A stretch of DNA of 57,507 nt from an uncultured Duodenibacillus sp. (GTDB lineage: Bacteria; Pseudomonadota; Gammaproteobacteria; Burkholderiales; Burkholderiaceae_F): assembly GCA_944390145.1 (NCBI GenBank), contig CALXOY010000026.1, forward strand, positions 1 through 57,507, read 5' to 3'. How positions within the stretch are numbered: position 1 is the stretch's first letter; the number at the start of each line of letters is the position of its first letter. Below, in pieces: positions 1 through 57,507 of this stretch. The notes beneath the pieces are model-generated. The model had not been told where the DNA came from, made no database searches, and worked only from the letters and a program-made list of their open reading frames with translations. The translations under genes were made by a program, and so were the position numbers.

Positions 1-882
1 AACCTCACGCATGTGGTGAACCTCGGGCTGCGCGCGTCAGCCGAAACCTACGTGCACCGCATCGGCCGCACGGGACGCGCCGGCCGCACCGGCACGGCGA
101 TTTCGGTGATTGAGCCGCGCGAACACCGCCGCCTGAAGTTTTTGGAGGCGCTCACCAAGTCCAAGATCAAGGTGTGCACGGTGCCCACGCTGACCGATGC
201 GCGCGCCAAGCGCCTGTCGGCCTTAAAGAGTGCCCTCGCTGACGAAATGGCCAACACCGAGGAGCTTGCGCGCTGCCGCGTGATCGTGGAGGCGCTTTGC
301 ACGGACTTTGATCCGGTCGACGTCGCCTGCGCCGCCGTTTCGCTTGCCAACCGCACCCTGCATGGCGCAGACGAAGAAGAGCAAATCCCCCCCCCCCCTC
401 TGCACGACAAGCCCCGGCGTGAAAGAGCGCAGCACGAAAGCCGTCTTGCGGCCGAACCCGAAGCCGGCATGAGCCGCATCTTCATCGGTCTCGGGCGCAA
501 AGCGGGCATCCGTGCGGGCGACATCGTGGGCGCCATCGCCAACGAAGCGGGCATTCCCAGCCGCAGCATCGGCGCCATTGAAATCGCCGAATCCTTCACG
601 CTCGTCGAGGTGGAGACGCAGGCCGCCGACCGCGTGATCGACGCGCTGCGGGACTCCACCGTCAAGGGCCGCAGCGCCAAGGTCCGCTATGACCGCGATG
701 CGGCGGGCGGCCGGCATCCGCACAAGGACAAGGCGCGCGACAGGGATCACGAGGACGGCCGCGAAAAGGACGGCTTCGAACACAAGAAAAAGAAGGACAA
801 GTCCCGCTTCAAGGACGGAAAAAAAAACAAGGACAAAGCCGAACGGCGCAAAGACGCCCGCGCCTCGCGCTTTTATGAATGA
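1..882 (+). CDS. DEAD-box ATP-dependent RNA helicase, C-terminal part (gene starts before the window)
   Basis: The reading frame is open from base 1, so this is the 3' part of a longer gene. Near the start is helicase motif VI (HRIGRTGRAG), which closes the RecA-like helicase core. At about residues 150-230 of the visible part is a DbpA/CsdA-type RNA-binding fold, beginning MSRIFIGLGRKAGIRAGD. A strongly basic Lys/Arg/Asp-rich tail follows, as in DeaD/CsdA-like helicases that remodel structured RNA in ribosome assembly and cold adaptation. The linker between core and RNA-binding domain contains four prolines encoded by a run of 12 C, and the tail contains a run of 9 A; both could slip. Family assignment is firm, but the exact paralogue (DeaD, RhlE or DbpA) cannot be decided without the N-terminus. 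The stop lies 18 bases before pth. Confidence 0.9.
   Translation, partial: NLTHVVNLGLRASAETYVHRIGRTGRAGRTGTAISVIEPREHRRLKFLEALTKSKIKVCTVPTLTDARAKRLSALKSALADEMANTEELARCRVIVEALCTDFDPVDVACAAVSLANRTLHGADEEEQIPPPPLHDKPRRERAQHESRLAAEPEAGMSRIFIGLGRKAGIRAGDIVGAIANEAGIPSRSIGAIEIAESFTLVEVETQAADRVIDALRDSTVKGRSAKVRYDRDAAGGRHPHKDKARDRDHEDGREKDGFEHKKKKDKSRFKDGKKNKDKAERRKDARASRFYE
387..398 (+). repeat. Homopolymer run of 12 C inside the helicase gene
   Basis: Twelve consecutive C encode the Pro-rich linker between the helicase core and the RNA-binding domain. A change of one or two C would shift the frame and remove the RNA-binding domain and basic tail. It is the longest homopolymer I see in the window. 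Confidence 0.95.
819..827 (+). repeat. Homopolymer run of 9 A inside the helicase basic tail
   Basis: Nine A lie in the Lys-rich C-terminal tail of the helicase gene, about 60 bases before its stop. Slippage here would change only the last residues. Confidence 0.9.
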
Positions 883-900
883 GACAGAGAGGAACGCATC

Positions 901-1557
901 ATGGCGCAGACTCCCATTGCTTTGATCGTCGGTCTGGGAAATCCCGGCGATGAATACCGCGGCACCCGCCACAACGCGGGCTTTGACTTCGTCGACCGCC
1001 TGGCGGCCGCGCGCGAAGCGCGCTTTACGCACCAGGCGCGGTTTTTCGGTGAAACGGCGCGCATCACGACGCCCGCGGGCGACGTGTGGCTTTTAAAGCC
1101 CTCCACCTACATGAACCTTTCCGGGCAGGCCGTGCAGCCGATGGCCGCCTACTACAAGATTCCGACCGACGGAATCCTCGTCGTGCACGATGAGCTTGAT
1201 CTTGCGCCGGGCACGATGCGCTTGAAGCTTGGCGGCGGCAACGCCGGCCACAATGGCTTAAAGAGCATCACCGAGCGTCTGGCAACGCCGCAGTTCTGGC
1301 GCCTGCGCATCGGGGTGGGGCATCCGCGCAATCTCTGCCCGGGCATGGCCGTGATTGACTGGGTGCTCGGGCGCCCCACGGCCGAGCAGCGCGAAGGCAT
1401 TGACACGTGTCTGGCGGGCGCCCTGCGCGCCGTCGACAACCTTGCGCTGGGCAAATTCGACATGGCCGAGCGCACGATCGGCAAGTTTGCGCATCCGCCC
1501 AAGGCCAAGGCCGAGGCGGGCGAAGCGGCCCCGGCGCCGGGCGCAGAGAAGGCCTAA
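901..1557 (+). CDS. pth: Peptidyl-tRNA hydrolase
   Basis: Cytoplasmic enzyme that cleaves the ester bond of peptidyl-tRNAs released prematurely from ribosomes, recycling tRNA. The protein has 218 residues. The family signature is clear: the N-terminal loop VGLGNPGDEYRGTRHNAGF with the catalytic His at residue 24, then VVHDELDL with the conserved Asp, and GGGNAGHNGLKS with the substrate-binding Asn. The C-terminal 20-25 residues are an Ala/Glu/Pro-rich extension beyond the usual ~195 residues. The start is supported by a GAGAGG sequence about 7 bases upstream. It follows the helicase gene closely and precedes ychF; pth-ychF adjacency is common in proteobacteria. Confidence 0.97.
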   Translation: MAQTPIALIVGLGNPGDEYRGTRHNAGFDFVDRLAAAREARFTHQARFFGETARITTPAGDVWLLKPSTYMNLSGQAVQPMAAYYKIPTDGILVVHDELDLAPGTMRLKLGGGNAGHNGLKSITERLATPQFWRLRIGVGHPRNLCPGMAVIDWVLGRPTAEQREGIDTCLAGALRAVDNLALGKFDMAERTIGKFAHPPKAKAEAGEAAPAPGAEKA

Positions 1558-1621
1558 ACTGCGGCCTGCGGCGCGATAATTGGTTATTGACTGAATTTTT
1601 TAGCACAGGAATCTTTTTGTC

Positions 1622-2716
1622 ATGGGATTGAAATGCGGCATCGTCGGTTTGCCCAACGTCGGCAAGTCCACCATCTTTAACGCCTTGACCAAGGCCGGCA
1701 TTGCGGCGGAAAACTATCCGTTCTGCACCATCGAGCCCAATGTGGGCATCGTGGAGGTGCCCGACGAGCGTCTGCAAAAGCTCGCCGACATCGTCTCGCC
1801 CGAGCGCATCGTCCCCGCGACGGTGGAATTTGTGGACATCGCGGGGCTGGTCGCCGGCGCAAGCAAGGGCGAAGGCCTCGGCAACCAGTTTCTGGCCAAC
1901 ATCCGCGAGTGCGACGCCATCGCGCACATCGTGCGCTGCTTTGAAGACGACAACGTCGTGCATGTCGCAGGCAGAATCTCCCCTCTGGACGACATCGAGG
2001 TGATCAACACCGAGCTTGCGCTTGCCGACCTCGCAAGCGTCGACAAGGCGCTCAACCGCTACAGCAAGCAGGCCCGCCAGGGCGGCGACAAGGAGGCATT
2101 GAAGCTCGTTCAGGTGCTCGAGAAGGTGCAGCCCGTCCTAAACGAGGGCAAGCCCGCGCGCACCGTGGGGCTGACGAAAGAAGAGATGGCGATCATCCGT
2201 CCGCTTTTCCTGCTCACGCTCAAGCCCGTCATGTACGTGGCCAACGTCAACGACACGGGCTTTGAAAACAATCCGCTTCTGGACGCTGTGCGCGACCTTG
2301 CCGCCAAGGAAAACGCACCGGTCGTGGCAGTCTGCGCCAAGACCGAGGCGGAGATCGCCGAACTCGACGACGAAGACAAGGCGATGTTCCTTGAAGACAT
2401 GGGCATGCACGAGCCGGGCCTGAACCGCGTGATCCGCGCGGGCTACGACCTGCTGGGGCTGCAGACGTACTTCACGGCCGGTCCCAAGGAAGTGCGCGCC
2501 TGGACCATTCACAAGGGCGACACGGCGCCGCAGGCCGCTGGCGTCATTCACACCGACTTCGAACGCGGCTTCATTCGTGCGCAGACAATCAGCTACGACG
2601 ACTACATCGCCTACAAGGGTGAAAAGGGTGCCCAGGAAGCCGGCAAGATGCGCGCCGAAGGCAAGGACTATGTTGTAGCCGACGGCGACGTGATGAACTT
2701 CCTCTTCAACGTCTAA
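1622..2716 (+). CDS. ychF: Redox-regulated Obg-like ATPase YchF
   Basis: TRAFAC-class P-loop protein that prefers ATP to GTP, binds ribosomes and negatively affects the oxidative stress response. The 364-residue length is typical. The N-terminus reads [17 protein letters not shown], containing the G1 loop [25 protein letters not shown] is the G3/switch region, a coiled-coil segment lies at about residues 130-200, and a TGS-like domain forms the C-terminus ending [11 protein letters not shown]. The gene follows pth with about 65 bases between, where an AT-rich stretch could hold its own promoter. A hairpin terminator lies 47 bases after the stop. Confidence 0.97.
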
Positions 2717-2763
2717 CAGGATTAGAAGACTGGCGCTGGTTCTGCCTGCGCCGGACGATTCCA

Positions 2764-2795
2764 ATGCCGCACAGCGACGCTTCGTTGTGCGGCAT
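2764..2795 (+). terminator. Hairpin terminator after ychF
   Basis: Perfect 10-bp arms ATGCCGCACA and TGTGCGGCAT enclose a 12-base loop that can pair further internally, followed by TTTT. It separates ychF from the convergent hslR gene. Confidence 0.75.
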
Positions 2796-2855
2796 TTTCC
2801 TGCCGGTCGCAGTCCGCCGCTGCGCAAAGCGGTCAAACCATCGGGTGCCGGAAAG

Positions 2856-3254
2856 TTAAAGAAATCCCTCGTGGGTGAAGTAGCGGATGCGGCGGGCGTC
2901 GCGCTTGGTCGGGCGCCCCTTTTTGATGGAAAGCGCCGGTTCTGCGGCAAGCTTGCGGATGGCGGCGTTTTGCTCACGCAGAATGCGCGACTCGTCCGTT
3001 TCGCGGTAGAGCGTCTGCGCCGTTGCCGCGGGCCCGCGCACCATGGAGAGCTTTTCAACAAAGACCGTGAACTTTTCCTCGCCGCGGGTGATCTCCAGCC
3101 GGTCGCCGGGCTTTACCTCGCGCGAAGGCTTGATGCGGCTGCCGTTTAAGCGCACGCGGCCGAGTTCAACGGCCTCCTGTGCGATCGTGCGCGTTTTGAA
3201 AAAGCGGGCGGCCCAAAGCCATTTGTCGATGCGGACGGACTCAAGCTCAGTCAT
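2856..3254 (-). CDS. hslR: S4-domain RNA-binding heat shock protein (Hsp15 family)
   Basis: Small cytoplasmic S4-domain protein. Hsp15 binds free 50S subunits carrying stalled nascent chains and helps recycle them. From the chosen ATG the protein has 132 residues: MTELESVRIDKWLWAARFFK is the start of the S4 domain, followed by the typical VRLNGSRIKPSREVKPGD turn and a basic C-terminus (KKGRPTKRDARRIRYF). An in-frame TTG 16 codons upstream would extend it, but the ATG immediately before the S4 domain fits the family better. It stands alone on the minus strand, divergent from kdsD. Confidence 0.9.
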   Translation of the reverse strand: MTELESVRIDKWLWAARFFKTRTIAQEAVELGRVRLNGSRIKPSREVKPGDRLEITRGEEKFTVFVEKLSMVRGPAATAQTLYRETDESRILREQNAAIRKLAAEPALSIKKGRPTKRDARRIRYFTHEGFL

Positions 3255-3369
3255 AGAAAAAGTCTGCGTAAACCAAAACGAATCGGAAAAGTTTAGCCGC
3301 AATTTTTTCCGCTAGAAAGCCCGGTGCGGGCGGTAAAATGGCGTGTTTAGTCCTGCTTTAATAAACCCC

Positions 3370-4356
3370 ATGAACGAAACCGCAAACAGCAGCGGCGCCA
3401 TTGCGCTGGGCCGCGAAGTGCTTCTGCATGAAGCTCAGGCCGTCAAAGACCTCGCCGACACGCTCGATCACGAGCACTTCGGCCGCGCCGTGCAGATGCT
3501 GCTCGACTGCAAGGGCCGCGTTGTCGTGAGCGGCGTGGGCAAGTCCGGCCACATCGGCCGCAAACTTGCCGCCACGCTTGCCTCCACCGGCACCCCGGCC
3601 TTCTTCGTGCACGCCGCCGAAGCCGCCCACGGCGATCTCGGCATGATCACCGAAGACGACGTCGTGATCGGCATCTCCTACTCGGGCAGCACAAGCGAGC
3701 TGCTCACCATCGTTCCGATCATCAAGCGCGAGGGCGCGGGACTCATTTCCATCACGGGCAACCCCGAAAGCCCCCTTGCGAAAAACGCCGGCGTCAATCT
3801 CAACGTGCATGTGCCCTTTGAAGCGTGTCCGCTCAATCTCGCGCCCACGTCTTCGACGACGGCGACGCTTGCGATGGGCGACGCACTCGCTGTTGCCTGC
3901 ATGCACGCCAAGGGCTTTACCAAGGAAGACTTTGCGCGCTCGCATCCGGGCGGCGCCCTGGGCCGCAGGCTTCTCACGCACGTCAAGGACGTGATGCGCA
4001 CGGGCAGGGACGTCCCGGTGGTGCACGCCGGCACCTCGGTGCTTGACGCCACGCGCGAAATCACCAAAAAGCACATCGGCATGACCGCGGTGGTGGATGC
4101 CTGCAACAAGGTGATTGGCATCTTCACCGAAGGCGACCTGCGCCGCTTGATTGAGCGCGAGGGCGACATCCGCGATCTGAAGATTGAAGACGTGATGACG
4201 AAGACCCCCGCGACGATCGGCCCCGACGAGATGGCCGTAGCCGCCGCCAAGCTCATCGACGCGCGCATGATCAACCAGCTGCTTGTGGTTGACGCCGCGG
4301 GCAGCCTTGTGGGCGCCCTGCACATTCACGACCTGATGACAGCCAAGGTGATCTGA
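3370..4356 (+). CDS. kdsD: Arabinose-5-phosphate isomerase
   Basis: Interconverts D-ribulose 5-phosphate and D-arabinose 5-phosphate, the first step toward KDO for lipopolysaccharide. The protein has 328 residues from the ATG, the usual length. It has an N-terminal SIS sugar-isomerase domain (VVSGVGKSGHIGRKLAATL at about residues 52-70 and GISYSGSTSELL at about 100-111), the conserved AFARSHPGG-like segment (DFARSHPGGALGRRLL), and a C-terminal CBS pair. A GTG nine codons upstream is possible but less likely. It overlaps kdsC by one base, opening the kdsD-kdsC-lptC-lptA-lptB-rpoN operon. The GutQ/KpsF paralogues have the same fold, but the context supports KdsD. Confidence 0.95.
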   Translation: MNETANSSGAIALGREVLLHEAQAVKDLADTLDHEHFGRAVQMLLDCKGRVVVSGVGKSGHIGRKLAATLASTGTPAFFVHAAEAAHGDLGMITEDDVVIGISYSGSTSELLTIVPIIKREGAGLISITGNPESPLAKNAGVNLNVHVPFEACPLNLAPTSSTTATLAMGDALAVACMHAKGFTKEDFARSHPGGALGRRLLTHVKDVMRTGRDVPVVHAGTSVLDATREITKKHIGMTAVVDACNKVIGIFTEGDLRRLIEREGDIRDLKIEDVMTKTPATIGPDEMAVAAAKLIDARMINQLLVVDAAGSLVGALHIHDLMTAKVI

Positions 4357-4895
4357 TGACCGATTTGTACACGCGCGCCACCTCCGTGCGCCTCGTGGTT
4401 CTTGACGTTGACGGGGTGCTCACCGATGGCTCGATCTGGACGGGCGAAAACGGCGAATGCATCAAGCGCTTTCATACGCGCGACGGCCTCGGCATCAAGA
4501 TGCTGCAGGCCGCGGGCATCCCCGTTGCAATTCTCACCGGCCGCATTTCCGCGCAGACGGCCGCCCGCGCCAAAGAGCTCGGCATTGAGTGCGTCAAGCA
4601 GGGCAAGCAGTTCAAGATGCGCGCCTGGGAGGAGATTCTCGCCGAGCACGGCGTCACGGCCGAGGAGACCGCCTACATGGGCGACGACGTCCCCGACATT
4701 CCCGTGCTGCGCGCTGCGGGCTTTGCCGCGGTGCCCGCCGACGCAAGCGAAGAGATCGTGCCGCTTGTGCACTGGGTGAGCCCCTGCAAGGGCGGCAGCG
4801 GCGCCGTGCGCAGCCTTGCTGAGTTCATCCTGCGCTCGCAGGGACGGTGGGATGATCTTGTCACTCGCCGCTATGAGCAGGGAGAGATCGCGTGA
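4356..4895 (+). CDS. kdsC: 3-deoxy-D-manno-octulosonate 8-phosphate phosphatase
   Basis: HAD-superfamily phosphatase that releases KDO from KDO 8-phosphate. The protein has 179 residues. The nucleophile motif VVLDVDGVLTDG is at about residues 13-24, followed by ILTGRIS (motif II) and YMGDDVPDIPVL (motif IV), in a C0-type HAD without a large cap, as expected for the tetrameric KdsC family. The start ATG shares a base with the kdsD stop, and its stop overlaps the lptC start (GTGA), so the three genes are translationally coupled. Confidence 0.96.
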   Translation: MTDLYTRATSVRLVVLDVDGVLTDGSIWTGENGECIKRFHTRDGLGIKMLQAAGIPVAILTGRISAQTAARAKELGIECVKQGKQFKMRAWEEILAEHGVTAEETAYMGDDVPDIPVLRAAGFAAVPADASEEIVPLVHWVSPCKGGSGAVRSLAEFILRSQGRWDDLVTRRYEQGEIA

Positions 4896-5473
4896 AGGTC
4901 TATCTGAGGGACCGCATCACCGCGGGGCTGGGCATCGGGGTGCTCGCGGCAGTGGCCGCCATGAGCTACTACTACTCGATTCACACCGAGGTGGAGGCGC
5001 TGCGCGCGGAGATTTCGCGCGAGGCGCCGGACTTTACCAGCACCAATATTGCGCTCACGCAATTTAGGCCCGACGGGCAGGCCGAGCGGCGCATTTTCGC
5101 CGACTATGCCGAGCACTACGAGGACGGCCGCATGACGAGCGTGCGCCCGCGGCTGGTGACGCTTCTTGTCGACGAGCCGCAGGTAAAGGCAAGCGCCGAC
5201 ACCGGCATCAGCACCAATTCGGGCGAGACGGTCAACTTCACCGGAAACGTCGTCGTGACGCGCGCCGGCGACCACAACAACGCCCCCATGCGCTTTGAGT
5301 CCGACCAGCTCACGGTCTTTCCCGACACGCAGATTTTTGAAACCGAAGCGCCCGTGCGGCTTGTCAACGGCGCCGACGTCACCACCGGCATCGGGCTCAC
5401 GTTTGACAATGTCGAGCGAACCGTGCACATTCACAGCAACGTAAAATCAAGCTTTGCCCCGCGCAACGAATAA
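4892..5473 (+). CDS. lptC: LPS export ABC transporter periplasmic protein LptC
   Basis: Bitopic inner-membrane component of the Lpt bridge that receives lipopolysaccharide from LptB2FG and passes it to LptA. The 193-residue protein starts with GTG overlapping the kdsC stop. It has one N-terminal membrane helix (about residues 10-27, GLGIGVLAAVAAMSYYYSI) followed by a beta-jellyroll OstA-like domain (VNFTGNVVVTRAG... and FETEAPVRLVNGADVTTGIGL). Sequence conservation in LptC is weak, so the call rests on the fold pattern, length and position between kdsC and lptA. Confidence 0.93.
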   Translation: MKVYLRDRITAGLGIGVLAAVAAMSYYYSIHTEVEALRAEISREAPDFTSTNIALTQFRPDGQAERRIFADYAEHYEDGRMTSVRPRLVTLLVDEPQVKASADTGISTNSGETVNFTGNVVVTRAGDHNNAPMRFESDQLTVFPDTQIFETEAPVRLVNGADVTTGIGLTFDNVERTVHIHSNVKSSFAPRNE

Positions 5474-5487
5474 GGATTGTCCACAAG

Positions 5488-6099
5488 ATGCAATTGAAAC
5501 CGACCTGGCTGCCGCTTCTGTGCGGACTTGCTCTTTTGACCGGCGCCGGCGCCGCTTGCGCCGAAACCGCTGACCGCAGCAAGCCCATCGAAATCAACGC
5601 CGACGACTTCAAGGGCGATGAGGTGAGGCAGATTGCGGTCTACACCGGTCGCGTGGAGGTGCATCAGGGCACGCTTGAAATCCTGGGCGACAAGCTCACG
5701 CTCACAATTTCGCCCGAGGGCTACCGCACGATCACCGTGGTCGGAAACCCCGTGCGCATGAAGGAGCGGCGCGACGCGAAAACGCCCGGCGTGGAGGAGT
5801 GGGTGCACGCAAGCGGCCTCACCGCCGTCTATGAAGAGAGCAAGGATGAAATCACGCTTACTGAACTCGCCAAACTCGCGCGCAGCGAAAACGGCCTGGT
5901 GAAGGACTCGAGCGCCGGCGAAAAAATCATCTACAACCTGCGCACCGCCCGCTCGCGCGTTGAGGGCGCCGTGGTCGACGGCAAACGCAACCGCGTGAGC
6001 ACCGTGCTTGCGCCGCGCAAGCAGAACAATGCGCCGGCTCCGGCGGCAAGCAAGGGCGCCGCAGCGCCCATGCAGGGCTCCACCAGGCTCAGTCAATAA
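5488..6099 (+). CDS. lptA: LPS transport periplasmic protein LptA
   Basis: Periplasmic OstA-family protein that forms the bridge carrying lipopolysaccharide from LptC to LptD. The 203-residue protein has a Sec signal peptide (about residues 1-25, ending GAACA-ET), then KPIEINADDFKGDE, the hallmark IE(I/V)xAD start of the mature domain. Beta-rich OstA repeats follow (YTGRVEVHQGTLEILGDKLTL). The last ~25 residues are Ala/Pro-rich and unstructured. It lies 14 bases after lptC and 24 before lptB. Confidence 0.95.
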   Translation: MQLKPTWLPLLCGLALLTGAGAACAETADRSKPIEINADDFKGDEVRQIAVYTGRVEVHQGTLEILGDKLTLTISPEGYRTITVVGNPVRMKERRDAKTPGVEEWVHASGLTAVYEESKDEITLTELAKLARSENGLVKDSSAGEKIIYNLRTARSRVEGAVVDGKRNRVSTVLAPRKQNNAPAPAASKGAAAPMQGSTRLSQ

Positions 6100-6123
6100 T
6101 TCCTATCGCAAGAGAGACCGGCT

Positions 6124-6879
6124 TTGTCTGAACAGCAGATCGACACCCTGACGGCCCGCAACCTGATGAAGCGCTACGGCGCGCGCAAGGTTGTGCGCGA
6201 CGTCTCCATCAGCGTCAAAAGCGGCGAGGTGGTGGGGCTTCTCGGCCCCAACGGCGCCGGCAAGACGACGACCTTCTACATGATTGTGGGGCTTGTGCCC
6301 CCCAACGGCGGCGAAATTCTTTTAAACGACAAGCCGATCACGCACCTGCCGATTTTTAAGCGCGCGCGGCTCGGGGTCTCCTACCTGCCGCAGGAGGCAA
6401 GCGTTTTCCGCAAGCTCACCGTCGAAGACAACATCCGCGCCATTCTCGAGCTGCAGTACGACAAGACGGGCGCAAGGCTCACCCGCACCGAAATTGAAAA
6501 GCGACTGAACACGCTTCTTGATGAGCTGCAGATCCAGCACATCCGCACCAACACCGCGCTCTCGCTTTCAGGCGGCGAGCGGCGCCGCACGGAGATTGCG
6601 CGTGCACTTGCCGCCGACCCCCGCTTCATTCTGCTTGACGAGCCCTTTGCCGGCGTCGACCCCATCGCCGTCATTGAAATCCAGCGCATCGTGCGCTTTC
6701 TCAAGGACCGCGGCATCGGCATTCTCATCACCGATCACAACGTGCGCGAAACGCTCGGCATTTGCGACCACGCCTACATCATCAACGAAGGCGAGGTGCT
6801 CGCGCAGGGCTCGGCCGAAGAGATCATCTCCAACGAATCCGTGAGAAAGATCTACCTCGGCGAAAACTTCCGCATGTAA
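6124..6879 (+). CDS. lptB: LPS export ABC transporter ATP-binding protein LptB
   Basis: Cytoplasmic ATPase that powers extraction of lipopolysaccharide by LptFG. The 251-residue protein has Walker [11 protein letters not shown], a Q-loop followed by [11 protein letters not shown] (typical of LptB), signature LSGGERRR, Walker [14 protein letters not shown] and H-loop ITDHNV. I chose the TTG at 6124 because a GAGAG element precedes it and the family N-terminus (L-x-A-x-x-L-x-K-x-Y) begins at the expected distance. It is followed after 8 bases by rpoN, the usual lptB-rpoN arrangement. Confidence 0.96.
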
Positions 6880-6887
6880 AACGCGCC

Positions 6888-8318
6888 ATGCCCTCCTTCG
6901 GTGCCTCGCTTACCCAGACGCTTGCACAAAAGACGGTGCTCTCGCAGCAGATGCGCCAGTCGGTCGAACTGCTGCAGCTCTCCGGGCCCGAACTGCAGCG
7001 CGAAGTCGAAGAGCAGCTCGAAGCCAATCCGCTCTTGAGGCTTAAGGAGGCCGATGCGGCCAGCATTCAAGGCGAAGCTTCCGTGGAGGTCGTCGAAGGC
7101 AGCGAGGACGCGCCCGAAGCGGGCGTTGCCCGGGACTATCGCGAGCCAAACTACTTGAGCTGGCGGCAGACGGCGCCTGAAACGGAGGACTTTGATCCCT
7201 TCAGTACCATCAGCCTCGAGGAGTCGCTCACCGACTACCTGCTGCGGCAGCTTGGCTGCAAGCAGGCCGCGCAGCCCATCAAAAAACTCGGCGAATGGAT
7301 CATCGGAAACCTCGACGAGCGCGGCTTTCTCACCGACCCTCCCTTGGAGCTTGTGAGCGACTTTGAGCGCGCCTCGGGCCTCACGGTGAGCCCGGCCGAC
7401 TGGCGCACGGCGCTCGCACTCGTGCAAAGCCTCGACCCCGCAGGCATTGCCGCTGCCGGCCCCACCGAGTCGCTTTTGATTCAGATCGCGCGCAGCGGCG
7501 CCGACCCCCGCATCGCGCAAACCGCCGCAGCGCTGCTGCAGAAGCTTCCCACGGAACTCGCCCGCCGCGACTACAAGAAGGCGGCCAGGACGCTGGACGT
7601 CACCGAAGAAGTTGTCAAAAAAGCCCACGAGCTGATCCTGTCGCTCACCCCGCATCCAGCCGCCGCCTTCGGCGACACGCATGAAGCGGGGTGCGTCATT
7701 GCCGAAGTGCTGCTGGTGCACGAAAAAGGCGCCTGGCGGGCAGTGCTCAATCCCGCCGTCGTCTACCGCCTACAGTTTGACGAGGAAACCTACGCGCTGC
7801 TCACGCAGGCCAAGCTCAAGGAACAGGATCTGACGGAGTGGAAAAACCGCGCGCGCGAGGCCAAGGGCTTCATGCGCTCGCTCGAGATGCGCTACTCGAC
7901 CATCACGGCGGTGGCGCAGACGATCGTGGATTTCCAGCAGGCGTTTTTCACCGAAGGCGCGCGCGCCCTCAAGCCCATGAGCTTAAAGGACATCGCAGGC
8001 CGCCTCAACCTGTCGGAGTCGACCATCAGCCGCGCCGCAGCCGGCAAATACCTGCAAAGCCCCGCCGGCACGTTTGAGCTGCGGCACTTCTTTTCGAGCG
8101 CCTTGACGGGCGACGACGGCCAAAACGCGAGCGCTGCCGCCGCACGGCGCCTCATCGTGGAGGCGGTGGCAGCCGAAGACCCCGCCAAGCCCCTTTCAGA
8201 CGCCGCCATCGCCGACATTCTTGCGGGCAAGGGCATTCACCTGGCGCGCCGTACGGTCGCCAAGTACCGCGAAATCGAAAAGATCCTGCCCAAGAGCCTG
8301 CGGCGCAGGATCTGCTAG
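6888..8318 (+). CDS. rpoN: RNA polymerase sigma-54 factor
   Basis: Alternative sigma factor for -24/-12 promoters, dependent on AAA+ activators. From the ATG at 6888 it has 476 residues. Region I is the Gln/Leu-rich segment TQTLAQKTVLSQQMRQSVEL near the N-terminus. An acidic region II, the core-binding domain, and an HTH (DIAGRLNLSESTISRAAAGK) follow. The diagnostic RpoN box ARRTVAKYRE sits close to the C-terminus. The reading frame is open further upstream inside lptB, but region I fixes the start. No hpf-like gene follows; instead the next plus-strand gene is ptsN, 5 kb away. Confidence 0.96.
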   Translation: MPSFGASLTQTLAQKTVLSQQMRQSVELLQLSGPELQREVEEQLEANPLLRLKEADAASIQGEASVEVVEGSEDAPEAGVARDYREPNYLSWRQTAPETEDFDPFSTISLEESLTDYLLRQLGCKQAAQPIKKLGEWIIGNLDERGFLTDPPLELVSDFERASGLTVSPADWRTALALVQSLDPAGIAAAGPTESLLIQIARSGADPRIAQTAAALLQKLPTELARRDYKKAARTLDVTEEVVKKAHELILSLTPHPAAAFGDTHEAGCVIAEVLLVHEKGAWRAVLNPAVVYRLQFDEETYALLTQAKLKEQDLTEWKNRAREAKGFMRSLEMRYSTITAVAQTIVDFQQAFFTEGARALKPMSLKDIAGRLNLSESTISRAAAGKYLQSPAGTFELRHFFSSALTGDDGQNASAAAARRLIVEAVAAEDPAKPLSDAAIADILAGKGIHLARRTVAKYREIEKILPKSLRRRIC

Positions 8319-8338
8319 CCGCAGACAGCCGGCGGGTC

Positions 8339-9160
8339 TTAGTCGTCGGTCGGGTTGATCGTGTTGGTAAAGGGCCAGGGGCCTGAGAAGTCGCTTGGGA
8401 ACGGGAACTGGCCGATATGCGTCACCCAGCCGTCTTCCAGGAACTTGTGCATGGCAAAGCCCGGCGTTTCGAACACGAATTCGTCGCCGCCCTTGGGCGT
8501 CAAATCCAGCATCATCTGCAGCGACACCGAGGGCGCCGTCGTCACCACGACTTTGTTGCGCGCAAGCGTTGTCACGGGACGGTGCAGGTGTCCGGTGCAA
8601 AGCCGAACGTTCTCGCGCCGCGAGAGGATGTCGATCAGACGCTCGGCCCCGCCAAACGGCTCATCCATATAGCCCATGCCGGGCTTTACCGGCGTGTGGT
8701 GGCAGCAAACCAGCGCGGGCTTTTGGCTTTGCTTGAGTCCGGCCTCGAGCCAGTCGAGCACCTCATCAGGCACGGCGCCCCAATGCTTGCCCGGCTGCAG
8801 CGTATCAAGCATAAAAAGGCTTGCTTCGGGCAGATCCACCGAGAAGCTCAGATTCTGTTCGCTGAAATAACCCGGGCAGAAGTGCGACAGGCACTCCAAA
8901 AACGGCTTTCTGCGGTCGTGATTGCCGGGCACCATGAAGCACGGCCGCGTGAGCGACCGGAAAACCGCATCAATCAGGTGATAGGCGTCGATGTTGCCGT
9001 CGCAGCTCAAGTCGCCCGTCACGACGATGGCCTCGTACTCGGCTTCGTGCGCACGCAGCCACTCGGTGAGTTCGATCATGCGGCGCGCCGTGTTGGCCCG
9101 CACATAGGCAAGCTTGCCCACCGGTTCGACATGCAGGTCGGAAATATGAAGAATCGTCAT
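8339..9160 (-). CDS. Metallophosphoesterase, class III cyclic-nucleotide/glycerophospho-diesterase-like
   Basis: Calcineurin-like phosphoesterase of 273 residues. All five metal-binding blocks are present: HISDLHVEP (residues 5-13), VVTGDLSCDGN, VPGNHDRR, CCHHTPV and CTGHLHRP. This pattern is that of CpdA/GpdQ/Rv0805-type enzymes, which hydrolyse cyclic nucleotides or phosphodiesters. There is no signal peptide, so it should act in the cytoplasm. It is the last gene of the ABC importer operon, 14 bases after the ATPase gene. This suggests it hydrolyses the imported compound rather than a signalling nucleotide; that is inference from context. Confidence 0.85.
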   Translation of the reverse strand: MTILHISDLHVEPVGKLAYVRANTARRMIELTEWLRAHEAEYEAIVVTGDLSCDGNIDAYHLIDAVFRSLTRPCFMVPGNHDRRKPFLECLSHFCPGYFSEQNLSFSVDLPEASLFMLDTLQPGKHWGAVPDEVLDWLEAGLKQSQKPALVCCHHTPVKPGMGYMDEPFGGAERLIDILSRRENVRLCTGHLHRPVTTLARNKVVVTTAPSVSLQMMLDLTPKGGDEFVFETPGFAMHKFLEDGWVTHIGQFPFPSDFSGPWPFTNTINPTDD

Positions 9161-9174
9161 CTCTACTGTCCTCT

Positions 9175-10311
9175 CTAACGGCGCGCCTCGTCCTTGCGCT
9201 CGTCTTCAAACACCATAAGGTTTTCCCCCGGAATCACCATGTCGGCTTCTGCTCCGGCACTGATGCCTTCAGGCACTTCAGCCATGTGCACTTTGACGAG
9301 CTTCATATGACTCTTGAGCTCCACAGAAACGGAAACGAAACTGCCCATGAAGTGAAAGTCGCGGACGATAACGGGGACGCGCAGCTCGCCTGCGCGGGCC
9401 GGGCCGCGCAGCTCAACTTTTGCGGCCTCGGGACGCACAAAGGCACGCACATCAGCGCTTGTAAGCCCCTGCAGGCGATCGCGGCTTGTGGGCGAGAGCG
9501 CGTCAAAGGCAATGCGTCCGCCGTCAATTTCAAGTACGCCGTTTTCAAGCTTGCCCTTTAGCTTGTTGCTGTTGCCCACAAAACCAGCCACAAAGTCGGT
9601 GGCGGGGTTGTCCCAGACGTTTTGCGGCGTGTCGGCCTGATGAATAACGCCGCCCTGCATGACAACGATACGGTCGCCAAGCACCATGGCTTCATCCTGA
9701 TCGTGCGTAACAATGACAGCAGTGATGCCCAGGCGGCGCAGAATGACGGCAAGTTCTTCGCGCACCTTGTGCCGCAAAAGCGCATCAAGGGCGGTGAGCG
9801 GCTCATCGAGCAGCAGCACGCGCGGACGGATGGCCAGCGCACGGGCAAGCGCCACGCGCTGACGCTGTCCGCCCGAAAGAGCCTGTACCGGGCGTTCTGC
9901 AAAGGCCTCGAGGTTGACGAGCTCAAGCATTTTGGCCACGGTCTGCTTGATTTCCGATTCGGGTGCTCCGCGCACCGTCAAACCGTAGGCGACGTTTTCG
10001 GCCACCGTCATGTTGGGAAAAAGCGCGTAGGCCTGAAACATGAAGCCGATCTGACGCTTTTCAGCGGGCACATCGGTGACGTTTTTGCCGCCGATCCAGA
10101 TTTCCGAGCCTTCGTCGGGCGTTTCCAGTCCGGCAATCATGCGCAGCAGCGTGGTTTTGCCGCAGCCCGAGGGCCCGAGCAACACGGTGCGGCAGCCGGG
10201 CTGCATGGTCAGCGAAAAGGGCTTGAGCACCAGCGTCTGGCCGTAGTGCTTGCTCACATTTTTGAATTCGATCGATACGGACTTCTGCCCGTCATTGAGA
10301 TCATTTTGCAT
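9175..10311 (-). CDS. ABC importer ATP-binding protein (PotA/PhnT/UgpC-like, with TOBE domain)
   Basis: Cytoplasmic ATPase of an importer, 378 residues. Walker A GPSGCGKTTLLR, Q-loop FMFQAYALFPNMTVAENVAYGL, signature LSGGQRQRVALARAL, Walker B LLLDEPLTALDAL and H-loop VTHDQDEA are all intact. The last ~120 residues form a TOBE-type regulatory domain found in spermidine, iron, 2-aminoethylphosphonate and glycerol-3-phosphate importers. It sits between permease 2 and the phosphodiesterase in one minus-strand operon. Substrate cannot be read from the ATPase. Confidence 0.93.
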   Translation of the reverse strand: MQNDLNDGQKSVSIEFKNVSKHYGQTLVLKPFSLTMQPGCRTVLLGPSGCGKTTLLRMIAGLETPDEGSEIWIGGKNVTDVPAEKRQIGFMFQAYALFPNMTVAENVAYGLTVRGAPESEIKQTVAKMLELVNLEAFAERPVQALSGGQRQRVALARALAIRPRVLLLDEPLTALDALLRHKVREELAVILRRLGITAVIVTHDQDEAMVLGDRIVVMQGGVIHQADTPQNVWDNPATDFVAGFVGNSNKLKGKLENGVLEIDGGRIAFDALSPTSRDRLQGLTSADVRAFVRPEAAKVELRGPARAGELRVPVIVRDFHFMGSFVSVSVELKSHMKLVKVHMAEVPEGISAGAEADMVIPGENLMVFEDERKDEARR

Positions 10312-10369
10312 TTTGCGTGTCTTTTGTGCCTGCGGCCGGCGCCAACACCGGCCGCAACGTGTTGGGTCC

Positions 10370-11188
10370 TTACGCGCGCTTCATGGCGCGGCGTCTGGCA
10401 AGCCGCTCGGGGAGCTTTTGCATGAGCGTGAGAAGCGGCACCAGAATGACAAAGAAGATGAACGTGTAGGCGCTGCCCACCTCCAGACGCATCGAGGCGT
10501 AGCTGTCGGCAAGCCCCACGGGAAGCGTCTTCGTGTAGGGCGTCTGCAGCATCCAGCTGATGTTGAATTCGCCGAGCGAAACGGTCACCACCATCAGGGC
10601 GCCCGCGAGAATGCCGGGCATGGCCACCGGCACCACCACGCGCCGGAAAGTCGTCCAGGGCGAGGCGCCCAGCGTTGCCGAGGCCTCTTCGTACTGCTTG
10701 AGGGGCTCGACGCGCAGCACGGCCGTGACCGACCGCACCATGAAGGGCAGGCAGAACATCACATGTCCCGCAAGCAGGAAAAAGATGCTCTGCCGGAAGT
10801 AGGAAAAGCCGCCCCAGATCAGAAGAATGCCCAGACCCACGGCAAGCCCCGGCATCGAAAGCGGCAGGATGAAGGCCTCTTCAATGAAGCCCGCCCACTT
10901 CTTTTTCTGCTCGCGCACGAGGATCCAGGCCGCGGGCACGCCGATGATGACGCACACCACAAGCGCCATGAGCGCCAGCCCCAGGCTGCGGACAATGGTG
11001 TCGCCGTAGAGTTCCAGCACCTTCACCAGCCAGGACGTGGTAAAGCCCGACTTGATGCCGCGAAAGGAGTTCACGGTAAAGGCCGTGATCACCATCTGCA
11101 CGACGGGAACCATGAGAAACAGGAGCGTGAGCCCCGTCAGGGCCGCTTCAAAGCAGACCGCCCCGTTGAATTGCTTTTTCATAGACAT
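10370..11188 (-). CDS. ABC importer permease 2 (PotC/PhnV-like)
   Basis: Integral inner-membrane subunit of 272 residues from MSMKKQFNG, the start that follows a purine-rich stretch and lies 14 bases after the first permease. About six hydrophobic segments are visible. The EAA loop (EEASATLGASPWTTFRRVVVP) that docks on the ATPase is near residue 190. It belongs to the BPD_transp_1 family, in the branch that pairs with PotB/PhnU-like permeases. Confidence 0.92.
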   Translation of the reverse strand: MSMKKQFNGAVCFEAALTGLTLLFLMVPVVQMVITAFTVNSFRGIKSGFTTSWLVKVLELYGDTIVRSLGLALMALVVCVIIGVPAAWILVREQKKKWAGFIEEAFILPLSMPGLAVGLGILLIWGGFSYFRQSIFFLLAGHVMFCLPFMVRSVTAVLRVEPLKQYEEASATLGASPWTTFRRVVVPVAMPGILAGALMVVTVSLGEFNISWMLQTPYTKTLPVGLADSYASMRLEVGSAYTFIFFVILVPLLTLMQKLPERLARRRAMKRA

Positions 11189-11202
11189 GACGCCTCCCCG
11201 CT

Positions 11203-12018
11203 TCAAGCCGCGCCTGTGACGGTGCCGGTGCCGGAGAACCAGCGCGCCGCCACAAGCATCGCCCAGGTGATCAGCCCGAGCACCACCGACAGCATGGCCG
11301 CCGACGCGATATTGGCCGAGAGCGTGAATTCGGTGTAGATCGTGATCGGCAGCACGTTGATGTCGGTTGCCAGCGTAAAGGCCGTGCCGAAGGCCCCCAT
11401 CGAGGTTGCAAAGCAAAGCGCGCCGGTGGAAAAGAGCGCCGGTGCAAGCGCCGGCAGCGTCACGTCCTTGAGAATGCGGAAGGACGAGGCGCCGAGCGTT
11501 CTTGCGGCCTCTTCATACATCGGCTCCATCTTTTTGGCCGCGGCCATGACGGTCGTCACCACGCGCGGAATCGAAAAGTAGAGGTAGCCCAGAAACAGGC
11601 CTGCCATGCCGTAGGCAAAAACAAGCTTGCCAGCGCCCATCATCTGGGTGAATGACCCGATGAGGCCGTTGCGGCCGCCGAGCATGATGATCATGAAACC
11701 AACAACCACGCCCGGGAAAGACAACGGCAGCGTGATGAGGCCCACGACGGCGTCGCGTCCGGGGAAGCGGTGGCGCTCCAAAAAGAGCCCGGTAAGCCCC
11801 CCGATGAAGATGCTTGCAAGCGTCACCAGAATCGAGAGCACGATGGTGGAGACGATACTTGTGCTGTAGCGGGGATTGGTGATGATCTCAAGATAGAGCG
11901 CAAGACCGCTTTCCGAAGAGACCGAGGCCGGAATTAGCCGCACCACAGGCAGCACGAAAAAGGCTGCGAGCACAACTAAAGCCGGCACAAGATAAAGCCA
12001 GGTTAAACGGGATTTCAT
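11203..12018 (-). CDS. ABC importer permease 1 (PotB/PhnU-like)
   Basis: Integral inner-membrane permease of 271 residues. It starts MKSRLTWLYLVPALVVLAAF, has about six membrane helices and an EAA loop (EEAARTLGASSFRILKDVTLP). It lies 39 bases after the binding-protein gene and 14 before permease 2. The pair of permeases forms a heterodimer in this transporter class. Confidence 0.92.
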   Translation of the reverse strand: MKSRLTWLYLVPALVVLAAFFVLPVVRLIPASVSSESGLALYLEIITNPRYSTSIVSTIVLSILVTLASIFIGGLTGLFLERHRFPGRDAVVGLITLPLSFPGVVVGFMIIMLGGRNGLIGSFTQMMGAGKLVFAYGMAGLFLGYLYFSIPRVVTTVMAAAKKMEPMYEEAARTLGASSFRILKDVTLPALAPALFSTGALCFATSMGAFGTAFTLATDINVLPITIYTEFTLSANIASAAMLSVVLGLITWAMLVAARWFSGTGTVTGAA

Positions 12019-12057
12019 GGCGCAGACTGTCTGAATGTTTTCCTCACCGCCGCCGGC

Positions 12058-13089
12058 TTAGGCCTTCGTGGCCTTGAGATAAGCTTCACCAAAGGCCTGC
12101 TGGACCTCGGCCATCTTGGCGTAATCGATGCCGATGGCGCGCTTGTACTGGTCTGCTGGCAGGAACTTGTCTTTGACGGAGGCGGGAATCTCGCCAATGA
12201 CCGGACGCAGGAAGTTTTCCGCCCAGAACTGCTGGCCCTTTTCGCTTAAAACGAAGTCGATCACGGCTTCGCCGTTTGCGCGGTGCGGGGCATTCTTGAC
12301 AAGCGTCATCACATAAGGCACCTGAATCGTTCCTTCCTCGGGGATCACGAATTCGATGGGAGCCTTGTCGGTGTACTTGGCGCGATAGGCATCGAAGTCA
12401 TAGTCAAAGAGAATCGGAATTTCACCCGACAGGCAGCGTGCATAGGCCGTCTGCTTGGGGATGATCGGGTGGTTTTCAAGCAGCTTCTTGTAAAAGTCGA
12501 TGCCGGGCCCGAAATTGTCGAGCGTGCCGCCGAGCGCCTGATTGGCCGCCACGGCGCAGGCGTAGCCCACAAAGGCCGACGACGGATCCAGGAAGCCGAT
12601 CATGCCGTCGTACTTCGGATCAAGCAGATCCTTCCAGCTCTTGGGGACGGGCACGTCGCCGAGCGCCTCGGTGTTCACCATAAAGCCCACGGTGCCTGCG
12701 TGAATCGAAACCCAGTAGCCGTCGGGATCCTTGAGGTTGTCGGGAACAGCCTGCCAGCCTTTGCCCTTGTAGGGCTCGACGATGCCCGCCTTCTTGGCGT
12801 TGATGGCAAAGGAAATACCCAGATACATGGCGTCAGCCACAGGATTTTTGGCTTCGGCAATCACCTGCGAAACGGACTGGCCGGAATTCTTGTTGTCGAT
12901 GGGAACATTGATGCCGGTTTCCTTGGCAATGAGGCGCAGCATGTTGCCCCAGCCGGCCCACTCGGCCGGAACGTTGTAGCAGATGGCCGTTTTTCCCTGC
13001 TGGGCAAAGGCGGGAACGCCCGCGGCCAGCATGAGTGCGGAACCGAAACAGAATTTGCCGAAATCGCGGCGATTCATTGTTTGCGTCAT
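12058..13089 (-). CDS. ABC importer periplasmic substrate-binding protein, Tat-type signal
   Basis: Extracellular solute-binding protein (PotD/AfuA/PhnS-like class), 343 residues from the ATG at 13089, which has an AAGAAGG ribosome-binding site. The reading frame is open 67 codons further upstream, but that part has no coding character. The N-terminus MTQTMNRRDFGKFCFGSALM carries a twin-arginine motif and ends near VPAFAQQ, so export may be by Tat. The body contains typical hinge segments (VADAMYLGISFAINAKKAGI, MIGFLDPSSAFVGYA, YVMTLVKNAPHRANGEAVID). It is first in the operon. Candidate substrates are phosphonates, glycerophosphodiesters or iron chelates; the downstream phosphodiesterase favours a phospho-organic compound. 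Confidence 0.9.
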   Translation of the reverse strand: MTQTMNRRDFGKFCFGSALMLAAGVPAFAQQGKTAICYNVPAEWAGWGNMLRLIAKETGINVPIDNKNSGQSVSQVIAEAKNPVADAMYLGISFAINAKKAGIVEPYKGKGWQAVPDNLKDPDGYWVSIHAGTVGFMVNTEALGDVPVPKSWKDLLDPKYDGMIGFLDPSSAFVGYACAVAANQALGGTLDNFGPGIDFYKKLLENHPIIPKQTAYARCLSGEIPILFDYDFDAYRAKYTDKAPIEFVIPEEGTIQVPYVMTLVKNAPHRANGEAVIDFVLSEKGQQFWAENFLRPVIGEIPASVKDKFLPADQYKRAIGIDYAKMAEVQQAFGEAYLKATKA

Positions 13090-13289
13090 ATCAACCTTCT
13101 TTGTGTCAGCATCATGGCTGCCTGTTTGAGACAGCGGCATCGTAGGCGGGCTAAAAGACACAGCCATGACGGATTGATGAAGAATCTGTGACAAAAAAGC
13201 AATATGCTGAATCCGTGTGCCAGGATTCAGGCGCTTTTCTGCCAGACAATGCAAGGCGGTACAATGCGCAAGGTTTAACTTGCGCCGCA

Positions 13290-13297
13290 CCCCCCCC
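13290..13297 (+). repeat. Run of 8 C in the promoter/leader region of ptsN
   Basis: Eight C lie 32 bases before the ptsN start codon, in the 240-base divergent intergenic space between the importer operon and ptsN. Length changes would alter promoter or leader spacing rather than a protein. I see no other clear motif in this gap. Confidence 0.9.
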
Positions 13298-13329
13298 TTC
13301 TTCGGGAATGAGACTGTGCGGCTTAGAAA

Positions 13330-13860
13330 ATGAATCCTGCTGCTTCGCTACTGACGATTGACGGCGTTGCGCTTGACGTGGACGTCTCAAGCCGAAAACG
13401 CGCATTTGAGGAATTGGCACACCTTTTTGAAAGCGTCGCGGGCGTCCCCCACCGGGAGGCCTTTGAAGCGCTCAACAACCGCGAGCGCCTGGGCTGCACG
13501 GCCCTGGGCGGCGGCGTTGCCATCCCGCACGGCCGCGTGCGCGGGCTTGACAAAATTGTGGTGGCGCTGCTGCGCGCCCAAAAGCCCGTGGTCTTTGATA
13601 CGCCCGACAACCGCCGTGCGCGCATTTTCTTCGGCATCCTGGTTCCGGCCGACGACACCGAGCACTATCTGCCGGTTCTCGCGACGGTGGCGGCGCTTCT
13701 CAAAGACCGCGCAACCAAGGAGGCGCTGCTTGAAGCCAAGGAGCCGCTTGACGTCTGCAAGATCGTGAGCGCCTTCGAGCCGCCCGAGGAATCCCCTGAA
13801 AACGCAAAGGACGGCGAAGGCGCACCGGCCGGCAGCGACAAGGAAGAGGCCGGCAAATAA
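13330..13860 (+). CDS. ptsN: PTS IIA-Ntr regulatory protein
   Basis: Cytoplasmic phosphocarrier of the nitrogen-related phosphotransferase system, which controls potassium uptake, sigma-54-linked functions and sensor kinases rather than sugar import. The protein has 176 residues. The fructose/mannitol EIIA fold is clear, with the phosphorylated His in GGVAIPHGRV (about residue 67). The last ~25 residues (PPEESPENAKDGEGAPAG...) are an acidic, low-complexity tail. It precedes rapZ by 100 bases, as in other proteobacteria, although hpf and hprK are not seen between rpoN and rapZ. Confidence 0.95.
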   Translation: MNPAASLLTIDGVALDVDVSSRKRAFEELAHLFESVAGVPHREAFEALNNRERLGCTALGGGVAIPHGRVRGLDKIVVALLRAQKPVVFDTPDNRRARIFFGILVPADDTEHYLPVLATVAALLKDRATKEALLEAKEPLDVCKIVSAFEPPEESPENAKDGEGAPAGSDKEEAGK

Positions 13861-13962
13861 CGGCCTGCGGGCGCTTCAAATTGCAGGCTCGCGCAGCGGT
13901 CATGCCGCCGGCCGTGTGCGAGAATTTCCTTCCCGGTTTTACGTTTTCTTTAGCGTCGCGTC

Positions 13963-14901
13963 ATGTCCGAGTCGAGTCCACTGCAAGCCCAGCTCATCAT
14001 CGTCACCGGCCTTTCGGGGTCCGGCAAGTCGATTGCCATCCGGCAGCTCGAAGACAGCGGCTACTACTGCCTGGACAACCTCCCCGCGGACTTTCTCGAA
14101 AGCGTGGTCACGCATCTGGCCATGCACGGCCAGCAGAAGCTTGCCGTGAGCATCGACGCACGCAGCCAGCTGAATCTGGAAACCGCGCGGGCGGCCATTG
14201 AGCGGCTTGCCAAGGCGGGCTGCGACGTGCGCGTGCTCTTTTTGACGGCCTCCACCCCGGAACTCGTGCGGCGCTTTTCCGAAACCCGGCGCCGTCATCC
14301 CCTCACCGGCCTGCAGGAAAACGGGTCGGCCGACAGAACGCTCAACGACGCCATCTGCATGGAGCGCGAGATGCTGGCGCCCGCGACGCAATACGCGCAC
14401 GTAATCGACACCACGGGGCTGCTGCCAAACACCCTGCGCGACTGGGTGCGGGGCTTTGCACAGGCCGAGCAGTCGATGATGACGCTTGCCTTTGAAAGCT
14501 TTGCCTTTAAAAACGGCATTCCGGTTGCCGCCGACCTCGTCTTTGACGTGCGCAACCTTCCCAACCCCTACTACGATCCGGCGCTGCGCCCGCTCACCGG
14601 GCTCGATCAGCCGGTGGCCGATTTCCTGGAAAAGTGCCCTGACGTGCAGGAGATGATCGGCGACATCGAGGCCTTTTTAACGAAGTGGTTGCCCTCCTAC
14701 GAAGCGCAAAACCGCCACTACCTCACCATTGCCATCGGCTGCACGGGAGGCCAGCACAGAAGCGTCTACGTGGCAAACACGCTCGGCGAGCGGTTTCGCT
14801 CCAAGGCGCTCACCGTTGTGCGCCACCGCAACCTCGCGCGCAAAATGCCCGAGGCAATCGAGCGCTACAAGGCGCAGCAGGCGGCCAAAAAAGCCGGTTA
14901 G
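13963..14901 (+). CDS. rapZ: RNase adapter protein RapZ
   Basis: P-loop protein that in E. coli senses glucosamine-6-phosphate and recruits RNase E to the small RNA GlmZ; family also called YvcJ. The protein has 312 residues. Walker A is TGLSGSGKSIAIRQLED (about residues 18-34), Walker B region VLFLTAS, and the C-terminal domain has IGCTGGQHRSVYVA, the most conserved stretch of the family. It lies downstream of ptsN and converges on mutY, whose stop overlaps the last four bases. Confidence 0.96.
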   Translation: MSESSPLQAQLIIVTGLSGSGKSIAIRQLEDSGYYCLDNLPADFLESVVTHLAMHGQQKLAVSIDARSQLNLETARAAIERLAKAGCDVRVLFLTASTPELVRRFSETRRRHPLTGLQENGSADRTLNDAICMEREMLAPATQYAHVIDTTGLLPNTLRDWVRGFAQAEQSMMTLAFESFAFKNGIPVAADLVFDVRNLPNPYYDPALRPLTGLDQPVADFLEKCPDVQEMIGDIEAFLTKWLPSYEAQNRHYLTIAIGCTGGQHRSVYVANTLGERFRSKALTVVRHRNLARKMPEAIERYKAQQAAKKAG

Positions 14902-15914
14902 ACGGCCTTCGGCCCCTCGAAGAACCTCTTTAAAAGCTTGGCGACGGGCGCCGGCAGCGGCGCCTGCGCAAGTTCCTCTTTGCTCACCGCAAAGGCCTCC
15001 TCAGGCAGTTCCGCGCGGCTTGCCTCATGCACCACGAGCGTGAGCACCACATGGCTCATCACGTGCCGAATGCGCGCAACCTCCGCGCCTGCGGCGCTTG
15101 CCGCCTCGGGCAGCGTCCAGAGCCCCTTCCAGTGCCCCATGCCCTTTTGAACTGTACTGCGCCTCACAAGCCACACGCGGTCCTTTTCCACGCACAACAG
15201 CGCATGGACAAGCGCCTGCCGCACGGCGGAGGCTGCGCTTTTGACCGGATAGGCTTCGGGATTGCCTTCATGAAAGGCCCGGCAGAAGTCCTGCACGGGG
15301 CACGCCTCACAGCGCGGACGGGTACGCGTGCAGAGCATGGCGCCCAAATCCATCATCGCCTGGTTGTAGCCGGCAGGATCGGTGCGGCTCACGCGGCTCT
15401 GTGCGAGCTCCTGCAGCCTGCGGCCCGTGCCGGCGGCGTTGACTGGCTCGCGCACGGCAAAAATGCGGGCAAGCACGCGCTTCACATTGCCGTCGCAAAC
15501 CGCCGCGGCTTCCCCATTGCAAAAGCTTGCCAGCGCCGCAGCCGTGCTCGGGCCCACGCCCGGCAGCTGCTGCCAGCCTGCGCTTGTTTTTGGAAACGCA
15601 CCGGCGGCGGCCACCTTCTGCGCGGCCTTGTGCAGGTTGCGGGCGCGGCTGTAGTAGCCAAGCCCCGCCCACAGACGCATCACGTCTTCCTCGGAGGCTC
15701 GCGCAAGGGCTTCGACAGTGGGAAAGACCCGCAAAAAGCGCTCGAAGTAGTCCACAACAACCGCCACCTGCGTCTGCTGCAGCATGATTTCGCTCAGCCA
15801 CCGCTTGTAAGGATCCGGCGTAAACCAGGGGAGGTTTCGTCTGCCGTGCACAAGGCGCCAGCTGCAAAGCGCATCGGAAAAGCGCACGGCGTCAACTGCG
15901 GGTTCATCCATCAT
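14898..15914 (-). CDS. mutY: A/G-specific adenine DNA glycosylase
   Basis: Removes adenine mispaired with 8-oxoguanine. From the ATG at 15914 the protein has 338 residues. The sequence shows the helix-hairpin-helix LPGVGPSTAAALAS, the catalytic Asp segment QAMMDLGAMLCT, the [4Fe-4S] cluster C-x6-C-x2-C-x5-C (CTRTRPRCEACPVQDFC), and a C-terminal NUDIX-like domain that recognises 8-oxoG (GMGHWKGLWTLPEA). The frame is open six codons upstream, but ATGATG at the mutM stop (ATGA overlap) is the most natural start and implies translational coupling to mutM. Confidence 0.94.
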   Translation of the reverse strand: MMDEPAVDAVRFSDALCSWRLVHGRRNLPWFTPDPYKRWLSEIMLQQTQVAVVVDYFERFLRVFPTVEALARASEEDVMRLWAGLGYYSRARNLHKAAQKVAAAGAFPKTSAGWQQLPGVGPSTAAALASFCNGEAAAVCDGNVKRVLARIFAVREPVNAAGTGRRLQELAQSRVSRTDPAGYNQAMMDLGAMLCTRTRPRCEACPVQDFCRAFHEGNPEAYPVKSAASAVRQALVHALLCVEKDRVWLVRRSTVQKGMGHWKGLWTLPEAASAAGAEVARIRHVMSHVVLTLVVHEASRAELPEEAFAVSKEELAQAPLPAPVAKLLKRFFEGPKAV

Positions 15915-16735
15915 TTCTGGCACTTCGGACAAAAATAGGTGGATCGCCCGCCAAGAACGATGCGGCGAATCGGCTCTCCGCAGACCGGGCAGGGCTTGCC
16001 CTCGCGGTCATAAACGAGCGTATGCAGCGCAAACCAGCCCGAGGCGCCGTCTGCGCCATGAAAGTCGCGCAGCGTACTGCCGCCTTCTTCGATTGCCTCG
16101 GAAAGCGTATTGCGCACGGCGCTTAAAAGACGCGCAGCGCGAGCGCGTGAAATCGCGTCGGCTGCCCGCTGCGGGCGGATTCCAGCTTTAAAGAGCGCCT
16201 CGTTGGCGTAAATGTTGCCGCAGCCCACAACAGCGCTTCCGGACAACAGCACCTCTTTGATCGGGCGGTGAGTTTTCTTGAGCGACGCCCAGAAGACATC
16301 ATCGGTTAAGGACGGATCAAAAGGCTCGGGACCGAGCTTTGAAAGCGGAGGCTCTGTAAAAGGGGCCTCATGAAAAACCGTCATGGAGCCAAAGCGCCGC
16401 GGGTCACGGTATCGGGCAAGGGTGCTGCCGAAAACAAAATCCACGTGTTCGTGCTTTTGCACCTCAGGCCAAGGCTCGGAGTAGACGCGCCAGGAGCCGC
16501 TCATGCCCATGTGTGTGAGCAGCCAGGTTTTGACGCCTGCAGCGTTCTCAAACTCCCAGACAAGAAACTTGGCGCGGCGCGTGAGTTTGACAAGCCGCAA
16601 TCCCTCCAGAACGCCGAGCTCGTTCAGGGAGCCGCGCAGAGAAGCCGTCCGCGCCACCACTTCGGTAAGCGTCCGTCCAACAAGGTGCGGCGCCAGACCC
16701 CGGCGCGTGACTTCAACTTCTGGCAGTTCAGGCAT
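15911..16735 (-). CDS. mutM: Formamidopyrimidine-DNA glycosylase
   Basis: Bifunctional glycosylase/AP lyase that excises 8-oxoguanine and formamidopyrimidines. The protein has 274 residues starting MPELPEVEVTRRGL, where the Pro after the removed Met is the catalytic nucleophile and Glu3 is essential. The H2TH region (SAVVGCGNIYANEAL) and the C-terminal zinc finger CPVC...CPKC are intact. Its stop overlaps the mutY start by four bases, joining the two 8-oxoG repair enzymes in one unit. Confidence 0.96.
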   Translation of the reverse strand: MPELPEVEVTRRGLAPHLVGRTLTEVVARTASLRGSLNELGVLEGLRLVKLTRRAKFLVWEFENAAGVKTWLLTHMGMSGSWRVYSEPWPEVQKHEHVDFVFGSTLARYRDPRRFGSMTVFHEAPFTEPPLSKLGPEPFDPSLTDDVFWASLKKTHRPIKEVLLSGSAVVGCGNIYANEALFKAGIRPQRAADAISRARAARLLSAVRNTLSEAIEEGGSTLRDFHGADGASGWFALHTLVYDREGKPCPVCGEPIRRIVLGGRSTYFCPKCQK

Positions 16736-16888
16736 ACACAAAAGGATTGAAAGATTGACTGCGGCAATTGTACGCACGCACTGCTGCGCATTCCGTCCTC
16801 GTCCTTTCCTCCTCCTTTCGGCGTACAGTTTTTTGCAACCAGTCATGAGACAATCAAAGGATTCCTTTTTTCTCTCTTTATCCCGCCC

Positions 16889-17770
16889 ATGCCTGAACAG
16901 AACACCCCGGCACCCAATGCCTACAAGGCGCTCCTAGAAACCTGCGTTGCTGGCGGCGTCTCCCGCGCCCGGCAAAGCTTCCTGCAGACCCTTTTGATGA
17001 CCTTTCTGGCAGGCGCCTACATCGCACTCGGCGGCTTTCTCGCGGTGCGATGCGGCCTGGGGCTCTCGTGGACGGACTGGGGTTCCATGGGTAAGTTCAT
17101 CTTTGCCGCCGTATTCCCTCTCGGGCTCATTCTCACCGTAATCTGCGGCGCAGACCTTTTCACGGGCAACGCGATGACGCTTGCGGGCGCCCGCTACAAC
17201 GGCCGCGTGAGCTGGCTTGAGCTCTTAAGAAGCTGGATCTTTGCCTGGCTCGGCAACTTCATCGGCGCGCTTTTTGTCGCCTACTTTCTTGTCTACTGCA
17301 CGGGGTTGATCTTTGAAAAAATGCCGGCGGCTGCAGGGCTTTCCGCCATGCCCTGGGCCGATGCCCTTGTCAAGCTTGCCAATGGCAAGACTTCCCTATC
17401 CTTTAGTGAAGCCTTCTGGCGCGGCGTCGGCTGCAACTGGCTCGTGTGCCTTGCGGTTTACCTTAGCTACGCTGCCAAGGACATTGCAGGAAAAATTATG
17501 GCGCTCTGGTTTCGCACCATGGGCTTCGTGGCAATGGGTATGGAACACTGCAGGGGGAACATGTTCTTCATTCCGGCGGCCATCCTCACCGGCACCGACC
17601 CCCGCTACCTTTCGCTCGTGGAATCGGGCAGCGCCGCGGCGCTCACTGCCGATTGGGGCAAGTTCTTCGTTGACAATCTGATTCCGGTCACGCTCGGCAA
17701 CATCGCGGGCGGCGCCATTCTCGTTGCGCTGATCTACTGCCTCATTCACGGCAAACTGCAGAAGTCTTGA
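16889..17770 (+). CDS. Formate/nitrite transporter (FNT) family channel
   Basis: Pentameric inner-membrane channel for small monovalent anions such as formate. The protein has 293 residues with about six membrane segments. Family hallmarks are seen: DLFTGNAMTL, GCNWLVCLAVYLSY, and GMEHCRGNMFFIPAA, which holds the conserved pore His of FocA (EHxxxNM). Its neighbours are a Crp/Fnr-type regulator and a respiratory reductase module; a formate dehydrogenase operon lies 8 kb downstream, so formate uptake is a sensible but unproven role. The regulator gene follows after about 160 bases. Confidence 0.88.
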   Translation: MPEQNTPAPNAYKALLETCVAGGVSRARQSFLQTLLMTFLAGAYIALGGFLAVRCGLGLSWTDWGSMGKFIFAAVFPLGLILTVICGADLFTGNAMTLAGARYNGRVSWLELLRSWIFAWLGNFIGALFVAYFLVYCTGLIFEKMPAAAGLSAMPWADALVKLANGKTSLSFSEAFWRGVGCNWLVCLAVYLSYAAKDIAGKIMALWFRTMGFVAMGMEHCRGNMFFIPAAILTGTDPRYLSLVESGSAAALTADWGKFFVDNLIPVTLGNIAGGAILVALIYCLIHGKLQKS

Positions 17771-17861
17771 ACACAAGGCTTCATGGCTGTGCAAATTTCA
17801 TCTATCGCGTCCGCCGGCTTTTCGGCTTGAGGCCGGACCGCCGTCTTCTCTACAATGAATT

Positions 17862-17885
17862 GACGGCGCCGCGGCGGACGCCGTC
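17862..17885 (+). terminator. Probable hairpin terminator after the FNT gene
   Basis: GACGGCG and CGCCGTC arms enclose a GC-rich loop and are followed by a CTTTCTT tract, between the FNT gene and the Crp/Fnr-type gene. The T-tract is imperfect. Confidence 0.4.
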
Positions 17886-17932
17886 CTTTCTTCGTGAGGA
17901 TCCGCCGGACAGAAGAAGGCGGAGGATTGCCC

Positions 17933-18700
17933 ATGCGTCAGGTTTTTCTCAACTCGCCATGGGTGCACCAGCCGGCGGATCCTGAACTCGTACGCTTCAT
18001 CAATTCCTACGGCCGCTATGTGAAGCTGCCTGCGGGCGGCTGCATCTTCAACGGAGGCGACCGCGGTGAAATCGCCTTGGTGCTCTCGGGGCTCGGCGCC
18101 TTCTCCTTTCAGGATTCCCGCGGCCACCACCACATCTTTTCACTGATTCTCCCGGGCCGCCTGATGGGCGACGTTGACGGCGTTTCCGGCAACATCGTCA
18201 ATGTCACCGACTTTGCCTTGAGAGAAACGGACGTGCGCATGATTTCGCGGGAGAGCTTCATGCAGTTTCTCACGCAAAACCCCGAGGTCATGAGCCGCCA
18301 CGGCAAAGCCCATATTGCCGACCACGAATCGGACATGGAAGGCATGATCGCCAATTTCACGCTGCGTGCGCCCGAGCGCATCGCCGCGCTCTTTGAAAGC
18401 CTGGTTGAGAACCTGCGGCCGCCGCGCACGCCCGAAGGCCTTTATCAGCTGGATCTTTCCCTCACCACGATCGAAATTTCCCAGATCGTCTCCGCAGCGC
18501 GGCCGACCGTCTCCTCCATCCTCAGCAGCTGGAAGGAGAAGGGCCTTTTGCGAAAGTGCAGTAAGAAGCTTTGCGTTTCCGAGAGGCTTTTCGCGGAGCT
18601 GTACGACTGGACCCGCCGGGGAGCCACGCCCGGGGCCAAGATCCGCAAGCGTCGGCATGCTCCGCAGACCGCCTCCCTGTCTTCGCAGGATGCGGCTTGA
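17933..18700 (+). CDS. Crp/Fnr-family transcriptional regulator
   Basis: Cytoplasmic regulator of 255 residues from the ATG at 17933 (GGAGG six bases upstream; a start 13 codons earlier is less likely). The N-terminal cupin/cNMP-type sensor domain (about residues 25-115) has no cluster of N-terminal cysteines, so it is not an oxygen-sensing FNR with a [4Fe-4S] centre. A long dimerisation helix follows and then an HTH (TTIEISQIVSAARPTVSSILSS). Aligned with E. coli CRP, recognition-helix residues R180/E181/R185 correspond to R190/P191/S195 here. Two palindromes, TGTCA-N6-TGACA, lie immediately downstream, before the tetrahaem cytochrome gene. I infer that it activates the reductase module. The ligand is unknown. 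Confidence 0.88.
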   Translation: MRQVFLNSPWVHQPADPELVRFINSYGRYVKLPAGGCIFNGGDRGEIALVLSGLGAFSFQDSRGHHHIFSLILPGRLMGDVDGVSGNIVNVTDFALRETDVRMISRESFMQFLTQNPEVMSRHGKAHIADHESDMEGMIANFTLRAPERIAALFESLVENLRPPRTPEGLYQLDLSLTTIEISQIVSAARPTVSSILSSWKEKGLLRKCSKKLCVSERLFAELYDWTRRGATPGAKIRKRRHAPQTASLSSQDAA

Positions 18701-18731
18701 ATCCCGCAAAGGGATTCACCGGGTTCAAAAC

Positions 18732-18747
18732 TGTCATCCGGCTGACA
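18732..18747 (+). promoter_or_regulatory. Upstream TGTCA-N6-TGACA palindrome (candidate Crp/Fnr-type operator; may also act as terminator)
   Basis: Perfect inverted repeat TGTCA-TCCGGC-TGACA, extended to 10-bp arms (AAAACTGTCA / TGACAGTTTT). It is 52 bases upstream of an identical-consensus site. Because it lies just after the regulator's stop and is followed by TTTTT, it could also terminate that gene. Confidence 0.6.
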
Positions 18748-18783
18748 GTTTTTCCCGCGCGCATTCTCACGCCTCCTCAAAAA

Positions 18784-18799
18784 TGTCATCCATGTGACA
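18784..18799 (+). promoter_or_regulatory. Downstream TGTCA-N6-TGACA palindrome (candidate class II activator site)
   Basis: Perfect inverted repeat TGTCA-TCCATG-TGACA without a T-tract or extended stem, so it is not a terminator. Its centre is about 41-43 bases before the start site expected from the -10-like TAACCT at 18821-18826. This is the class II position for Crp/Fnr activators. Confidence 0.65.
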
Positions 18800-18820
18800 A
18801 AGCCGTCTGCATGGCGCATC

Positions 18821-18826
18821 TAACCT
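18821..18826 (+). promoter_or_regulatory. Candidate -10 element of the tetrahaem cytochrome promoter
   Basis: TAACCT matches TATAAT at 3 of 6 positions. No -35 hexamer is apparent, consistent with an activator-dependent promoter using the palindrome at 18784-18799. Confidence 0.4.
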
Positions 18827-18884
18827 GAAATTCGAGCAGGGTTCATTTTCGAATCCAACCCGAAGACACAAGGAGAATCAGGTC

Positions 18885-19232
18885 ATGTGGATGAATCAGC
18901 GATTTGCCGCCGCTGCTTGTGCAGTTCTGCTTTCCGTTGCCTCTGCCGCCGTTCAGGCAGCAGTCGCCGACAGCCACACTCAGCGCGGTCTCGCCTGCAC
19001 ATCCTGTCATATCGACGGTCAGCCGTCGGCGACGAATGTGAGCGAGCAGCCCTGCATCAAATGCCACACCGAAACTCCCAAGGGCAAGCCCATCACCATG
19101 GATGGCCATCCGCTGCCCAATGTGCACGCGGGGCATTTTGACGTCTACGAATGCCTGCAGTGCCACAAGGGGCACAAGCCCAGCGTCTCGGCCTGCTCTG
19201 AATGCCACAAAACCCGGCTTGAGGTTCCGTAG
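18885..19232 (+). CDS. Periplasmic tetrahaem cytochrome c, electron donor to flavoprotein reductase
   Basis: Small protein of 115 residues with a Sec signal peptide (about residues 1-26, ending VQAA). Four c-type haem motifs are present: CTSCH, CIKCH, CLQCH and CSECH, with additional His residues for bis-His ligation (HTQRG, DGHPLPNVHAGHF, CHKGHKP). This is the tetrahaem domain found fused or adjacent to flavocytochrome c reductases in Shewanella and relatives. It lies 60 bases before a Tat-exported flavoprotein, so the two probably form a split flavocytochrome c in the periplasm, fed by a quinol-oxidising NrfH/CymA-type protein elsewhere. Confidence 0.93.
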   Translation: MWMNQRFAAAACAVLLSVASAAVQAAVADSHTQRGLACTSCHIDGQPSATNVSEQPCIKCHTETPKGKPITMDGHPLPNVHAGHFDVYECLQCHKGHKPSVSACSECHKTRLEVP

Positions 19233-19292
19233 CCGCTCCACGAGCAGGACGCGGACCCCGGCGGGTTCATCAACGTAGAGGAGAGAAAAGAT

Positions 19293-20990
19293 ATGTCCAG
19301 CAACGATCGTGTAGCACTGTCGCGTCGCGGTTTCCTGAAGGGTTCTCTGGCCACGGCCGGCGTAGCGCTTGCCGGCGGTGCAGTCGCCGGCGACATTCCG
19401 GCCGAGTGGGCCAAGCCCAAGTGCTCGAACTGGTCTTGGGAAAAGCCGATGAAGCCCATTGCCGCCGACCAAATCAAAAAGACGATCGACACCGATGTTG
19501 CGGTGATCGGCGCCGGTCTGACGGGCTTTGCGGCGGCATTGTCGGCAGCCGAGGAAGGCGCCAAAGTTGTCGTGGTGGAGAAGACACGCAGCTGGTCGGC
19601 CCGCGGCGGCCACATCACCGCCTTCGGCACGAAGCTGCAAAAGGAGCTCAACGTCAAGGTGGACGCCGCTGAAATCGTGCGCCGCCTCATTGCCTGGGGT
19701 CAGGGCCGCATGGACGAGCGGCTGCTCTGGATGTTTGCCAAAAAGAGCGGCGCCTGCATGGACTGGGCCATCGACATTGCCGCCCGCAACGACGTCAAAG
19801 TGACGCTGTGGGAGGGCTACTACAAGGGACCGACCTACACCGAATTCCCGGTCACGCACTTCTTCTACAACAAGGATGTGTCGCTGGACTACACGTACGG
19901 CAACTCCACGGGCATCGGCAACGTCGTGCTGATGCCGTGCTTTGAAAAGGAACTCAAGGCCAAGGGCGTTCAAATCATGTACCGCACGCCCGCCGTGCAG
20001 CTCATTCGCGAGAAGAACGGCCGCGTGACCGGCCTGATCGTCGGCCGTGCGGGCAACTACACGCGCATCAACGCCAGCAAGGGCGTCATCATCGCCACGG
20101 GCTGCTATGCCTCGAACATGGAGATGCGCAAGTGCTACTCGCCGTACTCCCTGCGCGTCGACGCCCAGATCTACTACCCGACCAAGTCCAACACGGGCGA
20201 CGGCCACATCATGGCCATGCAGATCGGCGGCGCCATGCAGCGCAATCCGGATCATGCAGCGACCGTGCACCTGGAAGCGGGCGCAGCAAGCTACGGCTTC
20301 CTGCACGTCAACGGTCAGGGCAACCGCTTCATGAACGAAGACGTCAACACGCAGTCGAAGTCCTGCTGCAAGGAGCTGCAGGATCACGGTACGGCCTGGT
20401 CGGTGTACGACGCCGAATGGATCAACCAGGTCAAGAAGCAGGTTGACGGCAATCAGGGCGGCGGCCTCTTCTTCGGCCAGATGTGGCAGCCCTGGGGCGC
20501 CGGCTGGAACCAGGAGGTGGAGAAGGCCACGCAGGCCCAGCACATTAAAGACGGCAAGGTCGTCGTCGCCAACACGCTCGATGAGCTCGCCAAGAAGATG
20601 GGCGTGCCCGCCGAAAATCTCAAGAAGACGGTGGCCCGCTACAACGAACTCTGCAAGAAGGGCCGCGACGAGGACTTCGGCAAGCGTCAGGTGCTGCTCA
20701 CCCCGATCGTGAAGCCCCCGTTCTACGCAGGCAAGCTTGCCAGCTCGCTGCTGGCCATGAGCGGCGGCCTGCACACCGATCCCTCGCTGCACGTTCTCGA
20801 TGCACAGCACCGTCCGATTGAAGGTCTGTACGTGGCCGGCGCGGCCGCAGGCGACTACTTCGGCTCGGGCGACTACCCGACGCTGTGCCCGGGCATGAAC
20901 CACGGCCGCTGCCTCACCTTCGGCCGGCTCGCAGGCATTCTGGCCGCGGGCGGCGACATTGACAAGAAGGTCAAGAGCCTGGCCGTCTAA
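19293..20990 (+). CDS. Tat-exported FAD-dependent reductase, fumarate-reductase/flavocytochrome c family
   Basis: Periplasmic flavoprotein of 565 residues. The Tat signal (LSRRGFLKGSLATAGVAL) spans about residues 9-40. The FAD Rossmann motif DVAVIGAGLTGFAAALSAAEEG is at about 67-88. It pairs with the upstream tetrahaem cytochrome. Some substrate-site signatures of true fumarate reductases are missing: TEAVRG and TTRD are not found, HHTMGG is replaced by LAMSGGLHTDP, and the NRLGG segment that holds the substrate-binding Arg is replaced by SGDYPTLCPGMNHGRC. It should therefore reduce a different acceptor, probably another conjugated acid. Related named enzymes are urocanate and methacrylate reductases; I cannot assign the substrate. 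Confidence 0.9.
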   Translation: MSSNDRVALSRRGFLKGSLATAGVALAGGAVAGDIPAEWAKPKCSNWSWEKPMKPIAADQIKKTIDTDVAVIGAGLTGFAAALSAAEEGAKVVVVEKTRSWSARGGHITAFGTKLQKELNVKVDAAEIVRRLIAWGQGRMDERLLWMFAKKSGACMDWAIDIAARNDVKVTLWEGYYKGPTYTEFPVTHFFYNKDVSLDYTYGNSTGIGNVVLMPCFEKELKAKGVQIMYRTPAVQLIREKNGRVTGLIVGRAGNYTRINASKGVIIATGCYASNMEMRKCYSPYSLRVDAQIYYPTKSNTGDGHIMAMQIGGAMQRNPDHAATVHLEAGAASYGFLHVNGQGNRFMNEDVNTQSKSCCKELQDHGTAWSVYDAEWINQVKKQVDGNQGGGLFFGQMWQPWGAGWNQEVEKATQAQHIKDGKVVVANTLDELAKKMGVPAENLKKTVARYNELCKKGRDEDFGKRQVLLTPIVKPPFYAGKLASSLLAMSGGLHTDPSLHVLDAQHRPIEGLYVAGAAAGDYFGSGDYPTLCPGMNHGRCLTFGRLAGILAAGGDIDKKVKSLAV

Positions 20991-21024
20991 CAGACTGCAG
21001 CTTCGCTGAAAACACACCTCTTGC

Positions 21025-21049
21025 GGAGGACCGCCTGCGGCGGTCCTCC
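21025..21049 (+). terminator. Strong hairpin after the flavoprotein gene
   Basis: Perfect 11-bp arms GGAGGACCGCC / GGCGGTCCTCC with a 3-base loop, followed by a second small hairpin (GAGGC-TTT-GCCTC). It separates the reductase genes from the porin gene and may attenuate read-through. Confidence 0.7.
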
Positions 21050-21091
21050 CAGGGGGAGGCTTTGCCTCATTTCTTGACAGGGAGAAGCATC

Positions 21092-22198
21092 ATGCGATGG
21101 ACCAGAACGGTTTTGGCGGCGGCTTTGGCGGCAGCCTGCGCCGGCGGTGCATGCGCCGGACCGGTGACAGTCTACGGAACAGTGGACACAGGTCTTGAGA
21201 TCTACTACAACGGCGACAGCACCAACGCACGGGTCTCCAGCGGCTTGCGCGAGGGCTCGAACTTCGGCTTCATGGGAAGCGAAGCGCTGGGCAACGGCGC
21301 AGAAGTGTTCTACAAGCTTGAGAGCACGGTGTTTGTGGATACCGGCTCCATGGCAGCCGACAACCGGCTCTTTGACCGGGAGGCTTTGGTCGGCGTGCGT
21401 GGCAGCTACGGCTCAATCTCTCTGGGCCGGCAGTACACGCCACACTTTCTGACGATGGCGATGATTGACCCGGCGGGCTTGACGATGTCAAGCGCAGCCA
21501 ACTACTTCGCCTGCCCGCAGTTTGAGGGCACAATCAACGGCTACCATCAGGATGAGACTACGCGCTTTAGCAACTCCATCAGCTACGACTCGCCTTCGTT
21601 TCACGGTTTGACGGTGCAGCTTTTTGCGGCTCTGGGCGAACAGACCAAAGCGGGATCCAACTCGCCGACGCGCGGCAACGTCTATAACGTGGGCTTTCGC
21701 TATCAGTCCAGCTCGCTCACGGTCATGGCGAGCTACCTCTATCAGAACACCAGCGTCTCGAGCTACGAGGACTGGGACAGCTACTGGGCGCTGGGCGCGG
21801 CCTACGACTTTGGCGTCGTCAAGCCCTCAATTCTGTATGTGCACCGCGAGGGCACCGATGAAGCTGCCGGCTCCACCCCGGGCGCCCGCACAGGCAGTCC
21901 AGACCTGGACATGATCCAACTGGGAGCCTCGGCTCCAGCCGGCGCCGGCAAACTGATTGCAACCGTGGGCTATCTGAAAAACAGCTCGACCGAGGACGGC
22001 GACGCCTGGGCCTGGGGTGTGCGCTATGACTATCCGCTCAGCAAGAAAGTGACGGTCTACAGCGGCCTCACCGGCATCCAGAACGGAGACGACGCGCAGT
22101 ACAGCATCGGAGGCGGCGGCTCGTCCTCGCCTGGCGAAGCCATCGCGTTTGGCGACGATCCGATGGTCTGCTACGCGGGCATGACAATGCACTTTTAG
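21092..22198 (+). CDS. Gram-negative porin (beta-proteobacterial Porin_4 type)
   Basis: Outer-membrane beta-barrel trimer of 368 residues. The signal peptide ends at ACAGGACAG, followed by PVTVYGTVDTGLEIYYNG, the typical first strand of Burkholderia/Bordetella/Neisseria porins. The L3-forming region (FDREALVGVRGSYGSISLGRQ) and the C-terminal strand ending in Phe (CYAGMTMHF), needed for BAM recognition, are intact. Start chosen at MRWTRT, after GGGAGAAG. Its position directly after the reductase module suggests it may admit that module's substrate, but general porin function is equally likely. Confidence 0.93.
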   Translation: MRWTRTVLAAALAAACAGGACAGPVTVYGTVDTGLEIYYNGDSTNARVSSGLREGSNFGFMGSEALGNGAEVFYKLESTVFVDTGSMAADNRLFDREALVGVRGSYGSISLGRQYTPHFLTMAMIDPAGLTMSSAANYFACPQFEGTINGYHQDETTRFSNSISYDSPSFHGLTVQLFAALGEQTKAGSNSPTRGNVYNVGFRYQSSSLTVMASYLYQNTSVSSYEDWDSYWALGAAYDFGVVKPSILYVHREGTDEAAGSTPGARTGSPDLDMIQLGASAPAGAGKLIATVGYLKNSSTEDGDAWAWGVRYDYPLSKKVTVYSGLTGIQNGDDAQYSIGGGGSSSPGEAIAFGDDPMVCYAGMTMHF

Positions 22199-22267
22199 TT
22201 CGGCCGTTTGAAAAAAGACCCGCGGACTGCGTGCATTCAAAAGCTGCGGGAAAAACAATCACGCACA

Positions 22268-22285
22268 GGGCGCCTGCTGGCGCCC
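22268..22285 (+). terminator. Hairpin after the porin gene
   Basis: GGGCGCC-TGCT-GGCGCCC, perfect 7-bp stem, in the 368-base gap between porin and metK. The T-tract is weak (TTGCC). Confidence 0.45.
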
Positions 22286-22503
22286 TTGCCTCACGTTGGC
22301 CGGAGCGTTGAAGAACATCCGTTCAGCAGACTGAAATTCGCATCTCGTAACCCATTTTCTTCTGCACGTCCGCTTCAATTGGCGTATGATTGCACGCACT
22401 ATCTTCTGGTCACCGAGTTAACAAGACAACTTGCGGGGTGACGTTAAAAGAAAACCGCTAAAGCGTCTGTCGCAAAATATCCGCCGGACACCGGTTTGAA
22501 TTC

Positions 22504-22548
22504 AAGTATTTGCGTTGGACGCCCGTTCATTTCAGAAACCAAATACTT
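22504..22548 (+). promoter_or_regulatory. Structured leader directly upstream of metK
   Basis: Arms AAGTATTT and AAATACTT (8 bp, perfect) enclose a 29-base loop that itself contains GCGT-TGG-ACGC. The closing arm ends seven bases before the AAGGATT ribosome-binding site of metK. Because metK makes S-adenosylmethionine, a ligand-responsive leader is conceivable, but I do not recognise a known SAM riboswitch consensus. The rest of the 22199-22566 gap shows only the porin terminator and AT-rich promoter-like sequence. Confidence 0.35.
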
Positions 22549-22566
22549 AAAACAAGGATTCACGAG

Positions 22567-23742
<1,176 letters not shown>

Positions 23743-23780
23743 TGCGCAAACGGGGTTCAGGAAGCACCTGTCCTCGCTCG

Positions 23781-23818
23781 AGCCGTCCTTGCGAAAAACT
23801 GCAGTGGACGGCTTTTTT
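23781..23818 (+). terminator. Terminator of metK
   Basis: AGCCGTCC and GGACGGCT arms, loop of 17 bases, followed by TTTTTT on the plus strand. Confidence 0.8.
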
Positions 23819-23829
23819 CAATTCCAACC

Positions 23830-23988
23830 TCAGGCAAAGACCTTGGCCGCGATCTTCCAGCCGTCCGCATCCTTGTGCAGGACATGGAAATCGATGTAGT
23901 TACTGCCGTGGTAATTTTCGAGCACCACGCGCACTGCCGCGCACGTGCCAAAAAGCCTTGCTGAATTATCCGCGGCACGCCAGCCGGT
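23830..23988 (-). pseudogene. C-terminal remnant of an NTF2-like (SnoaL/lumazine-binding) protein gene
   Basis: Directly after the fdhD stop, in the same frame, 52 sense codons run to a TGA at 23830. They have no start codon. The translated text includes VVLENYHGSNYIDFHVLHKD and GWKIAAKVFA, the last two strands of NTF2-like proteins, whose usual endings look like YTDFxTLLKxDGxWKIVSKVF. With only the last third of such a domain left, this is best read as a decayed gene whose 5' part was lost next to fdhD. Read-through of the fdhD stop would append it to FdhD, which seems accidental. Confidence 0.65.
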
Positions 23989-24804
23989 TTAAGAAAGCTC
24001 CGGCAAAAGCCGCTGCGGATGTGTGTAGATGTTGGCGCGCCCGCTGCGGCAAAAGGCGGCAAGCGTCAGATTGCAGCGCTCTGCCACGTCAATGGCAAGC
24101 CGTGTGGGCGCCGAGACGGCAAAAAGAATCTCCACGCCGCAGGCGGCGGCCTTCTGCACCATTTCGTAGGAGGCGCGCGAGCTCACAAAAAGCGCACCCT
24201 CGTGCTGGCCGCTGCGCGCGCGGCAGCCAAGCAATTTGTCAAGGGCCACATGCCGGCCCACGTCCTCGCGCCCGAAGGCGGTCGTACCGTCGGGGCGCAC
24301 CCAGACGGCGGCGTGCGTGCCGCCCGTCAGGCGCCGCAGCTCCTCGGTGGCGGCGATGGCGGCAAGCCCCGCCTCGTAGTGCTTGAGGTCAAAGGTCTGG
24401 GTGAAGGCAAGCGGCTCGATGGGCCGCATCACCGCGTCCAGGCTTTCGGTGCCGCAGATGCCGCAGCCCGTGCGGCCGGCCATCGTGCGGCGGTGTTCCT
24501 TGAGCTTCCAGAAGGATTCCGAGGAGACCGTGAGGTGCACCTCATAACCCCTGCCGCAGCCGGGCTTCACCTCGATGTCGTAGATGTCGGAGAGCTCCTT
24601 CACAATGCCTTCGGCAAGTGAAAAGCCGCAGGCAAAGTCTTCCAGATCCCGGGGCGTCACCATCATCACGGTGTGCGAGACGCCGTTGTAGACAAGCGCC
24701 GCCGGTACCTCGTCGATCACATAGTCGGCGCGGCTGCAGCCCTTGAGGTCGGTGACGGTCACCTCTTCAATGCCGGGCCGTCCGGAAAACTCTGCCTCTC
24801 GCAT
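23989..24804 (-). CDS. fdhD: Formate dehydrogenase accessory sulfurtransferase FdhD
   Basis: Transfers sulfur from the cysteine desulfurase to the bis-MGD cofactor, required for formate dehydrogenase activity. From [11 protein letters not shown] the protein has 271 residues. The characteristic CGxC motif is in [12 protein letters not shown], and the cofactor-binding [27 protein letters not shown] and [11 protein letters not shown] segments are intact. It is the last gene of the fdh operon, 14 bases after fdhE. A decayed NTF2-like fragment follows. Confidence 0.95.
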
Positions 24805-24818
24805 TGCAAACCTTTTAT

Positions 24819-25694
24819 TCAAGCATTGCCGGCGGGCTTTTGCTGCTCGCTTTGCATGTCGGCGTACGCAGCCATCAGCTCCCCGCAGCGCCAGTGCTCG
24901 AGGTTCGGATCGAAGTTGTCCTCGTCGACGCCGAAGATCGTGGGCATGGCGCCGCCGCAGTTCGCGCACACATGCAGCCGGTGCTTGTCGTCGCCCTGCA
25001 GGTGCACGTACTGCAGGTCGCTTACAGCCTCATCGCCGCAAAGGGCGCAGCGGATGCGCTCAAAGCGCCAGTGTGCGCCGCAGCAGGTGCAGTAAAGGCG
25101 TTTGATATTGCCGCGGTTCTGCGTGCTCTGCACGGCGCCGACGGCGGCCGTCGCCCCGCAGACGGGGCACTTGAGGCTGCGCTCGAAATGCACCGTGTCG
25201 GGCTCAAGCCGGTCCAGCGCATCGCTTGCCCGGCTTGCCGCATCGTCAAAAAAGACGCGCAGCGCAAAGATCGCCACCGGCACGAAGAGTTCCGTGGCGG
25301 CCTCCACGTCCACCCCGTCTTTTTCAAGCATCTCCCAGATCGCCTCGGGATTGGCGCAGAGGGCGTCAAGCCGCTCTTGCGTGAAAAAGTCCTGCGCGCC
25401 GGGCATGCCCTCTAACTTTTCGGCCATCGACGGCATCGCATCAACCGCTGCCGTGCGCAGCGCCTCAAAAACGCGGACGAATTCCTGCGGGTCGATTTTC
25501 ACGCTCTGCATGGCAAAAAGCGGCTTTTTGCTGTGCAGCGCGTCCAAAAGCTCCTCGCGGCTCCACTCGGGCTCGGACGGGTGCACCGTGCTCTTTAACG
25601 CGGCGGCGGCATGCAGCAGCGCGCCGTAGGGCACGGTCTTGGGGTTGATGTTGTTTTCGGCAAGCAGCCGCTCGATTCGCTTGAGATTGAGCAT
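24819..25694 (-). CDS. fdhE: Formate dehydrogenase accessory protein FdhE
   Basis: Rubredoxin-like zinc/iron protein needed for assembly of respiratory formate dehydrogenase. From [11 protein letters not shown] the protein has 291 residues. Four CxxC pairs lie in the C-terminal half: [20 protein letters not shown] and CANCGG, as in the family. It acts in the cytoplasm before Tat export of the catalytic subunit. It lies between the cytochrome b subunit gene (110 bases) and fdhD (14 bases). Confidence 0.93.
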
Positions 25695-25804
25695 TTGTTT
25701 GTCTCTACTACTGTGTGTCGTCTTCTGCAAAAAGATTCGTGCGTGAGCGCGGACCGCACGCTCACGCACTCAAGGATTGCCGCGGGAACAGGTCCCTTTA
25801 TCGG

Positions 25805-26533
25805 TTAACGGCCGGTCTTCTTGTCAGGCTCCTCGGTGACGTTCTTGCCAAGGGCAAGCTCTTCGTTGGCCCAATAGCCCCAGTGATAGGCTGCGTCGGA
25901 CTCGGACACCTTGCCGTCGCCGAACATCAGGCGGCTCGTGCCGCGGTAGGGCTGGAAGATGCCCGCGCCCAGATAGATGTGGGCGATGCCGAAAAAGAGC
26001 GTGAGGAAGAAGAAGAGATCATGCACGAACTTCGCCACGAGAACCGTCTCCGGCGCGAAGTCGACCTTGCCGGTGCCGTCCGGGAAGATGCCCGTGTTAA
26101 GCCACAGGATCATACCGGAAATCGCCATGAAGAGGCCGAAGAACACGAGCGCTCCGTCGGCCAGGCGCTGAGCGGCCTTCACATGGTGCTGCGGGGGCAT
26201 GTGCACCTTGGAAGGGGCAAAGAGGTACATCGGAAACTTCATGGTCCAGGCGACGTCGTCCTTGTCCCACTTGCCGAAGATGTCTTCCTTAAAAAGGTGC
26301 ACGAAGCCCTTGGGGCTCTTCAAAATCGCAAAGAGCGGCACCAGGATGAAGGGCACGGCGAGGATGCGGTGCAGCATGCGCATCGCGTAGGTGAAGTCGC
26401 CGCCCATGATGCCGCCGCCCAGGGACGGCACGAACACGAAGAGCCCGGTCACGGCAAGCAGGATGCAGCAGATGGCGGCGACCCCGTGCGTGACGCGAGT
26501 CAAAAGCGAATGACGCTGAATGTAGCGGGTCAT
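25805..26533 (-). CDS. fdhC: Formate dehydrogenase cytochrome b556 (gamma) subunit
   Basis: Inner-membrane dihaem cytochrome b that passes electrons from the iron-sulfur subunit to quinone; equivalent to FdnI/FdoI. The protein has 242 residues with about four membrane helices. Candidate haem-ligand His residues are in LTRVTHGVAAICCILL, MLHRILAVPFIL, FVHDLFFFLTLF and GIAHIYLGAGIF. It lies 24 bases after the iron-sulfur subunit gene. Confidence 0.94.
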   Translation of the reverse strand: MTRYIQRHSLLTRVTHGVAAICCILLAVTGLFVFVPSLGGGIMGGDFTYAMRMLHRILAVPFILVPLFAILKSPKGFVHLFKEDIFGKWDKDDVAWTMKFPMYLFAPSKVHMPPQHHVKAAQRLADGALVFFGLFMAISGMILWLNTGIFPDGTGKVDFAPETVLVAKFVHDLFFFLTLFFGIAHIYLGAGIFQPYRGTSRLMFGDGKVSESDAAYHWGYWANEELALGKNVTEEPDKKTGR

Positions 26534-26557
26534 GTTTTTTACTCCTTTTACAGGGAT

Positions 26558-27445
26558 CTATTGAGAGTCGCGCTTTAAGGCTGCCACCTCGCGGTCGGCT
26601 TTCTCGCGCTGCTCCGGCGTCCAGTGCTTCTTGGCCTCCTCGATGGTCATCTCGTCGCGGTGGTAGCCGCGGGAGGCCACAAACGAGGCGGCAAGACCCG
26701 CCACCACGGCGGCAACGCCCACGCCCGTGACGGCGCGCATGGCGGTGCCCATGGTGATCACGTCGCGCTTGACCGGGTTCGTCGGCAGCCCGTAGGCCTC
26801 GTGGCCGTGCTTGCAGACGGTGAGCGTATGCAGGCCGCCCATTTCGTTGACGCCGTAAAGCTCGGCCTTCTCAAAGCCCTTCTTCTTCAGGAATTCGACG
26901 CGCTTCATGCCCTTGGCGATCATCTCCTCGCGCGGACCGAAGCTCAAGGCCTCAGGCTGGCAGGTCTTCACGCAGGCCGGAATACCGCCCTCTTCGAGCC
27001 TGTCAAGGCACAGCGTGCACTTGTCGATGCGCTTGTCGGTCGGACGGAACCGCGGCACGTCGAAGGGGCATGCCGACTGGCAGTACGTGCAGCCGTTGCA
27101 CTTTTCCGTGTCAAAGGCCACCACGCCGTTTTCCATCTTAAAGAGCGCTCCCGAGGAGCAGATCTCCACGCAGGCCGCATCGGTGCAGTGAAAGCACGAA
27201 CGGCGGCCGATCGCGAAATTCAGGGGCTGGAACTTGTTGCCGGACTCGTGCTCGGCAAAGGTCATGATCAGACGCGTATCGCCGTTTAAGTCCGCCGGCG
27301 ACTGGTAGCTTCCCGTAAAGGGGATGCTGTTTAGCTTCGTCGGCGCAGGCAGTCCGTTCCACTGCTTGCAGGCAACCTGGCAGCCCTTGCAGCCCGTGCA
27401 GTGGGATGCGTCAAACAAAATGGCGACTTCTTTGCTCTTGGCCAT
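26558..27445 (-). CDS. fdhB: Formate dehydrogenase iron-sulfur (beta) subunit
   Basis: Periplasm-facing electron-transfer subunit with four [4Fe-4S] clusters, equivalent to FdnH/FdoH. The protein has 295 residues. The Cys groups are CTGCKGCQVACKQW, CFHCTDAACVEIC, CNGCTYCQSACPF and CTLCLDRLEEGGIPACVKTC. A single C-terminal membrane helix (about residues 231-254, MRAVTGVGVAAVVAGLAASF) anchors it to the cytochrome b subunit. It has no own signal peptide, so it should be exported with the catalytic subunit through Tat. Confidence 0.96.
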   Translation of the reverse strand: MAKSKEVAILFDASHCTGCKGCQVACKQWNGLPAPTKLNSIPFTGSYQSPADLNGDTRLIMTFAEHESGNKFQPLNFAIGRRSCFHCTDAACVEICSSGALFKMENGVVAFDTEKCNGCTYCQSACPFDVPRFRPTDKRIDKCTLCLDRLEEGGIPACVKTCQPEALSFGPREEMIAKGMKRVEFLKKKGFEKAELYGVNEMGGLHTLTVCKHGHEAYGLPTNPVKRDVITMGTAMRAVTGVGVAAVVAGLAASFVASRGYHRDEMTIEEAKKHWTPEQREKADREVAALKRDSQ

Positions 27446-27466
27446 TATTTTCTCCTTGTCTCACTG

Positions 27467-30400
27467 TCAGCGGGCGGGTTCCAGATTCACAAGGAAGGCC
27501 TTGTATTCCGGAATCCACGAGTTGGGGTCGCCCACGTTGGGCGTCAGGTCGTTGACGTTGTCGCCCGTGGCGAACTTCGTTGCCCAGGAGAAGTGGTGCG
27601 GCATGCCCACCACATGTGTGAGCTTGCCGTCGATCATCATCGGCTTCATGCGCTTGGTGACCATCGCCGCAACCTTCACGTCGCCGCGGTTGTTCCAGAC
27701 GCGCACCATCTGACCGTTCTTGATGCCCTTTTCCTTGGCAAGCTCCTCGCTGATTTCGATGAAGTTGCACGGGATGAGTTCGTTGAGCCACGGGATGTTG
27801 CGGGTCTGCGTGCCGCTTTGCCAGTGCTCGACCACCGAGTAGGTCGTCACGACGTACGGGTAGTCCTTGGCATTGCCGCGCTTGACGGACTCGTCCTTCG
27901 TAAAGAGCGCGCAGGGGTTGCCGCCGGCGCCGTTCAGAAGGTTCTTCACGGGCGTTTCATGCGGCTCGAAGTGCTCTGGCAGCGGACCGTCGCCCATGCC
28001 GTAGGCAAAGAGCCTTGCCTGCTGCTCCCAGGTCATGAAGAAGGCGTTGCGGTCGGGCGGCGCGGCGGTGACAAAGTCGCCCACGTCGTTTTGGATCCAC
28101 TTGCCGTCCTTCCATTCGACCAGCACGCGGTTCGGGTTATAGGGCCTGCCGTTTTCGTCGGCCGAGGCGCGGTTGTAGAGAATGCGGCGGTTGGCGGGCC
28201 ACGCAAAGGACCACTGCGGGAAAAGGCCGAGCCCGGTGGGGTCGCTCTTGCTGCGGCGCGTCATGGGCTGCTTCATCGGGTCGAGCTTGTCGGCCTCGTT
28301 GTTGTAGTAGCCCGAGAAGATCCAGATGCCGCAGGCGGTGCTGCCGTCGGCCTGCAGCGACCCGTAGGCGGGAATGAGCTTGCCGGTCTTGACGTCGTAG
28401 CCGTTTAGCGCCCAGCACAGGGCGCGGATGTCGGGCTTGCCGTCAATCGTGTAGTTCATGTTGGTCTTCAGAATCTGGTCCGGGCAGGCGCCGCCCTCCT
28501 TTTCATAAAGGGCGCGGATTTCCTTCCACAGAAGCATCAGCTGCTCGAAGTCGGACTTCGCTTCGCCTGCGGGCTCGACGGCCTTCTCGCGCCACTGGAT
28601 CCAGCGGCCGGAGTTGTTGATCGAACCCGTCTTTTCGTAGATGAGCGCAGCAGGCAGGAAGTAGCACTCGGTCTTCACCTCGGAGGCCTTCATGTCGGGC
28701 GCGCGCCAGAAGTCGGCCGTTTCGGTGAAGAACCAGTCGGTCACCACCAGCCAGTCGAGCTTGGCCATAGAGTGGCGGGCGTGCTTGGCGTTCGGCGTGG
28801 AGTGCGCCGGATTCATGCCCCAACAAAAGTAGCCCTTGATCTTCTCGTCGCGCATCTGATTGAAGGTCATGATGGTCGAGTAGTGGCCGTAGTCGTAGCG
28901 CGGGCTGATCTTCGGGAGCAGGTCGTAGCAGTAGTCGTTTTCGAAGGTGGCGTTGTCGCCGAACCATTCCTTGAGGGCCGAAACCCAGAACTTGGGCTTG
29001 TTGGTGTAGTAGCCCGCGGCATAGGTTTCCACCGAGAGGTAGTCGGCCAGCGTCGGATGGCTCTTGCCGGTGGGCCAGGAGAGGTAGCCCGGGGCCTGGT
29101 GCACGGAGGCGCCGACGTCGGTGGAACCCTGTACATTCGGTTCGCCGCGCAGCGCATTGATGCCGCCGCCCGCGATGCCGACGTTGCCCAGAAGAAGCTG
29201 CACCACGCACATGATGCGGCAGTTCTGCGAGCCGTAGGTGTGCTGCGTCTGGCCGAGGGCGTACAGAATCGAGCCGGCCTTGTCGGGGCGTCCGGTGCTG
29301 GCGTAGACCTGCCAGATCTTCAGCAAAACGTCACGCTCCATGCCGGTGATACGCTCGACGAGCTCCGGCGTGTAGCGCGCATAGTGGGCCTTGAGCACAT
29401 TGATGACGCAGCGCGGATCCTGCAGCGTTTCGTCGCGCTTTAAAAGCTTTAAGGCGGGCGTCGTGAATTTCGGCGTGCCGGGCTTGTTCACCCAGGCAAA
29501 GGCCGAGCCCGGAGCCGTGTTCCAGATCTGCTTTTTGTCGGAGTCGTAGCCCCAGGACGCGTTGTCGTACTTCTGCGCAACCGGATCCCAGCCGGAGAAG
29601 AGCCCCGAATTCGGATCAAACTTGTAGTCGTCGCGCAGCAGGCAGGCCGCGTTCGTGTAGCTCACCACGTAGTCCTTGTGGTAGAGCTCGTTTTGCAGGA
29701 TGTAGTTGATCATGCCGCCGAAGAAGGCGATGTCGGTGCCCGGACGCAGGCGGCCGTAGATGTCGGCCTGCGCGGCCGAGCGCGAATAGCGGGGGTCGAC
29801 CACGATCCAGGTCGCGCCGCGGTCCTGCGCACGCTCCACCCAGCGCGAGCTCAGCGGATGGTTTTCCACGTTGTTCGAGCCGATCGTGAGGATCACGTCG
29901 GAGTTGGCGAAGTCGCACCAGTGGCTCGTCATGGAGCCGCGCCCGAAGGTGGGGGCTAGGCCCGAAACGGTCGAGGAGTGGCAGACGCGGGTCTGGTTGT
30001 CGATGGCGACCACGCCGAGAGAGCGGGCAAACTTCTGCACAAGCCACGCTTCTTCGTTGTTGAGCTGCGCAGCGCCCAGGCTCGCGATGCCGTCGCAGCG
30101 GTTGACGGTGACGCCGTCCTCGGTTTCCACAAAGCTCTCGTCGCGGGTCTTTTTGACGTGGCGGGCGATTTCCTTCAAGGCCTGATCCCAGGAGATCTGC
30201 TCCCACTTATCCGACCCCGGACGGCGCACCATCGGGTGCACCACGCGGTCGGGATGGGCCGAGACCGTGCGGTCGGCCTTGACGATGTTGCGAAGGCCCC
30301 ACATGGCCGCGCCCTTGGGGCACAGGCCGCCCAGGTTGACCGGATGTTCCGGATCGCCTTCGAGGTTGATCAGTTCGCCGTTGCGCGTCGAGCAAATCGT

Positions 30401-30580
30401 GCCGCAGCCGCCCGAGCAGTAGCAGCAGATGTTTGTGACTTCCTTGACGTTTTCAAGCTTGTAGGACTTTTTCAAACAATCCGCCTCGGCGCGGGCGGTT
30501 CCTGAGGCCATGGCAGCGATGCCGCCGCTTCCAGCTGCCAGAAGAGATCGCTTGAAAAAACTTCTGCGGGAAAGTTCCAT
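27467..30580 (-). CDS. fdhA: Respiratory formate dehydrogenase catalytic (alpha) subunit, cysteine type
   Basis: Molybdenum/tungsten bis-MGD enzyme that oxidises formate to CO2 on the periplasmic side. The protein has 1037 residues from MELSRRSFFKRSL, a Tat signal. The N-terminal [4Fe-4S] site is CCYCSGGCGTIC...CPKG. In the active site the residue that is selenocysteine in E. coli FdnG/FdoG is an ordinary Cys (NQTRVCHSSTV), followed by the catalytic His. No TGA interrupts the gene, so no Sec machinery is needed. It heads the operon fdhA-B-C-E-D. The 608-base gap upstream is shared with trpS. Confidence 0.97.
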   Translation of the reverse strand: MELSRRSFFKRSLLAAGSGGIAAMASGTARAEADCLKKSYKLENVKEVTNICCYCSGGCGTICSTRNGELINLEGDPEHPVNLGGLCPKGAAMWGLRNIVKADRTVSAHPDRVVHPMVRRPGSDKWEQISWDQALKEIARHVKKTRDESFVETEDGVTVNRCDGIASLGAAQLNNEEAWLVQKFARSLGVVAIDNQTRVCHSSTVSGLAPTFGRGSMTSHWCDFANSDVILTIGSNNVENHPLSSRWVERAQDRGATWIVVDPRYSRSAAQADIYGRLRPGTDIAFFGGMINYILQNELYHKDYVVSYTNAACLLRDDYKFDPNSGLFSGWDPVAQKYDNASWGYDSDKKQIWNTAPGSAFAWVNKPGTPKFTTPALKLLKRDETLQDPRCVINVLKAHYARYTPELVERITGMERDVLLKIWQVYASTGRPDKAGSILYALGQTQHTYGSQNCRIMCVVQLLLGNVGIAGGGINALRGEPNVQGSTDVGASVHQAPGYLSWPTGKSHPTLADYLSVETYAAGYYTNKPKFWVSALKEWFGDNATFENDYCYDLLPKISPRYDYGHYSTIMTFNQMRDEKIKGYFCWGMNPAHSTPNAKHARHSMAKLDWLVVTDWFFTETADFWRAPDMKASEVKTECYFLPAALIYEKTGSINNSGRWIQWREKAVEPAGEAKSDFEQLMLLWKEIRALYEKEGGACPDQILKTNMNYTIDGKPDIRALCWALNGYDVKTGKLIPAYGSLQADGSTACGIWIFSGYYNNEADKLDPMKQPMTRRSKSDPTGLGLFPQWSFAWPANRRILYNRASADENGRPYNPNRVLVEWKDGKWIQNDVGDFVTAAPPDRNAFFMTWEQQARLFAYGMGDGPLPEHFEPHETPVKNLLNGAGGNPCALFTKDESVKRGNAKDYPYVVTTYSVVEHWQSGTQTRNIPWLNELIPCNFIEISEELAKEKGIKNGQMVRVWNNRGDVKVAAMVTKRMKPMMIDGKLTHVVGMPHHFSWATKFATGDNVNDLTPNVGDPNSWIPEYKAFLVNLEPAR

Positions 30581-30802
30581 GTGGTTCTCCTTGCCGGACA
30601 GCCCGCACCGGTCTTTCACGGTCCGCACCGGCTCATCAGACAGGAGAGAGGATGCTCAGGCGCAGGGGCTGTGTTTCCGAAAATGCTTCAACCCGACCCT
30701 CTTTTTGTTATACGGGGGCAATCACGGGTTCCCGAGAGTCTCATGGATGCGGCGCATAACGTCAATTGGCCAGAAGTGGGAGCGGCCTATTGGTTAATTC
30801 CC

Positions 30803-30821
30803 CTATTCCTTATACGAATAG
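30803..30821 (+). promoter_or_regulatory. Inverted repeat in the fdhA-trpS divergent region
   Basis: CTATTC-CTTATAC-GAATAG, 6-bp perfect arms around an AT-rich 7-base centre, in the 30581-31188 gap. It could be an operator for the fdh operon. The gap is otherwise unusual for its lower GC and several ATTGG/CCTATT repeats (30775-30806 and 31031-31040). I identify no coding sequence in it. Confidence 0.3.
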
Positions 30822-30999
30822 CGACCACTTTCCCCGCCTCTCCTGAACCCTCTGCCGCCGAACCCGCGCCGCTTCAGGGTTTGAGTGCCTGCGCCCCGCA
30901 CCCCTCGGGAAACCCCCTCCCTCATTGTGAGTAAGTCTTATTTCAATCCCGTACTTCCAGCGAATGACCGGCCGGAAAAAAGCCTCGCCGCGAGAATTA

Positions 31000-31046
31000 G
31001 GACAAATGCGTTTTGCGCCAAACCATAAAAATTGGCCTATTTGTCC
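31000..31046 (+). promoter_or_regulatory. Hairpin in the trpS leader
   Basis: GGACAAAT and ATTTGTCC (perfect 8 bp) flank an inner GCCAA / TTGGC pair, about 140 bases before the trpS start. No T-tract and no Trp-rich leader peptide are present, so the function is open: a 5' UTR structure or an operator. Confidence 0.35.
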
Positions 31047-31188
31047 GCCACCGGCCTTTTGCCGCACGCGTGGGGGACAAAACCATAGTGCGCGCCGCCG
31101 CTGCGGCGGTAAACTTCGCAACTGGCCCGGCGCCGGCCGGGCAGTGGATCAACCATTACTTTTTGAAAAGAAAGGACGGCAAACACTC

Positions 31189-32511
31189 ATGCGAGTCTTA
31201 ACAGGCATCAACACCACGGGCACGCTTCATCTCGGCAACTACTGCGGAGCGATTCGCCCCTGTGTGCAAGCTTCCCGCCGCGACGACGTGGAAAGTTTTT
31301 TTTTCATGGCCGACTTGCATGCGCTCATCAAATGCCAGGACCCCGCCCGCATTGAACTGAGCCGCATGCAGATTGCGGCCAGCTGGCTGGCAAGCGGCCT
31401 TGACCCCGACCGCGTCACCTTCTACCGCCAAAGCGACATCCCCGAAATCCCGCTGTTGAACTGGCTTTTGAGCTGCGTCTGCTCCAAGGGCCTCATGAAC
31501 CGCGCCCACGCCTACAAGGCCTATCTTGAAGCCAATCAGAACGCGGGCGAGGATCCGGATGCGGGCGTCTCCATGGGGCTTTTCTGCTATCCGGTGCTGA
31601 TGGCCGCCGACATCCTGATGTTCAACGCCGACCGCGTGCCCGTCGGGCGCGATCAGATCCAGCACCTTGAAATGGCCCGCGACATGGCCACGCGCTTTAA
31701 CAACACCTACGGCCTCGGCCGAGAGTTCTTCGTGATGCCGTTTGAGCAGATCGACGAGCACGTGGAGATCCTCCCGGGCTTGGACGGCCGCAAGATGAGC
31801 AAGAGCTACAACAACGTCATCCCGCTTTTTGAGGGCGGCGAAAAGGCGCTTGCCGAAGCCATCGGCCGCGTGGTCACCGACAGCAAGCTGCCGGGCGAGC
31901 CCAAGGACCCCGACAGCACGTCACTCACCCGCATCTATGAGGCCTTTGCCACCACCGAGCAGTACCAGGCCTTCCGCGCCGAACTCTCCGACGGTCTGGG
32001 CTGGGGCGAAGCCAAAAAGAAGCTCATCGACAAGATCAACGAAGAGATCGGTCCGATGCGCGAGAAATACAACTACTACATCGCGCACCCGGCCGAACTC
32101 GAAGACATCCTGCAGGCGGGCGCCGCAAAGGCGCGCAAAATCGCCACCCCCTTCATGCAGGAGCTGCGCCACGCCGTGGGCCTGCGAAACTTCCGCGAAC
32201 TGCAAAAGGACGCCCCGGCAGCCCCCGAAGCGAAAAAGAGCGTCAAGCCGCGCGGCCTCATCAAGCAATACCGCGAAGCCGACGGCCTCTTTTACTTCAA
32301 GCTCACCGAGGGCGCCGACACGCTGCTCGTCTCCAAGGGATATGTCAACGGACGCGAAGCCGGCATGGCGGTGGCAGCGCTCAAGGCAAAGGGCCTTGCC
32401 GACGCCGCCGACGTGACGCTCTCCGACGGCGTCACGCTTGCGCGCGTCAACGCCCTTTTGGAAGCCATGCGGCTTGAAGAGGCAGAAAAGAAGAAGGCCA
32501 AAGCCTCCTGA
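31189..32511 (+). CDS. trpS: Tryptophanyl-tRNA synthetase
   Basis: Class Ic aminoacyl-tRNA synthetase charging tRNA-Trp. The protein has 440 residues from MRVLTGINTTG. The HIGH-like motif is TGTLHLGNYCG (about residues 9-19) and KMSKS is GRKMSKSYNN. The catalytic part ends near residue 335. A C-terminal extension of about 100 residues (from VKPRGLIKQYREADGLFYF) makes it longer than the ~334-residue E. coli enzyme, as in several Burkholderiales. A run of 9 T at 31296-31304 codes for SFFFM. The reading frame is open further upstream, but the ATG at 31189 has an AAAGGA element and starts at the family N-terminus. Confidence 0.96.
   Translation: MRVLTGINTTGTLHLGNYCGAIRPCVQASRRDDVESFFFMADLHALIKCQDPARIELSRMQIAASWLASGLDPDRVTFYRQSDIPEIPLLNWLLSCVCSKGLMNRAHAYKAYLEANQNAGEDPDAGVSMGLFCYPVLMAADILMFNADRVPVGRDQIQHLEMARDMATRFNNTYGLGREFFVMPFEQIDEHVEILPGLDGRKMSKSYNNVIPLFEGGEKALAEAIGRVVTDSKLPGEPKDPDSTSLTRIYEAFATTEQYQAFRAELSDGLGWGEAKKKLIDKINEEIGPMREKYNYYIAHPAELEDILQAGAAKARKIATPFMQELRHAVGLRNFRELQKDAPAAPEAKKSVKPRGLIKQYREADGLFYFKLTEGADTLLVSKGYVNGREAGMAVAALKAKGLADAADVTLSDGVTLARVNALLEAMRLEEAEKKKAKAS
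31296..31304 (+). repeat. Run of 9 T inside trpS
   Basis: Nine T within codons for Ser-Phe-Phe-Phe, near the 5' end of an essential gene; a site where transcriptional slippage is possible. Confidence 0.9.
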
Positions 32512-32593
32512 TTGAGCACAAAAAAGGATCCTGCTCTTGCGCTTTTCACGCAAGCCCCGGCAGGATCCAGACCCAGGAAAAGATGTGCACTGC

Positions 32594-32621
32594 ACGGCGC
32601 CCGACTGCGGCGCCGTTTTTT
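32594..32621 (+). terminator. Terminator between trpS and the molbindin gene
   Basis: ACGGCGCC-CGACTGC-GGCGCCGT, a perfect 8-bp stem followed by TTTTT, on the plus strand. A second long hairpin (GGATCCTGC/GCAGGATCC with an inner CTTGCG/CGCAAG) lies at 32526-32568, just after the trpS stop. Confidence 0.8.
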
Positions 32622-32832
32622 ATTCGTCGACGGCCACCATCACGGAAGAGGCCTTGATGACGGCATAGGCCGTGCCGCCCACTTTCAGCCCGAGGTTTTT
32701 GGCCGATGTCGTCGTGATCGAAGAGACGATCTTTTCGCCGGCGGCGGTTTCAATCGTCACCTCCGTCGACACGGGGCCTTCCTTGATCTCAACAATCGTG
32801 CCCTTGAGCGTGTTGCGTGCGGAAATCTTCAT
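32620..32832 (-). CDS. Molybdopterin/molybdate-binding protein, Mop (molbindin) domain
   Basis: Single Mop/TOBE domain of 70 residues from MKISARNTLKGTIVEIKEG, the standard molbindin N-terminus. Such proteins form hexamers that store molybdate or tungstate in the cytoplasm. The start was chosen at this Met; a longer frame starts eight codons upstream. It stands alone but only 2 kb from the molybdenum-dependent formate dehydrogenase operon, which fits oxyanion homeostasis for that enzyme. Confidence 0.92.
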   Translation of the reverse strand: MKISARNTLKGTIVEIKEGPVSTEVTIETAAGEKIVSSITTTSAKNLGLKVGGTAYAVIKASSVMVAVDE

Positions 32833-33038
32833 TTCACTTTTCTCCCAAAATTCCAATCCTCGTTGGACGCCCGCGGCGGCGAAAAAGCGCGCCGGAGCCG
32901 TTCTGCACTCACGTTATACACGAAATGAATAACGATCGCAATACATTTTTGGAATAGCGCTTGATGGAAAACAAGGAGGCGCCGCAAAAACCGCTTGCTG
33001 CAGCGGTGCGTTGCGCCTCCTTGAGGCGGGCGGTCTGC

Positions 33039-33386
33039 TTATCGAGCCTGCCAGTAAATTTCCGTCAGCAGCGTCCGTTCCAGCTGCATGCCGTGCACTT
33101 TCACAATCTCGTAGGACGCCGTGACTTTGTCGCCGGTGAGCATCTGACGCGTTAAGAGGTCGCACTCAAGAATCTCTCCGGGCACGAGCACTGTCTGTCC
33201 GTTCTCGACTTTTTCCGCAAAGGCGTCGTCGGCAAGCGTTGCAGTGATCAACGCATCGTTGAAAGTGCACCTCCACGTCCTGTTCCGTTCAAATCGGGGC
33301 GTGTTGACCTGAAGAAAGGCCTTCACGGTGAATTCGGTGAGCACTTCACCTGCGGACTCGATCTGCGGGTGCACAAAATGGCGCAT
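33039..33386 (-). CDS. Conserved-looking hypothetical protein
   Basis: I do not recognise this gene. From the ATG it encodes 115 residues with no signal peptide or membrane segment. It has a mixed, well-folded composition (VLTEFTVKAFLQVNTPRF, TWRCTFNDALITATLADDAF, VLVPGEILECDLLTRQML). The frame continues 12 sense codons upstream to a TGA and adds a short Cys-containing stretch (CTGNLC), so the true start could be earlier or the gene could be a truncated remnant. No ribosome-binding site is obvious. It lies between the molbindin and cstA genes on the same strand; GC is lower than around it, suggesting acquisition. The flanking 32833-33038 gap shows nothing clear. Confidence 0.55.
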   Translation of the reverse strand: MRHFVHPQIESAGEVLTEFTVKAFLQVNTPRFERNRTWRCTFNDALITATLADDAFAEKVENGQTVLVPGEILECDLLTRQMLTGDKVTASYEIVKVHGMQLERTLLTEIYWQAR

Positions 33387-33527
33387 CGAATTTTTCTTGT
33401 TTGAGCAGAGATTTCCGGTGCATCAGCCGGACCTGACGGTCATTGTGCCTGCAGCATGCCCCCGCCGCAAGCGTCTTTCCGTCCTGCTGACAGCAGACGG
33501 CAGGCTTGCGGCGGAAGACCTGCGGAA

Positions 33528-35204
33528 TCACTCGCGCTTGACGATCGGTGCGACATCCCTGAGCTTGAGCACGCAGTGGTAGACCACCAGAAGCGCCAGC
33601 ACGATGAGCGCTGCGGCCACCACAAACTGCAGGCCGTGGATCATCCACACGAAGGTGCCGTCCATCCAGGCGCCGATGATGCGGATCACCGCCTGCACGA
33701 GCGCGGTCATCGTCACGATGAACATGATCGTCATCGGGCCGTAGAGCATCCAGCCCTTGCGGCCGGTGGACTTCAGGAACACGGCAAGACCCGTGAGCAC
33801 CAGCGCCGAAAGCAGCTGGTTGGCCGAGCCAAAGAGCGGCCAGACGCTCATGTAGCCCGCGATGCAAAGCGCGTAGCCGGCGATCAGCGTGAGGCACGTC
33901 GCCACCACCGTGTTCGAGAAGAACTTCTGCACGGGGGTCTTTTCCTTGCCGGGCTCGGGCGTAAAGAGCTCCTGCCAGGACATGCGGCCGATGCGGGCCA
34001 CCGCGTCAACCGAGGTGAGCGCCAGAGCCGAAACGCACATCGTGAGGATGCAGGCGGCAATCTGATGCGGCACGCCAAAGATCTCGGTCAAGAACGCCGC
34101 CACGGAGGCCGAGAAGGTCTGGAAGGGGGTGCCCGAAGGCAGCACGCCGTTGGTGGCGGCGGCGCACACCACAATGAGCGAAACCACGCCCAGCACCACC
34201 TCCACGCACATCGAGCCGTAGCCCACCAGGCGCATGTCCTTTTCGCTCGAAATCATCTTGGAGCTCGTGCCGGAGCTCACCAGCGAGTGAAAGCCCGAAA
34301 CGGCGCCGCAGGCAATCGTCACAAAAAGGATCGGGAAGAGATCAAGCCCCTTCACCGTAAAGCCCGCAAAGGCCGGCATGTTGATCTGCGGGTTCTGGAT
34401 GCACACGCCCACGACGGCCGCCAGAATCATGCCGATCAAAAGGAACATCGAGAGGTAGTCGCGCGGCTGCTTTAAGAGCCACATCGGCATCACGCTGGCC
34501 GCAAAGAGGTAGGCAAAGACCACATAGCGCCAGGTGACGGCGTCGGCGTAAACCGGAAAGCAGATGCCGGCGGCAACCATCACAACCATCAGGACAATGC
34601 CAACGACAAGCTGCACGCCCGAGCTCGGACGCACGTACTTCAGGTACAGGCCGAAACCCACGGCCACGAACATGTAGATGAGCGAAATCGACGCTGCCGC
34701 GGCATTGGGCATGATTTCCGCGCCGTCCTTGGCAAAGCCGTTGAAGGTGTTGGCGACCATGTCGCAGAAGGCGGCGATCACCAGCAGCGTGAAGAGCCAG
34801 CAGAACACCAGAAAGAGCTGGCGTCCCGTGCGTCCCACGTAGGATTCAATGATCATGCCCACCGACTTGCCGCCGTTTTTCACGGATGCGTAGAGGGCGG
34901 CAAAGTCCTGCACGGCGCCGAAGAAGACGCCGCCCACAATCATCCACAAAAGCGCCGGGGCCCAGCCGAACATCGCGGCGATGATCGGGCCCGTCACGGG
35001 ACCCGCGCCCGTAATCGACGTGAATTGGTGCGCAAACACCGTCCAGCGCGAAGCCGGGGAAAAGTCCTTGCCGTCGTTTTTCTCCACGGCGGGCGTGGGG
35101 CGGTTCGGGTCGATCCCCCACGTCTTTTCAAGCCACCGCGCATAGCCGAAATAGCCGGCCAACAAGGCGACGATGGCGATCATCATGATTCCGAGTCCGG
35201 TCAT
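33528..35204 (-). CDS. cstA: Carbon starvation protein CstA-family transporter
   Basis: Inner-membrane transporter of 558 residues with about 14-16 hydrophobic segments. The CstA signature is clear: GKDFSPASRWTVFAHQFTSI, ITGAGPVTGPIIAAMFGW, GGVFFGAVQDFAALYASVKNGG, and PLFGSANQLLSALVL. CstA/BtsT proteins import pyruvate, and peptides have been proposed. At 558 residues it is nearer the shorter form of the family than the ~700-residue E. coli protein. It is divergent from aroD and near the lar genes, so a role in pyruvate/lactate use is plausible. Confidence 0.93.
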   Translation of the reverse strand: MTGLGIMMIAIVALLAGYFGYARWLEKTWGIDPNRPTPAVEKNDGKDFSPASRWTVFAHQFTSITGAGPVTGPIIAAMFGWAPALLWMIVGGVFFGAVQDFAALYASVKNGGKSVGMIIESYVGRTGRQLFLVFCWLFTLLVIAAFCDMVANTFNGFAKDGAEIMPNAAAASISLIYMFVAVGFGLYLKYVRPSSGVQLVVGIVLMVVMVAAGICFPVYADAVTWRYVVFAYLFAASVMPMWLLKQPRDYLSMFLLIGMILAAVVGVCIQNPQINMPAFAGFTVKGLDLFPILFVTIACGAVSGFHSLVSSGTSSKMISSEKDMRLVGYGSMCVEVVLGVVSLIVVCAAATNGVLPSGTPFQTFSASVAAFLTEIFGVPHQIAACILTMCVSALALTSVDAVARIGRMSWQELFTPEPGKEKTPVQKFFSNTVVATCLTLIAGYALCIAGYMSVWPLFGSANQLLSALVLTGLAVFLKSTGRKGWMLYGPMTIMFIVTMTALVQAVIRIIGAWMDGTFVWMIHGLQFVVAAALIVLALLVVYHCVLKLRDVAPIVKRE

Positions 35205-35346
35205 GACTTATTCACTCCCTTGAGGTTGTTTTTGGTTTTGTCTTTGCTGCCGCCCTGCTTTGCCGGCGGCCCAAGGCCTCTTATCTTACGCCTGCGGCAA
35301 AGGCTAAACTAAGCTGTCAACGGATTTACAACGAAAGGACTATCCC

Positions 35347-36147
35347 ATGGAGCAAGTCTCTGTCGCTTACACGCCGGGCCGCGAAGTGCATATCGGCGGC
35401 GTTGTTCTCGGCCGCGCGCCGGTGAAGATTCTCGCAAGCGTCTGCGCCCAAACGCTCAGGGAAATGGTGCACCAGGGGTGCGCGATCGAGGGGTCGTGCG
35501 CCGACATCCTCGAGTGGCGCGCCGACTACTATGAAGACGCCGCGCCCTGGCAGGAGGCTGTCAATGCCATGCGCGCGTTTGTCACCAAGCCCATCCTCTA
35601 CACCTTCCGCAGCGCGGGCGAAGGCGGCGTGAGCGCGCCGATTTCGGACGCCGAGTGGCGGCAGAAGGTGCTCGAAGCCATCGCAAGCGGCCTGTTTGAC
35701 GCCGTCGATGTGGAATACAACCGCGAGGGCTTCCGCGACGTGCTCGCAGCGGCAAAAGCCGCCCGCGTGCCGGCGATTTTAAGTTGGCACAGCTTTGAGC
35801 CGGTCTCTTTAAAGGACGACGACTCCCCTGTCTGGAAGATCTTTGAGGCGCTCACGCGCGAACCCGCCGATGTGAGCAAATTCGTGATCATGCCCGCAGG
35901 CGAAATTGACGCCGCGCTCATGATGGCCCACATCGCCAAAAGCCGCAAGGAGGCAAAGGAGCCGCTCAAGCCCCTGATTGCCATGAGCATGGGTGAAGCC
36001 GGCTGCTACACGCGCGTGGCGGGCGAACTTTTCGGCTCCTGCGCGACCTTTGCCAGCGTCGCGCAGCGTTCGGCCCCGGGGCAGCTCGATGCGCAGGAAA
36101 CCCGCCGCATGATCGACGAGCTCTCCTTTGTGCCGCTTGAAGTGTAA
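35347..36147 (+). CDS. aroD: Type I 3-dehydroquinate dehydratase, cytoplasmic
   Basis: Dehydrates 3-dehydroquinate to 3-dehydroshikimate through a Schiff base, in the shikimate pathway. The protein has 266 residues and no signal peptide. The catalytic set is complete: Glu56 and Arg58 in LEWRADYY, His148 in SWHSFE, the Schiff-base Lys178 in KFVIMP, Arg223 in MGEAGCYTR and Gln246 in SAPGQ. It is followed after 155 bases by larA. A second, exported member of the same family is encoded at 46501-47433. Confidence 0.96.
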   Translation: MEQVSVAYTPGREVHIGGVVLGRAPVKILASVCAQTLREMVHQGCAIEGSCADILEWRADYYEDAAPWQEAVNAMRAFVTKPILYTFRSAGEGGVSAPISDAEWRQKVLEAIASGLFDAVDVEYNREGFRDVLAAAKAARVPAILSWHSFEPVSLKDDDSPVWKIFEALTREPADVSKFVIMPAGEIDAALMMAHIAKSRKEAKEPLKPLIAMSMGEAGCYTRVAGELFGSCATFASVAQRSAPGQLDAQETRRMIDELSFVPLEV

Positions 36148-36216
36148 GTTCCGGCTGCGCCTTTGATGCGTGCAAAAAGCAGGGCTTGCGGGAAAAACCC
36201 GCCGCAGGCGTATTCC

Positions 36217-36222
36217 TATAAT
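36217..36222 (+). promoter_or_regulatory. Consensus -10 box upstream of larA
   Basis: A perfect TATAAT lies 81 bases before the larA start. No good -35 hexamer is seen at 16-18 bases, so activation may be needed. Confidence 0.45.
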
Positions 36223-36302
36223 GAAACAGTTTGTCCGCAGGCCGCCTGAAAGAAGGAAAAGGGCCTGCGGCCAGCTTTGACAACGACGTACACACAGAGA
36301 CT

Positions 36303-37574
36303 ATGAAGACCTACGATTTTGCCTACGGCCGCGGCCGCAAACAGTTCTCCATTGATGAGAGCCTTGTCATCAAGGAAGTGCGCACCGAGGAATTCCCCCC
36401 GATGCAGGACATCAAGCAGGGCGTGCTTGATGCGATCTACCACCCGATCGGATGCGAGCCGATCGACAAGATCATCAAGCCGGGCGACACCGTGGCCTTC
36501 ATCTGCAACGACCCCACGCGCGTGGCCAACAGCTTTGACTTCATGCCGGTCCTGGTCAATGAATTCAACAAGCTCGGCGTCAAGGACGAAGACATGCACA
36601 TCGTGTTTTCGCTCGGCACGCACCGCGACATGACCCACGAAGAGATGGTCGAGGCCGTGGGCGCGGAAGTCGCCGACCGCCTCAAGATGTACAACAGCAC
36701 CGCCACGCGCGACGAGGACTTCGAATTCTTCGGCACGACGAGCCGCGGCACCCCCGTCTGGATCAACAAGCACCTCTGCCACGTCGACCACATCATCATG
36801 ACCGGCACGATCGTGCATCACTACTTCTCGGGCTACGGCGGCGGCCGCAAGGCGATTCTGCCGGGCTGCGCCGCGATGGAGACGGTGCGCGTCAACCACA
36901 GCTTCATGCTCGACAAGAACGCGGGCCTCGGCCGCACCACGGGCAACCCCTGCTACGAAGACCAGATGGAGGGCGTCGCGCTCTTTGCCAAGGGCCGTTC
37001 GCTTTTCCTCTTTAACGCCATTCTCAATGCGCACCACGAGTTCCTGCGCATGTTCGCAGGCGACTACATCGCCGCGCACAAGGAAGCCTGCAAGTTTGTC
37101 GACGAGGTCTACGGCTGCGTCATTCCGAAGCTGGCCGACCTCGTGATCGCCTCCTGCGGCGGCTACCCCAAGGACATCAATGTCTATCAGATGCAAAAGA
37201 CGATGGACAACGCCATGTGCGCGGTGCGCGAAGGCGGCGTGGTGATCCTGCTTGCCGACTGCGAGGAGGGCTCGGGCTCGAAGGTGCTCGAGGAAACCTT
37301 CCGCCGCCTGAAGACGCCCGAGGCGATCAAGGCCGAGCTTGAGGCCAACTTCCGCATCGGCGCCAACAAGGCCTTTGCCATCACGCGTCCGATTTCGCAC
37401 GCCCGCTACATTCTGGTCACCCGCCTTGACCGGCAGCTTGCCAAGGACATGCTCTTTACGGGCGCCGTCGACACGGTCGAGGAAGCCCTTGAAATCGCCA
37501 AGCAGTATGTAGGTGAAAAGCCCTCGATCATCCTCATGCCCGAAGGCAGCCTCACGGTGCCGCGCGTCGAATAA
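36303..37574 (+). CDS. larA: Nickel-dependent lactate racemase family protein LarA
   Basis: Cytoplasmic racemase carrying the nickel-pincer nucleotide cofactor, interconverting D- and L-lactate or related 2-hydroxyacids. The protein has 423 residues from MKTYDFAYGRGRKQF. Family motifs include FSLGTHRDMTHEEM (catalytic His region), TGTIVHHYFSGYGGGRKAILPG, where the Lys after GGGR anchors the pincer cofactor, and the C-terminal substrate-binding domain. It heads larA-larB-larC-like. Other LarA homologues act on malate, phenyllactate or sugar acids, so the substrate is not certain. Confidence 0.93.
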   Translation: MKTYDFAYGRGRKQFSIDESLVIKEVRTEEFPPMQDIKQGVLDAIYHPIGCEPIDKIIKPGDTVAFICNDPTRVANSFDFMPVLVNEFNKLGVKDEDMHIVFSLGTHRDMTHEEMVEAVGAEVADRLKMYNSTATRDEDFEFFGTTSRGTPVWINKHLCHVDHIIMTGTIVHHYFSGYGGGRKAILPGCAAMETVRVNHSFMLDKNAGLGRTTGNPCYEDQMEGVALFAKGRSLFLFNAILNAHHEFLRMFAGDYIAAHKEACKFVDEVYGCVIPKLADLVIASCGGYPKDINVYQMQKTMDNAMCAVREGGVVILLADCEEGSGSKVLEETFRRLKTPEAIKAELEANFRIGANKAFAITRPISHARYILVTRLDRQLAKDMLFTGAVDTVEEALEIAKQYVGEKPSIILMPEGSLTVPRVE

Positions 37575-37686
37575 CGCGGCCCGTTCCCGCCTTTTTGCCT
37601 GATTGTGGCTATCAGCCCGTGCGCTCGAAAATTCTTTCGTCCGCACGGGTTATTGTTTGCCCATCGCAACTGTCAGACATCCTGCA

Positions 37687-38367
37687 ATGACTGAAGCCAA
37701 CACACCCTGCATCCGCTTTGATCTCGAACGGCCCAAGCGCATCGGACTGCCGGAAGCTGTCTTCTGCGAAGGCAAGCCCCGGCGCGCACTGCACACGCTT
37801 TTGTCGCGCTTTGCCGGTCAGCCGCAAACGCCGATTCTTTTTACGCGCCTGCCGCAGGACGTCTTCAACTCCTTTGAGGAGGAGATCACGCGCGCCTACG
37901 ACTACGACGCCTTGAGCCGCACCGCCTGGAACGCGGTCATGCCCAAGCGTACACAGGGGCGCGCCGCGGTGGTCTCGGCCGGCACCGCCGACGGCGCGGT
38001 CGCCCGCGAGGTCTCGCGCACGCTCACCTACCTCGGCTGGACCTGCAGGCGCTTTGAAGACTGCGGCGTGGCAGGCCTCTGGCGCATTCAAAGCGTGATT
38101 GAAGACATCAACAAGGCCGACGTCGTGGTGGTGGCCGCGGGCCTTGACGCGGCGCTTGCCAGCGTTCTCGGGGGACTCACCGAGCGCCCGCTCATTGCTG
38201 TCCCCACCTCGGTGGGCTACGGCGTGGCGCAGGGCGGGCACGCGGCGCTCTCAAGCATGCTGAGCTCCTGCGCGCCGGGCGTATCCGTCATGAACATCGA
38301 CAACGGCTACGGCGCAGCCTGCGCCGCAGCCCGCATCCTCAACGCCATTTATCCTGCTGGAAAATAA
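37687..38367 (+). CDS. larB: Nickel-pincer cofactor biosynthesis protein LarB
   Basis: PurE-like enzyme that carboxylates nicotinic acid adenine dinucleotide and hydrolyses the product, the first step of nickel-pincer nucleotide synthesis. The protein has 226 residues from MTEANTPCIRFDLERPKRIG. Motifs include the carboxylase loop VVSAGTADGAVAREV, the phosphate-binding DVVVVAAGLDAALASVLGGL, and TSVGYGVAQGGHAALSSMLS. The frame is open 28 codons upstream. It ends two bases before the larC-like gene. Confidence 0.92.
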   Translation: MTEANTPCIRFDLERPKRIGLPEAVFCEGKPRRALHTLLSRFAGQPQTPILFTRLPQDVFNSFEEEITRAYDYDALSRTAWNAVMPKRTQGRAAVVSAGTADGAVAREVSRTLTYLGWTCRRFEDCGVAGLWRIQSVIEDINKADVVVVAAGLDAALASVLGGLTERPLIAVPTSVGYGVAQGGHAALSSMLSSCAPGVSVMNIDNGYGAACAAARILNAIYPAGK

Positions 38368-38369
38368 CC

Positions 38370-39131
38370 ATGCCCGCAACTCAAAACGCCTTTTCCCGTC
38401 CCGTTCTCACCGTGCGCGTGCACGCAGGACTCAATGCGGCAAGCCTGCTGGCGGGGCTTTATGCCGTCAGCGGCATGGCGCGCTTGACGCCCGCCGCAGA
38501 GCTTTTCAAGCTGCACTTTCCGCAGGCGCAGGCCTCGCTTGACATCAAGCCGGTGTCGGTAAACGGCATCAGCGGCGTGAGCGCCTTTTTTGAAGCACCC
38601 GCCGAGGGCCATGTGCACCGCACGGCGGGCGGCATCATCGCCTACTACGAAAAAGAGGCCCGCCTTTCGGATGCGGCCATGAACTATGCCTGCTGCATCT
38701 GGCGGCACCTGGCGGCAGCCGAAGCGCGCGTGCACGGCGCTGACGTCGAAACCGTGCATTTTCATGAAGTCGGCCGCATGACAAACGTCTATGCGATCGG
38801 CCTCATTGCCGAGATCTTTGCCGCCATGCGCCCGCAGCAGTTTGTCTGCTCGCCGCTGCCCTTGGCCGACGGCACGGTGCGCTGCGCGCACGGCGCGGTT
38901 CCCAACCCCGCCCCGGCAACACTTGCGCAGCTCGAAGGCGTTGCGGTGTGCGCATACAGCGGCGCGGGCGAGACCGTCACCCCTACGGGGCTTGCCGTCC
39001 TAAAGGGACTGAGAGCAGCGTTCGGCGCGTGGCCCGCAATGCGCATCAGCCGCCAGGTCACGGCCTTTGCGCCGCGCAAGCCCTTTGAAGGCGCTAACGG
39101 CCTGGTGTTTGCGATCGGCGACCCTGTTTGA
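38370..39131 (+). CDS. Short, divergent LarC-like nickel insertion protein (LarC1-type domain only)
   Basis: The protein has 253 residues, while full LarC is ~400 or is split by a programmed frameshift into LarC1/LarC2. The LarC1 core is recognisable: HFHEVGRMTNV, CSPLPLADGTVRCAHGAVPN and PAPATLAQLEGV. The N-terminal D-x-x-x-G-x-x-GDM loop of LarC is replaced by VRVHAGLNAASLL, and the usual HFHEVGAVDS Asp is not seen. No LarC2-like sequence follows in any frame. LarC normally inserts nickel into the pincer nucleotide using CTP. This is either a degenerate LarC or a subfamily that works differently. Its tight spacing after larB supports a role with LarA. Confidence 0.75.
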   Translation: MPATQNAFSRPVLTVRVHAGLNAASLLAGLYAVSGMARLTPAAELFKLHFPQAQASLDIKPVSVNGISGVSAFFEAPAEGHVHRTAGGIIAYYEKEARLSDAAMNYACCIWRHLAAAEARVHGADVETVHFHEVGRMTNVYAIGLIAEIFAAMRPQQFVCSPLPLADGTVRCAHGAVPNPAPATLAQLEGVAVCAYSGAGETVTPTGLAVLKGLRAAFGAWPAMRISRQVTAFAPRKPFEGANGLVFAIGDPV

Positions 39132-39155
39132 TCGTCTTTCCCCCGGTCAGCAAAA

Positions 39156-39188
39156 CGGCGCAGGGAGCGTTGAGCCCACACTGCGCCG
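39156..39188 (+). terminator. Hairpin between the larC-like gene and the phosphomannomutase gene
   Basis: CGGCGCAG and CTGCGCCG, perfect 8-bp arms with a 17-base loop, between convergent genes. There is no clear T-tract on either side. Confidence 0.4.
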
Positions 39189-39236
39189 CTGCCGCGCGCT
39201 GTGTACTGCGCACGGCGTCCTACCCGGTTCAAACCG

Positions 39237-40622
39237 TTAGAACGGGAGCTTGACCGTCGGATCCACCGAGAGGATGAAGTCGCCAAAGCGCTTTTTGATG
39301 CGCTCGAGCGCCTCGGGCGTATCGCCCTCGATGCGGATCACCGCCACGGGCGTGGTGTTCGAAGAGCGCGCGAGCGCAAAGCCGTCGGCAAATTCCACGC
39401 GCAGGCCGTCGATCAGGATCACATCCTCGGCGTCCTTGAAGTCGGCCGCCTGACGCAGCTTCTCGATAAAGGCCTTGTTCTCTCCTTCATGGGCAAACTC
39501 GATGTGCAGTTCCGGCGTATTCACCGCCGTGGGAAGCGCATCCAAAACCGCTGAGGGATTGTCGCTGCGGCTCAGAATCTCCAAAAGGCGCGCTGCGGCG
39601 TAAAGCCCGTCGTCAAAGCCGGGCCAGCGGCCGTCGTTGAAAAAGAGGTGGCCGCTCATTTCGCCAGCAAAGGGCGCGCCCGTTTCGCGCAGCCGCGCCT
39701 TCACCAGCGAGTGTCCGGTAGCGCTGATCGTGGGCACGCCGCCGCGCTCGCGAATCCACGGCACAAGCGCGCGCGTGCACTTGACGTCATAGATGATCTG
39801 CGCACCCGGATGCGACTTCAGGATGTCGTCGGCAAAAAGCATCATCTGGCGGTCCGGGTAGATGATGCTGCCCGAACGGGTCACCACGCCCAGACGATCG
39901 GCGTCGCCGTCAAAGGCAAGCCCGAGCTCCGCGTCCCCGGCCTGCACCGCGGCAATCAGATCCTTGAGGTTGGCGGGCTTGCTCGGATCGGGATGGTGGT
40001 GCGGGAAGGTGCCGTCGATGTCAAAGTAAAGCGGCTCAACGTCAACGCCAAGCCCGGCGAAAAGACGCGCGGCCAAGGGGCCCGCCACGCCGTTGCCGCA
40101 GTCCACCGCCACGCGCATGCGGCGCGCAAGCTTTACGGTGGTGAGAATCTTCTCAAGATAGGCGGGCGTCACGTCTACCATCTCCACCCTGCCCGGCGTC
40201 TGTGCACGGATGACGTCACCCGCCTCAATGTCGTCGGCAATCGAGGCGATCTCGGGGCCGAAAAGCGTCATGCCGCCCAGCATCATCTTGAGGCCGTTGT
40301 ACTCGGGCGGATTGTGCGAACCGGTCACGGCCACGCCCGAGCCGCAGTCAAAGGCGTAGGTGGCAAAGTAAAGCACGGGCGTGGGCTGCATGCCGATGTC
40401 CTTCACATTGACGCCCGTCGAAACGATGCCTTCGATCAAGGCTGCGGCAAGCGAGGGGCCGGAAAGCCGCCCGTCCCTGCCCACGCACAGGGTGTTGATC
40501 CCCTTGCGGGCGGCGCGGGTGCCGAGCACGGCGCCCACGGCGCGCGCCACGTCTTCGGTCAGAGTCTTGCCGACAATGCCGCGGATGTCATAAGCCTTGA
40601 AAATGGAACGGTCAAGCTGCAT
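39237..40622 (-). CDS. Phosphomannomutase/phosphoglucomutase
   Basis: Cytoplasmic alpha-D-phosphohexomutase that interconverts the 1- and 6-phosphates of mannose or glucose for cell-surface polysaccharides; AlgC/ManB-like. The protein has 461 residues from MQLDRSIFKAYDIRGIVGK. The phosphoserine loop is VAVTGSHNPPEYNG, the metal-binding loop FDGDADRLGV, the sugar-binding loop GEMSGHLFF, and the C-terminal phosphate-binding loop RSSNTTP. The frame is open far upstream without similarity. It is divergent from aspS. Confidence 0.93.
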   Translation of the reverse strand: MQLDRSIFKAYDIRGIVGKTLTEDVARAVGAVLGTRAARKGINTLCVGRDGRLSGPSLAAALIEGIVSTGVNVKDIGMQPTPVLYFATYAFDCGSGVAVTGSHNPPEYNGLKMMLGGMTLFGPEIASIADDIEAGDVIRAQTPGRVEMVDVTPAYLEKILTTVKLARRMRVAVDCGNGVAGPLAARLFAGLGVDVEPLYFDIDGTFPHHHPDPSKPANLKDLIAAVQAGDAELGLAFDGDADRLGVVTRSGSIIYPDRQMMLFADDILKSHPGAQIIYDVKCTRALVPWIRERGGVPTISATGHSLVKARLRETGAPFAGEMSGHLFFNDGRWPGFDDGLYAAARLLEILSRSDNPSAVLDALPTAVNTPELHIEFAHEGENKAFIEKLRQAADFKDAEDVILIDGLRVEFADGFALARSSNTTPVAVIRIEGDTPEALERIKKRFGDFILSVDPTVKLPF

Positions 40623-40896
40623 AAAAACGCTCTTTTCGAAAAGAAGTGTCTGGGCCCCTCGGGCCCGTTGAGATTTTCCGAATTTTAGGCGGAACGCTTC
40701 CCCGCTGTCCGTTTGCATTTGTTTCCGGCCTTTTCGCGAGCGGCCCTTTTGAAACACCCGGCGCATCTGCAAAGGCGGTCTGCAGGCAGTAAAATATTGC
40801 CTCGTTGTGTAAAGATGGCCGCAGTGCACTGCACGTGCGGCGCGGCTCGCGCCCCGAGCCGTTCAAGAGAAAGAAAAAAAGGAAACCGGAGCAACT

Positions 40897-42699
<1,803 letters not shown>

Positions 42700-42748
42700 G
42701 CGTCCGGCCGGGGGCGGCCTGCTGCCGCCCTTGAAGACGGCATTGACA

Positions 42749-42781
42749 CCCGACGGGAGTTTTCTTCCGCCGGGCGTTTTT
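42749..42781 (+). terminator. Terminator of aspS
   Basis: CCCGACGGGA pairs with TTCCGCCGGG (one mismatch, one G-U) and is followed by a T-run after GCG. Confidence 0.7.
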
Positions 42782-42903
42782 GTCCGTGCATTCGGAAACA
42801 ATATCGGCAGGATCAAAAAGGCGTGCGTCGGTATACTTTTTCCTTGGATCCAATCCTTGGCTGTTGACTCTTTTTTCCTTCTGAATCAACGGCTCCCGAC
42901 ACA

Positions 42904-43284
42904 ATGGCTTTAACGACAACCAAACAGCGCCGCGCCATCGGCGAACGCCTTGCCCAAGAGCGCCGCCGGCTCAACTACACTGAACTTCAGATCGCCCAGC
43001 TGCTGGGCGTGCCGCTTGACGTCTATGTGCAGTACGAAACCGGCGACGGCGACCCGGGCATCTTCAGCATGCAGCGGCTCTATGCGGTGGGCTTTGACGT
43101 GATGTTCATCATCACGGGCGACCGTTATCGTCCGGTGCAGGAGGAAAGCGAACTGCTGCGGCGCTTCCGGGAGTTGTCGCTCAGAGGCAAAACCTCCGTC
43201 TTCATGACGCTTGATGCACTCGAGCGCCTTGCCCCGAACCTCAAGGAAAACATCAAAAAGAAGATCCGCGACACGCTGCAATAG
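42904..43284 (+). CDS. Small XRE-type helix-turn-helix protein
   Basis: A 126-residue protein with a Cro/CI-type HTH in the N-terminal half (GERLAQERRRLNYTELQIAQ, then LLGVPLDVYVQYETGD). The C-terminal half is predicted helical, with a basic end (LKENIKKKIRDTLQ). No sensor domain is visible. Next on the same strand is an AAA ATPase of the DUF4143 family, 98 bases on. The gap there is AT-rich, with a TTCCAT/ATGGAA inverted repeat at 43325-43344 that could be this regulator's operator. Target genes are not known. Confidence 0.82.
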   Translation: MALTTTKQRRAIGERLAQERRRLNYTELQIAQLLGVPLDVYVQYETGDGDPGIFSMQRLYAVGFDVMFIITGDRYRPVQEESELLRRFRELSLRGKTSVFMTLDALERLAPNLKENIKKKIRDTLQ

Positions 43285-43382
43285 CGCCGCTTGTGCCGGG
43301 CGATTTGCCTGCGCCGGTTCAAAATTCCATGGTCTATTATGGAAATATCACCACAATTCCAGAATACAACATGGTTTTTTGA

Positions 43383-44519
43383 ATGATTCGACGAGACCTC
43401 GCTTTCGACGCTGCCGATTAGCGGACGCTTGTGCTTTGCGGACCGCGGCAGGCGGGAAAGACCCATTTCATCAAAAGTCTCACGCATGCCGGCGCCGTCC
43501 GCTTCTTGGACGGTTCCCGCCCGCGCGATGTGCGGCAGCTGCAAAGCCTCGCAGCTGGCGACGTGGACGCTTTGCTCACGGGCCTTGATGCAGTCGTGAT
43601 CGACGAGGCGGCAGCCGTTTGCGACATCAGCCGCATCATCTCCGCCCTTGCGCGGGCCGGTCAAAAGACAAAAATCATCCTCACCGGCTCCTCCTTGTTG
43701 GAGTTCTCGCCCGAAGCGCTTCAGGCGGCCGGCCCGGTTGTCTTCAAACACTTGTGGCCGCTTTCCCTGCACGAGCTTGCGCAAACCTATGGCTGGGGCT
43801 TTGTGGAGACAAACCTGAGCCGCTTTTTGGTCTACGGCATGCTCCCGGCCACGGCGACCGCTTTCGATTCAGCAGGCAAGCGCCTCACCGTTCTGAGCGG
43901 CGGCATTCTTACGCACGACGTCCTTGTCCAGGAAGAAGTCCGCCATCCCGCCGCCCTCAAGGAGCTCCTTGAACTCCTTGCCTGTCAAATCGGGCAACAA
44001 GTCTCCTACGAGAGTCTGGGACGGGAACTGGGGCTGCACAGTCAGACGGTCGAGCGCTACATCGAGCTTTTGGAAAAAAGCTTCATCATCCGGCGCTGCG
44101 GCTCCTATGCCGACAGGCTTGACGGCGAAATCCGAAAAGGCAAGAAGATCTACTTCTGCGACATCGGCCTGCGCAATGCCGTGATCGACGACTTCCGTCC
44201 TTTCAGCTGCCGGCCGGATGCAAGAGCGCTTTGGGAAAACTTCTTTTTCATCGAGCGCCTCAAAATGCACGAGCGTGCACACGCTTCCGTGCACCAGTGC
44301 TTTTGGAGAACCCGCGGGCCGAAAACCGTCGAGCCGCGCGGCATCGACCTGCTTGAGGTTGAAGGACAGCGGATGCGCGCTTTCCTGTGCCGGCTCGATG
44401 GTGCGTCAAAGGCCAAAGGCGCGGCTGCGTTTCGCTCTGCCTATCCCGACTGTCCGGTCCGCGTTGTGACGCCGCAAAGACTGGATCCAACGCTCCTTGG
44501 CGTTGAACCTGTGCGCTGA
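43383..44519 (+). pseudogene. AAA_14/DUF4143-family ATPase with an in-frame TAG near the 5' end
   Basis: ATPase of the AAA_14 + DUF4143 type; such genes are common, often in variable regions, and their role is poorly known. Walker A is LCGPRQAGKTH, Walker B is AVVIDEAAAV, and sensor region IILTGSSLLE. A winged-helix segment and the DUF4143 nuclease-like C-terminus (VEPRGIDLLEVEGQ) follow to the stop. From ATG 43383 the frame reads MIRRDLAFDAAD, then TAG at 43419-43421, then RTLVLCGPRQAGKT. Homologues usually begin with a similar R-D-L segment leading into the P-loop, so the TAG looks like a nonsense mutation. Translation might instead restart at GTG 43431, giving 362 residues that begin only two residues before the P-loop. 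Either a fresh pseudogene or a gene with an odd start. Confidence 0.7.
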
Positions 44520-44524
44520 AAACG

Positions 44525-44553
44525 GCTTCCGGCAGCCAATGGCCGCCGGAAGC
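44525..44553. terminator. Hairpin between convergent genes
   Basis: GCTTCCGGC and GCCGGAAGC, a perfect 9-bp stem between the AAA ATPase gene and the minus-strand flavoprotein gene. It lacks a good T-tract. Confidence 0.4.
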
Positions 44554-44597
44554 AGTTGAGAGACCCTGCAAAAACTGCAGGCTGGGGAGAGAGAAGA

Positions 44598-46406
44598 CTA
44601 CTTCATCGACTTGACTGCGCCTTCAGCGGCAAGCTTGCCGGAAGTCACCGCCCAGCCCATATTGCCTCCGGGAGGCGAGTCGTCGCCCATGGAGCCGCCG
44701 ACAAGTTCACCGGCCGCAAAGAGTCCCTTGATGGGCTTGCCGTTGGTGTCGAGCACGTTAAACGCGTCGTTGGTGACCACGCCGCCCATGGTGGTGGCAA
44801 AGCGGGGCTTCTGTTCGATGATGAAGTACGGACCCTTGTCGAAGATCGCCTTCGTCATGAACTTCGCGGGACGATCAAAGTCCGCGTCCTTGCCGGCCTT
44901 CACGAAGCCGTTGTAGCGGGCGGCCTCCTGCTTGAGCACCGCGCCGTCAATTCCGACCTTGGCAGCGGCCGCTTCGATCGTATCGGCCTTCACAAGCTGC
45001 GGAACCGACTTGCCGTCATTGGCAAGCCACTTCTCGACTTCAGCTTCCGTGATGCCGCCGATGTAAAGGCCCTGCTTGAAGGCGTCAAAGGAGGGCTGAT
45101 CCATCAGGATGTAGAGCGTCGCATCGGGCTGCTTGAGCTCCACCTGCTTGATGGCGTTATTGGAGGCCGTTTCACTGATCACACGCTTGCCTGCGCGCGA
45201 CACCAGGATGCCGGAGCCCTTTTCAAAGGCGTTCTTGTTAGCCCAGATCGTGGACTTGGCAATGCCGGGCGCCACTTCAACGCCATTGGGGTAGATCTTG
45301 CCGTACTCCATCAGCTGGAGCTTGGCGCCGACCGCCTTGGCCATCTTGTGCCCGTCGCCGGTTGAAGACACCGGACCGTAGTAAAGGGACTGCTTGAGCG
45401 AACCGGTGAGCATGTCCTTGGCGTTGCCGAAACCGCCGGTGGTGAGCAGCACCGCCTTGGACTTGATCGTGTAGGTCGTTCCGTCGCTGCCGACGGCCTT
45501 CACGCCCACCACGGCGCCGTCTTCAACAATGAGCTCCTGAGCACGGGTGCCGGTGAAGACCTGGCTGCCGGTCTTCTGCACGAGCGAGTACATGCGCTTC
45601 ATATTGGCCGGAGCGCCGCCCACCCAGCGGATGCAGCGGGGCTTGGAGTACTCGGCCTCATTGGTGAAGCCCGCCTTGGTGTCGATCAAAAGGCCCTGCT
45701 CGAGCAGCCAGTCGATCGTGGGACCGACGTTGTTGACATAAAGATTGAGCTTGCCCTTGTCGTTGAGGTTGTGTCCGTTTTTCAGCAGATCCTGCCGCAT
45801 GATCTCGGGCGAGTCGTCCTTGACGCCAAGCTCCTTTTGCAGCTTCGAGCCCTGGATCACGACCGTGCCGCCGTTGATGGCCGCAGCGCCGCCCACAAAG
45901 GGCATCTTTTCAAGGAGGACCACCTTCTTGCCAAGGCTTGAGGCGCGCAGCGTTGCCACCTGGCCGGCGCCGCCCGCGCCCACAATGGCCAGATCCGTTT
46001 CCACAACCTTTTCAGCCTTCTTGGCAGCCTTCTTGACGGGAACCGCCATCAAAGCCTTCGGGTCGCCGCCCGCCTGGCGTACGCAGTCGGCCACAGCGGT
46101 GAGCACCGCAGCCGAGGACTTGCTTGCGCCCGAAATGGCGGCAACGCCCAGACTCTGATTTTCGACAATCTGGGGCGGCAGCTTTTCCAGAGCCGTCGTG
46201 CCAATCCCTGGCGTTTCATTGTTTTTGCCGACAATGCGCACGGCCTTGATGGCTGAATCGGTGAATTCAACCTCCACCTGGACCGGCCCGCCCATGCCCT
46301 GGGCGGAGGCGCGGTAGGTGCCGGCCTTGTAGCTTGCCGACCAGGCCGAACCAGCCACAGCCATGCCAAGCGCCACCGCGGCCGCGATAAGTGTTTTTTG
46401 CTTCAT
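44598..46406 (-). CDS. Exported FMN/FAD flavoprotein reductase, urocanate-reductase-like architecture
   Basis: A 602-residue protein starting MKQKTLIAAAVALGMAVAGS, a Sec signal; the chosen ATG has AAAGGA upstream. Domain order: signal (1-24), FMN_bind domain (about 26-115) with the covalent-FMN motif ISGASKS at residues 91-97, Lys/Ala linker, then a FAD Rossmann motif (LAIVGAGGAGQVATLRASS, about 139-157) and a fumarate-reductase-type domain. This is the architecture of urocanate reductase UrdA and related periplasmic acceptors. HHTMGG is replaced by FATTMGG and NRLGG by DSPPGGN, so the usual substrate-binding Arg is missing and the substrate must differ from fumarate. It is transcribed with the exported dehydroquinate dehydratase. 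Confidence 0.9.
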   Translation of the reverse strand: MKQKTLIAAAVALGMAVAGSAWSASYKAGTYRASAQGMGGPVQVEVEFTDSAIKAVRIVGKNNETPGIGTTALEKLPPQIVENQSLGVAAISGASKSSAAVLTAVADCVRQAGGDPKALMAVPVKKAAKKAEKVVETDLAIVGAGGAGQVATLRASSLGKKVVLLEKMPFVGGAAAINGGTVVIQGSKLQKELGVKDDSPEIMRQDLLKNGHNLNDKGKLNLYVNNVGPTIDWLLEQGLLIDTKAGFTNEAEYSKPRCIRWVGGAPANMKRMYSLVQKTGSQVFTGTRAQELIVEDGAVVGVKAVGSDGTTYTIKSKAVLLTTGGFGNAKDMLTGSLKQSLYYGPVSSTGDGHKMAKAVGAKLQLMEYGKIYPNGVEVAPGIAKSTIWANKNAFEKGSGILVSRAGKRVISETASNNAIKQVELKQPDATLYILMDQPSFDAFKQGLYIGGITEAEVEKWLANDGKSVPQLVKADTIEAAAAKVGIDGAVLKQEAARYNGFVKAGKDADFDRPAKFMTKAIFDKGPYFIIEQKPRFATTMGGVVTNDAFNVLDTNGKPIKGLFAAGELVGGSMGDDSPPGGNMGWAVTSGKLAAEGAVKSMK

Positions 46407-46500
46407 AAACCGTTTTCCTTTCATGATCGTCTGCAAGGGCTGCGCCGCAAAGCGTTTGCACGCCGTGCGGAGGCAGCCCGCGGGCGTCAGAGCCCAGCCG

Positions 46501-47433
46501 TTACTTTCCCTTCGGATACATTGCGTTGTGCAGAACGTCATGCACAACCTTCAGATCCTTGTAGGGAATCTGGCCCGGGGCCGACGGAATGCCGCCCACC
46601 ATGGCAAACGACAGGTCCGAACCCGTGAATTCGCCGGTGCAGCGCGACAGCACACCCCAGCGGCCCATGGCCATCGTGAGCATCGGACGGTCGCTGTAGT
46701 AGTTGCGCACCTTCCAGGTGGCGCTCATCAGGCGCAGGGCGTCGCCCGTGTTGTGGGCCATCACGGCGAGCTTCAGAATGTCGCTGCCTTCCTTTTCCTG
46801 CATCAGCAGACGGCGGATGATTTCGTCTTCAGAGGGCGTCCAGCCGAATTCATGGTCCGAGAACATCATGACCTTGCCCTTGGCCTTGCCCTTCTTCATG
46901 ATGTGGCGGCACACCTCGATGTCGCGGAACTGCTCGATGTCAAGCCAGTCGACGGAACCGTTGTCAAGCACCGCGTCGTAGAACTGACCGTACCAATCAT
47001 CGGTCACATGACGGCCGCCGCCTTCGGTCTTATCGCGGAAGGTCATCAAAACAGGTTTGTCGCCGGCAAGCTTGTAGGCTTCGCGCGAAAGATCGGCGAA
47101 TTCCTTGCCGTCCATCTCACCGATGTAGTCCGGACGCATTTCGATGGCGTCCAACTCCGGCATCGCGGCATATTCCTTCATGATCTTCAGGAACGCCTCC
47201 GGGGTCTTTGCCGTCGTCGACGCAATGATCTTCGGAGAGCCTTCGCCAATGCGGCAGTTCTTGATCTGGACAACGCGGCGCGCAGGCGTCTTCCAGCCGT
47301 TGCGGCCGTTGCGGGTGTCCACAGGCATCATCTTGGCGTCCGGTGCAAGAACCGTAGAAGCCATCGTCGGCGCCACGAGGCCGGCCACCATGCCGGTCAA
47401 GCCAGTCTTAATTAATCCACGGCGATCCATCAT
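46501..47433 (-). CDS. Exported type I 3-dehydroquinate dehydratase
   Basis: A 310-residue AroD-family protein with an N-terminal export signal (MMDRRGLIKTGLTGMVAGLV, twin-Arg-like) ending about residue 30. All catalytic residues align: Glu98 and Arg100 (IEMRPDYI), His194 (SDHEFGWTP), Schiff-base Lys221 (DILKLAVMA), Arg264 (MGRWGVLSR) and Gln288 (SAPGQIP). Only the compartment is unusual: it should act in the periplasm, where it cannot serve aromatic amino acid synthesis. Start at 47433 has AAGGAG seven bases upstream. It heads a unit with the flavoprotein gene 94 bases downstream. Product 3-dehydroshikimate carries a C=C conjugated to ketone and carboxylate, a plausible substrate for that flavoprotein (inference). 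Confidence 0.9.
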   Translation of the reverse strand: MMDRRGLIKTGLTGMVAGLVAPTMASTVLAPDAKMMPVDTRNGRNGWKTPARRVVQIKNCRIGEGSPKIIASTTAKTPEAFLKIMKEYAAMPELDAIEMRPDYIGEMDGKEFADLSREAYKLAGDKPVLMTFRDKTEGGGRHVTDDWYGQFYDAVLDNGSVDWLDIEQFRDIEVCRHIMKKGKAKGKVMMFSDHEFGWTPSEDEIIRRLLMQEKEGSDILKLAVMAHNTGDALRLMSATWKVRNYYSDRPMLTMAMGRWGVLSRCTGEFTGSDLSFAMVGGIPSAPGQIPYKDLKVVHDVLHNAMYPKGK

Positions 47434-47518
47434 TTTGTATCTCCTTGTCTGCTTTTGACGTATGCAGACATGTGACAATGCTTCGCGGCCCGCGCAGGGA
47501 CCGCTTCATCTGACAGTC

Positions 47519-47524
47519 ATGCTA
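47519..47524 (-). promoter_or_regulatory. Candidate -10 box for the dehydratase-flavoprotein unit
   Basis: TAGCAT on the minus strand (4 of 6 matches to TATAAT). The inverted repeat at 47546-47564 begins 22 bases upstream, overlapping the -35 position. Confidence 0.45.
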
Positions 47525-47545
47525 GGCGGCTCGGGTGGATTGCAC

Positions 47546-47564
47546 CACCTCAAAAAGGAGGTAG
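47546..47564. promoter_or_regulatory. Candidate response-regulator operator, copy 1 (CACCT-N8-AGGTA)
   Basis: CACCTCAAAAAGGAGGTAG lies between the divergent exported dehydratase gene and the sensor kinase gene. It matches copy 2 at 52623-52641 in 15 of 19 positions, and both are inverted repeats with an 8-base spacer. Confidence 0.6.
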
Positions 47565-47600
47565 TCGAAAGCCATCTGCGATTTCTAGAATCGTCTCGTT

Positions 47601-49409
47601 ATGCAAAAGGCCACTTTACTTTGCGCTCTCGTCGCCCTGGCGATTCTGCCGGCGGGGCGGTCGGTGCATGCCTTGGAAAGCGTTCCCGTCGAGCACAGCG
47701 TTTTGATTGGTCTCGTCAACAACAATGAGCCAGGCTTTCGCGCCGAGGTGCTCAACCCCACGCTCGACTACCTCAAAAAGACGCTCCCAAACATCTCGTT
47801 TCGCACGGTCGACATCGCCGCCTACAAGGCCGCCGACGACTTGATGCGCACGCGGCCGGATTTCGTGATCGCGCCAAGCGACGTTTTTGTGACGCTCAGC
47901 TCCTCGATGAGCGTGCATCCGCTTGCCGTGCGCAAAAGCAGCTTTGCCGAGGACGCCAACCGGTCGCTCGGCTCAACCGTCGTCGCCCTGCGCACGCGAA
48001 GCGACATCAACGGCATTGCCGACCTCAAGGGCAAGACCATCAGCGCTTCGCTGCCCGACTCGCTCGGCGGCTGGCTTGCCTTTGCCGGAGAGCTTGCCAA
48101 CCAGGGCTACAACCCGGAAAAGTTCTTCGCGCGCATTGACTTTGACACCTACCAGATTCCGGAAGTGGTCGGATCCGTGCTCTCGGGCCGCAGCGACGCG
48201 GGCGTTTTAAGCACTTGTCAGCTTGAAGTCGCCCAGGAGCGAGGCCTCATTGAGTCGGGCAAGCTCAAGGTGCTCAATCGCCGCAATACGCCTGGCTTTT
48301 CCTGCGCGCACTCCACCGAGCTCTATCCGGATCAGATCTTCGGGTCGGTCAACGAAAATCTTTCGCCCGACACGCTCAAGCAAATCAGCATTGCGCTTTT
48401 GGAGATGCCCGAAAAGCGCAACACCGACGGCGTGACCGAGCGCGACACCACATCCTTTTCCTGGCAGGTCGTCGGGCGCTTTGACGCCATCAGCCGGCTT
48501 TTCAAGACCTTGAGAATCGGTCCCTACGCGTATCTGCGCGACTGGTCGCCCGAGGGCATCGTCAAGCGCTTTTCCACAGAAATCATCGTGGTCTTGAGCC
48601 TGCTTGCGTTTCTTGCCTTAAACGAATTCCGGCTCTACCGGCTCGTGCGCAGCCGCACTTCGCGCCTAAACGCCCTCGTGGAGGAGAAAAACCGCATGCT
48701 CGAGGAGCTGCGCAACCTCAACCGCCGGCTGCACGCCATGGAGCGCAATTCGCTGGTCTCGCAGATGAGCTCCATCATCGCCCATGAGCTCAAGCAGCCG
48801 GTGAGCGCCATCATCAACTACTGCGCCGTCCTGCAGATGGCCATCGAAAGCGGCGCGCGCGACGAAGGCAGAATGGCCGAGGTGACCGACGCCGTCAACC
48901 GCGAGGCGCACCGCATCTCGCAGATCGTCGACCGGGTCCGCTCCTACGTCAAGCGCCCGAACTCCCCGCACAAGCTCTGCCGGATTGCCGAGCTCGTCCG
49001 CCGCGCCGTCGAAAGCTTCTCGCACTACGCCGACAGCACGTCCCGCATCACGGTGAGGATTGAAGACAACGGCGCGCAGATCAAGGCCGAGGCGCTGGAA
49101 ATTGAGATCCTCTTTCTGAATCTCCTCAAAAACGCGGGCCGCGCCGTCAACAAAAACAACGGCAGCATCGAGGTGCGCACGTATGCCGACGAAAAGAACG
49201 TGCATGTCGCTGTCTCCGACACGGGGCCTGCGCTCACGCCCGAGCAGTTCAAGCGCCTCTACGACGTCTGCGATTCCACCTCCGCAGAGGGCCTGGGGCT
49301 GGGGCTGGCCATCGTGCGCAGCATCGCCGACGCGCACTCCGCACACATTCAGATCGAGCAGCTCCAGCCGCGGGGCGTTCGATTCACCGTCACCTTTGAA
49401 AAAATTTGA
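47601..49409 (+). CDS. TtrS-like sensor histidine kinase with PhnD-type periplasmic sensor domain
   Basis: A 602-residue inner-membrane kinase. The signal/first hydrophobic segment is at residues 1-24, a PhnD-like periplasmic binding domain at about 32-300 (IGLVNNNEPGFRAEVLNPTL, VIAPSDVFVTL, GISDLKGK-like segment), and a membrane helix at about 327-345. A coiled coil follows, then a HisKA domain with phosphorylated His395 (IIAHELKQPVSAIINY), N-box LFLNLLKNAGRAV, and G-boxes SDTGPAL and EGLGLGLAIVRS. This layout is that of the tetrathionate sensor TtrS. It is 14 bases from its response regulator. It presumably binds an extracellular acceptor and switches on the adjacent reductase units. Confidence 0.93.
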   Translation: MQKATLLCALVALAILPAGRSVHALESVPVEHSVLIGLVNNNEPGFRAEVLNPTLDYLKKTLPNISFRTVDIAAYKAADDLMRTRPDFVIAPSDVFVTLSSSMSVHPLAVRKSSFAEDANRSLGSTVVALRTRSDINGIADLKGKTISASLPDSLGGWLAFAGELANQGYNPEKFFARIDFDTYQIPEVVGSVLSGRSDAGVLSTCQLEVAQERGLIESGKLKVLNRRNTPGFSCAHSTELYPDQIFGSVNENLSPDTLKQISIALLEMPEKRNTDGVTERDTTSFSWQVVGRFDAISRLFKTLRIGPYAYLRDWSPEGIVKRFSTEIIVVLSLLAFLALNEFRLYRLVRSRTSRLNALVEEKNRMLEELRNLNRRLHAMERNSLVSQMSSIIAHELKQPVSAIINYCAVLQMAIESGARDEGRMAEVTDAVNREAHRISQIVDRVRSYVKRPNSPHKLCRIAELVRRAVESFSHYADSTSRITVRIEDNGAQIKAEALEIEILFLNLLKNAGRAVNKNNGSIEVRTYADEKNVHVAVSDTGPALTPEQFKRLYDVCDSTSAEGLGLGLAIVRSIADAHSAHIQIEQLQPRGVRFTVTFEKI

Positions 49410-49423
49410 GCAAGAGGTGCGAG

Positions 49424-50059
49424 ATGCCCGATACATCCGTTCTCATCCGCATTGTTGATGATGATGCCGAATTCGCCGCCTCCCAGAAAATGCTGATCGA
49501 AACGCTCGGCTGGGAGGTCGCCACCTATTCCGACGCGCTGGAGTTTTTGAAGGAGGATTCGCTCGAGCGCCCAGGCTGCCTCATTCTGGACGTCCGCATG
49601 CCCGTGATGACGGGGCTTGAGCTGCAGCAGGAGCTTGAAAAGCGGGGCTGCCAGCTGCCGATCATTTTTTTGTCAGCGCACGGCGACATTGACATGGCGG
49701 TGCACACCATGCGCCACGGCGCGCGCGACTTTCTGCAAAAGCCCGTGGAGCCGCAAAGGCTGCTCTCCCAGGTCACAAAAGCCGTTGCCACAAGCATCCG
49801 GCAGACCAACGAGTTTGACGAGCTGCAAAAGCTCGTCGACCGCATCGACAAGCTCTCCAACCGCGAGCGTGAAATCGCCAAGCTGGTCTCTGAAGGCTTG
49901 CGCAACAAGGAAATCGCCCGCAAGCTCGGCATCGAAGAGACAACCGTCAAGATGCACCGCGCCAACGCCATGGCAAAACTAGCCGCCAACACCAGCGCCG
50001 AGCTCACGCGGCTTTTCACCATCCTTGAAATCAAAAGCAAGGAAAGGAGGCAGCCATGA
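49424..50059 (+). CDS. FixJ/NarL-type response regulator (TtrR-like)
   Basis: A 211-residue regulator from ATG 49424, with an AAGAGG element upstream. The receiver domain has the acidic pair VDDDAEF, phosphorylatable Asp56 (LILDVRMPVM), switch Ser/Lys (LSAHGD and LQKPVEP). The C-terminal LuxR-type HTH reads LSNREREIAKLVSEGLRNKE and IARKLGIEETTVKMHRAN. The stop overlaps the start of the next reductase gene (ATGA), so kinase, regulator and flavoprotein are one operon. It is the best candidate to bind CACCT-N8-AGGTR. Confidence 0.94.
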   Translation: MPDTSVLIRIVDDDAEFAASQKMLIETLGWEVATYSDALEFLKEDSLERPGCLILDVRMPVMTGLELQQELEKRGCQLPIIFLSAHGDIDMAVHTMRHGARDFLQKPVEPQRLLSQVTKAVATSIRQTNEFDELQKLVDRIDKLSNREREIAKLVSEGLRNKEIARKLGIEETTVKMHRANAMAKLAANTSAELTRLFTILEIKSKERRQP

Positions 50060-51504
50060 GGCGCCGTGCACTTCTTTGTTCGCTGCTTGCAGCAGGCTCC
50101 CCTCTTTGCACACTGCCCGTCCGTGCGGTGCACGCCGCCGGCAGCGATCCCTACGACGTGATTGTCGTCGGCACCGGCGCCGCGGGCCTGTCGGCTGCGG
50201 TCTCAGCGGCCGAAAACGGCGCGCAGCGCGTCCTGGTGCTCGAAAAGGAGCCCACCCTGGGCGGCCACACCATGGTCTCCACGGGCTACGTGAGTGCGCT
50301 CAACCGCGAGAGGCTGACGCCTGAAGAGTACAAAAAGGCCGAGGCGGCCATGCTCGAAGGCATGGAAAAAGCCTCCGCCGGCCGGGGCAGCAGCGAGCTT
50401 TACCGCAAGGTCGTCTACGAATCGGCCGACATCATCGAGTGGCTCTCCTCGATGGGCCTCAAATGGAGCCCGAACGTCTATCAGACGCTTGCGGGCCTCA
50501 CGCCCTTAAGCTACATCTCAAGCGCCGTGCGCGCGGGCTACGACTACATCACCACGCTTAACAAACGCGCGCGGCTCCTAGGCGTCAAAGTGCTCTTTTC
50601 CACGCGCGCCACGGAGATTCTTTTAAACAACCGGAAGGAAATTGCAGGGGTCATCGCGCAAACCGAAACGGGCCGCGTGCAGTTTGCCTGCCGTTCGCTC
50701 GTGCTTGCCACCGGCGGCTACGGAGGCAATGTCGCCATGCGAAGCCGCTACGTGCCGTGGCTTGATGCAAGCTACCCCACCACCGCCAACCCCTACTTTG
50801 CCGGCACGGACTGCGCCACGGGCGACGGCATCGCCATGGGGGAGAAAATCGGCGCCGCGCTCATCAACATGGACTGCATCATGGTGATTCCGTTTTGGGG
50901 CGGGCGGCTCACGGACTACGTCGGCGCTGACATTTACGTGGACGCGCAGGGACGGCGCTTTGTCAATGAGGGCGCCTCCTGGAGCGAGATCAGCGCCGCC
51001 ATCCGGCGCCTGCCGCAGGAGCAGTGCTGGGTGATCACAGACTCGCAGTCGGTGCAGGGCGCAAGCCGCAGCACCAAGATCATGAAGGGCATTGTGAAGG
51101 CTGCCAACACCGTGGCGGAGATGGCCGTCGGCATGCAGGTGAGGACTTCCGTGCTGCAGGAGACGCTTGACCGCTACAACCGCTTTGTGCGTGCGGGCAA
51201 GGACGAGGATTTCGGGAAAAACATGTTCACCCAGGAGATCAACCAGCCGCCCTACTTCTACGGCAAGGAGCGTCTTTACGTGCACTACTGCTGCGGCGGC
51301 TTGAAGATTGACAGTCAGGCGCGTGTACTCGATACCGAGGGCCGTCCGATACCCGGCCTTTTTGCCGCCGGTGAAACGACCGGGGGCGTGCACGGCAAGG
51401 ACCGCCTCGGAGGGTGTTCTCTCACGGACTGCTTTGTGTTCGGACGCCAGGCAGGAAAATCGGGCGCCTTCCACGCGGAAAACGCCCGGTTGCAAAACTT
51501 CTAG
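50056..51504 (+). CDS. Exported FAD-dependent fumarate-reductase-like flavoprotein
   Basis: A 482-residue flavoprotein without FMN_bind or haem domain. It starts MRRRALLCSLLAAGSPL, a signal that is Arg-rich but lacks the full Tat consensus, and continues DVIVVGTGAAGLSAAVSAAE (FAD Rossmann, about residues 35-54). The C-terminal FAD segment GETTGGVHGKDRLGG keeps the Arg that binds the substrate carboxylate in fumarate reductases. However, HPT, TEAVRG and TTRD blocks are absent and HHTMGG is VHYCCGG, so the catalytic pocket is changed. It is translationally coupled to the response regulator. Likely a periplasmic reductase or oxidoreductase for the ligand of the neighbouring sensor; electron partner unknown. 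Confidence 0.87.
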   Translation: MRRRALLCSLLAAGSPLCTLPVRAVHAAGSDPYDVIVVGTGAAGLSAAVSAAENGAQRVLVLEKEPTLGGHTMVSTGYVSALNRERLTPEEYKKAEAAMLEGMEKASAGRGSSELYRKVVYESADIIEWLSSMGLKWSPNVYQTLAGLTPLSYISSAVRAGYDYITTLNKRARLLGVKVLFSTRATEILLNNRKEIAGVIAQTETGRVQFACRSLVLATGGYGGNVAMRSRYVPWLDASYPTTANPYFAGTDCATGDGIAMGEKIGAALINMDCIMVIPFWGGRLTDYVGADIYVDAQGRRFVNEGASWSEISAAIRRLPQEQCWVITDSQSVQGASRSTKIMKGIVKAANTVAEMAVGMQVRTSVLQETLDRYNRFVRAGKDEDFGKNMFTQEINQPPYFYGKERLYVHYCCGGLKIDSQARVLDTEGRPIPGLFAAGETTGGVHGKDRLGGCSLTDCFVFGRQAGKSGAFHAENARLQNF

Positions 51505-51537
51505 CAAGCCGCCCGCAAGCGGCTTCTCAACGGCCGG

Positions 51538-52503
51538 TTAGAGCTTGTTGAGCACGCGGATGGCGTGTTCGTAGGAAAGCTTCAGAACCGTTTCCGGTGC
51601 AAGACCCGGCACCGGCACTTCAACGCCGATGGCGCTCGTCTTGGGCATGTGCTGCAGGAAGTCGATGAGCGGCAGTTCTCCGTCGCCCGGCAGCAGGCGA
51701 CCCAGACGCGCTTCATTGACGAGCCCTTCAAATCCCTTGGGCGTGCCGGAGGTGCTGTCGAGCTTTGCCTTGCCGGCGCGAACCCGTTCGATCAGCTTGC
51801 GGTCGATCGGCGGGTTCTTCACGGCGTCGCACAGATGGATGTCGCCCAGGCAGCGAGCCGGAATCTTGTCGAGGTCGGCAGCCGTGCCGCCAGAACGATA
51901 CAGATGCAGGGAGTCGACGGCGATCGTGCCGTTGTCGCGGTCGGCCATCTTCACGAGCTCATAGGCCTGCTCGAGCGTGCCGATGGTGCGCCATGCCATG
52001 AATTCCAGGTCGATGCGGAAGCCGTAGGGCTTGGCCATGTCGCACATCTTGGCAAACATGGCGGCAAACTTGGGCTTGTCGGGCGCGTCGCCGCAGATGC
52101 AAAGCGACTTGATGCCGAGTTCGCCGCAGGTTTCAAAGATGGGCGCAAACTGCGTCGGATCGGTGTCGCTGTTCAATGCAAAGCCGTCGACGCCGTTCAC
52201 GCGCATGCCAAGGTCGGCAAGCAGTCTCTTGAAGTCGCGCAGCTTCTTGCTGCCGGCCTTGTAGTAGTAGGCCACGGAACCCTTGGAAATTTCATGAATG
52301 CGGATGCCGATGGCGTCGTAGCCTGCCTTGTGCGCTTCAATCGCGAGCTTTTCGGGCGGCAGATCCAGGGCGGTCAGATGAATAGCAGAAAGAGACCATT
52401 TGTCCTGACGCGGCATGGCGATGGCCTGCGTGGCGGCCGATCCCAACACGGGAGCCGCAGCAGCGGCGCACAAGCCCTTGAATAGATCTCTGCGTTGCAT
52501 CAT
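51538..52503 (-). CDS. Exported TIM-barrel sugar-isomerase/AP-endonuclease-2-like enzyme
   Basis: A 321-residue protein with a twin-Arg-type signal (MMQRRDLFKGLCAAAAAPVL) ending near residue 30. The rest is an AP_endonuc_2 (xylose-isomerase-like) TIM barrel. Candidate metal ligands are Glu in IDLEFMAW, Asp in VDSLHLYRSGG, His in GDIHLCDA and Glu in IGVEVPVPG, a layout shared by sugar phosphate isomerases, IolE/IolH and 3-dehydroshikimate dehydratases (QuiC/AsbF). Export of such an enzyme is unusual. The neighbouring exported dehydroquinate dehydratase makes 3-dehydroshikimate, so dehydroshikimate or a related cyclitol acid is a candidate substrate; this is inference. Confidence 0.85.
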   Translation of the reverse strand: MMQRRDLFKGLCAAAAAPVLGSAATQAIAMPRQDKWSLSAIHLTALDLPPEKLAIEAHKAGYDAIGIRIHEISKGSVAYYYKAGSKKLRDFKRLLADLGMRVNGVDGFALNSDTDPTQFAPIFETCGELGIKSLCICGDAPDKPKFAAMFAKMCDMAKPYGFRIDLEFMAWRTIGTLEQAYELVKMADRDNGTIAVDSLHLYRSGGTAADLDKIPARCLGDIHLCDAVKNPPIDRKLIERVRAGKAKLDSTSGTPKGFEGLVNEARLGRLLPGDGELPLIDFLQHMPKTSAIGVEVPVPGLAPETVLKLSYEHAIRVLNKL

Positions 52504-52593
52504 TTGTCACTCTCCTATATGAGCAGGCGCCTGTCGTCTTCAGCAGCAGGCTTTGCCTCTTGAATTTGATGCTACAGCTACGTCTTTTGGCCT

Positions 52594-52599
52594 ACTACA
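52594..52599 (-). promoter_or_regulatory. Candidate -10 box for the TIM-barrel gene
   Basis: TGTAGT on the minus strand (4 of 6 matches). The inverted repeat at 52623-52641 begins 24 bases upstream, nearly the same geometry as at 47519-47564. Confidence 0.35.
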
Positions 52600-52622
52600 T
52601 CCAAAAGATCAGGTCCGAAAGA

Positions 52623-52641
52623 CACCTCCCAAAGTAGGTGG
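52623..52641. promoter_or_regulatory. Candidate response-regulator operator, copy 2 (CACCT-N8-AGGTG)
   Basis: CACCTCCCAAAGTAGGTGG, a perfect inverted repeat with an 8-base spacer, centred about 129 bases before the TIM-barrel start codon. Copy 1 is centred about 122 bases before the exported dehydratase start. Confidence 0.6.
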
Positions 52642-52836
52642 CAGAGAGCCGTATGGCCCGCCGGACAAGGGCTTCCCGGGCAGGTGAATATTGAGATCGA
52701 GCATTCACATTTTTTGCCGCATGTGCAAAAGACGCAGCAGTTTTCCCCTGGCCGCGGCCTGACCCCCGCAAGGCCCGACGCCCCTTTTTGAAAAACCACC
52801 GGCATAAGAATGTTTTGGAAAATCGAGAGCGCAAAA

Positions 52837-52873
52837 CCCGCTTAAAGCCGCGCGCAGTGCGGCTTTAAGCGGG
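52837..52873 (-). terminator. Terminator of the P-type ATPase operon
   Basis: Perfect 15-bp arms (starting CCCGCTTAAAGCCGC) with a 7-base loop; on the minus strand the stem is followed by TTTT. It lies 35 bases after the last gene of the operon. Between it and 52641 I see nothing further in the 52504-52907 gap. Confidence 0.85.
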
Positions 52874-52907
52874 CGTTGCAATTATTGCCTTGTGGGCGGG
52901 CTGAGGA

Positions 52908-53282
52908 TCAGGCGTCCTTTTGTTTGGCAGAAGGGGCTTCCGTGACAGCAGGCGTCATTTCCCCGTCCTCCGCAGGCTTTTGCGCGCCGGCATTTTGCGG
53001 CGCAGCGCCCGCAGCCTCTCTTGCGGCCGACTCAAAGGCGGCAAGGATCTCCTTGAAGTCCGCAAGCCACCCGCGGGCCTTTTCAAACCATTGATCGGGC
53101 TTGCCGGAGAGCTCCTTCACAATGGCGCGCACGCCGGCCGGATTGACGATGTAGAGGATGGCCGCCACGCACAGAAAAACGGAAGCGGCTGCGGCCAACG
53201 CCGCAAGCGAAATCGCCGCGAGCGCCGCAAGTCCAAGGATCATGGCAAAAACGGCAAGCCGTTCAGTCCAGGTTCTTTTCAT
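52908..53282 (-). CDS. Small membrane protein of the P-type ATPase operon
   Basis: I do not recognise a family. From MKRTWTERLAV it has 124 residues. One long hydrophobic region (about 8-45, LAVFAMILGLAALAAISLAA and onward to LCVAAILYIV) could form two membrane helices. A cytoplasmic or periplasmic amphipathic stretch and an Ala/Pro/Glu-rich tail follow. It is the last of four closely spaced minus-strand genes with the metal ATPase, so a role in metal handling is inferred from position only. Confidence 0.65.
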   Translation of the reverse strand: MKRTWTERLAVFAMILGLAALAAISLAALAAAASVFLCVAAILYIVNPAGVRAIVKELSGKPDQWFEKARGWLADFKEILAAFESAAREAAGAAPQNAGAQKPAEDGEMTPAVTEAPSAKQKDA

Positions 53283-53302
53283 GCGGCGTCTCCCTTTGTG
53301 CG

Positions 53303-53875
53303 TCAAAGCACCGTGCGGTGCTGCCACAGGTGCAAAAGGGCAAAGGCGGCAAAGCCCCAGCCGAGCACTCCGTGGCTTGATTTGTTGAAGGCTAGCGAGG
53401 CGACGCTGGCAGCGCCCAGTCCGAGCATGATGCGGTTTTGCGCCATGCGGCGGGCACGCTTGACGTTTTTAACATCGGGCACGATCACGCGCGCGGCGGC
53501 ATCCATTGCCGAGCGGGCAAGGTTGACCGCAGGCTCTGCCGCCTTGCGGACCTCCCCGCAGATGCATGCAGCAGGCGCCTGCACGGCCCCCTCCGCAGCC
53601 TTCTTTTCTTCGTCTTCAGTGTCAGCACTGTACGCGAGAAAAGCAAGCCACGTCTGCATGTGTTCCTTGAGCGCTTCAACAGTCAACACCTCGGGGTCCC
53701 AGGTGAGAAGCGCGCTTCCAACCGACGGGTTGATCTCAAGGCCTTCGACGCCTTCAACAGCGGTCACCAGGGATTTAATGGCCTCGATGTCATCGCCTCC
53801 AATGCCTGCCAGGGCCGGATGCCGGATGCGGGCACGGCCGTTGATGAGGCTTCTCACATAGTTTTCAAGCTCCAT
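53303..53875 (-). CDS. HMA-like domain membrane protein accompanying the P-type ATPase
   Basis: A 190-residue protein. The N-terminal ~75 residues resemble a ferredoxin-fold heavy-metal-associated domain without the CxxC motif (RIRHPALAGIGG, VEGLEINPSVGSALLTWDP). The C-terminal part has one or two hydrophobic segments ending ALLHLWQHRTVL, with His residues near the membrane. The fold element GVxGLxxNPxxGS is repeated in the N-terminus of the ATPase (GVEGVTVNPRTGSVVVF). It overlaps the ATPase stop by 11 bases, so the two are coupled. Probably an accessory metal-binding subunit. Confidence 0.72.
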   Translation of the reverse strand: MELENYVRSLINGRARIRHPALAGIGGDDIEAIKSLVTAVEGVEGLEINPSVGSALLTWDPEVLTVEALKEHMQTWLAFLAYSADTEDEEKKAAEGAVQAPAACICGEVRKAAEPAVNLARSAMDAAARVIVPDVKNVKRARRMAQNRIMLGLGAASVASLAFNKSSHGVLGWGFAAFALLHLWQHRTVL

Positions 53876-56207
53876 GGCTCACTTCCTTTGCTAATGCCGG
53901 GGCTTCGAGAAGTCCCGCGTAGTGACGGCCCTGCGGATGCTGCAGCAGCACGTCCCGCACCTTTTCCAAGACGTCGTGCCACTCGATTTTTTCGTCGCCC
54001 GCAGGCCGCATGGCGTTCAGGCACACCCCGATCGTCGTGAGGTTGTGCAGCACCGCCCCCATGGCAGGCTGCAGCAGTCCGGTGACGCCGCCCGCCATAA
54101 AGAGCGTGTTCAATCCCACCGAAGTGCCGAAATTGACTTTGACGCGGCGCATCACGGCGCGTCCGAGATCAATGGCCCGCGGCAGGTCTTCGAGCGTATT
54201 GCGGGTGAGCACGACGTCGGCCACCTCCTGCGCAATGGCGCTGCCCTCGCGCAAGGTGACGCCGACGTCGGCGGCAGAAAGCGCCGGACTGTCGTTGATG
54301 CCGTCGCCCACCATGAGCACCTTGCAGCCCTGCGCCTTGAGTTCCTGCACAAAGGCGGCCTTGTCGGTGGGAAGCACCTGGGCGCGGTATTCATCCAAAC
54401 CGAGCCTTGCGGCAACGGCAGCCGCCGTGCGCTCGTCGTCGCCCGTGAGCATCACCATGCGGCGGATGCCGCGCTCCCTGAGTTCCGCAATCACGCGTAC
54501 GGACTCCTCCCGGACCGGATCAACGATCCCCAAAAGCCCGATCAGGCGCCCGGCGCAGGCAATGTAGAGAATGGACTTTCCCTCCCGGGCAAGGCGCTCG
54601 ACGTGCGGCGCCGCGGCCGTGCAGTCCACGTGTTCGTCGTCCTCGACAAAATGGCGCGAGCCGATGATCACCTTGTCGGAATCCACGCTCGAGCAGATGC
54701 CGTGAGCCACCACGTACTGCACCTGGGAGTCGTGCTTTTCCACAAAATGATCGAGCCCCTGCTCGCAGGCCGCCTGCACCACGGCGCGTGAGACTGGATG
54801 CGGGAAGTGCTCCTCGAGGCAGGCGGCAAGGCTCAGCAGCTCGTCTTCGCTTCTGGCCGGATCAAGCGACACGACGTCTGAGAGGCGAGGCGCGGCAGCG
54901 GTAAGCGTGCCGGTCTTGTCAAAGACCACCGTGTCGACCTCGGCAAGCGACTCGAGATAGCGCCCGCCTTTAATCAGCGTGCCGTTTTTCGTGCCGGTCT
55001 TCATGCCCGCAAGAATGGCTAGCGGCGTGGCTAGCCGCAGCGCGCAGGAGTAGTCGACCATGAGCACGCCCGCCGTGCGGTTGAGGTTGCGCGTCAAAAG
55101 GAAGACGAGGCCCGCGAGCGCAAAGTTGTAGGGCACGATGGCGTCGGCAAGATGCTCGGCCTTGCCTTGAATCCCCGCCTTGCTCTTTTCGCTCGTTTCG
55201 ATGAAGTCGATGATTTTGGATAGCCGCGTCTCGCCTGCGATCTTGCTCGGGCGCACGTCGATTTCGCCGTCTTCGACCACGGTGCCCGCGTAGACCTGGC
55301 CGCCCGCGGTGCGGTGCACGGGAAGCGGCTCGCCCGTCATGGTCGCCTGATTGACATCGGCTTCGCCCGCAGCAACCACGCCGTCCACCGGAATGGTGCT
55401 GCCGGCACGCACAACGATCACGTCGCCGGGAGTGATTTCCACAAGCGGCAGTTCAATCACGGTGTCGCCGCGTCTCACCCAAACACGGTCGACCTTGAGC
55501 GCCAGCTGGTCGGCAAGGCTCTCGAGCGACTTCTTGCGGGTGTAGTTTTCAAGCATCTCGCCCAAACCAAGGAGCACTGTCACCAGGCCCGCCGTCTTGA
55601 AGTCGCGCCGCAGAAGCGAAATGCCGATCGCGGCGGCATCAAGCACCTCCACCGTGAACTTTCCCCTGCCAAGCTGCCGGAATCCCTCCCAAATGAAGGG
55701 AACGGCCCCCAAAACCGCATTGACGGCGTTCACCATCAAAGGCAGGAAGGGCCTGACGACCACCCAGCGCACCAGGGGAGAAAAATCAAGCTCCGGGGCC
55801 GCGCCCGACGCATGCCGTCCCGACCCGAAAAGGTGGAAAAGCGGCATCGAGCGCGCGGCGCGAACCAGTGCCTGCAGCACGGGCGCAGACGCATTGTCCC
55901 CGCACGCTCTTGCGTCGGGGTTTTCAGCCTGCGTGCGCTTGATGTCTTCGACAAAGCGCCTGCGCGCGTCGCGCATCATGGGCGGCAGGGCGGCAAGCGA
56001 CTCGAGATAGCCGGCAACGGGCGCGAGCGCCGCGGCGCTCGCGTAAAAGACGACCACCGAGCCCGTGCGGGGGTTGACCGTGACGCCCTCCACGCCCGCA
56101 ATGGCCGAAATGGCGTCGGCAATGCTCTCGGCGCTGGCCGTGGTCATCGTGCCGCGCGTGCGCCAGCGCTGTCGATTGCCGACTTGATGAACGAGAGTGA
56201 ACTGCAT
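53865..56207 (-). CDS. P1B-type heavy-metal-translocating ATPase with non-CPx metal motif
   Basis: Inner-membrane metal exporter of 780 residues from MQFTLVHQVGNRQRW. Visible parts: N-terminal HMA_2-like domain without CxxC (about 1-60); actuator TGEPLP; phosphorylation site VVFDKTGTLT; nucleotide-binding site EEHFPHPVSRAVV (HP motif); hinge MVGDGINDSPAL. The membrane metal-binding motif, CPC/CPH/SPC in most P1B pumps, is DYSCALRLATP: Cys kept but Pro replaced by Ala. This resembles the CtpC-like group in which Mn or Zn transport is reported. The upstream frame (47 codons) has no similarity. Metal specificity is open. Confidence 0.9.
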   Translation of the reverse strand: MQFTLVHQVGNRQRWRTRGTMTTASAESIADAISAIAGVEGVTVNPRTGSVVVFYASAAALAPVAGYLESLAALPPMMRDARRRFVEDIKRTQAENPDARACGDNASAPVLQALVRAARSMPLFHLFGSGRHASGAAPELDFSPLVRWVVVRPFLPLMVNAVNAVLGAVPFIWEGFRQLGRGKFTVEVLDAAAIGISLLRRDFKTAGLVTVLLGLGEMLENYTRKKSLESLADQLALKVDRVWVRRGDTVIELPLVEITPGDVIVVRAGSTIPVDGVVAAGEADVNQATMTGEPLPVHRTAGGQVYAGTVVEDGEIDVRPSKIAGETRLSKIIDFIETSEKSKAGIQGKAEHLADAIVPYNFALAGLVFLLTRNLNRTAGVLMVDYSCALRLATPLAILAGMKTGTKNGTLIKGGRYLESLAEVDTVVFDKTGTLTAAAPRLSDVVSLDPARSEDELLSLAACLEEHFPHPVSRAVVQAACEQGLDHFVEKHDSQVQYVVAHGICSSVDSDKVIIGSRHFVEDDEHVDCTAAAPHVERLAREGKSILYIACAGRLIGLLGIVDPVREESVRVIAELRERGIRRMVMLTGDDERTAAAVAARLGLDEYRAQVLPTDKAAFVQELKAQGCKVLMVGDGINDSPALSAADVGVTLREGSAIAQEVADVVLTRNTLEDLPRAIDLGRAVMRRVKVNFGTSVGLNTLFMAGGVTGLLQPAMGAVLHNLTTIGVCLNAMRPAGDEKIEWHDVLEKVRDVLLQHPQGRHYAGLLEAPALAKEVSHGA

Positions 56208-56244
56208 GACAAATCGTCCGCAAAAAAACGAAGCGTCAAACGCC

Positions 56245-56544
56245 TTAGGCGGGGGCCTTCTCAACAGCGGGTTCGGCCACAGCCTGCGCCGCCTCCTGAG
56301 CCTCCTGCGCGGCTTTCTTTTTCTGGTTCTTGAGCTGCGCCTCGGCAACGACGTCCTCGAGATCCTCCTTGACGCCTTCGGCCACGGCCATCACCTTGTC
56401 GCGCAGGGCGATGCCGCCCGCAACGAGGTCGGTTGCCAGGGGCTTGACGCCCTGCACGCGGCCGCGGGAGACCGCCATGGCGCCGAGCGCGCCGAGCGCA
56501 ACGCCGCCCAGGAAGATCAAGCCGTACTTCGTGTAGTTGTTCAT
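56245..56544 (-). CDS. Small anchored protein, DUF1490-like, first gene of the P-type ATPase operon
   Basis: A 99-residue protein from MNNYTKYGLIFLGGVALGAL, with AAGAAGG nine bases upstream. One N-terminal membrane helix is followed by a long amphipathic, Lys/Glu/Ala-rich helix (KVMAVAEGVKEDLEDVVAEA and following). Similar one-helix proteins precede metal ATPases in other bacteria (DUF1490 next to mycobacterial Ctp pumps). It lies 37 bases before the ATPase start. Likely an accessory or chaperone of the pump. Confidence 0.7.
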   Translation of the reverse strand: MNNYTKYGLIFLGGVALGALGAMAVSRGRVQGVKPLATDLVAGGIALRDKVMAVAEGVKEDLEDVVAEAQLKNQKKKAAQEAQEAAQAVAEPAVEKAPA

Positions 56545-56869
56545 TTTGTGCACCTTCTTTTAGCAGTAAAGCATCCGTAAAAAAGTGCGGGCCCCGATCC
56601 CTTCGGCGGGCGCGCACCTCCGATGGGATTCTTCCATAAAGAAAATTTCAATCACAGGGACTTTTTGGCGCCTTTTGAACGATTTTCTTTGACTTAATCC
56701 AAAGGTTCGCCACTTTTTGACGGCCGTCTGCCGCCGCTTTCCGGCGGAGGCCGGAAGAGGCGCAGCGCCCGAGGCCTCACGAAAACAACAGACCCCAACG
56801 AAAGGCAAAACGAGGCGCGACGAGTCTGTACAGATGTGGCAAACTGACAGTCTGTTGAGCTCGCAGACC
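56545..56869. other. 325-base divergent intergenic region
   Basis: Separates the minus-strand metal ATPase operon from the plus-strand AsmA-like gene and must hold both promoters. It is AT-rich around 56636-56705. I see no clear -35/-10 pair, operator or coding sequence. Confidence 0.5.
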
Positions 56870-57507
56870 ATGTATTTACGTTCCATTCCGCGCATTGCGC
56901 GTCTAATCCTCGCATTCATCGTCCTACTTGTCGTGCTGGCGGTCGCCGCCATCGGCACGCTCTTTTACATGCTCGATGAAAAGGCCGTGAGGCAGACCAT
57001 CGACGCCTACGCCAAAGAGGCTTTGAACGCCTCGGTGCAGTACGCCGGCGACATCAAGCTCAAGCACCTCACCGCGCTGCATGTCGAGATTCCGGCCCTC
57101 ACCTTCACCGACCTCGATTCGGGCGAAGTGGTGGGCTCGATTGACTCGGCCTCGGCCGAAGTGGCGCTCTGGCCCGCACTTTTGGGCGCCGTAAGCGTCA
57201 ACACCATCACCATTGACGGTGCGCAATTCAAGCTCAACGTGCCGCGCGCCAACGGCGACGCGCTTTTTGAAGACGCCTTCGGCTCGGTGCGCTTTCCCGA
57301 AAACCTGCGCGTGGCGCAATTCAAGCTCACCCGCGCCGCAATCGACCTCACCACCGGCGAGGAGGAACACGCCCGCAGCTGGAAGGTCTCCGGCATCACG
57401 CTCACCACGGGGCAGTTTTCGCCTGAAATGAACACCTCCTTTGAGGTGTCCGCACACTTTGAGGCCGCAAATGCCGCCGCTTCAGAGGAGGCCGCGTCCC
57501 CCCTGCC
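56870..57507 (+). CDS. AsmA-family protein, N-terminal part (gene runs off the window)
   Basis: The frame is open from ATG 56870 to the window end (212 codons). The protein begins MYLRSIPRIARLILAFIVLL, a single N-terminal membrane helix (about 9-34), then a beta-rich periplasmic part (VQYAGDIKLKHLTALHVEIP, GSIDSASAEVALWPALLGAV, VNTITIDGAQFKLNVPRANG). This is the start of the AsmA/TamB-like repeating beta-groove fold, thought to move phospholipids between the membranes. The C-terminus is missing. Confidence 0.82.
   Translation, partial: MYLRSIPRIARLILAFIVLLVVLAVAAIGTLFYMLDEKAVRQTIDAYAKEALNASVQYAGDIKLKHLTALHVEIPALTFTDLDSGEVVGSIDSASAEVALWPALLGAVSVNTITIDGAQFKLNVPRANGDALFEDAFGSVRFPENLRVAQFKLTRAAIDLTTGEEEHARSWKVSGITLTTGQFSPEMNTSFEVSAHFEAANAAASEEAASPL

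Follow-up and report, generated by a model that had tools for sequence, protein, structure and literature searches.

Gene organization of the locus

Six genes lie together at positions 44598–52503 of the window, the 57,507-nucleotide stretch of DNA analysed here, each where a sequence-only reading had placed it. On the minus strand, fla (44598–46406, with its ATG start codon at 46404–46406 and a 602-residue product) encodes FLA, an exported flavoprotein that combines FMN_bind and FAD_binding_2 domains (Pfam/NCBIfam, with solved-structure and family alignments), and ard (46501–47433) encodes ARD, an exported, QuiB-like type I 3-dehydroquinate dehydratase. A divergent promoter region defined by gene layout (47434–47600) lies between ard and hk and carries a predicted operator dyad, CACCTC-N6-GAGGTA (47546–47563, plus strand), which reads TACCTC-N6-GAGGTG towards ard. 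The plus strand then encodes HK (47601–49409), a sensor histidine kinase with Phosphonate-bd, HisKA and HATPase_c domains; RR (49424–50059), a FixJ/TtrR-type response regulator with Response_reg and GerE domains; and FLB (50056–51504), an exported flavoprotein that has a FAD_binding_2 domain but no FMN domain (Pfam/NCBIfam and alignments). The RR reading frame runs from a TTG at 49406, and the ATG at 49424 agrees with the homologue in locus L039; the RR and FLB frames overlap by 4 bp. TIM (51538–52503, minus strand) is an exported AP_endonuc_2 TIM barrel of IolI/QuiC-like type (Pfam/NCBIfam, alignments and fold search), with a candidate operator dyad on its 5′ side, CACCTC-N6-TAGGTG (52623–52640, plus strand), that fits YACCTM-N6-KAGGTR and fails the stricter TACnnn-N6-nnnGTA. 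Leader peptides of all exported proteins were read by eye.

The export signal ascribed earlier to the dehydratase was borne out as a twin-arginine-type leader. The DHquinase_I domain of ARD scores 151.3 bits against TIGR01093 (cut-off 139.3), and both divergent proteins of a second exported lineage, AroD2, also exceed this cut-off. At the positions of what we take to be the type I catalytic residues Glu46, Glu86, His143, Lys170, Arg213 and Gln236 (E. coli/Salmonella numbering), ARD has E98, the E/D of TEGG/TDGG, H194, K221, R264 and Q288; H194 and K221, presumably the catalytic histidine and the Schiff-base lysine, are invariant in 12 aligned rows. Phylogenetic analysis placed 11 exported Sutterellaceae AroD proteins in one clade (100), nested in a 32-row group (SH-aLRT 98) that includes the exported QuiB-like AroD of Acinetobacter and others, with cytoplasmic AroD of the same genus falling apart from it. 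Judged by sequence, the exported AroD is QuiB-type, and its assignment as a leader-bearing dehydratase with intact catalytic residues is well supported. Such an exported enzyme is not in itself new, as Acinetobacter QuiB is active in the periplasm (PMC4213383).

FLA has a Sec-type leader, the flavinylation-type motif SGAS and the motifs YPNGxE, PRFATTMGG and GDDSPPGGN. At the positions of Fcc3 His365, Arg402, His504 and Arg544 it has Tyr, Asn, Ala and Ser (solved-structure alignment, counted by hand and checked over 25 rows). Neither the proton donor nor the residues that bind carboxylate in fumarate/urocanate reductases are kept in FLA, and because all four equivalents are lost, FLA is by its residues not a reductase of that type. 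FLB exceeds the flavo_cyto_c cut-off (317.7 versus 285.45 bits) and retains the equivalents of the carboxylate residues His504 and Arg544, with Trp in place of the proton-donor Arg402. Among their NCBIfam relatives are tricarballylate dehydrogenase and 4-oxocyclohexanecarboxylate dehydrogenases, none of which reaches its cut-off. Two flavoproteins side by side are unremarkable alone, because 17 of the 28 FAD_binding_2 matches in the window's 2.09 Mb genome span most of the profile. When the FLA search was taken outside the family set, 7 of 399 genomes of the order matched at E 1e-130 (at most three candidates per genome scored), all of them Sutterellaceae.

TIM also carries a leader of twin-arginine type. 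Its sole NCBIfam match is the QuiC model NF042435, itself a TIM–HPPD fusion (29.7 bits, partial; cut-off 1200), and the top Foldseek match was IolI (1i60), with the TIM/HPPD fusion 5hmq in third place; these matches are indicative only because the TIM model has a mean pLDDT of 61.3. Residues E167, D197, H200 and E295, presumably metal-ligand-like, are invariant in 7 rows. The description of the sensor as TtrSR-like held for its layout but not for its scores: HK reached 168.1 bits against TtrS NF040750 (cut-off 750) and RR 169.8 bits against TtrR NF040749 (cut-off 290), which rules out TtrSR membership for both.

Conservation across Sutterellaceae and a recurrent dyad

Exported AroD was found in 13 loci from 10 of 67 family genomes. 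HK-RR-FLB is part of 12 of these loci and FLA of 11, so that conservation of the neighbourhood, set beforehand as a test that could refute the sequence-only reading, holds. The same layout is found again across four genera (g1, g15, g16 and g17), indicating more than chance, and AroD2 is likewise linked to HK-RR-FLB. As far as sequence comparison can tell, a conserved gene unit is well supported; in L045, exported AroD has no companions on a 16 kb contig. TIM adjoins exported AroD in four of the 13 loci, and in L042 tim begins 11 bases 3′ of fla on the same strand. A close TIM (at least 57%) is present in five of the 10 carriers; G004, G052, G053 and G062 have only 29–32% relatives and G048 none. 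Two loci from Firmicutes, L084 and L128, likewise have a TIM homologue next to AroD. TatC is encoded in all 10 carriers and ApbE in all 12 genomes comprising the carriers plus G056 and G060 (the G004 copy is partial, with a stop). G056 and G060 contain FLA-type genes of the AroD-linked clade II, and no exported AroD was recognised there. The viral contigs scanned yielded no relative.

HK-RR-FLB is itself a generic, paralogous and repeated cassette. FLB occurs as 54 rows in 53 loci, 42 of them in loci without AroD, which rules it out as an AroD-specific partner. The combination of PFWGGR/PYWGGR with Trp402 marks 12 of 12 AroD-linked FLB rows versus 8 of the 42 remaining rows (Fisher p 3.7e-7, with kinship ignored); only three independent pairs inform FLB–AroD covariation (sign test p 0.25). 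Those eight rows, seven of which lie in one separate clade, exclude PFWGGR/Trp402 as an AroD-exclusive motif. Such repeated cassettes suggest how Sutterellaceae could acquire further acceptors.

Within 260 bp 5′ of exported aroD, the dyad TACnnn-N6-nnnGTA is perfect in five of 13 loci and present with at most one mismatch in eight and at most two in all 13, compared with 19, 76 and 533 of 5,000 random 260-mers from the same loci, a comparison in which the rule was generalised after some loci had been inspected and the loci are mutually related. Seven perfect copies exist in 605,107 bases of loci: five before exported aroD, one before tim (L039) and one before a fla paralogue (L157). The shared-dyad test confined to the window is weak, as 116 of 1,940 random region pairs equalled its score. 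Across eight genomes, YACCTM-N6-KAGGTR occurs twice each in G000 and G007, always at the FLA-ARD-HK-RR-FLB-TIM cluster; three times in G061, once at aroD; three times in G005, where the one site inspected lies at an HK-RR-FLB cassette that faces another flavoprotein; twice in G008, where the one site inspected is away from any related cluster; and not at all in G001, G003 and G006. A reversed control pattern gave two sites in G007 and one in G006. The recurrent dyad before aroD is well supported by these patterns as a predicted operator and offers a direct handle on the regulon. The membership of TIM in the cluster is upheld by position, but a related dyad precedes tim in only two of five cases (the window and L039) and is absent from L040, L042 and L170. 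Because the window's tim site fails the strict dyad and three of five tim genes lack a site, the odds of tim belonging to a shared regulon are lowered; those of the whole model below are slightly lower too, and those of its oxidative alternative slightly higher.

A possible dehydrate-then-reduce module

Quinate and shikimate are abundant in plant food, and gut bacteria both reduce and aromatise them; we know of no genes for the reductive branch in the gut. We tentatively propose that the cluster is a regulated periplasmic respiratory module that dehydrates and then reduces hydroaromatic acids, a reading that falls somewhat short of probable. HK would sense a small periplasmic molecule, and RR would act at TACnnn-N6-nnnGTA dyads to switch on ard–fla, hk–rr–flb and probably tim. 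Using Schiff-base chemistry, ARD would dehydrate 3-dehydroquinate, or a 3-oxo-cyclohexane acid much like it, to 3-dehydroshikimate, in which the ring C=C is in conjugation with both the ketone and the carboxylate. After flavinylation by ApbE, FLA would draw on the quinol side of the chain for electrons and reduce a C=C in the periplasm; FLB would be a second flavoprotein with a pocket tuned to the AroD-pathway acid, and TIM, where present, might further dehydrate or isomerise a hydroxylated cyclohexanone. We infer the substrate identity, redox direction, electron donor, sensed ligand, operator function and inclusion of TIM in the regulon. The earlier proposal that plant acids of this type serve as terminal acceptors is supported in part, by the conservation, the leader-bearing QuiB-like AroD, the recurrent flavoprotein–dehydratase pairing and the positional linkage of TIM; respiration of dehydroshikimate itself could be correct, with the balance leaning slightly against it, and regulation by a shikimate-type acid itself is a guess. 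The score, catalytic residues and tree placement of AroD, its linkage to FLA, ApbE, TatC, the dyad, the FLB signature, the two AroD lineages with HK-RR-FLB, the placing of tim in L042 and the TIM homologues next to AroD in Firmicutes were counted for the module, as was the presence of known respiratory enzymes among FMN_bind-fused PF00890 reductases (PMC8238504). The loss of all four Fcc3 equivalents in FLA and of the Arg402 donor in FLB, FLA-type genes without AroD, the many HK-RR-FLB cassettes without AroD, the small number of independent FLB–AroD pairs and the weakness of the dyad before tim and in the window alone were counted against it. It also counts against the module that a search of the 10 carriers for PQQ dehydrogenase revealed no periplasmic source of 3-dehydroquinate.

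The same exported enzymes could instead perform Acinetobacter-type scavenging, with AroD converting dehydroquinate to dehydroshikimate and TIM converting that to protocatechuate in the periplasm, and the flavoproteins unrelated. The grouping of AroD with exported QuiB proteins and the QuiC and Foldseek matches of TIM favour this, as does the periplasmic location of the Acinetobacter pathway (PMC4213383). However, a close TIM is present in only half of the carriers, flavoproteins accompany nearly all exported-AroD loci (FLA 11 of 13, HK-RR-FLB 12 of 13), and all 10 carriers lack a full-length PQQ dehydrogenase and any match to Acinetobacter baylyi QuiC (the latter in a search without a positive control), making scavenging unlikely.

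Somewhat less likely still, FLB and/or FLA could act oxidatively on a hydroaromatic acid such as quinate or dihydroshikimate, by desaturation or oxidation, and feed the electrons to the chain while AroD removes the product, so that the pathway would supply electrons and not an acceptor. The missing Arg402 proton donor in both flavoproteins and their sub-threshold dehydrogenase relatives are consistent with oxidation, and the failure to find a PQQ quinate dehydrogenase in the 10 carriers means that another source of dehydroquinate is needed. Against it, alcohol oxidation is, to our knowledge, not an established PF00890 reaction. In addition, the characterised FMN_bind fusions named in PMC8238504 are reductases, known respiratory enzymes among them.

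A third and quite improbable alternative starts from a plant ester: its second moiety, such as caffeate from chlorogenate, would be the true acceptor and would be reduced by FLA, and AroD would clear away the moiety derived from quinate. In favour are the FLA-type genes without AroD and the hydroxycinnamate-reducing flavoproteins known from gut bacteria. Against it, inspection of the ORF starts of the loci by eye revealed no esterase, and the substrate of AroD is dehydroquinate, not quinate. That AroD and the flavoprotein cassette are mere neighbours without a common pathway is very improbable: most HK-RR-FLB cassettes lack AroD and L045 has AroD alone, but AroD1 and AroD2, separate exported lineages, are both linked to HK-RR-FLB, and the dyad and FLB pocket motif accompany AroD.

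The dehydrate-then-reduce module, if true, would provide candidate genes in human-associated species, Parasutterella excrementihominis and Sutterella wadsworthensis among them. It would also offer a principle in which a dehydratase makes an acceptor that a flavoprotein respires. A broader idea, itself doubtful, is that gut Sutterellaceae make their own periplasmic acceptor: exported QuiB-type and sometimes TIM-barrel enzymes would dehydrate a non-reducible plant hydroaromatic acid to an unsaturated keto-acid, and FMN/FAD flavoproteins would respire the product. If true, it would be a hitherto unreported kind of anaerobic respiration, with quinate/shikimate-family acids at its base, and a candidate for the opening step by which quinate and shikimate are reduced towards cyclohexanecarboxylates in the gut.

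Comparison with known systems

Searches of open-licence literature listed no dehydrate-then-reduce pathway for hydroaromatic acids. Gut bacterial respiratory reductases are reportedly the subject of Little et al. 2024, and Parasutterella that of Ju et al. 2019. TIM resembles IolI/QuiC-type barrels (1i60, 5hmq) in fold and metal-ligand-like residues, and differs by its leader and by being only about 20–25% identical. The cluster shares with TtrSR a Phosphonate-bd sensor kinase paired with a FixJ-type regulator; unlike TtrSR, its scores fall far below both NCBIfam cut-offs and no tetrathionate reductase is among the six window genes. FLA is similar to UrdA and FMN_bind-type fumarate reductases, as described in PMC7921117 and PMC8238504, in its FMN_bind and FAD_binding_2 domains, leader, SGA[ST] motif and ApbE in the genome. 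In contrast to UrdA, FLA lacks the equivalents of Arg411, Arg560 and His520 (Asn replaces the Arg402/411 proton donor and Ser the Arg544/560 carboxylate anchor), and FLB lacks the FMN domain and proton-donor Arg.

Acinetobacter QuiA–QuiB–QuiC is the closest in its dehydratase, an exported type I enzyme in one tree group (98) with that of Sutterellaceae. The plain Acinetobacter quinate pathway is ruled out by the missing QuiA, with only short PF01011 matches (frames of about 380–395 aa, BamB-sized) or nothing in the 10 carriers. A. baylyi QuiC had no match in the carriers either, in the search without a positive control, and TIM weakly resembles the other type of QuiC. Where the Acinetobacter pathway has a PQQ QuiA and a beta-helix QuiC (PMC4213383), the Sutterellaceae cluster has FMN/FAD flavoproteins, a two-component system, a twin-arginine leader and sometimes an exported TIM barrel.

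Gene unit and its conservation

Gene calls and domain searches bore out the positions of all six genes proposed by the sequence-only reading. On the minus strand lie fla (44598-46406), encoding an exported FMN_bind and FAD_binding_2 flavoprotein, and ard (46501-47433), encoding an exported type I dehydroquinate dehydratase (AroD); divergent from ard, on the plus strand, lie hk (47601-49409), encoding a Phosphonate-bd sensor kinase, rr, encoding a FixJ-type regulator and ending at 50059, and flb (50056-51504), encoding a FAD_binding_2 flavoprotein; and tim (51538-52503, minus strand) encodes an exported AP_endonuc_2 barrel. The individual parts are of known kinds. Because a leaderless aroD is also present in the window (35347-36147), biosynthesis is probably not the job of the exported copy. 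A P-type (E1-E2) ATPase gene adjoins the cluster (53865-56348, minus strand), and a further FAD_binding_2 flavoprotein gene (19293-20990) is immediately followed by a porin gene (21062-22198).

We queried 67 family genomes with exported AroD and inspected match neighbourhoods of 15-17.5 kb. The main lineage (AroD1) occupied 11 loci across 10 genomes, and a divergent exported lineage (AroD2) added P. excrementihominis (L164:13938-14795) and S. massiliensis (L177:8472-9338), both adjoining HK-RR-FLB. With HK-RR-FLB at 12 of the 13 loci and FLA at 11, the expected conservation of the neighbourhood in Sutterellaceae held. TIM adjoins the cluster in four loci (the window, L039, L040 and L042, where tim starts 11 bases past fla on the same strand). 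The family assignment itself fits, the named relatives in the genome collection being Duodenibacillus, Sutterella, Parasutterella and Turicimonas. TIM is unlinked in G049 (L170), and the five TIM genomes all fall within one six-locus clade of both the AroD and FLA trees; in the sixth member, G048, TIM was not found at 1e-15. The exceptions to linkage are L045, with exported AroD alone on a 16 kb contig and FLA on a different one (L158), and L177, where FLA was absent from the stretch inspected; the HK of L046 is split over two ORFs. No FLA or FLB neighbours were found at 1e-8 at 71 non-Sutterellaceae loci, drawn from the best 80 of 316 confirmed matches in the named collection, some on short contigs.

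In the closest relative, an arylsulfotransferase gene (PF05935; L039:10955-12772) lies downstream of fla, followed by a gene that looks DsbA-like by eye; L046 has a similar-looking ORF. In two Firmicutes loci (L084:8941-11895, L128:802-3327), AroD has beside it a TIM barrel that lacks a leader and shares 27-29% identity with the window's; L128 also holds genes that by eye look aroE-, aroA- and aroC-like.

A predicted operator

Comparison of the ard/hk and tim upstream regions revealed the dyad YACCTM-N6-KAGGTR, present in the window only at 47546-47563 and 52623-52640. The 2.09 Mb genome has no other exact match to it, and the closest relative (G007) has exactly two, in the same two places. 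As a window-only test the shared dyad is weak, equalled by 116 of 1940 random region pairs. Under a generalised rule (TACnnn-N6-nnnGTA, one end free to deviate, taking the closest fit in the 260 bp before exported aroD), the dyad was perfect at 5/13 loci (L041, L043, L046, L047, L048), had at most one mismatch at 8/13 (adding the window, L039 and L177) and at most two at 13/13 (adding L040, L042, L044, L045 and L164), compared with 19, 76 and 533 of 5000 random 260-mers from the fetched loci, although these loci share ancestry and some had already been inspected when the rule was broadened. The fetched loci, which partly overlap, were chosen around these genes and total 605,107 bases, hold seven perfect copies: five precede exported aroD, one tim (L039) and one a fla paralogue (L157). 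The dyad also precedes tim in the window, in looser form, and was absent from the tim upstream regions checked in L040, L042 and L170; the case for dyad control is thinner for tim than for exported aroD. We infer that the dyad is an operator bound by RR, that ard-fla and hk-rr-flb probably form one regulon and, with less assurance, that tim belongs to it. In G005, of the same genus, exported AroD was not recognised; there HK-RR-FLB (L199:534-6482), with the dyad TACCTC-N6-TAGGTA, stands opposite a different exported flavoprotein.

Two flavoproteins

Alignment of FLA with Shewanella Fcc3 revealed His365 replaced by Tyr, Arg402 by Asn, His504 by Ala and Arg544 by Ser. Among 25 FLA rows, position 365 is Tyr and 544 Ser in all, 504 is Ala in 24, and 402 is Asn in 18, Gly in 6 and Leu in 1, with Asn in every row of the AroD-linked clades I and II. 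Because these active-site residues differ from those of the reductases, FLA is, judged by alignment, a subfamily of its own; we cautiously favour a reductase function for it. All six clade I rows are AroD1-adjacent. Clade II (nine rows) has four AroD1-adjacent, one AroD2-linked and four without adjacent AroD, two of these from exported-AroD genomes (G004, G053) and two from G056 and G060, where no exported AroD was recognised. None of the nine clade III rows is AroD-adjacent, and one distant row lies outside all clades. At L165, L167, L169 and L171, a clade III FLA lies immediately before HK-RR, without AroD or an intervening FLB, a simpler sensor-reductase unit. Some FLA paralogues are broken or fragmentary, with stops or split frames (L173:286-1182, L174, L175:110-1771); the genome that contains the window has one of these (G000 contig C10).

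HK-RR-FLB (window 47601-51504) recurs as a three-gene cassette in gut Sutterellaceae (L232-L270), and FLB homologues occur in 30/67 family genomes at 1e-75. Across 54 FLB rows in 53 loci, a subset of these matches that includes loci already fetched, HK was present in 53 loci, RR in 49 and AroD in 12. His504 and Arg544 are kept in 54/54 rows; position 402 varies widely, with Trp in each of the 12 AroD-linked rows. The PFWGGR/PYWGGR motif with Trp402 marks 12/12 AroD-linked rows versus 8/42 others (Fisher p 3.7e-7; only three phylogenetically independent pairs, none running the opposite way, p 0.25), suggesting that the FLB pocket goes with AroD, the motif not being exclusive to it. Another recurring type joins HK-RR-FLB to an exported TIM-like protein and a different FAD_binding_2 protein, with no AroD (L238, L243, L250, L265); its barrel is about 28% identical to the window's TIM.

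Dehydratase ancestry and proposed chemistry

A 52-row AroD tree included 26 of the 71 non-Sutterellaceae loci and left out four rows: L019, and also L018, L029 and L036, which repeat other rows exactly or nearly so. The 11 exported Sutterellaceae AroD formed a single clade (SH-aLRT 100) nested in a 32-row group (98) with leader-bearing AroD of Acinetobacter, Paraburkholderia, Burkholderia, Erwinia, Rahnella, Pantoea, Rouxiella, Stenotrophomonas and Pseudomonas, and three Sutterellaceae AroD of another type (L031, L051, L052); the cytoplasmic AroD of the window's genus (seven rows) were separate (99). Type I catalytic residues are intact in the alignments, and ARD is very likely an exported dehydroquinate dehydratase.

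Dehydration of dehydroquinate would yield 3-dehydroshikimate, electronically fumarate-like because its C=C is conjugated with both ketone and carboxylate. Placing a C=C reductase after a dehydratase would follow malate-fumarate-succinate logic, relocated to the periplasm, with FLA and its ApbE-attached FMN as the natural point of electron entry; ApbE is present in 10/10 carriers. IolI/QuiC-type enzymes act on polyhydroxylated cyclohexanones, and alignments and structure comparison place TIM's relatives among them. Taken as a whole, and with an acceptor from the shikimate family, the model is tentative, at somewhat short of even chances.

The pairing of a QuiB-type enzyme, in the absence of QuiA, with FMN/FAD flavoproteins and a Phosphonate-bd sensor did not come up in searches of an incomplete literature collection. 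Neither a full-length PQQ dehydrogenase (the QuiA-type partner) nor, in a search without a positive control, a QuiC partner was found in the exported-AroD carriers. FLA shares the FMN_bind and FAD_binding_2 layout of UrdA but differs at known active-site residues, the UrdA counterparts Arg411, Arg560 and His520 serving proton transfer and carboxylate binding (excerpts of PMC7921117). In A. baylyi, QuiB carries out the periplasmic step between QuiA and QuiC (excerpts of PMC4213383; gene order from L123); the likeness to this pathway lies in the dehydratase, the exported Sutterellaceae AroD grouping with the leader-bearing Acinetobacter enzyme.
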